From positions 1-29,870 of the IMG/VR virus record IMGVR_UViG_3300049215_000854: a stretch of DNA of 29,870 nt. One strand, written 5' to 3'. Under the pieces are notes generated by a model. It had not been told where the DNA came from and searched no databases. It was given only the letters and a program-made list of their open reading frames with translations. Origin of the DNA: a virus. Below, piece by piece: positions 1-29,870 of this stretch; within the stretch, counting starts at the first letter, position 1, and every line of letters starts with the position of its first letter. Both the position numbers and the translations under genes were made by a program.

Positions 1-771
1 TTATCTGGCAGCGCGGCTACACTTGCACGGCTTAGTTTTCACTGGCACCTTCGGCGTCACATCATGCCGTGGGCGATGCCGTTTTGCATTGGCCACTGTC
101 TCCGTTAGGCATTCTATTTTTTCAGGCACCACCATGTTGGCCAACATCATCCCCACGCTTTCCACTCTCTCATGCCACAGTGGAGCATATGCCGGTTGAT
201 CGCTGAACATTTGTTTGTCTATGTGTATAAATCCGGGCTGACAGTCTTCCATGCCATCTAGTCGCCTGTCTGCTGTGTAGGCACGGAAAGAATAGTCCCC
301 CCACTTATCGCCGATGACTTCACCACTTGGAAATTCATTGAAGTCACTTATGGCAATCCATGTATACGTGGGGCGCGGCATAGTGATATCCCATATCCTG
401 CCTGCCCACTGTTGCCCATCTAATAAACTCTCCACTGTCATAGTTTTAATGGGCAATAGATCGCCGTGCATGATGATGCAAGGTTGCCCCGGATGCACAA
501 TGCGATGATGTTCATAGACGTATCGAAAGATGGCTTCAATACGTGTAAGAGTCAGTAGTCCGGCAATAACTTCATTAACTGTTAATCGATCAACAGATAA
601 CAGCTTGGCGGCTTCGTCTGTTAATCTAAGAATGCCGGCACTTGTAATTGAATCGCGCCCCCATGGTCCTTCCACTACACATATAGAATCCGGTGAAAGG
701 AAATGCCGTATTGCAGCAACCTGTAACGGCAGTAGATCAAACGAATGAGAATTTAATGTATATATAATCAT
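1..771 (-). CDS. Unassigned late phage protein (tail-tip region), 256 aa
   Basis: I do not recognise a family. The ATG follows directly on the TGA of the upstream gene (stop at 774-772, start at 771), so it is almost certainly translated with it. The protein has no signal peptide or clear membrane segment. The middle holds aromatic stretches such as TYTWIAISDFNEFPSGE. The last 30 residues are basic and end in KTKPCKCSRAAR, which suggests a charged tail. It is the last gene of the phage block in this window and sits downstream of tape measure and tail-tip genes, where siphoviruses carry baseplate, fibre or host-range genes. A tail-tip or fibre-associated role is inferred from position only. 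Confidence 0.6.
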   Translation of the reverse strand: MIIYTLNSHSFDLLPLQVAAIRHFLSPDSICVVEGPWGRDSITSAGILRLTDEAAKLLSVDRLTVNEVIAGLLTLTRIEAIFRYVYEHHRIVHPGQPCIIMHGDLLPIKTMTVESLLDGQQWAGRIWDITMPRPTYTWIAISDFNEFPSGEVIGDKWGDYSFRAYTADRRLDGMEDCQPGFIHIDKQMFSDQPAYAPLWHERVESVGMMLANMVVPEKIECLTETVANAKRHRPRHDVTPKVPVKTKPCKCSRAAR

Positions 772-1269
772 TCAAACTCGATAGACAAATACCACGGATA
801 CACCACTCAGATAATCATGCGTGAAAAATCCACTGTAACCGCAAGTGTCGCCCTCAAACCGCGCTTGGTGTCCTTGAAAATGTAGCTGCCCCGTATATAT
901 CGGAGTACCATCGGCGCATGCACTGGAAGCATGAATGAGGCATTGCCACTGGTTATTTATGCAACCGTAGTCTATGAGGATGTAACTGAATCCTGCGCCT
1001 GCCCCGGCTGCTACTCCGAAATAATGCCATGAATAATGATCGCTTGCGAATGGATACAGTAGATCCGTTTCGGTGTCTGCTGTTTGCGTGAGAGTGTAAG
1101 TGCCATTCAAGCAACCTGTAGTTCCTGAGAGTCCAGCAATGGCAATTTGAACGTCGCCACAACCGTAAACGTCCGGGCATTCCGTTAAACAGCAACATCC
1201 ATCGGTATAGACTAGCTTTCCACCGACATAGAGAAGTTTCCCACCTTTCGTATGCAATGACGTGGCCAT
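772..1269 (-). CDS. Cys-rich phage structural candidate, 165 aa
   Basis: The frame is open further upstream to a TTG, but the ATG at 1269 overlaps the stop of the previous gene as TAATG and is the better start. Near the N-terminus there is an internal duplication, GGKLLYVGGKLVYTDG, followed directly by CCC and further cysteines (CLTECPDVYGCGD). The rest is rich in Gly, Tyr and Ser and looks beta-rich. From memory, short proteins with a 'GGK(L)...G.L.....CCC' opening recur in planctomycete genomes without a known function; this needs a search. Its place behind the tape measure suggests a tail-tip or virion surface protein. It shares a DGTPIY segment with the gene upstream. Confidence 0.6.
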   Translation of the reverse strand: MATSLHTKGGKLLYVGGKLVYTDGCCCLTECPDVYGCGDVQIAIAGLSGTTGCLNGTYTLTQTADTETDLLYPFASDHYSWHYFGVAAGAGAGFSYILIDYGCINNQWQCLIHASSACADGTPIYTGQLHFQGHQARFEGDTCGYSGFFTHDYLSGVSVVFVYRV

Positions 1270-1784
1270 TAACTGCTGCAATCCCCCAAGGCGGAAATAG
1301 TTGTAGTGGAATCTGAAGTTTTGCAAATGACAAGCTGTGGTTCTTTCGTTTGAACCAGATTAGAACCGCTAATCGATACATCCGTAACATTCGTAACGGT
1401 CTGAGTCTTAGGTGTCTCATCTATGCACACTAATTTTATTGATCCATCTAACCATTTCCATAAGTAGCCAACTGTGGCACTATAGATCGGCCCATGAAAG
1501 CGGTTATTTAACGGAGTCATATCTGTCAGTTCGTCCCCGTCACTGTCATAGATCGGAGTACCATCGGAGTTTTTCGGAGTGTATGTATATGATGGTTGCG
1601 TTCCGTCACAAAGTCCATTCGTTCCGCTTCCCACAACAAGAGCACATGGAATCATGGCGGACGCGCTGCTGTTTCGTTTGAGACTTCTACTGCCTCTCAT
1701 GTCAAGCGGTTGACTTTCAAATTTCCGCACGGCATTCGCGATACGTTTAGCGGCTTTCGGAGAAAATGTTTTCTTGTCACTCAT
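1269..1784 (-). CDS. Unassigned phage protein, 171 aa
   Basis: The start ATG at 1784 overlaps the TGA of the preceding gene (TGATG) and is preferred to the TTG one codon upstream. The N-terminal ~45 residues are basic (KTFSPKAAKRIANAVRKFE, then RGSRSLKRN). They are followed by a Thr/Ser/Asp-rich, probably beta-rich body with the segment SDGTPIYDSDGDE. No enzyme motif is visible. The basic head plus beta body, the tight coupling on both sides and the position two genes after the tape measure fit a virion or tail-tip accessory protein. This is inference from context. Confidence 0.6.
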   Translation of the reverse strand: MSDKKTFSPKAAKRIANAVRKFESQPLDMRGSRSLKRNSSASAMIPCALVVGSGTNGLCDGTQPSYTYTPKNSDGTPIYDSDGDELTDMTPLNNRFHGPIYSATVGYLWKWLDGSIKLVCIDETPKTQTVTNVTDVSISGSNLVQTKEPQLVICKTSDSTTTISALGDCSS

Positions 1785-2686
1785 CAACTAGGTATCCCGG
1801 TAAAGAGCCCGGAAAAGTCCGTCTGTTCCTCAATATTAAAATCTAGGAAATGGGCCGACGTGGAAACAGCGCCACTACCATCAAGATATGCCGGGGCATT
1901 GACAGGATTTCCGCTTGAATCGTTTATGATTTTTAGTTGACCGGAAACTAACTGATAAAACCCCGCGTCTAAAACGTGTCTAGTATACGTATCAGGACGA
2001 TGATGGAATTTAAGACTAACTTTCCACGCGGTCACGCCTTGGCCATAATATGGTTCGTAATTTCCTTCGGTAAGTTTGAGACAGTTATCGGAAAATGATC
2101 TACTAATTCCAAGGATAGTGAAAGAGCAACCCCCACTATTCGTCTTTCCCAAACAGCTTTGTATTGCGCTCCACGGTGCCGAATAAGTCTTAAAACCTAT
2201 ACTTATTTCCTCATCATATATTGTTTCCATGAGGCTGGGATCGAAAGGCTGCCCGGCACTATTCGTTATCTTATTGCCATCTTTGTCCTGATAGGCATCT
2301 TGGACTATCTCTTGGCTTTCGCTTCGGAATTCGATTTCCCATGGTTCCGATTCGCTTGGCGATTGCTGCCAATTGATATTACTGTCATATGTACATTTCA
2401 CCTTAAAGACGTTTCCGCCTGCCGCTGTCTGCGTTTCCCATGCTGGTGAAACGTCGCGCAACGTGGCAGTTACATAGCCGCCAGATTCAATAGGAATGGA
2501 TATCGTTAAACCTGTTAAGTTATCCGGTATGGAAAGGCTGGTAACGGGATCAACGGCAGTTAAACAAATAGCCGCTAGATCAGTGGCACTATCCGTTATC
2601 ACCTGATAATTCAAAGTCTGTTTGATTCCGTTATAGTCTCTGACGGCTTGTGAATCGGCTAATTGTGTTACTTTTAATACTGCCAT
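1784..2686 (-). CDS. Putative distal-tail/tail-tip protein, 300 aa
   Basis: This is the first gene after the tape measure, where siphoviruses usually encode the distal tail protein. I see no motif that proves that role. The protein is acidic, beta-rich and has no membrane segment. It contains a WETQTAAGGNVFKVKC stretch and a central part with several cysteines (IQSCLGKTNSGGCSF, SDNCLKL), followed by GQGVTAWKVSLKFHHRPDTY, which resembles the ordered domains of tail-tube-like proteins. Start at ATG 2686 is supported by a GGGGGGA Shine–Dalgarno only a few bases upstream, placed in the 11-nt gap after the tape-measure stop. The C-terminus overlaps the next ATG. Confidence 0.6.
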   Translation of the reverse strand: MAVLKVTQLADSQAVRDYNGIKQTLNYQVITDSATDLAAICLTAVDPVTSLSIPDNLTGLTISIPIESGGYVTATLRDVSPAWETQTAAGGNVFKVKCTYDSNINWQQSPSESEPWEIEFRSESQEIVQDAYQDKDGNKITNSAGQPFDPSLMETIYDEEISIGFKTYSAPWSAIQSCLGKTNSGGCSFTILGISRSFSDNCLKLTEGNYEPYYGQGVTAWKVSLKFHHRPDTYTRHVLDAGFYQLVSGQLKIINDSSGNPVNAPAYLDGSGAVSTSAHFLDFNIEEQTDFSGLFTGIPS

Positions 2687-2697
2687 TTAGTCCCCCC

Positions 2698-4500
2698 TTA
2701 TGCCGCTATTTCCACGGTGTCGGATTGTTCCCCAGCAAGGTAGTGATTCGTATCTTGCAGCGCTTTCAATTGCTGCGCGGCGATGCTTTGCGCGTCCTGT
2801 TGAATTTTCACTAGACGTGACATGGAATCGTTAGTGGTTATTTTATTTTGATCGGGCAGTTTGAAATCGCGGCGACGTTCCACGGCTGCCGTCTTTTTTA
2901 TCGTGTCGTCTTTTTTATCTTCGGCGGCTATTTCATCCTTCATAGCTTTTTGCACAGCCTGAGCGTATGTCTCTTGACTGATTGCATTGTCATTCAATAG
3001 CTCATTAAGATGAGTCAGCGTATCTCTATATTTGTCCAGTGGAGTCTGGTTTGCCTCAAATATCTTTTTGCCCTCTTTCAAATTTTCCTGATGTTTCTCC
3101 AATTGATCTAACTGGTTATTCAGATCTTTTGCATGGGCAATTTGTTCCGGGCTTGCTCCACTACGAATGAGATCATCTATTTTCTTTTGGCCACTGTTTT
3201 TTCCGAATTCCGCCAGTTCCTGTTCCATTTCATCTAGTATGGAATGGACGTGTTTACCAGCTTCGTCTAGTGCGGACTCAATCGGTTCAACAATTTTGTT
3301 TTTATTTTTCACAAGGCTGGCTGCTGCCTTGTCGGCTTTGTCAATTACTCCAGCGTACCACGCATCTATAGAAGTCGATGGCAATGGTTTAGCTACTTCT
3401 GTTGCAAGCTGTGCCGAAAATCCTTGGGCAAATGCCTGCAATGCTTCGTTTGAATCCCGAATGAAATCTGGCACCTTTTCATCTGAATTCGTCAATTTGT
3501 TATAGATATAGACTAAGTCTTCCGCCACTTTTTCGGCACAATCCGAAATGGACGCGAATGAACTAATGGCGGCATCAGCGATAGATATACATGCTATTTT
3601 TACTTCCTCAAACGCATCCGCAAGAGCACCTACAGCGCCCACAACTACCATAATGGTCGTCTCAAATGCGTCTCTCATGGTGTCAGCCTTGGGAATGATG
3701 GAAAGGATTTCCGTGCCTATCTCTATGAGTACCTTCGCAACAGCAATCGTTAATTGGTTTTTGAAACCTTCAAAACTGGCGTTTAGTTCCTCAAATTTGC
3801 TATGCACGTCCTCAAGTTTTGCATTATCAATGTCGGACATTGAGACGCCTAATTCCTTAGCCTTATCAATTGCAGCTTGGATGCCGGTAGCGCCCTCATT
3901 AAATAACGGCGTTAGTTTTTGTCCTGATTTTCCGAATAGATCGCAAACTATTGTTGCCTGTTCCATAGGATTTTTGATTTGGGAAACCTTATCGGCGATA
4001 TCCTTAAATGTTTTATCAAGACTTTGGGAAGTTAGTTTTTTCACCGACAATCCCAGCAAGTTTATGGCATCGGCGGGCTTCCCGCCGGACGTGGCAGCTT
4101 CCCCAAGTGACTTATTTAGTTTCTGAATTGACGTGGTAAATGTTTCAGTATCGACGCCTGCAATCTTTGCGGCGAACTGTAAACCTTCTAGTTCTTGAAC
4201 AGGAATTCCAAGAGCACCACTCAATAGATATGCCGCGTGCGCAGCTTCTACAGACGTAGCTACCCATTCTGTTATATGTTCTGCTGCCGATTTGAAACCT
4301 TCCCCAACGAATTCCAAACCTTTAGTGATTCCTTCAATTATCAAACCACCTTCGACAAGGCTGGCGATATTAAATCCTTCCCCGGCTTCCTTGCCACTTC
4401 GTTGGAAATCTTTCAAGCTGCGCGAACCTTTGGCCAAGCCCTCAGTAAATTTGGCGCTATTGGTGCTAAGCGATACGACTAAACTGCCTACTGCTGCCAT
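2698..4500 (-). CDS. Phage tail tape measure protein, 600 aa
   Basis: The tape measure sets the length of the tail tube and leaves through it during DNA delivery. Evidence: it follows the gpG/gpGT chaperone pair by one nucleotide (TGA-a-ATG) and is by far the longest gene of the block. It also has the typical sequence of a TP901/lambda-type tape measure around residues 120-260, including LFGKSGQKLTPLFNEG and the following helical stretch. The N-terminus (residues 1-60) is Gly/Ser rich. A hydrophobic helical segment near residues 270-300 (TIMVVVGAVGALADAF) may be the membrane-interacting part. Residues ~400-560 are highly charged and predicted coiled coil. At 600 residues it is short for the family. 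Using ~1.5 Å per residue as a rule of thumb, it would suit a tail of roughly 90 nm. Confidence 0.9.
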   Translation of the reverse strand: MAAVGSLVVSLSTNSAKFTEGLAKGSRSLKDFQRSGKEAGEGFNIASLVEGGLIIEGITKGLEFVGEGFKSAAEHITEWVATSVEAAHAAYLLSGALGIPVQELEGLQFAAKIAGVDTETFTTSIQKLNKSLGEAATSGGKPADAINLLGLSVKKLTSQSLDKTFKDIADKVSQIKNPMEQATIVCDLFGKSGQKLTPLFNEGATGIQAAIDKAKELGVSMSDIDNAKLEDVHSKFEELNASFEGFKNQLTIAVAKVLIEIGTEILSIIPKADTMRDAFETTIMVVVGAVGALADAFEEVKIACISIADAAISSFASISDCAEKVAEDLVYIYNKLTNSDEKVPDFIRDSNEALQAFAQGFSAQLATEVAKPLPSTSIDAWYAGVIDKADKAAASLVKNKNKIVEPIESALDEAGKHVHSILDEMEQELAEFGKNSGQKKIDDLIRSGASPEQIAHAKDLNNQLDQLEKHQENLKEGKKIFEANQTPLDKYRDTLTHLNELLNDNAISQETYAQAVQKAMKDEIAAEDKKDDTIKKTAAVERRRDFKLPDQNKITTNDSMSRLVKIQQDAQSIAAQQLKALQDTNHYLAGEQSDTVEIAA

Positions 4501-4501
4501 T

Positions 4502-4838
4502 TCAAATCACCTTAACCTTCATTCCATTCTCTGAGAATGCCATCATTAAATCCGTGGACGTTGTGGCCATTGCTGGCGTCTCTGGAAAGCGTTCAATCCA
4601 TTTCGGAATGAAGTCTTTTGCCGTGGATTTTCCACCCCATGCGTTTGCTGTAGTGGCGCACAAGATGGCGTTCCTTATGTCTGCGCGGTCTTCCGGAGTG
4701 GGAAATATTTCATAGTACGCCATCCATTCCGATAACTCATCACTATCTATATTCCACAACATATCTTTGACCGTCATTCCTTTAGCTTCTGCAATTTTGA
4801 ATAACTGCAATCGCCATGGATTATCAATTAAGTTTTTT
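4502..4838 (-). CDS. Tail assembly chaperone T part, made as gpGT by -1 frameshift
   Basis: This reading frame lies in -1 relative to the preceding gpG gene. It has no ATG near its beginning (the first candidate is TTG at 4810) but is open without a stop back into the A8 run at 4840-4833. After a -1 slip there, the product reads KKNLIDNPWRLQLFKIAEAK and continues to the stop at 4502, giving a gpGT fusion of about 218 aa (108 residues of gpG plus 110). The part EWMAYYEIFPTPEDRADIRNA matches the typical T-domain pattern (EWxAYYxxxPxxxxRAD). The fusion protein recruits the tail tube protein to the tape measure during assembly in lambda-like phages. It is best annotated as one joined CDS with the gpG gene. 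Confidence 0.85.
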
Positions 4839-5157
4839 TTAGAGCGTCAACGTCGGCGGTTCCAAGAGCGTTTACACGTTGGGCAACGTCTATAAGTCGA
4901 TCCAATACTTGATAGTTTTTCTGCCCCAGCGCCTCAGCTTCGTCATCTTTGAAAATCCTATTGCCGTGCTCATCGCTGATAACTTTGACAAGGAATAGAG
5001 CCCGGATATTCGTTGGCTTCACGGTTAGCTGCTTCTCAAAATTATCTCTATCAAGTCCTGAAAATACTCTGATATAAACGTGCGTTCCCCATTCCGGCAC
5101 CTCCACACGTTCCACCTTGATATCGCTGGCATTTAAGATATTTTCCTTTAAGCCCAT
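4828..5157 (-). CDS. Tail assembly chaperone gpG-like, 109 aa
   Basis: This small acidic protein sits between the major tail protein and the tape measure, which is the fixed position of lambda gpG-type chaperones. The open frame runs further 5', but the ATG at 5157 overlaps the major tail protein stop as TAATG and gives the sensible N-terminus MGLKENILNASDIK. The body (VEVPEWGTHVYIRVFSGLDR, FEKQ, then LVKVISDEHGNRIF) is the usual pattern of phage tail chaperones of this group. The gene ends with Leu-Lys-Lys-Thr-stop, and the two Lys codons are part of an A8 slippery run, so a fraction of ribosomes should continue into the T frame. Confidence 0.88.
   Translation of the reverse strand: MGLKENILNASDIKVERVEVPEWGTHVYIRVFSGLDRDNFEKQLTVKPTNIRALFLVKVISDEHGNRIFKDDEAEALGQKNYQVLDRLIDVAQRVNALGTADVDALKKT
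4833..4840 (-). promoter_or_regulatory. Programmed -1 ribosomal frameshift site (A8 run)
   Basis: On the coding strand the end of gpG reads CTA AAA AAA ACT TAA. This contains the slippery heptamer A AAA AAA just before the stop. A -1 slip gives AAA AAA AAC TTA and continues in the open T frame. Position, direction of shift and the downstream domain all agree with the well-known G/GT frameshift of siphovirus tail chaperones. I do not see an obvious strong stem-loop directly after it. Confidence 0.88.
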
Positions 5158-5573
5158 TAGCTGCCTGCCGTGAATGTAACGGGTCCAGTGACAACGCAAC
5201 TAACGTCGTTAGATATCTGCTTATCTACTGGAATCTCTCCCCCGAATTCATCGATAAAACCTTGGAACGCGATGGTGCTGCCGTCGCCAAGTGTAATCTT
5301 AAAATACTGGTTAATTCCTTGCTGCGCGATTAATGCCGCGACTTGTGTCTTAACATAGTTCAACGTGACAGTTACTTCCCCGGCATCCTTGAGCCCACCG
5401 ATATATTCTTCCCATCCCGATGGCGACAACATATGCGTGACTTTTACTTTTTGTACTTTAGTTTTTGGAAATGATATTTTTGTGGCTTCCGCAAGGTTCG
5501 TGTACGTGCCCATTGAAGTCGTGCAGTAACCAAAAGTTGATCCGCTGCCTAATATTGTTACTGATGCTGCCAT
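5157..5573 (-). CDS. Major tail (tube) protein, 138 aa
   Basis: This is the likely tube subunit of the siphovirus tail. It is short and beta-rich. It begins MAASVTILGSGSTFGYC, has a middle part SPSGWEEYIGGLKDAGEVTVTLNY, which is typical of tail tube proteins (the EEYxxGLxDxGEVT pattern), and ends in VTGPVTFTAGS. It lies between the tail terminator and the gpG/gpGT chaperones, as expected. The ATG at 5573 is preceded by a GGGGGA Shine–Dalgarno in a 58-nt intergenic gap. That gap also holds an inverted repeat that could pair with the ribosome site. High expression is expected of this protein. Confidence 0.88.
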   Translation of the reverse strand: MAASVTILGSGSTFGYCTTSMGTYTNLAEATKISFPKTKVQKVKVTHMLSPSGWEEYIGGLKDAGEVTVTLNYVKTQVAALIAQQGINQYFKITLGDGSTIAFQGFIDEFGGEIPVDKQISNDVSCVVTGPVTFTAGS

Positions 5574-5580
5574 GTAGGTT

Positions 5581-5617
5581 CCCCCATAACTAGACTTACA
5601 TATCTATTCAATGGGGG
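5581..5617 (-). promoter_or_regulatory. Inverted repeat overlapping the RBS of the major tail gene
   Basis: CCCCCAT at 5581-5587 and ATGGGGG at 5611-5617 are perfect 7-bp inverted repeats with a 23-nt loop. The loop has a small inner TAGA/TCTA pair. In the mRNA the 3' arm contains the GGGGGA Shine–Dalgarno of the tail gene, so pairing would hide it. A regulatory role is inference; chance complementarity of G- and C-runs is possible. Confidence 0.4.
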
Positions 5618-5631
5618 CGGCGAAATGTCCT

Positions 5632-6117
5632 TTAGCCAATTTCAAAAGCTAGATAGTCTTCAATGGTTTCTGACAGGTAATCGTTAATCGGCATCGTGAC
5701 ATATCCGCTTAACGGCACCACGTCATAGATCACCTCAAACGTCAATTGTTTGTTATAGAAAAGTGTCTGTTTATCCGCATATTCTTCGGTGTCTGATTGA
5801 TTCCGGAAAAATACACCTAAGACCGATACACTTCCCCATGCTCCACGTTGCCTATCCAAACTAATAATGACAGCCTGCGCAATCGCTTGGACTTCGGCAT
5901 ATGTATGTGCCAATATGTTTAACATCATCTTTTGAGTCACCAAACCGCCATTACTTGTCAATGTTGGGCTCAGGAATTCCATTTCCTCACATACATAGAT
6001 GATGCGCGGATAATCGACGCCTTGAACCTCAATTACGGCAGTGATATCCGTAACTAGATCAGATACGTTTGAGTCGGAATTCAGCTTCCACACAATCGCT
6101 GTTCCGGCATCACCCAT
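5632..6117 (-). CDS. Tail terminator / tail completion protein (DUF3168-like), 161 aa
   Basis: This protein would cap the tail tube and join it to the head. The ATG at 6117 (MGDAGTAIVWKLNSD) overlaps the end of the preceding gene by 8 nt and is chosen over the earlier, basic MRRRQQ start, which lies inside that gene. The pattern of an N-terminal helix (SDLVTDITAVIE), then PRIIYVCEE, then LNILAHTYAEVQAIAQAVI, and a late beta part (NKQLTFEVIYDV) fits the DUF3168/gpU-type tail terminators. The position between a gp10-like gene and the major tail gene is the standard one. The family call is moderate; the position in the operon is strong. Confidence 0.78.
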   Translation of the reverse strand: MGDAGTAIVWKLNSDSNVSDLVTDITAVIEVQGVDYPRIIYVCEEMEFLSPTLTSNGGLVTQKMMLNILAHTYAEVQAIAQAVIISLDRQRGAWGSVSVLGVFFRNQSDTEEYADKQTLFYNKQLTFEVIYDVVPLSGYVTMPINDYLSETIEDYLAFEIG

Positions 6118-6547
6118 TTGCTGCCTCCTCCTCAATTAGTTTCGCCATGGTGTCCGTTACGGCATCTAGTGATTGTTTTTGTGTGCTCTTAAAAGCATTC
6201 TCAAGGAAGTGCGCCGCCTTTATTTTATGCGTGCCGAATTCAATAAATGAGGCATAGAACGTGTCGCCGCTGTAATCCTTTTCATTCAATTGAACCTTGA
6301 TCGTCTTATAGAATTTATTGCGTTTTCCGGCACGGATACGAATAGATTTTTTCAGCAATCCAATATGTTTATCGTATGGACTATCGGAAACAGGCGCGTT
6401 TGCCTTGGCTTCCTTTTGCACGATCTTTGCCCCGGCACGTAACGATTTATTGATAAACTTATTCTGCGTTTTGCTTTCTAGTGTCTGCAACTTGGCCAAC
6501 AATTCTGTTCCGCCAGTGATATCGATTTTTACGGAGTCACCTTTCAT
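6110..6547 (-). CDS. HK97 gp10-like head–tail protein, 145 aa
   Basis: The protein is basic and begins with a short beta part and then ITGGTELLAKLQTLESKT. It continues with SLRAGAKIVQKEAKANAPV, the hallmark region of HK97 gp10-like phage proteins (a helix ending in 'A..NAPV', then 'GLLKKSI'), and with FYASFIEFGTHKIKAAHFL near the C-terminus, again typical ('F.E.GT....'). It takes part in joining head and tail. The start ATG at 6547 overlaps the previous stop by 4 nt (ATGA). The order connector–closure–gp10–terminator–tail tube agrees with HK97-like phages. Confidence 0.85.
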   Translation of the reverse strand: MKGDSVKIDITGGTELLAKLQTLESKTQNKFINKSLRAGAKIVQKEAKANAPVSDSPYDKHIGLLKKSIRIRAGKRNKFYKTIKVQLNEKDYSGDTFYASFIEFGTHKIKAAHFLENAFKSTQKQSLDAVTDTMAKLIEEEAANG

Positions 6548-6888
6548 AGAGTCACTTCCGACACGTATAGAACGTGTTTTATTTTTCTCTCTTGGACATT
6601 GTCAATGCCGGCAATGTTGAAAATGCGACCACCAAAATTGACGCGCATCGTAGTGTCGATGCCCGGCAGGTAGTGCATGACGACTTTTCTATTTGCCTTA
6701 GATGCAAAGCTCTTAGCTATGAACTGTTCGGACGGTTGGGATATCAATGTTATGTTCGCCCAAACAGTGGCAAATGTCGTCCACGTCGCTGCCTTAACAC
6801 CATTGGCATCCGGTTCGCTTAACGTTCGCTGTTCAATCGTAATACGATTAAATAGATCGCCGATATCTAGTGTTACATCTACTGCCAT
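6544..6888 (-). CDS. Phage head closure / head–tail joining protein, 114 aa
   Basis: This is a stopper-type protein that closes the portal channel after packaging. The sequence shows the family pattern: FNRITIEQRTL near the N-terminus, a central TWTTFATVWANITLIS, and a C-terminal GRIFNIAGIDNVQERKIKH. In this family the last part usually reads 'r.y.I..i...der...l'. The ATG at 6888 lies two nucleotides after the connector stop, and the gene overlaps its follower by ATGA. The length of 114 aa is normal for the family (about 100-120). Confidence 0.85.
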   Translation of the reverse strand: MAVDVTLDIGDLFNRITIEQRTLSEPDANGVKAATWTTFATVWANITLISQPSEQFIAKSFASKANRKVVMHYLPGIDTTMRVNFGGRIFNIAGIDNVQERKIKHVLYVSEVTL

Positions 6889-6890
6889 AA

Positions 6891-7589
6891 TTATTTATAT
6901 CCTTTTGGACGCAAGCTGTTTAAGAGACGATCATAGAGTGGTGATTGCGTTAGTTTGCTGTCTACTGTAATGGATCGCTTAGTGAAAATTTCGGCTGCCA
7001 TCAAACGAATTAAAGTCTTAGCAGTCTCAGGAACATTGGTTTCGTCGTCGGAATATCCGGCAGTAAATGTGATTTGAATGGCATCTTCCCGATTCGTTTG
7101 TATCTGTGGAATAGTCAATAACAATACGAATGCGGTTTGTTCATTGTCCGTTACATAGACGCGGTAATCCGTGCCACTTGTCAACGTCTGTAGCGTTCCA
7201 TTGGCATCATAAAATTGCACCAGAGAAACAGCTTGGACAGGTGAACGTGGCAAGTCGATCCTGCCTTGCAAATGCTGATAGGTTTGATTTGTTAAACCGT
7301 ATCCTTGAGACGTATATCCCGTGTAAGGATCATAGCCTCCACCATATCGATAGGATTGCATATCGTATAATGCCTGCCATGTAGACCACGGAGAGGCACT
7401 TTCCACGTCATACCTGAGAGTAGCGGTACACAATTGCCGCGTCGTCTCCTGTTCCACTAATTGCCTGCCCATGACACTTAATGAAGTGATATATGAATCT
7501 TGATCGGTGCCGTCAACTTTCAAATGGTCTTTCATTTCGTCCAAGGAAATCGGCTCATTTGCTGGTGGCGTGATAACTGCTAATCCCAT
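6891..7589 (-). CDS. Head–tail connector (gp6-like), 232 aa
   Basis: This protein attaches to the portal ring. The N-terminus MGLAVITPP, followed by EPISLDEMKDHLKVD and QDSYITSLSVMGRQLVEQET, is the classic gp6/Phage_connect_1 pattern (a 'lsl.e.K.hLrvd...dD..i..l...A...iE..t' type helix bundle). The C-terminus has PETAKTLIRLMAAEIF, the usual 'P...k.ai..lva..y' helix. The middle contains a Tyr/Gly-rich insertion (SYRYGGGYDPYTGYTSQGYG) that I do not know from the family. The ATG at 7589 follows GAGG at good spacing. The four codons upstream start on a weaker codon. The gene is separated from the capsid gene by a terminator. Confidence 0.85.
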   Translation of the reverse strand: MGLAVITPPANEPISLDEMKDHLKVDGTDQDSYITSLSVMGRQLVEQETTRQLCTATLRYDVESASPWSTWQALYDMQSYRYGGGYDPYTGYTSQGYGLTNQTYQHLQGRIDLPRSPVQAVSLVQFYDANGTLQTLTSGTDYRVYVTDNEQTAFVLLLTIPQIQTNREDAIQITFTAGYSDDETNVPETAKTLIRLMAAEIFTKRSITVDSKLTQSPLYDRLLNSLRPKGYK

Positions 7590-7603
7590 ATGTATCCTCA
7601 AAT

Positions 7604-7628
7604 AAAAAAGGCGGCGACATTCGCCGCC
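7604..7628 (-). terminator. Rho-independent terminator after the capsid gene
   Basis: Read on the minus strand: GGCGGCGA, loop ATG, TCGCCGCC, then TTTTTT. That is an 8-bp perfect GC-rich stem with a short loop and a U-run, directly after the capsid stop at 7657 and before the connector RBS. It probably lowers transcription of the connector and tail genes relative to the capsid gene. Confidence 0.9.
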
Positions 7629-7656
7629 GCCCTGTACCCCATTCGGTCAAAACTTG

Positions 7657-8907
7657 TTAGGCATGTAGAGTCAGATAGCTGATTGCAGCGCTATTGATAA
7701 CGCGACCATCTGAACGCTGACTCGCCAAAAATCCGGTCTGGAAATATTCGATAAATCTTTCCGTGGTTCGGACAATCGTTAGATCGTTCACGTCACGGAT
7801 GAAATACTTGGAGAAGTCGCCAAACAAAACTGCCTTTGCGGCTGCGGCATACGCCATGCCCTGATTAATGTAAATTGGGAAACCATTAAAGGTACTTGGT
7901 ACGCCGAGCGTCAAACTTGGCTGGAATTGATAGCGGTTGTTACTGTCTTTAATCTTGCGAAGTGCCTGAAGCGCGTTATCCTTCATCATGTAACCGGCAT
8001 TTGGGCTGTTTCGATAAACTGGATCAACACTTGTAGCAAGATCAATAAGTAGATCAGCATCGGCTGTAGTCTCCAAAGTAGTTGTCTCGCTGGTCAAACC
8101 AGAGTCTGAAGCGCCGGTAACGATACCCATAGGCTGTCCACTGCCACTACCCGTGGTGAAGTCTGCATTCTGTTGACGACCGATACGAGTGGCCAGCATA
8201 TCTGCCAAGTCGCCTTGGAGGTCAACTACTGAGTCGGTCAACAGATTGTTGGGGACCAAAACAAGTTTGGAACTGTAGATATATGCGTTAATGTTGACGG
8301 CTGCAAACGATGGATCGGCATTCATGGCAGTAGCAACATTTTCGGCCAACAGTTCGCCCACGTTGCCCGTGTCATCTTGGACCGGCCATGGAATAACTCT
8401 ACCGTCTGCGGTTCGCAATTTACGGCATGGTGCCTGCCGGACGCCTACATATGAGATCAGTTTCTTTTCCAATTCATCCGTGAAAGACGTTGGCGCAAGG
8501 TAACCACCAGTAGAGCCCGTGCCTTCCGCCAAAGCGCGCTTACTTTCAAGCTGAGCACGATTTTCCGACTTCATTCCATCGATGCCGTGGATAAGGAAGT
8601 CACTGAACGCATCTTGATATTTATCAGTGTTAATAGCACGAATGACTTCATTCTCTTGAGTCACGGCACGGCGGATATCTTTGTCTTTTTCCCGAATTTC
8701 CCCGATTTCCTGTTCGGCCTGATATTGCTTTTCGCTGCGGATAACAGTTTGATTGATAGTTTCGGCCTTGTTGTGCAAATCGTCGAATGCCTGATTCTCT
8801 GTTTCTGTCAGAGAACGCTTTTCGAGATCGGCTTTATCCAAGATTTTCTTGGCGTCCGCCAAAAGCTGGCCACGTTGTTCGCGTAATTCCGTTACATTGT
8901 ATGACAT
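7657..8907 (-). CDS. HK97-fold major capsid protein, 416 aa
   Basis: The frame is open upstream, but the ATG at 8907 (MSYNVTELREQRG) carries a GGGGGAAACTTG leader and is the clear start. Residues 1-~110 form a charged coiled coil (LADAKKILDKADLEKRSLTE), the delta/scaffold domain that the prohead protease removes. The shell domain follows, with the family signature pieces TGSTGGYLAPTSFTDELEKK, LLTDSVVDLQGDLADMLATR, FTTGSGSGQPMGIV and, near the end, AVLFGDFSKYFIRDV and VINSAAISYLTLHA. The length is normal for the family. It lies after the protease gene and is followed by a strong terminator, consistent with very high expression. Confidence 0.95.
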   Translation of the reverse strand: MSYNVTELREQRGQLLADAKKILDKADLEKRSLTETENQAFDDLHNKAETINQTVIRSEKQYQAEQEIGEIREKDKDIRRAVTQENEVIRAINTDKYQDAFSDFLIHGIDGMKSENRAQLESKRALAEGTGSTGGYLAPTSFTDELEKKLISYVGVRQAPCRKLRTADGRVIPWPVQDDTGNVGELLAENVATAMNADPSFAAVNINAYIYSSKLVLVPNNLLTDSVVDLQGDLADMLATRIGRQQNADFTTGSGSGQPMGIVTGASDSGLTSETTTLETTADADLLIDLATSVDPVYRNSPNAGYMMKDNALQALRKIKDSNNRYQFQPSLTLGVPSTFNGFPIYINQGMAYAAAAKAVLFGDFSKYFIRDVNDLTIVRTTERFIEYFQTGFLASQRSDGRVINSAAISYLTLHA

Positions 8908-8940
8908 CAAGTTTCCCCCATATGTCTGGTTAGCTGGCTT

Positions 8941-8985
8941 TAGTTGATTGCTGCGGTTCCACAAAAGAACCGCGACAATCAACTA
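8941..8985 (-). promoter_or_regulatory. Long stem-loop between protease and capsid genes
   Basis: TAGTTGATTG at 8941-8950 pairs with CAATCAACTA at 8976-8985, and GCGGTTC at 8953-8959 pairs with GAACCGC at 8967-8973. The two stems are separated by a symmetric 2x2 mismatch, and the loop is 7 nt. That gives 17 paired bases, starting inside the protease stop region and ending 33 nt before the capsid ATG. There is no U-run on the minus strand, so it does not look like a terminator. mRNA processing/stabilisation or protein binding are possibilities. Confidence 0.75.
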
Positions 8986-9530
8986 CATTCTGCCTGCCGT
9001 TGTTTCTTTTTCAGTATTTCCATATCTATTTCCTTTTTATTTTCTGACTTCTCAAAAACATCCAAGGACCGTAGTGCAACCGTGGTGTCCGGATACGCCG
9101 GACTTCCAACGAATGAAACCTCACTAATGGTTATGTCTGTTAATGTTCTTAGTGCCTGCCCATCCTGCCGGGACCATGATTCCCCACCGTCATTGACACG
9201 AAATGCAAATGACAGCCCGGCAATGTCTCCACGGTCTACGGATTCGATTAAATCATTGCCTGCCGTGGTGCGCGGAGTATCTAAACTCACATTCATAGAA
9301 CTGTCAGTTTGTTCTAATTTGAGCGTGCCCTTACTGAGTCGCCCCAATACCGGATAAGACTGGTGATTGAGTAGCGCCCGGACTTCTGAAAAGTGCATTG
9401 CATTAGGTTTAATCACTTCTCTGAATCGTTTTCCGCCCTCACTCAACAATTCCGATGGACTATTGAAAGGAATTGCCCCCACAATCTTCCTAGATTCGTT
9501 TTTCAAACCTTCAATTGATCTAATTTCCAT
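8979..9530 (-). CDS. Phage prohead protease, HK97 type, 183 aa
   Basis: This serine protease (clan of herpesvirus assemblin, HK97 gp4 type) matures the capsid by cutting off the delta domain. Evidence: the family opening (ESRKIVGAIPFNSPSE), the His motif LLNHQSYPVLGR around residue 55-60, the segment LIESVDRGDIAGLSFAFRV, and the Ser motif ITISEVSFVGSPAYPDT near residue 140. The start at ATG 9530 has a GGGGGGAGAAA Shine–Dalgarno and overlaps the end of the portal gene by 11 nt; an ATG 13 codons upstream is open but lies deeper in the portal gene. The C-terminus is basic and Lys/Gln-rich. Confidence 0.93.
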   Translation of the reverse strand: MEIRSIEGLKNESRKIVGAIPFNSPSELLSEGGKRFREVIKPNAMHFSEVRALLNHQSYPVLGRLSKGTLKLEQTDSSMNVSLDTPRTTAGNDLIESVDRGDIAGLSFAFRVNDGGESWSRQDGQALRTLTDITISEVSFVGSPAYPDTTVALRSLDVFEKSENKKEIDMEILKKKQRQAECS

Positions 9531-9927
9531 TTTCTCCCCCCACTTTGGCACCTTCCATGTCTGTGGCATCCTCTATAGAGTCTGCCAATGGCCCTACGGG
9601 CCCATTTCCCGCGTTGCTGACTTCAATTAGTGTTGATAGCCTGAAATACTTCTGTCCAAGCCCATTTGGCAGTGGATTTAGTCCTTTAGCGGCTCTAATT
9701 TCGTCCGCATTCCGGATGCCATTCTGAAAATCGACCTGATTAACTGTTGCAGTAGTTGCGGCATCGACGCGCGCAAGGTTCTGATAGTCAAACTGATAAA
9801 CACTTAGCCCTTGGCGGCTGGCAGGAATCAACTTCCGGTTAAATTGTTGTTGTAAACGTGTTACATGTGGCTTAATCGTGCGGGCAATTAACTCCATTTG
9901 ATTCTGTTCGAAATTACTATAGACATC
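9520..9927 (-). pseudogene. Phage portal protein, 3' remnant (N-terminal two thirds missing)
   Basis: The frame encodes the C-terminal ~130 residues of an HK97-family portal protein: YSNFEQNQMELIARTIKPHV, QQQFNRKLIP, then LARVDAATTATVNQVDFQNG and IRNADEIRAAKGLNPLPNG, all in the order seen in complete portals (typically 400+ aa). At about position 9926 the homology stops and the DNA continues as a TPR/O-GlcNAc-transferase gene in another frame. The ATG at 9945 lies in that foreign sequence, so it is not the native start. A complete portal would need a further ~300 codons plus terminase genes upstream, and neither is present here. Confidence 0.88.
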
Positions 9928-10694
9928 CCCACAATGCTGCGCCAACCGTCGGCATGCGAACGCAATTCATGTGTAATCGCGTCCGGGCGCATCACGTCGG
10001 CATAGCAAATTATCTCAAATTGCGCATGGTCGTGCTCTCGAAACATTGGCCGCAGCGCCAGCCCCACAATATGCCCGCGGAAATCCGGCGACACATACCC
10101 AATCCGCAACCGCCGCTCTGGTTGCGGCGCGACAGGTTTCTTATGCGGTTCACTGGCTTCAGACAATCCGCGTGCATTGGTCTCGTTCCATCGGCGGTGC
10201 TCTTGAAACAACGCCTTCGCGTCATAATCCGAATGGTAGTGCATCGCATACAGAAGATTGCTGTGGACAACCGCGTAACCCGGCTTCAGCGCGATGGCCT
10301 TGCGATATACCGCGATCCCCTCGTCCAGTAGCCCCATGTCCTTCAATGCATTACCGAGGTTATTGTACGCTTCAATGTAATTCTCTTTTAATGCAATTGC
10401 CTGCCGGTAGGAAGCGATCGCTTCATCCATTTGCCCACGCGATTTGAGCACATTACCCAAGTCGCTGTAATAATGCGGTACCGACTTGAACGCAATTGCT
10501 CGTCCAATCAACTCCAGCGCCATATCAGGCCTGCCGCTCTGGTAAGCCAGGTATCCCAGCAAGTGCAGCGTATCGGCCTGGTCTGGCCACTGCTGCAATA
10601 TCTGCCGATAAAGCATTTCCGCCTCCGGCAATTTGCCGGCCCGATGCTGTACGATTGCCGCTTTCATTAGTTGTTGAAGTTCATTGTTCGCCAT
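9928..10694 (-). pseudogene. TPR–O-GlcNAc transferase (SPINDLY-like), 3' truncated
   Basis: The intact start is ATG 10694. Residues 1-~150 are tetratricopeptide repeats (for example ADTLHLLGYLAYQSGRPDMA, EAYNNLGNALKDMGLLDEG). The opening of the Glyco_transf_41 catalytic domain follows: RRLRIGYVSPDFRGHIVGL, with the conserved DFRxH histidine, then FEIICYADV and HADGWRSIVGMS. In full proteins this is followed by a GT-B catalytic domain of several hundred residues. Here the match ends at GMS, and ten foreign residues follow before a stop at 9888. Such proteins glycosylate Ser/Thr or act in protein or sugar modification. This copy lacks the UDP-sugar site and must be inactive as a transferase. 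Confidence 0.88.
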
Positions 10695-10758
10695 GGCGGG
10701 AATCTTAACAAAAGACTGAGCACAGTACCCGTCGCCAGCACGCCTGGTTATCAGTTAA
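10695..10758. other. Intergenic gap upstream of the TPR gene
   Basis: No gene is seen here. It contains the 5' flank of the TPR gene and the degraded upstream part of the transposase relic. I see no convincing promoter. Confidence 0.4.
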
Positions 10759-11070
10759 AGACCGACGCAAAAACGGTTCTCAACAACGGGACGTTGGTCG
10801 GTGATCAGAAATTTGGGCTTGTCATACTTGGGCGGTGCGGTGCAGCAGCGCCGCCTCAATCATTACCGCCATTGGTACAACATCCATCGGCCGCACAGCG
10901 CCCTGGGTGTTTTGACGCCCGATGAAGCCTGGCGGCAAAAGCCTGCGCCCACAGCGGTTCCCATCCGCGCCCGCGACGGGGCGCAATATCACTTCCACGT
11001 CGCCCGGCGAAACTGCCGCGGCGACCCAAGATTGCCGGTGTTCCAAATCACGGTTCGCAAGGCGGCCTGA
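10759..11070 (+). mobile_element. Transposase/integrase (rve) C-terminal remnant
   Basis: This is the only plus-strand coding sequence that looks real. The frame contains LNHYRHWYNIHRPHSALGVL and then TPDEAWRQ, the typical end of rve-type transposases/integrases ('..YN..RPH..LGg.TP.e.w'). An in-frame TAA at 10756-10758 and loss of similarity upstream show that the catalytic DDE part is missing. It stops at 11070. No inverted repeats could be recognised at its borders. It lies exactly between the rhs leader relic and the TPR gene, so it marks a rearrangement site. Confidence 0.7.
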
Positions 11071-11100
11071 GCAGCCAGCACCCAAAATACTCAAATATCG

Positions 11101-11169
11101 TCCGCGACGGCGGTGCGCGCCGAACGCCGATTTTTGTCCTTTATTCTCATTGAGTCTATTTGTCTTCAT
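11101..11169 (-). pseudogene. rhs gene 5' relic (first ~22 codons only)
   Basis: The frame opens MKTNRLNENKGQKSAFGAHR, nearly the same as the start of Rhs-3 (MKTNRLNEKKGQKPPIGAHR). The match ends just after the Arg run. The rest of the frame is antisense to the transposase relic and is not meaningful. There is no LEPR-XLL-like motif, no YD repeat and no toxin. It is the leftover of a fourth rhs gene or of a copied leader. Confidence 0.8.
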
Positions 11170-11250
11170 TCATCAATAACTTTGAAAAATATCAAATAAA
11201 TCGTTATCATATTGCTCAAATATCGCCCCACAGCGCGCTTGGCCACTACA
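11170..11250 (-). promoter_or_regulatory. Conserved rhs leader/promoter block, copy 2
   Basis: This copy is similar to 19317-19394 in front of Rhs-3. Shared blocks on the minus strand are TGTAGTGGCC at the far end, a cognate of ACGCTGTCGG, an AT-rich centre, and GATATTTTTCAA-GTTATTGATGAATG at the start codon. Conservation of non-coding DNA up to ~80 bp before the ATG suggests that it holds the promoter. Exact -35 and -10 boxes are not assignable. Confidence 0.6.
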
Positions 11251-11276
11251 CTCACCACTATAACAGCCACTAGAAG

Positions 11277-11741
11277 TCATACCTCGGTTGTTGGGTTCCA
11301 GCCTGCGGCGATCCGGTCAGCCAATATCTTATAATTCCATATCTGACGTATTGGGAGATGCTTGTGTTCCGCACCTAGGGCACCAATTGGCCACTCCTTT
11401 TTCCCGTCCCACAACCACCAAGTCTTAACCTGCCCAGTCTTCGGATCCCTCAGGCCTGCTCGGAATAACGGAAATTCTCTGCATCTCAATGGAATAGGCT
11501 CGTGGCCCACAGTTTGTACGACCGACTTCTCATGTAGATCATCTTCAAACACAAACGTCCAATATAATTCCCGTTCTCGCGCCTTGGCAGAAAACTCAAT
11601 CAAGGGTTTCGGATAGATGCCTGGAAGCACGCGTAGCAGACATCCACATAAATAATTCCGATGTGTCAGTTGCGCATATGCGTATCCGTTCGCTAGAGCG
11701 ATCTGGATTACATCGCCGAGTTTCGCTCGTTTCCTTTTCAC
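11277..11741 (-). CDS. Imm26-like immunity protein, 154 aa
   Basis: This is the likely antidote of the GIY-YIG-like toxin cassette directly upstream (gap about 60-70 nt). The N-terminus KLGDVIQIALANGYAYAQLT is the typical opening of Imm26-type immunity proteins ('k.Gdv..i.l.dg.ya.g.v'). Further on there are WTFVFEDDLHEKSVV and EPIPLRCREFPLFRAG, the latter in the usual place of the conserved 'P...r.~P.fr.g' region. No ATG fits. A GTG at 11741 has GGAG at 8 nt; a GTG at 11750 is possible but too close to it. The family call is moderate; the immunity role follows from family and position. Confidence 0.75.
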   Translation of the reverse strand: MKRKRAKLGDVIQIALANGYAYAQLTHRNYLCGCLLRVLPGIYPKPLIEFSAKARERELYWTFVFEDDLHEKSVVQTVGHEPIPLRCREFPLFRAGLRDPKTGQVKTWWLWDGKKEWPIGALGAEHKHLPIRQIWNYKILADRIAAGWNPTTEV

Positions 11742-11809
11742 ACTATACACTCCATACAGAATCTAAAGATGCAGATTGCATCGAACCGATGTTTACATTC
11801 CGATGCCTA

Positions 11810-12595
11810 TCAGAAACCCGGATAGCCTACTTTCCTCAGCCATGCCGTACCAAGTTCTAGCCTTTCTGCCAGTTGGTCTCCGGAATTGCTCAGAAATCTC
11901 GTACCTCGCGAGGTGTTCAGCAACGTGCCTTCACCCGAAACCCGCCCATGGTATTGTATAAGCGTCGCTTCCACGGCTTCTGCCACTTCAGGCGAGACAT
12001 CTGCCAAACCTGGTATGACCTCCGCAGGTGCCCCAGTCCTTAGCGTGGCGGCCCGAAGGCGCTGGGCAAGTGTTTTGGTGATCCCTCTGTTTGCAATTCC
12101 AACGTACCTGACCTCGCCGTCGGCCTCCGCCTGGTATACGCAAGCATTATGCACCCAAATCGGCTCGGCTTGCGAGCCTTCGGCACGCACAAAATACGTA
12201 TGTGCATCCTGCACGCGGAAGTTGTAAACGGGAATGCCTTGCGGATGCCGTTCGGTGCGGACAGCGGTAATCGTGGAAATCGCGCCGTTGGGTTCGGCAA
12301 TCGTGTTGCCGGCCTGGAGTTTGCCGGCTTCCACCCAACCTTGTTGCAGCGCGTACACCGGATGCTCGGCCGTGGTCTGAATCGTCTGCACGATGCCGGT
12401 CGAGGACCGCAGGGTGATGATGTGCAGGCGATACGCGGTGCGTTGGAAGACTTCCTCCACCTGCCGCAGCACCTGTTCGCCGTCGGCATCATGTTCATCG
12501 CGGGCCAGCACATAATCGCCGGGCCGCAGTGTTTCGATGGGCTTGGTGATGTAGCGGATGATGCGGGGCAGCGTGGCAAACGAACCAGGTGTCAT
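11810..12595 (-). CDS. Orphan Hint–toxin cassette, GIY-YIG-like nuclease tip, 261 aa
   Basis: Residues ~12-151 are the C-terminal two thirds of the Hint autoprotease of Rhs-3 (RYITKPIETLRPGD, TTAEHPVYALQQGW, PIWVHNA). The catalytic N-terminal CFVAGT is missing. Residues 152-261 are a different toxin: VYQAEADGEVRYVGIANRG, then RLRAA, EAVEATLIQYHGR and EGTLLNTSRG. The YVGI core and the order Arg, then Glu-containing helix, then GTLLN fit GIY-YIG-like nuclease tips of polymorphic toxins. The start MTPGSFATLP is not part of Hint, and no good RBS is seen. It is probably a silent tip that could replace the tip of a complete rhs gene by recombination through the Hint DNA. Confidence 0.75.
   Translation of the reverse strand: MTPGSFATLPRIIRYITKPIETLRPGDYVLARDEHDADGEQVLRQVEEVFQRTAYRLHIITLRSSTGIVQTIQTTAEHPVYALQQGWVEAGKLQAGNTIAEPNGAISTITAVRTERHPQGIPVYNFRVQDAHTYFVRAEGSQAEPIWVHNACVYQAEADGEVRYVGIANRGITKTLAQRLRAATLRTGAPAEVIPGLADVSPEVAEAVEATLIQYHGRVSGEGTLLNTSRGTRFLSNSGDQLAERLELGTAWLRKVGYPGF
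12144..12563 (-). repeat. Hint DNA repeat, copy C
   Basis: This is very similar DNA to 14878-15296 in Rhs-3, from the codons for RYITKPIET to the final WVHNA. It ends exactly where the toxin sequence begins to differ. Confidence 0.9.
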
Positions 12596-12649
12596 GTACG
12601 CCGGATTCGGTGGCAGTCCTTAACCGTTCTTTTACATGGTGCGGTGGCA

Positions 12650-13240
12650 TCAGATCTGATTCATCCGTTGAAACATTTCTGCGGCGCGACCGTCAAGCCA
12701 TTCTCGCAACCACTGAGAAAGCGACCGCTGCTCTGGAATCAGCCCTGTTCCGATATGGGGATAACCCTTTAGATAGTTGCTCGTCCATGCCTCTGGCATG
12801 TTCGGCTCAAATCGATAGACCTCTGGGTCGGCATCCTGCAAGCCTTCCGTTAGGGCTAATACCGACAGAATTCCTGAGCCCCATGAGTTAAATGGTAATG
12901 CCACCCTGCTCCATTTCTTGCCGCCCCGGGCGTCCGCAGCACAAAACCGCTGATACATCTCAGTGATAAACCGTCCCTGCGGCACATCGTCAGTCGCTAC
13001 AAGTGGAAGTATCCCATACCCTGGGCCAAACCCGCCGTTACCCACCTCGACGAATAGGTGACGCACGATAGCAGGCAACATAAAGCCCAATTGTGCCTCT
13101 GCCCGTCCTATGTCCTCCTCTGACAGAGATCGAAACGGACGAGATTCAGACGGCGCAAGTGTGGTGGCATGTCCCGGCGTCGTTGCCCTTCCACGCACAA
13201 GGCCGATTAACTCCCTCAACTCACCATTTGTAATATTCAT
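12650..13240 (-). CDS. SUKH (SMI1/KNR4) immunity protein, 196 aa
   Basis: The ATG at 13240 overlaps the stop of the deaminase-like cassette as TAATG; the longer upstream frame lies inside the toxin and is rejected. The sequence has the SUKH pattern: RSLSEEDIGRAEAQLGFMLP, then AIVRHLFVEVGNGGFGPGYG and ILPL, i.e. 'i...E..lg..LP......y...NGg..g'. The C-terminal half (FNSWGSGILSVLAL, LSQWLREWLDG) fits the remaining strands and last helix. SUKH proteins are the most common immunity proteins in Rhs/CDI-type loci and bind the toxin tip directly. The partner is inferred to be the deaminase-like toxin. Confidence 0.88.
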   Translation of the reverse strand: MNITNGELRELIGLVRGRATTPGHATTLAPSESRPFRSLSEEDIGRAEAQLGFMLPAIVRHLFVEVGNGGFGPGYGILPLVATDDVPQGRFITEMYQRFCAADARGGKKWSRVALPFNSWGSGILSVLALTEGLQDADPEVYRFEPNMPEAWTSNYLKGYPHIGTGLIPEQRSLSQWLREWLDGRAAEMFQRMNQI

Positions 13241-13962
13241 TAAGCACCTACGTAAATGTAGCCTTGCTGCTGCGCGGACCATATGCGCAGTTGGTTAGCG
13301 TTGTCCAAGAAGTGGTACTCGATTTCTGCGCCGGTTTCCATAGCGCGGTTAATCATCGTCTGCTGGCAAGTCGCGCAGGGCTCAAACTGCCCGTGCAGGC
13401 TAAGTACATCACCCTCTTGGATGTCCATGACTCGAATTGCGCGGTTCTCAGTATCGCCAATACGCCATCCAATACCTTGCTGCCTACCTAGTTCGATCTC
13501 CTCGGGTGTGAGTTCACCACTAACGAATTGCCGTTCGTCGATCAGCGTCCCATTGCGCATGAGCCTTGCAACAAGATTGTGGTTATCTTCCGATAGTGAA
13601 GTACCTGCCGGAACTTCGCCAGCGCCGTACGCCCCGCCCGCATTATGCACCCAAACCGGCTCCGCCGTCGAGCCTTCGGCACGCACAAAATACGTATGTG
13701 CATCCTGCACGCGGAAGTTGTAAACGGCAATGCCTTGCGGATGCCGTTCGGTGCGAACAGCGGTAATCGTGGAAATCGCGCCGTTGGGTTCGGCAATCGT
13801 GTCGCCGGCCTGGAGTTTGCCGGCTTCCACCCAGCCTTGTTGCAGCGCGTACACCGGATGCTCGGCCGTGGTCTGAATCGTCTGCTCGATGCCGGTCGAG
13901 GACCGCAGGGTGATGATTTGCAGGCGATACGCGGTGCGTTGGAAGACTTCCTCCACCTGCCG
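13240..13962 (-). CDS. Orphan Hint–toxin cassette, deaminase-like tip, ~238 aa
   Basis: There is no ATG. The frame starts after an in-frame TAG, with GTG at 13956 the only candidate, inside Hint at VEEVFQRTAYRLQ. Hint runs to WVHNAG (about residue 106) and the toxin covers 107-238. The tip has DNHNLVARLMRNG, then GDTENRAIRVMD and GQFEPCATCQQTM, followed by EYHF. The spacing of an acidic 'xTE' motif and PCxxC is that of a cytidine-deaminase-like zinc site, where PCATC would give two cysteine ligands. The first ligand is normally His or Cys and here is Asp, so activity is uncertain. The lack of a start and of Hint Cys1 suggests a silent cassette. Confidence 0.72.
   Translation of the reverse strand, partial: RQVEEVFQRTAYRLQIITLRSSTGIEQTIQTTAEHPVYALQQGWVEAGKLQAGDTIAEPNGAISTITAVRTERHPQGIAVYNFRVQDAHTYFVRAEGSTAEPVWVHNAGGAYGAGEVPAGTSLSEDNHNLVARLMRNGTLIDERQFVSGELTPEEIELGRQQGIGWRIGDTENRAIRVMDIQEGDVLSLHGQFEPCATCQQTMINRAMETGAEIEYHFLDNANQLRIWSAQQQGYIYVGA
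13640..13962 (-). repeat. Hint DNA repeat, copy B (shorter)
   Basis: This is nearly the same DNA as the 3' part of the Hint copy in Rhs-3. The similarity begins sharply at CGGCAGGTGGAGG on the coding strand (about 13962), next to unrelated DNA after the immunity gene stop. Confidence 0.9.
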
Positions 13963-13982
13963 CCGAGGCTAACTGTCGGTCA

Positions 13983-14507
13983 TTACGGCCCACGCAATAA
14001 TAAATATGCCTGATTCGCAGCTTCCGCGATGTCACTGTCATCCGAACGTTGGGCTTGTTCTGCCAATGGCAAAGCAAACTCGTACCGACGCAGGTCCTCC
14101 GACGAGCATTCACCAATGTAAACGAGGAATTGGTACGCGCAATCGACTAAGTCCAATCCCATTAGCATCTTGATGGAGAAATATTCGAAAACCTCCACCC
14201 ACCTTTCCAATCTCGCGAGGTCACGCTCGGTAATAAGCTTATTCCTTCGCAAGGCGCTTTGAGGGCGCAGGGCAAGGATGCGTGAATGCTCGCATATCCA
14301 CCATAAAGCGGCACATAGCTTTCTGTCCACCGTGCTCACACCTGCAATATCCGGGTGCAAGATCATCACGCATTGAATCAGTTCTGCAAAATCACCGTCG
14401 TCGAGTCCCTGATAAGGCCGCAGGCGGCGCGTGAAATTTTGCTCCTCGCCTTCCACCATTAACCCCGCATGGATCAGCAGACGATGTTCGGCTTCTTCCT
14501 TGGTCAA
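13983..14507 (-). CDS. Putative immunity protein of the Rhs-3 toxin, 174 aa
   Basis: I do not recognise the family. The TTG start at 14507 is supported by a perfect GGAGGTG four nucleotides upstream; the next ATG would remove 16 residues. The gene starts 12 nt after the stop of Rhs-3, the fixed place of an immunity gene. The protein looks all-helical, with FAELIQCVMILHPDIAG, KLCAALWWICEHSRI, then ARLERWVEVFEYFSIKM and LAEQAQRSDDSDIAEAANQA. No signal peptide or membrane anchor is seen, so it should act in the cytosol. Immunity to the ART-like tip is inferred from position only. Confidence 0.7.
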   Translation of the reverse strand: MTKEEAEHRLLIHAGLMVEGEEQNFTRRLRPYQGLDDGDFAELIQCVMILHPDIAGVSTVDRKLCAALWWICEHSRILALRPQSALRRNKLITERDLARLERWVEVFEYFSIKMLMGLDLVDCAYQFLVYIGECSSEDLRRYEFALPLAEQAQRSDDSDIAEAANQAYLLLRGP

Positions 14508-14519
14508 ATTGCACCTCCA

Positions 14520-17500
14520 CTATCTACCCGGGAGCATTCGCACAATTGCCCGTGGGTCGATTCCTCTTGTGATTAGAATCTCGTCCGCCGTAATGATATT
14601 TTGCACATCTTGAGGAGTTCCGCCTCTCCTTGCGGCTTGTAAAAGTTGTTCTTGCGGGACAATCCCGCTCCCAGTTTGTTGCGCGATTTCCAGATCGATT
14701 TCGGCAACTCCATACGAGGTCTCAAATCTGGCCGTGCCCCCCTCCGTCATTGAAACAGAAATATATCTTGTATCCCTACCCTGAATGTGGTCAAGGATTG
14801 TACCACTGGTACCCTTCGGCATTATTCGTTGGCCCGAATTATATGCCTCAAGATCTGTTTCGTTCAGAGCACGGTACGCATTATGCACCCAAATCGGTTC
14901 CGCCGTCGAGCCTTCGGCACGGACAAAATACGTATGTGCATCCTGCACTCGGAAGTTGTAAACGGGAATGCCTTGCGGATGCCGTTCGGTGCGAACCGCG
15001 GTAATCGTGGAAATCGCGCCGTTGGGTTCGGCAATCGTGTCGCCGGCCTGGAGTTTGCCGGCTTCCACCCAGCCTTGTTGCAGCGCGTACACCGGATGCT
15101 CGGCCGTGGTCTGAATCGTCTGCTCGATGCCGGTCGAGGAACGCAGGGTGATGATTTGCAGGCGATACGCGGTGCGTTGGAAAACTTCCTCAACCTGCCG
15201 CAGCACCAGTTCGCCGTCGGCATCGTGTTCATCACGGGCCAGCACAAAATCTCCGGGGCGAAGGGTTTCGATGGGCTTGGTGATGTAGCGGACGATCTTA
15301 AGTGCCGTAGTCACGCCGCCGCGCCGGTGGAGTTTGGCCCATTTCCTGGCAGAGATGCGTCGAATGTTCCCATCTTCATCTTCGTATTCGATCTCGACGA
15401 CGACTTCTGTGCCGGCGACAAAGCAGGTGGGGCTGGTGAACCAGAAGACGCCGCCGTAGAGGCCGCCTAAGGCTCCGCCTTGCAACGCGCCGCCAAGGGC
15501 TCCCTGTAGCGCGCCTTGTAAACCGTTTTGGTAATAACCCGTAACTCCTCCCTGAACCGCGCCGAAGGTGGCTCCGATGCCCGCTCCAATTCCAACCGAC
15601 CTAGTAAAGCTGGCCTGTGCTGCATTTTCCGTGAGAAGTTCAACCCCGTTGGCCAGCAATTCGCGCCCGGCGGCCCGAACGCCCTGTTCTCCCAATGTGA
15701 TCCCGACATCGCTGGTGCCCAATGTAACTGCATCGACCAATAGGAACCCACCGTAGACTGCGGTATAACACCAATCGCGGTAGTAGATGGATTTGCCAAA
15801 GTTAATCGCATTACCGATTACTGGAATATAGCTATACCAACCGCCATATCGATCCGGCTCCTCTGTGGAGAAGATGTTACGGCCAGCCAACGCTGCATCA
15901 TAATTCGGCGTCACGGCGCGGCCGGAAACCGGATCGACCAGACCGCTTGGCCCGTAGATAAGTTTGGTAAATGCATCTTCCCGCTGTGTTCCAAAACCAT
16001 AGGAGATCAATGCCGCCGTGCCACTTGATGGTACGGTCCAGTTCCCATTGAGGATTGTCTGTGCGCCTTGGGGGGTGTAGGTAAACCGTTGCAGCACCTG
16101 CCAGTTCGGGGCCGATTGCCCGGCCAGTTGTGTGTAGCCTATTACCGAGGTGACGTTTCCCCGGGCATCGGTGGTGAGCCATAACCGCTTGGACAGGGCG
16201 GTACCGCCAGTGTCCGCCGGCAGATCGACCAAGGCAAGGGTACCCGGCGTGGCGGCGTTCCACACGTATTGCGCCACAGCCACGTGGGTTCCCGCATCGG
16301 TCAGGCCACCGCGCTCCTCAATGACGTTTCCGGCCGAATCGTAGTAGAAATAGCGCACGTCAAGGGTCGCACCGTCAACTTGGGATACCCGACGGCCTAA
16401 CGCATCGTAGGTGTAAACGATATTAGAACTGCTTCCGCCGGTGGCTGTGACATTCACCGCCACCGCCCGGTTAAACGCATCATAGGTGATGGCGTCCACC
16501 TGACCGTTTGGTAAATCCGTGACCTGCGTCTGATCCAGATTGGTGTAGTTGGAGGAGGAGACTGGTGTATTGCTGTTGTTGCCCACCGCGTCATAGCTGA
16601 AGGGCAGATTAATGCCAGGGCTGGTAATCGTGTTGGGTCGCGCAGCCCCGGTGGATTCCGACAGCGTGCCCTGTTGCCAATCGTTCAGACGGTTCAAGCC
16701 GTCGTATGCGGCATTGGCCGATGTGCCGTTGGTCTGGAACAACTGACTGTAAGCCGCACCCGCCGCCGTGCCGTCGGATGCCGTCAACACCACGCGTTGA
16801 TAGAGTTCATTGGAATCCGCGTCGTAACCGTAAACAAATTGATCCACATTGCCGGAAGTGGCGCTGGAACCGGATGCCGCCGTGATGCGCCAATCCTGAT
16901 CGATTACGCGCCCAAACTGGTCCAAACCAGTGTATTGGGTACCACTGTTGCCAACCGTGCCGGTGACCGCGTCGTTTAAGCTTAGGGTGATCCCGGTCGC
17001 TACACTATCGACTGTAACCACCGGTGTATCGAGCCCCAGATAACTATAGCTTTGCAACGTTCCCGAACCGTCCGAAATCGACGTGGGCCTTCCCACAATT
17101 GCATCGAGACCGGAATAGTTGTACGTGACCACACGAGGGCCTGAAGTACCGTCGGAGGAACTTGGATACGTGATGCTTTGCAGCGTGGAACCTAAACTCA
17201 AAGGGTTGTACGCATAGCTGACGGTTGGGGATGACGAAGTTACTTCCCCAAAGTTTTCCTGCGTATCTGTTAACAATTGGCCGAGGCTGTTGTACGTTCG
17301 CTTCACATCGTTCACCGTGCGGCTGCCGTTCTTGCTGGTGGCCTCGATAATGTTGCCGAAAATATCGTATTGGTAATCCAGTTCGGTCACGCTGAAATCC
17401 ACCGCGCTCCCGCTGGCATCCACGGTTTCCTTGGTCAGACGCCCCAGAACATCATATGTGTAATGGTGCTTCACGCCATTGCGATCAATCTCCGCGATCT

Positions 17501-19316
17501 TTTGGCCCACCGCGTTGTAGGCGTAGGCCTCCGTGGTGGCACCGGTTCCACCGCTGGTGCCGTTGCCGTCCGGATATCGGATGGTCGAGGGATAGTTATT
17601 GCTGGACAGCAGGTTGCCAAGATCCCCGCCGAGCACAAGACCGTATGTGTAGGTAGTCGTTTGGTTATCTCCGCTGCCGGTCGTGCCGCTGGAGATCGGA
17701 GCCACGTTGGTCACATCATTCATGTTGCCATTGCTGTCATATCCGTAATTGGTCGTTTGGTTGGTGTAAAGGGTCGGCGTGGCGGAGGTGGTGCCATCCC
17801 AATTCTGAATCTTCTGGATCGTCCGATTCAAGCCGTCATATTGGTATTTTGTGGTCAGGCCGCGCGGGTCAGTCGTAGTGGAGACCAGACCATCGTTGGT
17901 GTAGGTGGTGGTGGTGATCAAATAGGGATCGTTGCCATCGAAAGTTCCATAGCCTGGAGCGGATGAATTCCGCGCCGCCATGGCGTTGCCGTTGTCGGTG
18001 CCATAATTCACCGTGGTCGTCGGCTCGTCGGGATTGTTGGCATCCCCGTAATAATTCGCTACGTAGCTGACCACCGCATCGCCGGTATTCAATGCGCCCG
18101 TTGCTGTTGCATTGTTATCACGATCCTTATTAGTTGTGAAGATGATATTGTCGTTGGAATCGTACTGGTAGTCCACTTCGTTGATCACCTGATCGCCGGC
18201 CAACAGCGACAGGCCGTCGGTCATCGGGGCCGGAGCGCCGCCATAGCCATCGGTCGTGTACGTGGCCAATACATTGCCAAAGCCATCATATTTAGTCCGC
18301 GTGGTCAAACCACTGGCGGTTTGCATATAAACGACCTGGCCAAATTGATCGTACGACATGTTGGTGGACATGGCGCTACCGACCGTCCCATTACTGGGAT
18401 CGACGTTGTACGTTTTCGTCTGGATCACCTGGCCCAATGAATTGTAAACCGTGGCGCTCCATGCGCGCAGGCCCTCCGAATCCGTATCGGTGGTCCAACT
18501 GACAAAGGCCGCCAGCGGCACCTGGTCACCGTCGTAGGTGTAATTGCCCACAACCTGCCCCAGCCAGTTGTATTGCGTGTAGCTGATGGGGCGGTTTGTC
18601 GTCGTGTCCTCATCGGTGGCGTTCGGATTGCCGCTGCCGTCCAGCAATGTGCCCGCCTTCGTGGCGATCACCCTTCCAGCCCAGTCGTACAGCATCTCGG
18701 TCACGCGATCATCGGCAGCCGTGCTATCCGGACTTTGCTTCGTTTGGATTAATTGACCGGCGTTGTTGTACGTGTCATGCGTGGCCACGCCGTTGACGGT
18801 CTCGGTATCGATTTGCCCGAACGGCGTGTATGCGTAGGCCGTCGTCGAGCCATCAGCCCCGGTCATTTTCTCCGGCCCGTTCCAATCTTCATCACTGCTG
18901 CCATAGTTGTACGTTGTGGTGGCGTTGTATGTTCCGGCCGGGCCATGGGTGGTCGTGGTCGAAAGAATTCTGCCGAAGCGATCGGTCGTGGCCAATGATT
19001 GCGCAATTATCTTGCCGCTGGACACCGTCATATCCGTGCTGACGGATTGGATCGTATAGCCGAAGGCGTTGAGCGTCACAGTGCCCGTGGAAGCCTGGCG
19101 GAGGCTCAAACCGTGATCATACGTGGTGGTGAGGATGGTTTCCGTGCCGTCGGAGTTGCCGTTAGCACTGACGTTCACCCTGCCGTCCGGCGTGCCGGAC
19201 ATCATCAGACGCGTCTCCATGATTTCCATGAGTGCTTTTGAATAGAAGATGCGCCGGCGGTGCGCGCCGATCGGCGGTTTTTGTCCTTTTTTCTCATTGA
19301 GTCTATTTGTCTTCAT
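14520..19316 (-). CDS. Rhs-3: LEPR-XLL-like + YD repeats + Hint + ART-like toxin, 1598 aa
   Basis: This is a complete polymorphic toxin. Residues 1-~41 hold a basic leader (GAHRRR) and METRLMMSG, a LEPR-XLL-like motif of exported planctomycete proteins. From residue ~44 the protein is directly in YD/Rhs repeats (ATTTYNYGSSDE, YDWAGRVIATKAG, YDSNGNMNDVTN, and so on) up to about 1100, which should form the toxin-enclosing shell. The core end is VDPVSGRAVTPNYD, then a Gly/Ala-rich linker (GALQGALGGALQGGALGG). Hint covers ~1298-1480, with Cys1 in CFVAGT, TAEHP and the final HN. The tip (1481-1598) has YRALNETD, YISVSM and ADEILITRGIDPRAI, which fits an R-S-E ADP-ribosyltransferase. There is no clear RBS at ATG 19316. 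Confidence 0.88.
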   Translation of the reverse strand: MKTNRLNEKKGQKPPIGAHRRRIFYSKALMEIMETRLMMSGTPDGRVNVSANGNSDGTETILTTTYDHGLSLRQASTGTVTLNAFGYTIQSVSTDMTVSSGKIIAQSLATTDRFGRILSTTTTHGPAGTYNATTTYNYGSSDEDWNGPEKMTGADGSTTAYAYTPFGQIDTETVNGVATHDTYNNAGQLIQTKQSPDSTAADDRVTEMLYDWAGRVIATKAGTLLDGSGNPNATDEDTTTNRPISYTQYNWLGQVVGNYTYDGDQVPLAAFVSWTTDTDSEGLRAWSATVYNSLGQVIQTKTYNVDPSNGTVGSAMSTNMSYDQFGQVVYMQTASGLTTRTKYDGFGNVLATYTTDGYGGAPAPMTDGLSLLAGDQVINEVDYQYDSNDNIIFTTNKDRDNNATATGALNTGDAVVSYVANYYGDANNPDEPTTTVNYGTDNGNAMAARNSSAPGYGTFDGNDPYLITTTTYTNDGLVSTTTDPRGLTTKYQYDGLNRTIQKIQNWDGTTSATPTLYTNQTTNYGYDSNGNMNDVTNVAPISSGTTGSGDNQTTTYTYGLVLGGDLGNLLSSNNYPSTIRYPDGNGTSGGTGATTEAYAYNAVGQKIAEIDRNGVKHHYTYDVLGRLTKETVDASGSAVDFSVTELDYQYDIFGNIIEATSKNGSRTVNDVKRTYNSLGQLLTDTQENFGEVTSSSPTVSYAYNPLSLGSTLQSITYPSSSDGTSGPRVVTYNYSGLDAIVGRPTSISDGSGTLQSYSYLGLDTPVVTVDSVATGITLSLNDAVTGTVGNSGTQYTGLDQFGRVIDQDWRITAASGSSATSGNVDQFVYGYDADSNELYQRVVLTASDGTAAGAAYSQLFQTNGTSANAAYDGLNRLNDWQQGTLSESTGAARPNTITSPGINLPFSYDAVGNNSNTPVSSSNYTNLDQTQVTDLPNGQVDAITYDAFNRAVAVNVTATGGSSSNIVYTYDALGRRVSQVDGATLDVRYFYYDSAGNVIEERGGLTDAGTHVAVAQYVWNAATPGTLALVDLPADTGGTALSKRLWLTTDARGNVTSVIGYTQLAGQSAPNWQVLQRFTYTPQGAQTILNGNWTVPSSGTAALISYGFGTQREDAFTKLIYGPSGLVDPVSGRAVTPNYDAALAGRNIFSTEEPDRYGGWYSYIPVIGNAINFGKSIYYRDWCYTAVYGGFLLVDAVTLGTSDVGITLGEQGVRAAGRELLANGVELLTENAAQASFTRSVGIGAGIGATFGAVQGGVTGYYQNGLQGALQGALGGALQGGALGGLYGGVFWFTSPTCFVAGTEVVVEIEYEDEDGNIRRISARKWAKLHRRGGVTTALKIVRYITKPIETLRPGDFVLARDEHDADGELVLRQVEEVFQRTAYRLQIITLRSSTGIEQTIQTTAEHPVYALQQGWVEAGKLQAGDTIAEPNGAISTITAVRTERHPQGIPVYNFRVQDAHTYFVRAEGSTAEPIWVHNAYRALNETDLEAYNSGQRIMPKGTSGTILDHIQGRDTRYISVSMTEGGTARFETSYGVAEIDLEIAQQTGSGIVPQEQLLQAARRGGTPQDVQNIITADEILITRGIDPRAIVRMLPGR
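14878..15296 (-). repeat. Hint DNA repeat, copy A (within Rhs-3)
   Basis: This is the reference copy of the Hint DNA that recurs at 12144-12563 and 13640-13962. Only this copy is preceded by the Cys1 part (CFVAGTEVVVEIEYEDEDG). Confidence 0.9.
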
Positions 19317-19394
19317 TCATCAATAACATTGAAAAATATCCGAAAATCCATTATTTTGATTAAATATTGGCCGACAGCGTGTTGGGCCACTACA
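19317..19394 (-). promoter_or_regulatory. Conserved rhs leader/promoter block, copy 1
   Basis: This is the upstream region of Rhs-3. It is shared with 11170-11250 from the start codon to TGTAGTGGCC. It is AT-rich in the centre (CCAATATTTAATCAAAATAATGG), where a -10 type sequence could lie. It makes Rhs-3 the one Rhs gene here with a likely promoter of its own. Confidence 0.55.
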
Positions 19395-19421
19395 ATTCGT
19401 CCAACGTGCAGCTGCATATAT

Positions 19422-19871
19422 TCACAACATGTACTCTAAGAACTGGCGAAACGATTCCCACGTCTTGTGCCTACCAGGCGTATCCATATCAAGAAGGATT
19501 ACCCTGGAACTTCCGTTCGAGACGTTTTCGAGTACGAAATACCCACCTGCCGAGTAGCGGGCGAGAACGACGCTTTGACTTAAAACTCGCGAGAAGTCAG
19601 CAAAGGGCTTCGCACTCCTAGCATTGAGCGTCGACCTTACTGCGTCATAGTCGTAGCCAAGATGTTTTGTTGCACCGATCGGGTCAAAACCGAAAATTGA
19701 TCCGCCAAACCAGTTCGCAAAGCCAAATTTTGCGAGAAACGCTTTATAGGCCTCCGGAAATACGACACCAATTGTGCATTCCATTGCGGAGATGTCGTTA
19801 TCCGTAGCGGGCACGCCTGATGCAAAATTTTCCAAGGCTGTCATTCTTTTAAAAATATTTTCCAAGTCCAT
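19422..19871 (-). CDS. SUKH (SMI1/KNR4) immunity protein, 149 aa
   Basis: This is the antidote of the Rhs-2 HNH toxin by position: the ATG at 19871 lies 8 nt after the Rhs-2 stop, and GAGGTG overlaps that stop and serves as the RBS. SUKH features: a first helix (MDLENIFKRMTALENFA), the segment DNDISAMECTIGVVFPEAYK with the 'i...E..lg..~P..y...l...nG' pattern, IFGFDPIGATKHLGYDYDAV, and the late core ARYSAGGYFVLENVS, ILLDMDTPGRHKTWESFRQF. The length is typical. There is no export signal, which is right for a protein that must meet the toxin in the cytosol. Confidence 0.88.
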   Translation of the reverse strand: MDLENIFKRMTALENFASGVPATDNDISAMECTIGVVFPEAYKAFLAKFGFANWFGGSIFGFDPIGATKHLGYDYDAVRSTLNARSAKPFADFSRVLSQSVVLARYSAGGYFVLENVSNGSSRVILLDMDTPGRHKTWESFRQFLEYML

Positions 19872-19879
19872 CGCGCACC

Positions 19880-22800
19880 TCAGTTCATTCCATATGGATT
19901 TTGGCCTTCTGGGTATAAATGATACTTAGCATAATCTGTCTGATGCTCCTCGGCGGTAAGTACATCAAGGTTAGAGAAGTCATTCGTCCCGCCCCGGAAA
20001 AGAGGAACTTTATGGTGGATGATCCAATCCGCAGGCAACTCACCTTTATTCCGCATAATCTCAAGTTGCTCGGAGGTGAAAAACTCGGCCGCCTCAGGCG
20101 CATTCGAGTATTGGCGAATGAACCTTCCACGAATTCCATTGTTGAATTTCGCACGGAGAACGTCAACCTCCTCGGACGTGCGTGTTCTCAATTCCTCAAT
20201 TTTCGATTTATGCTGCTGGTAGAAGGGATCGTCTCCTTCTTCCCAATAATCCATCTCGTCTATTAGATTCTGTCGAGCCATTTGCGAGTTGGACGGCGCA
20301 TACATCCCGAAGCCGAGTCCCGCCCAACCGGAGGATGAGTTCGGCGAACCTTCCGCAACCAGACCTGACCAACTCTCACCAGTAATGCCCGCTAGAAGCG
20401 GCTGCGGGCCACCGCCCCTGCCAATACCAGAAGTCCAAGCACCATCCGCCAATCCCGCAGCACCTAGAACAAATCCTCCAAATTGGAATAGACCGCCCGT
20501 GAACCCCGCTCCACGGTCGTAATCGCTTAGGCCTAACGGCGCACCGGTCTGCCAGTTCTGATTGGTCCAATTCTCAGAGATCGCCGATATGCCCGATGCC
20601 TTCGCCAGTGCTCCGCCAGCGCCGCCGTATTGGTTGTAACCCTGATAGCCCTGCCAGCCCAGATAACCGACGCCCGCCACGATGGCAAACGGCGCCAGCA
20701 CCGGGAACGCCATGATCGCCGCCGCGCCGGACGCCACGGTTCCCACCGTCTGTGCCACGCCAGCGATGTAATATTGCGCTCCCGACAGCGTGACCTGCCC
20801 CGGATCGTATGGCATTTCAGCGTCGGCGTCTGAAGCTTCATTGGGCGTAAGTGTCCGCCCGTGCTGCGGGTCGGTCCATTGCGTGCCGCCCATCTGTTCG
20901 TACAGGCCGATGGGTTGATAGTCAGCCGCCGCCACGTCTGTCGTCAGCGTGTGGAAACGCAAGCCGTGATACAGGAAGTTCCAGCCGTACATGGTGGACG
21001 TCGCCGGCTCAGAGGTGCCGTCGCTTAGGGTCACATGATTGGGCGTCCAGTTTTGCTGCACCGCGATGGGTTGGCCGTCTGCCGTGTACAGATAGCGCTC
21101 CATCACTTGCCAACTGCCCGCCGTGTAGCCCACAATAGACGTGATGCTGCCGGCGGCGTCACTCAAAGCGTACAAGCGAGTCGGCCCGCTGGTCACCTGC
21201 GGCTGATCGCGCAACAGCAATTGCCCCGGCCCCGACCAGACATATTGCGCGGCAACCGTCCCGTCGGCAGCGCGCTCCTCGATTACGTTGCTGCCGTCAT
21301 AATAACTTTGCCGGGTGCTGCCGCTGGCCGTCTGCGTAATCCTGCGGCCCAAAGCGTCATAAGTTTCAGTGGTGTTGTCCGTGGCCAGAATATCCCCCAC
21401 AGCCGTGACCACCACACGGCCCCAAGCGTCATATTTGATCGCCGCCGTGATCGCGTAGCCCGCATACTGCTTAAGAAGGACGGTCGTTGCATAGCCTGCC
21501 GTCGAATACTGATTTTGGTCCGATTCATCCGTCGCGTTGTAGCTATCGCCATAGGGACCGGTGTAGCGGTTGCCGTCGGAATCCAGCGTCCAGCTCGTGG
21601 TGGATGGCAGCGGATTGCCGCTGGGATTCAGGCTGGGATAAGTGCTTCCGGCCACGTCGAATATGGTCTGCCGGTTCAGCGGGTCATCGCCGTAGGTTTC
21701 GTTATCGGCGGAGTAATTGCCATCGTCGCGCGTTAACACGCTGCCATCGGCGTTGTAGGTGTAGCTGAATTGGTCGAGGCTGGGCGTGACGCCGGTTTGC
21801 GTCCAGGTGACGCTTTGCACTTCGCCGAATGAATTCAATGCCGTGGCCTCGGTGATGCCGGGCTGCGCCAGATTGCGGTCCACCACATCATTTAATCCTA
21901 GATATGTATAGCTTTCCAAGGTCAAGGTTGGCGCGGTGGTGCTGCCGTCCGAGATGGAACTGATCCGGCTGATCAAATTATCCACGCCGCTGTTGTAGTT
22001 GTACCAAACCACCCGGCCATTCGGATACACAAGTCGTTGCAATCGACTGAAATTGCCGCTCTGGTCATAAATGTATTGCACCTTATAACTGCCGGTATTC
22101 ACCGCGCCGTTGTGTTCCTGATATTGCGTGAGCAACTGGCCCAGGCCGTTGTAGACATTCATCACCTGGTTGACCACCGTGCTGCCGTTCATGCTGCTGG
22201 CCAATACAACCTGCCCCAATGTGTTGTAAGTGTAGGTAAGGGCCGTGACGCTAACATCCACATTCGTGCCGAAAGTCGTCACGGTGTCGGACACCTTTTC
22301 TCCCAGGGCGTTGTATGCATAGGTATGCACGGTGCCGTCACGCTGCTTGCAAGTCAGCACGTCGCCGGCGGAATCGTACGTATATACCTCCGTATCGGGG
22401 TTGTTGGTGGTGCTGTCGGAATAAGTCGTTGTGTTCAGATATTGAGTGCCGGGAGTCCCAGTGCCTCCATAACTGTTGGACGTTTCCTCCGGCACGCCGT
22501 TGGGATACGTGGGGTTGGCGGTCGGAGCAACATTATATTTGATGGTATCAAGCAATTGCCGCGAGGAATTGTAATCGTAATGAGTATGCACATTCTGATT
22601 GGTCGTGGGCGTTGTGGAACCAGCTTGCCAGTTGTCGTATTCGTCGGTCGTCTGCCCCATAGAGTCGTATGCATAATGCGTTGCCGTTCCCAATGCATCC
22701 TTGGTTGTATCCACCAAATCGGTGTTGGGCACGTAGCTTTCGCTGCTGACCAGTGCGTCGCCGGTGTCGTCGTTTTGGCCGGTGCCAAAGTTCACTGTAT

Positions 22801-25800
22801 CGATGACGCCATTAAAATTATCGTAATCGGTGCCAACGTAGCTGATCACCGCATCGGAATCGGTTAGCGCACCCGTAGCCGTGCCGGCGTTGCTGCTGCG
22901 ATCCTTGTTCGTCGTGAAGATCACGTTGTCGTTGGAGTCGTATTGGGTGTCCACTTCGTTGAGTACATGGTCGCTGGCCAACTTCGTCAGATTGGAGGAA
23001 TCGTCCGCATTTGCCGTGGGCGCTCCGCCGTTGCCATCCGTGCTGTAGGTGGCCAGCACGTTGCCAAAGCCGTCGTATTTGGTTCTTGTCACCAATCCGC
23101 CGGGGGCTTTGCTGTAGATCACCTGCCCGAATTGATCGTACACCACGGTGGTTTGCAGGTTGCCTGTCACGATCGGATTGCCGCTGCCATCGACGGTTTC
23201 AACGCCGGAGTTGTCGAGAGCCAATGCGGCGGTCAGCGTCAACGTGGCTTGCCCAAGGGCGTCATATTGCGTTTGCGTCTTGGCGCGCAGCGCATTGGCA
23301 TCGGTGGAACTGCTCCAATTGGCAAAGTCGCTCAAGGCGACCTTATCGCCATCATACGTATACGTGGCGATGGCCTGGCCCAGCCAGTTGTATTGCGTGT
23401 AGCTGATGGGGCGGTTGGTCGCCGTGTCCTCGGCCGTGGGATTGGGCGTGTTGCCATTTAACTTTACCCCCGCCTTGGTGGCGATCACCCGTCCCGCCCA
23501 GTCGTACAGATACTCCGTCACGCGGTCCGGCATCGGATTGCCCGAGGCATCATTGCCGGGGCTTTGCAATGTTTGTATCAACTGACCGGCGTTGTTGTAC
23601 GTGTAATGCGTGGCCACGCCGTTGACGGTCTTGGTATCGATTTGCCCGAACGGCGTGTAGCTGTACGTGGTTACCGATCCATCGGCCCCATCGTATTCGG
23701 TGGGGCCGAACCAGGTGTAGGGCTGGTAGGTGCTGGTGGTCGAATACGCGGTGTTGCTGGCGGGATTGCCGCCATATGCCGGCGTGCTCCACCCGATGGG
23801 CTGCACCACTTTCAAGGGCCGGCCAAACGAATCCAAAGACAGCGTGCCGGTGGAATCCAACAACGTCGTCGTGGTGGCCGGCGTGGTGGTCATATCCGTG
23901 CTGACGGATTGGATCGTATACCCGAAGGCGTTCAGCGTCACGGTGCCGGTGGAGGCCTGGCGGAGGCTCAAACCGTGATCATACGTGGTGGTGAGGATGG
24001 TTTCCGTGCCGTCGGCATTGCCGTAAACGCCTACGTCCACCCTGCCGTCCGGCGTGATGACGCTGGCCGTGCCGGCGCTGCCCAGGGTCGTGATTGAAAC
24101 GTTCCGCGAATTGTCCCATGTGGCGCCAGTAAGGGCGAAGGATTCCCGTTCGTCGGTCGTCGTCAGCCCGCTGTATTGATCGAACAGCGTATCGACAATT
24201 GTGCCGTTGAGCTTTTCGACCGTCTCGGTTGGTCGCGCGACCAGGGGCTGCGGATCGATCACGGCCCCGCCGCCGACCAACGCCCGGCTGTACCCATACG
24301 TTTCCACCTCCGTGCCGCCATTGGCACCCGTTTGACCCCCTCCCGACGCCAGCGTGCTTTGATACAGCCAGCCGTCCTTGTTGGCCGGGTCGGTCGGCGA
24401 GATGTTGGGATTGTAGTACGTGTACGTTTCAGTTGAACCGTCCGGATGGGTCACCAGATTAACCTGGCCCCACTTGGGCAAATCGTTGCCGGTGTAGCGT
24501 TGGGCGTCGCTCTTGCGTTTACCATCGGCATTGATGCCACTTAGGTAATTCGCCACGTACACATAGGCGGTGACATCCGTCTGCGCATTGGAACCCGCCA
24601 CCGGGTCGCTCCTGGTCACCGTCTGCGTCGTCACCAGTTCCGCGGCATTGAGCGCATACGCCGTGGAAAAGCTGCCCGCCACCGTCCCCAGGGATTGCGT
24701 GATGGTGATCGTGGCGCCAGGAGCAATGCTGCCGCTGCGCTGCCACTGGATGCCGTAGGAGGTCTGTCCGTCGGTCAGGCTTGCCACCTGATTCTCCGTG
24801 ATCGTATTGATGCCGTCGTAGGTGTACGAGAATTGGTTGATCGCCGCCGGCTGGGTCGGATTCGTGGGATCGGACTTCAACAACGCGTACATCTGCCCAT
24901 TGTCGCTGCCCGCCGCCGGCGTGCCGGAGACGTAGCTGGGCGTCAGGGTGATGGTGCCGGTGGAGGTATTACCGGCCGTGGCGCGGGTGGCGTAATCGAT
25001 CGAGTGGATTTGCCCGTTGGCCCAATGCACCGCCACGTCATACTTGGGTTCGCTGATGGTTGACGGATCTTTCAATCCCACCAGGTTCGTCGTGCCACTG
25101 GTGAAAACGCCCACTTGCAGCCCCGACGTGTCCGTCACCTCCGACAAAGCCCCATTGCTGGTCGAATACCCGTTGCCGCCCAGCAGATGGATGGTCCCGT
25201 CGGCAAACTCCAGGGCGTAACCGGCTTGCCGCGGCACCGGAGCAATACCGGTAGCGTAGTTAAGATACCCCGCTTCCGATTCCTGGCTCAGGTCGCGCAG
25301 TACATAGGTGCGGGCGGAGTCGTCCCGCTGGCCATTGGGCCCGCCATCCAGCGGCACACCCAAATCCCCGAACTCGTTGTCGGCCGCATTCCATGGGAAG
25401 TCAAACACCACCGCGTTGCCGCCCGGCCGTGTCACCTGCACATGCTTCACGTGGTTAACGCCGTCGTCAATCAGAAGAATGGTATCGGCCCGTTCATTCA
25501 AGCTGAACGCATACGGCGTGCCGGCCGCGCTGACGTTGGGCCCCGCAAAAGCGGTACTCAACAACGGGCTGGTATTGGTATCGCTGCTGGATGCCGCAAA
25601 CGCGCCCTGCGCCAGGTAGCCATGCACCGGCAACTGGCCATATGTATTGACATACAACGGCACATCCACCTGCGGCGCGTCCCGACCCACCTCAAAGCCC
25701 ATCACCCCGCTATCGTTGCCGAAGGTTTCCATGTCCAGAGACGTTTTGACGATGCCATCCAGATTGCTGTCCGGCACCACATTGCGCGCGTCCATCTCCG

Positions 25801-25822
25801 TGGTTTGCAGGAGGGGGCTCAT
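19880..25822 (-). CDS. Rhs-2: giant YD-repeat protein with HNH nuclease tip, 1980 aa
   Basis: The ATG at 25822 overlaps the stop of the upstream immunity gene by 4 nt (ATGA). Residues 1-~580 are a beta-rich N-terminal part without YD repeats at first (VPLYVNTYGQLPVHGYLAQG, TYVLRDLSQESEAGYLNY). YD repeats follow (DSFGRPLKVVQP, YDWAGRVIATKAGV, YDSNDNVIFTTNKDR) to the core end WTDPQHGRTLTPNEA. After a hydrophobic Gly/Ala-rich stretch (AAIMAFPVLAPFAIVAGVGY) comes the tip, ending in DWIIHHKVPLFRGGTNDFSN and LDVLTAEEH, an HNH/His-Me-type nuclease motif with HH, N and H. There is no Hint domain. No signal peptide or LEPR-XLL motif is present, so the gene may have lost its 5' end or depend on another export route. 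Confidence 0.88.
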   Translation of the reverse strand: MSPLLQTTEMDARNVVPDSNLDGIVKTSLDMETFGNDSGVMGFEVGRDAPQVDVPLYVNTYGQLPVHGYLAQGAFAASSSDTNTSPLLSTAFAGPNVSAAGTPYAFSLNERADTILLIDDGVNHVKHVQVTRPGGNAVVFDFPWNAADNEFGDLGVPLDGGPNGQRDDSARTYVLRDLSQESEAGYLNYATGIAPVPRQAGYALEFADGTIHLLGGNGYSTSNGALSEVTDTSGLQVGVFTSGTTNLVGLKDPSTISEPKYDVAVHWANGQIHSIDYATRATAGNTSTGTITLTPSYVSGTPAAGSDNGQMYALLKSDPTNPTQPAAINQFSYTYDGINTITENQVASLTDGQTSYGIQWQRSGSIAPGATITITQSLGTVAGSFSTAYALNAAELVTTQTVTRSDPVAGSNAQTDVTAYVYVANYLSGINADGKRKSDAQRYTGNDLPKWGQVNLVTHPDGSTETYTYYNPNISPTDPANKDGWLYQSTLASGGGQTGANGGTEVETYGYSRALVGGGAVIDPQPLVARPTETVEKLNGTIVDTLFDQYSGLTTTDERESFALTGATWDNSRNVSITTLGSAGTASVITPDGRVDVGVYGNADGTETILTTTYDHGLSLRQASTGTVTLNAFGYTIQSVSTDMTTTPATTTTLLDSTGTLSLDSFGRPLKVVQPIGWSTPAYGGNPASNTAYSTTSTYQPYTWFGPTEYDGADGSVTTYSYTPFGQIDTKTVNGVATHYTYNNAGQLIQTLQSPGNDASGNPMPDRVTEYLYDWAGRVIATKAGVKLNGNTPNPTAEDTATNRPISYTQYNWLGQAIATYTYDGDKVALSDFANWSSSTDANALRAKTQTQYDALGQATLTLTAALALDNSGVETVDGSGNPIVTGNLQTTVVYDQFGQVIYSKAPGGLVTRTKYDGFGNVLATYSTDGNGGAPTANADDSSNLTKLASDHVLNEVDTQYDSNDNVIFTTNKDRSSNAGTATGALTDSDAVISYVGTDYDNFNGVIDTVNFGTGQNDDTGDALVSSESYVPNTDLVDTTKDALGTATHYAYDSMGQTTDEYDNWQAGSTTPTTNQNVHTHYDYNSSRQLLDTIKYNVAPTANPTYPNGVPEETSNSYGGTGTPGTQYLNTTTYSDSTTNNPDTEVYTYDSAGDVLTCKQRDGTVHTYAYNALGEKVSDTVTTFGTNVDVSVTALTYTYNTLGQVVLASSMNGSTVVNQVMNVYNGLGQLLTQYQEHNGAVNTGSYKVQYIYDQSGNFSRLQRLVYPNGRVVWYNYNSGVDNLISRISSISDGSTTAPTLTLESYTYLGLNDVVDRNLAQPGITEATALNSFGEVQSVTWTQTGVTPSLDQFSYTYNADGSVLTRDDGNYSADNETYGDDPLNRQTIFDVAGSTYPSLNPSGNPLPSTTSWTLDSDGNRYTGPYGDSYNATDESDQNQYSTAGYATTVLLKQYAGYAITAAIKYDAWGRVVVTAVGDILATDNTTETYDALGRRITQTASGSTRQSYYDGSNVIEERAADGTVAAQYVWSGPGQLLLRDQPQVTSGPTRLYALSDAAGSITSIVGYTAGSWQVMERYLYTADGQPIAVQQNWTPNHVTLSDGTSEPATSTMYGWNFLYHGLRFHTLTTDVAAADYQPIGLYEQMGGTQWTDPQHGRTLTPNEASDADAEMPYDPGQVTLSGAQYYIAGVAQTVGTVASGAAAIMAFPVLAPFAIVAGVGYLGWQGYQGYNQYGGAGGALAKASGISAISENWTNQNWQTGAPLGLSDYDRGAGFTGGLFQFGGFVLGAAGLADGAWTSGIGRGGGPQPLLAGITGESWSGLVAEGSPNSSSGWAGLGFGMYAPSNSQMARQNLIDEMDYWEEGDDPFYQQHKSKIEELRTRTSEEVDVLRAKFNNGIRGRFIRQYSNAPEAAEFFTSEQLEIMRNKGELPADWIIHHKVPLFRGGTNDFSNLDVLTAEEHQTDYAKYHLYPEGQNPYGMN
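23007..23131 (-). repeat. 125-bp segment identical to the Rhs-1 segment
   Basis: This is identical base for base to 29746-29870. It lies in the YD region around FGNVLATYSTDGNGGAPTA. The match in Rhs-1 runs to the window edge, so it may be longer. Confidence 0.9.
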
Positions 25823-26538
25823 GGCACTGGTATCCCCAAAGATTGTCGTAATAGTTCTTCAAGGCGTTCTTCGGCTTCGGGATGCCGGATTGACTTCGAG
25901 CCTTTGGTCCCTTCTGGAACGAATCGGCCATCCTTCATATACAATGGCCGACGCACCTCCGTATAAGCTTTTCGCAGCCATGATTCGGCTTCCGAGCGTT
26001 TTCCCATTTCCTCAAGCATCCAGCCGTAGGTTGCCCAAGCGAAGGCATCCGATGGATTCAGCCCTGGATCTGCCAGCCGCCTATTTGGATTCTCCTTTAC
26101 TCGCAACTCATAAAACTCGCGTGAGATATCAGAAAGACTGTGGAATCGTCTATACCAAGGCAAAACCCACGCCTCTAAGCGTGGCACAACGCGTTGCTCT
26201 AAGCGTTCTCGTAATTCCCATTCGTTGACGAACGGAAAGTCTTGACACGTTCCTCGATCGCTCTCTTCTCGAAACTGGCCCAAAAAATGACTTACCTCGA
26301 AGGTGCGATGTTCCCATTGATCAATGAACTTGCAGCGGTCATATAAACTCGGGATATGTATCCCCACAAGGACACGAAACTCCCTCTCGCCACGAAGAAG
26401 TCCAATCTCAATTCCATCCCAATATTGTTCGTGCTCGCGCATGAATTGTCCTTGCGCTTCTGGACGAAATCCCCATTTCGCAAGTGTCTTTTCCAGATAA
26501 GGATGGCACATTTTCCAGAACACATTTCTGTCCAGCAT
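25819..26538 (-). CDS. DUF4304-like putative immunity protein of Rhs-1, 239 aa
   Basis: The start is one of two adjacent ATGs (26541 or 26538). The second has GGAGG five nucleotides upstream and overlaps the Rhs-1 stop (TGATG). The N-terminal half has LEKTLAKWGFRPEAQGQF, then YWDGIEIGLLRGEREFRVLV and GIHIPSLYDR, which recalls the DUF4304 pattern ('l.p.Lk..GF.k.g...~r......~~I.~q.......f.vn~gi'). The C-terminal part is helical and TPR-like (SDAFAWATYGWMLEEMGKRS, EAESWLRKAY). DUF4304-type proteins occur as immunity proteins in toxin loci. The immunity role is inferred from position and family; the family call is moderate. Confidence 0.65.
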   Translation of the reverse strand: MLDRNVFWKMCHPYLEKTLAKWGFRPEAQGQFMREHEQYWDGIEIGLLRGEREFRVLVGIHIPSLYDRCKFIDQWEHRTFEVSHFLGQFREESDRGTCQDFPFVNEWELRERLEQRVVPRLEAWVLPWYRRFHSLSDISREFYELRVKENPNRRLADPGLNPSDAFAWATYGWMLEEMGKRSEAESWLRKAYTEVRRPLYMKDGRFVPEGTKGSKSIRHPEAEERLEELLRQSLGIPVP

Positions 26539-29500
26539 CATGGCCTCCATAGCGCGGGGTTGAATTCACGAATGAATCCTTCTTGAGGGCTAAATAATCG
26601 GAGATATTTCGCAGTCGTTGCCGCACTATTCCAGTTGGCGCTCACTGTAATATCCCAGCCCGAATAAACAACATCCCCGTTAATATCTGTGATCGCCGCG
26701 TCCAGCACTCCCGAACCAAGCGGTCGAGCACCACCGACAATATTAACACCACGCGCGGTACGCGCGAACTGTGGAATGGCTCGATATGCACTCCCCGCCT
26801 CTACCAATCGATTATTGAGCATTCTTACCGCGAGACGGAAATACCGGTCGGCGCGATCACCAATAGGCTTGTTTTCCATGCGCGTTAAGCCGTCTTCGAT
26901 ACCCTCCTCTACCGCATAATCCAAAGCTCGCTCGGCATAAATGTCGATACGGTTGCGCAAAGCCGTAAGGTCATTGAAGATCGTCGCACGCGGAATGAAT
27001 TGTATAGCCAATGATGCCCCGTAGAACAATCCCGCCAAGGCCGCGCCTTGCAGCGCGCCGGAGAACGCGCCTTGGATCCCGCCATTGAGCGCACCATTCC
27101 AGCCGCCGTCCCAATAGCCTTCCACCGAACCTTGGATGCCTCCGGCAGTCGCCCCGCCGGCGGCACCGGCGAGCAGCGCTGTGCTTAAAGAAGTGCCGTA
27201 GGCCCCCAGCACCGCTCCGCCCACCGCTCCGCCAGCCCCCCCGGCCGCGCCGCCGATGGCCGTATCACCTGCTAGCCGCCAGCCCGTGTGCCCCTGGATA
27301 TAGCCGCTGTCAAATCCGCCAACCAATCCGGCAGCCGTGCCGCCGGCAAGCAATGGAATCAATCCCAGCCCGCCCGTTGCAATGGCAACGGCCGCTCCGG
27401 CGGCCAACGGCGCGGCGAACAAGACGGTGCGATCATACAAAGACAGGTCGCCTGCGTTGTAGCCGTTGCCGTTGGCCTCCCCAGCCGGGTCTGGCTTGTT
27501 CATCACGCCATGCTGCGGATCATAAAGTTGGAAATCCCCAGTTAAATAGAAGCCCGCACGGGCGGCCACCGTATGATCGTCGGCGGTCATCTTTTCAAAG
27601 CGCATGCCGTGGAACAGGTAGTTCCATCCGTAGATGCTGTACGCCACCGCGTCACTTGAATTGGTGTCGCCATGCACCGGCTGGTCGGCCGTCCAATCCG
27701 CCTGCACCGCTGTCGGCTGGCCATCGGTGGTGTACAAGTACCGCTCAAGCAACTGCCAAGTCGTTCCGGATTGGCCCGAAAAGTGCGTATAGCCCACGAT
27801 GGAGGTCACACTGCCGGCGGCATCGGTCAGGGCATATATACGGGAAACGGTGGTTCCGGGTTGATCGCGCAGCACAAGGCGGTTGCCGCTAGCCCCGGAC
27901 CACACATATTGCGACACAACTGTGCCGCCTGAAGTCCGTTCTTCAATCACGTTGTTGCCACTGTAGAAAATCTGGGTGGTCGTTCCGTCCACCGTTTGGG
28001 TAATTTGCCGGCCCAGAGCGTCGTACACTTCCGCAGTGTTTACATAGGTGGTTGTTCCCGTGTTGCTGATACTGCTGGAACTGGTAAATACCACCCTGCC
28101 CCAAGCATTGTAAATCAAGCCAGCCGAGGAACCGGTGGCGCCCAGGTTCACCGTCGTGGCATAACCGCCCAAGGAATAGGTCTCGCTGGTCGATTCGCCG
28201 GAGATTGTGTAGGCGTTTCCGTAATTCGATCCGTAACGGTTGCCGTTGGAATCGACGGTCCAGGTCGATGACGAAGGCAACGGACTGGTCCCAGTGCTGC
28301 TGCCTGCAACGGTAAAGCTGGTCTGGCGGCCGGCGCTGTCGTAGCCGTAGGTCTCGGAGTCCGCGGTGTTATTCAGGTCATTGCGGGTCAGTACGTTACC
28401 GGCGTCATTGTAGGTATACGCAAATTGATCGAGGCTGGTTGTGACGCCTGAAATCGGCTGCGTCCAATTGATATTCTGCGCCTCTCCGAAGGAATTTATG
28501 GCGATTGCCTCGGTGATATTGGGCTGAGATAAGTAGCTGCCCATCAGCGTGTTTAGCCCTTGGTATGTATAGCTTTGCAGTGCCAGCGTGCCGGAAGTGG
28601 CGCTGTCGGAAAGGGAGGTGGGCCGGCCTGCAACCGCATCCGATCCGCTGTAGTTGTAGGTCAACACCCGCGGCGAGCCGCCGCTGATGCTCGGGTATGT
28701 CACGGACTGCAACAATGCCCCGGTGGCCAAAGAAGTGTAGCTGTAGCCTATCTCTAACGAGGTGGCGAGGGTCACCGCGCCGCTGTGCTCCTGATATTCC
28801 GTGGCCAACTGCCCCAAACCATTGTAAACATCCTTGACCTGATTCAACGGCGTGGTGGTCGATGCGCCCCAACTGCTGGCCAATACCACATGGCCCGAGA
28901 CATCGTAGGCGTAGGTAAGCGAGGTAACGGTGCCATCGACCGCCGAGCCGCTGGGGATGGTCACGCTGTCGGAAATGTTTTCGCCTAAGGCGTTATACGC
29001 ATAGCTATGCACCGTGCCATCGCGCTGGGTTGCAGTCAGCACGTCTCCGGCACTGTCATATGTAAACGCTTCGGTGGGTGGAGAGGCATCACCCGGCGCG
29101 GGATATTGAATCGAGGTCACACGCCCATTGTTGATGCCGCTGCTGCCTTCAATATAGGTCGTCAATTGATCTGTCCCAGCGGTAATGGTGTCGCCGGACT
29201 GTCCTGCGATTGATGTACCGGATGCTGGTGATTTGATTAGAATCGTCTTGACGTGATTGTTGGGCCAATAGGTGTAAATCGTGGTGTGATTGTGCTGGTC
29301 CGTCTTGGTCGCGCCGGAACCGTTGGAATCCTGCCGATAATCCTGAATGGTTTGAAGAACCTGGCCCGTGGGGCTATAGGAATATTTGGTGGCGTTGCCG
29401 CTGACATCCGTCGCCGTGTCCACCAAATTTGTATTGGCCACATAGGTTTCGCTGGTGAGCAACGCTGAAGTGCTGCTGGCCGTGGGCGGGCTGGCGGGCC

Positions 29501-29870
29501 GCGTGGTCATGGCGGTGCCGCTGCCATAGTTTACGGATTGGGTCAACTGATTCAAATCGTTGTAAAAGCTGCCAATGTAGCTGATCACTGCATCGGAAGC
29601 CGTCAGCGCGCCGGTAGCGGCTCCGGCATTGCTGCTGCGATCCTTGTTGATCGTGAAGATCACATTGTCGTTGGCGTCGTATTGGGTGTCCACTTCGTTG
29701 AGTACGTGGTCGGACGCCAAATCGGTGATATTGGATGAATCGTCGGCATTTGCCGTGGGCGCTCCGCCGTTGCCATCCGTGCTGTAGGTGGCCAGCACGT
29801 TGCCAAAGCCGTCGTATTTGGTTCTTGTCACCAATCCGCCGGGGGCTTTGCTGTAGATCACCTGCCCGAA
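26538..29870 (-). CDS. Rhs-1: YD-repeat protein with unassigned toxin tip, partial (>1110 aa)
   Basis: The frame is open to the window edge, so the N-terminus lies outside. YD repeats fill the visible N-terminal ~770 residues (YDANDNVIFTINKDRSSN, YNALGENISDSV, YNAWGRVVFTSSS). The core end is YDPQHGVMNKPDPAG. It is followed by a long Gly/Ala-rich hydrophobic stretch (AAPLAAGAAVAIATGGLGLI, GGAAGGAGGAVGGAVLGAYG), perhaps for membrane contact or tip packing. The last ~150 residues are the toxin: TRMENKPIGDRADRYFRLAV, GARPLGSGVLDAAITDINGD and VVYSGWDITVSANWN, then AKYLRLFS. GS-x-x-LD ... WDIT ... K could be a PD-(D/E)XK-type nuclease core, but this is weak. There is no Hint domain. Confidence 0.85.
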   Translation of the reverse strand, partial: FGQVIYSKAPGGLVTRTKYDGFGNVLATYSTDGNGGAPTANADDSSNITDLASDHVLNEVDTQYDANDNVIFTINKDRSSNAGAATGALTASDAVISYIGSFYNDLNQLTQSVNYGSGTAMTTRPASPPTASSTSALLTSETYVANTNLVDTATDVSGNATKYSYSPTGQVLQTIQDYRQDSNGSGATKTDQHNHTTIYTYWPNNHVKTILIKSPASGTSIAGQSGDTITAGTDQLTTYIEGSSGINNGRVTSIQYPAPGDASPPTEAFTYDSAGDVLTATQRDGTVHSYAYNALGENISDSVTIPSGSAVDGTVTSLTYAYDVSGHVVLASSWGASTTTPLNQVKDVYNGLGQLATEYQEHSGAVTLATSLEIGYSYTSLATGALLQSVTYPSISGGSPRVLTYNYSGSDAVAGRPTSLSDSATSGTLALQSYTYQGLNTLMGSYLSQPNITEAIAINSFGEAQNINWTQPISGVTTSLDQFAYTYNDAGNVLTRNDLNNTADSETYGYDSAGRQTSFTVAGSSTGTSPLPSSSTWTVDSNGNRYGSNYGNAYTISGESTSETYSLGGYATTVNLGATGSSAGLIYNAWGRVVFTSSSSISNTGTTTYVNTAEVYDALGRQITQTVDGTTTQIFYSGNNVIEERTSGGTVVSQYVWSGASGNRLVLRDQPGTTVSRIYALTDAAGSVTSIVGYTHFSGQSGTTWQLLERYLYTTDGQPTAVQADWTADQPVHGDTNSSDAVAYSIYGWNYLFHGMRFEKMTADDHTVAARAGFYLTGDFQLYDPQHGVMNKPDPAGEANGNGYNAGDLSLYDRTVLFAAPLAAGAAVAIATGGLGLIPLLAGGTAAGLVGGFDSGYIQGHTGWRLAGDTAIGGAAGGAGGAVGGAVLGAYGTSLSTALLAGAAGGATAGGIQGSVEGYWDGGWNGALNGGIQGAFSGALQGAALAGLFYGASLAIQFIPRATIFNDLTALRNRIDIYAERALDYAVEEGIEDGLTRMENKPIGDRADRYFRLAVRMLNNRLVEAGSAYRAIPQFARTARGVNIVGGARPLGSGVLDAAITDINGDVVYSGWDITVSANWNSAATTAKYLRLFSPQEGFIREFNPALWRP
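29746..29870 (-). repeat. 125-bp segment identical to the Rhs-2 segment
   Basis: This is the same sequence as 23007-23131 and runs into the window edge. Confidence 0.9.

Follow-up and report, generated by a model that had tools for sequence, protein, structure and literature searches.

Organization of the locus

The window analysed here, 29,870 bases long, takes in the whole of a linear IMG/VR record, a single metagenome contig. Judged by Pfam and PHROG families and by its open reading frames, positions 1 to 9921 carry the head and tail genes of a phage, every one of them on the minus strand. From 9921 to 29870 the DNA is bacterial: after a TPR–GT41 gene come a transposase tail, an RHS leader that is cut short and an RHS/Hint/SUKH locus. 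The passage from one part to the other is the only phage–host boundary within this linear contig. The contig is filed as a virus though bacterial DNA makes up about two thirds of its length. At the boundary, truncated transferase and portal genes on the minus strand are joined head to tail. The features are as follows:

1–7601, minus strand: genes for head–tail connectors, the tail and the tape measure, every frame open (connectors and tape measure by PHROG families; open reading frames)
7657–8982, minus strand: major capsid protein of HK97 type, intact (PF05065, E = 8.2e-56; phrog_10)
8979–9569, minus strand: prohead protease (Peptidase_S78), intact (PF04586, E = 7.5e-29)
9520–9921, minus strand: 3' part of an HK97-type portal gene, 133 codons from YSNFEQ (PF04860, PHROG portal families, alignment with whole portals)
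9919–9923, no strand: the joint (alignments of homologues; Markov change point at about 9940)
9921–10694, minus strand: 5' part of a TPR–GT41 (O-GlcNAc-transferase-like) gene, 258 codons (TPR families and PF13844; homology ends at S258)
10801–11070, plus strand: C-terminus of a transposase/integrase (rve_3), truncated, on the bacterial side (PF13683, E = 3.8e-6)
11104–11207, minus strand: truncated copy of an RHS gene leader (104 nt, 88% identical to 19251–19354)
11277–29870, minus strand: bacterial locus of RHS/Hint/SUKH polymorphic-toxin type (PT-HINT, SUKH and deaminase matches; planctomycete RHS relatives)

The truncated portal and the phage module

The portal fragment matches PF04860 over profile positions 246–320 of 321 (E = 8.9e-12), that is, over the C-terminal region up to its end. 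It keeps 133 residues, as against about 407–425 in whole portals, and the N-terminal residues that are missing number from about 275 (relative to the portal of contig L003) to about 315 (relative to L030), so that the fold is incomplete. With most of the fold lost, the portal cannot be functional. The rest of the HK97-type head and tail module is intact and has distant relatives only: identity to the capsid protein is at most 45% among IMG/VR contigs, taken over the best segment, and about 29–42% in a few Planctomycetota genomes, some of which belong to the order indicated by the bacterial half. A single-protein search of viral contigs with this capsid returned no relatives, and in a quick tree it forms a lone long branch. 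Being so distant and so isolated in the tree, the capsid neither ties the phage independently to a planctomycete host nor excludes one. Likewise, the strong difference in GC and codon usage leaves nothing that would tie the phage to the transferase-bearing host.

The truncated transferase

The transferase fragment begins with a TPR array (TPR_11, E = 2.7e-21; TPR_1, E = 1.2e-20 in Pfam) and goes on into the Glyco_transf_41 family, where PF13844 is matched over profile positions 67–118 of 543 at 23.6 bits, just below the cutoff of 25 bits. It retains 258 residues, relatives having 543–665. A GT41 catalytic domain with both lobes is not present, and the gene is a truncated copy and not a working member of the family. 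In GT41 enzymes the UDP-sugar site lies in the C-terminal lobe; since this whole lobe is gone, the transferase cannot be functional either.

Its nearest relatives, at 41–47% identity over about 240 residues, are found in Phycisphaerae metagenome-assembled genomes (MAGs) designated UBA1161, palsa_1353 and G166, which share their order with a MAG titled Tepidisphaeraceae. Over the C-terminal part of the fragment, Phycisphaerae copies are up to 54–56% identical, and the nearest genomes overall lie between 40 and 56%. A single-protein search of viral contigs with the window transferase gave no relatives. The family is greatly expanded in three Phycisphaerae MAGs (G001, G002 and G003, behind L091, L092 and L106), each of which has 54–62 matches to PF13844, a single gene often accounting for two; four such matches were counted in G155, and only 2 of 14 well-known control genomes have the family.

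The bacterial flank

By its protein matches, the right half of the window appears to come from an uncultured planctomycete in the order that holds Tepidisphaeraceae. Among 298 Phycisphaerae genomes, the best match of the RHS protein (41%) falls in the same order as the Tepidisphaeraceae MAG. Between 11810 and 15177, a 300-nt Hint-coding stretch occurs three times at 95–96% identity, each time followed by a different C-terminal domain; one of these domains is a Pput_2613-like deaminase, and SUKH-type immunity genes are present there as well. This arrangement resembles an array of spare toxin cassettes in a polymorphic toxin locus of RHS type. Closer to the boundary, at 10801–11207, the plus-strand rve_3 tail lies directly against an RHS leader copy of which only about the first 100 nt remain. 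These two further broken pieces lie less than 1.3 kb from the joint on its bacterial side, and they fit a rearranging region. Upstream of the transferase, positions 10766–10790 match 25544–25568 within an RHS gene (25 nt, 92%), perhaps another scrap of an RHS gene.

Position of the joint

Reading down from 10694, the transferase tracks its relatives as far as ...HADGWRSIVGMS (...SIVGMS), ending at S258, whose codon TCT occupies 9923–9921. In the next column the commonest residue among relatives is D (51 occurrences), while the window has I (ATA), and past S258 the transferase frame reads IVISNRIKWS and then meets a stop. Portal homology starts from the Y of YSNFEQ, encoded by TAT at 9921–9919. 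Most relatives have S or T before this residue, where the window has V; in alignments with relatives, the 40 residues upstream in the same frame contain nothing portal-like, and stops are present. At most about 3 bases (0–3 nt) can be attributed to both parents, a figure that comes from homologues 30–55% identical and not from the parental alleles. Both genes are truncated at a point placed to about 5 nt, without overlap of the two homologies and with a composition that differs by side.

An order-3 Markov change-point model, trained on 1–9000 and 11201–29870, away from the joint, puts the change at about 9940. GC3 is 0.62 in the transferase and 0.42 in the portal, as compared with 0.40–0.50 in the phage genes and 0.66–0.72 in RHS, and the codon-usage log-likelihood is -23.1 (bacterial) for the transferase and +23.2 (phage) for the portal. 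Some AT-richer short bacterial genes farther to the right also score as phage-like, so composition alone is insufficient to prove a boundary; it is its coincidence with the limits of homology that does so. The preliminary description, which had the two genes cutting each other off at one point with a change of frame, GC and style, is borne out by these data. It had also set the joint within about 10 nt around 9926; the joint lies a few bases lower, at 9923–9919.

No direct or inverted repeat is found at the joint within the window, where the joint sequence recurs only as one chance 10-mer. A reading of the boundary as an attachment site (attL/attR) was rejected, as it lies inside the portal gene, with no repeats, no tRNA and no integrase at the joint. 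A hot spot of structured DNA was rejected as well, the joint folding worse than shuffled sequences (z = +1.9). The missing halves of the transferase and of the portal were found nowhere else in the window, and for this reason a simple inversion or insertion was also rejected.

The same measurements bear on the possibility that the assembler misjoined two paths through a shared repeat. Dozens of transferase matches per genome in the lineage that the bacterial half resembles, and the nearly identical Hint repeats in that half, which are hard to assemble, would provide material for such an error. Yet an assembly-graph misjoin requires a shared stretch of the k-mer length, about 20 bases or more, whereas the homologues leave room for at most about 3 nt common to both sides, well under any k-mer used; moreover, the joint does not lie in a repeat within the window, and there are no Ns. 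A misjoin of this kind is therefore very unlikely.

Full-length TPR–GT41 genes in other phages

Two phages in IMG/VR carry a full-length TPR–GT41 gene between the prohead protease and major capsid genes. One was recovered from three samples as contigs 99.98–100% identical (L019, 3023–4639; L199, 3212–4825; L200, 696–2309), and the gene of the other (L030, 5259–6905) is 65% identical to it. The products, of 538 and 548 residues, match PF13844 with E = 5.8e-37 and 9.2e-36. Two more open reading frames of L019 (8396–9139 and 9136–10239) were judged by eye to be putative glycosyltransferases. A role of the phage TPR–GT41 proteins in glycosylation of virion proteins is plausible. A literature search of partial coverage turned up no paper on phage, capsid and O-GlcNAc transferase in combination, and this is only a weak sign of novelty.

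These four contigs raise the idea that the window transferase is itself phage cargo that naturally abuts the portal, with the joint an internal phage rearrangement. Full-length copies do sit in the head module there, but downstream of the protease and not upstream of the portal, and the window transferase is only 25–30% identical to them, as against 47% to planctomycete chromosomal copies (54–56% in the C-terminal part). Its codon usage is on the bacterial side and the 19 kb beyond it are an RHS locus. Sequence identity, codon usage and gene order all led us to reject the idea, which is given hardly any credence; gene order and identity indicate that the phage genes are not the source of the window transferase. 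A further idea is that a phage of Tepidisphaeraceae-like planctomycetes swaps DNA with the greatly expanded host family, this joint being one such exchange. Transferase genes would then be recurrent landing or capture points, at which the complete copies in the two phages above might hint. We regard this as highly speculative and most improbable.

Discussion

The joint is an ordinary, accidental break-and-join, either a genuine deletion joint or the product of a chimeric molecule, and not a functional element. The preliminary description had offered a deletion joint or an assembly chimera; those were the right two options, but the chimera in the form of an assembly-graph misjoin has become unlikely, with at most about 3 shared bases. 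On balance, a real joint, whether by prophage deletion or by aberrant excision, is the more probable outcome, and a chimera of any kind retains a considerable though lesser share.

Among the individual explanations, we consider the most likely, with about an even chance, to be a real deletion or illegitimate recombination in a prophage-carrying cell, between a planctomycete chromosome and a siphophage-type genome. The event would have been a non-homologous break-and-join of the chromosome of an uncultured planctomycete of the Tepidisphaeraceae order with a phage genome present as a prophage in the same cell. The deletion would have taken the 3' end of the transferase gene, the left part of the phage (integrase, terminase and so on) and the 5' end of the portal gene, and the joint would be debris with no encoded function. 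We infer both the cellular origin of the joint and the integrated state of the phage. In favour of a real deletion we count the truncation at one point with an overlap of about 3 nt or less, the absence of repeats at the joint and of the missing halves from the rest of the window, the common direction of the two genes, the broken pieces nearby and the distant capsid relatives in Planctomycetota, among them members of the order of the bacterial half. Counted against it are the lack of a relative with the same joint in IMG/VR or GTDB, the single linear contig, the phage–bacterial difference in GC and codon usage, and a capsid tree that gives no host. The other phage genes are all open, without the decay of an old prophage remnant, which means that either the event was recent or the joint is artificial.

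The second of these possibilities, a chimeric molecule formed in library preparation or whole-genome amplification, in which phage and bacterial fragments were ligated or template-switched and assembled as one contig, is a real but clearly lesser prospect. It would account for a near-blunt joint with different composition across it and for undamaged phage genes. Amplification chimeras between molecules often form without complementarity (PMC1855051), and where the joined segments lay over 10 kb from each other, complementary bases were present at only 28–35% of the joints (PMC1855051). An exact 40-mer across the joint has zero matches in IMG/VR and GTDB genomes, as a chimera would predict; this search, run because the preliminary description had proposed that a related genome with the same joint would prove it real, found none and proves neither reading. 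On the other hand, a lone chimeric molecule is normally outcompeted in assembly by the real paths unless coverage is very low, and this contig runs on from the joint for about 10 kb in one direction and 20 kb in the other. Chimeras in amplified DNA are, moreover, mostly intramolecular inversions (85%; PMC1855051), and overlaps in chimeras from multiple displacement amplification (MDA) peak at 6 nt (PMC4595205), neither of which describes this joint. Both a real joint and a library chimera give near-blunt joints, so sequence alone cannot separate them.

The gal and bio transducing particles of phage lambda show that illegitimate joints with little homology can fall inside phage genes. Aberrant excision or transduction of this kind, with phage DNA and adjoining bacterial DNA packaged together and sequenced as virus, would also leave a phage module intact save for the portal, and the record does come from a virus collection. 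However, such a particle would need a helper, having lost the portal N-terminus and probably the terminase; particles of this type are rare and seldom assemble. We consider this explanation unlikely.

For users of the data, the point is one of quality: a contig held as a virus is mostly bacterial and may be a chimera, and host links or claims of a phage-encoded transferase and toxin drawn from it would be unsafe. A real joint would record that an uncultured planctomycete recently underwent a deletion between phage and chromosome. The joint implies no function, and the part worth following is the complete TPR–GT41 genes in phage head modules.

Compared with known systems, the window agrees in each case up to a point. 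Like bacterial TPR–GT41 proteins (OGT/SPINDLY-like), its transferase has a TPR array and then the N-terminal lobe of GT41, but it is cut at about residue 258 and is without the C-terminal lobe. Its portal resembles the HK97 type (PF04860) in having the C-terminal region up to the last residue, with the protease and capsid genes next to it in their customary order, and differs in the absence of the N-terminal 275–315 residues. With MDA and library chimeras (PMC1855051, PMC4595205) it has in common that unrelated DNA is joined with little overlap; the MDA chimeras described are, however, mostly intramolecular inversions with overlaps of about 6 nt, whereas here the parents are unrelated and share 0–3 nt. 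As for prophage remnants and other joints of illegitimate recombination, the window differs in that only one phage side is visible, gene decay is absent and the chromosomal location is putative; it resembles them in an abrupt switch from host to phage inside two genes, with little or no microhomology and both genes left nonfunctional.
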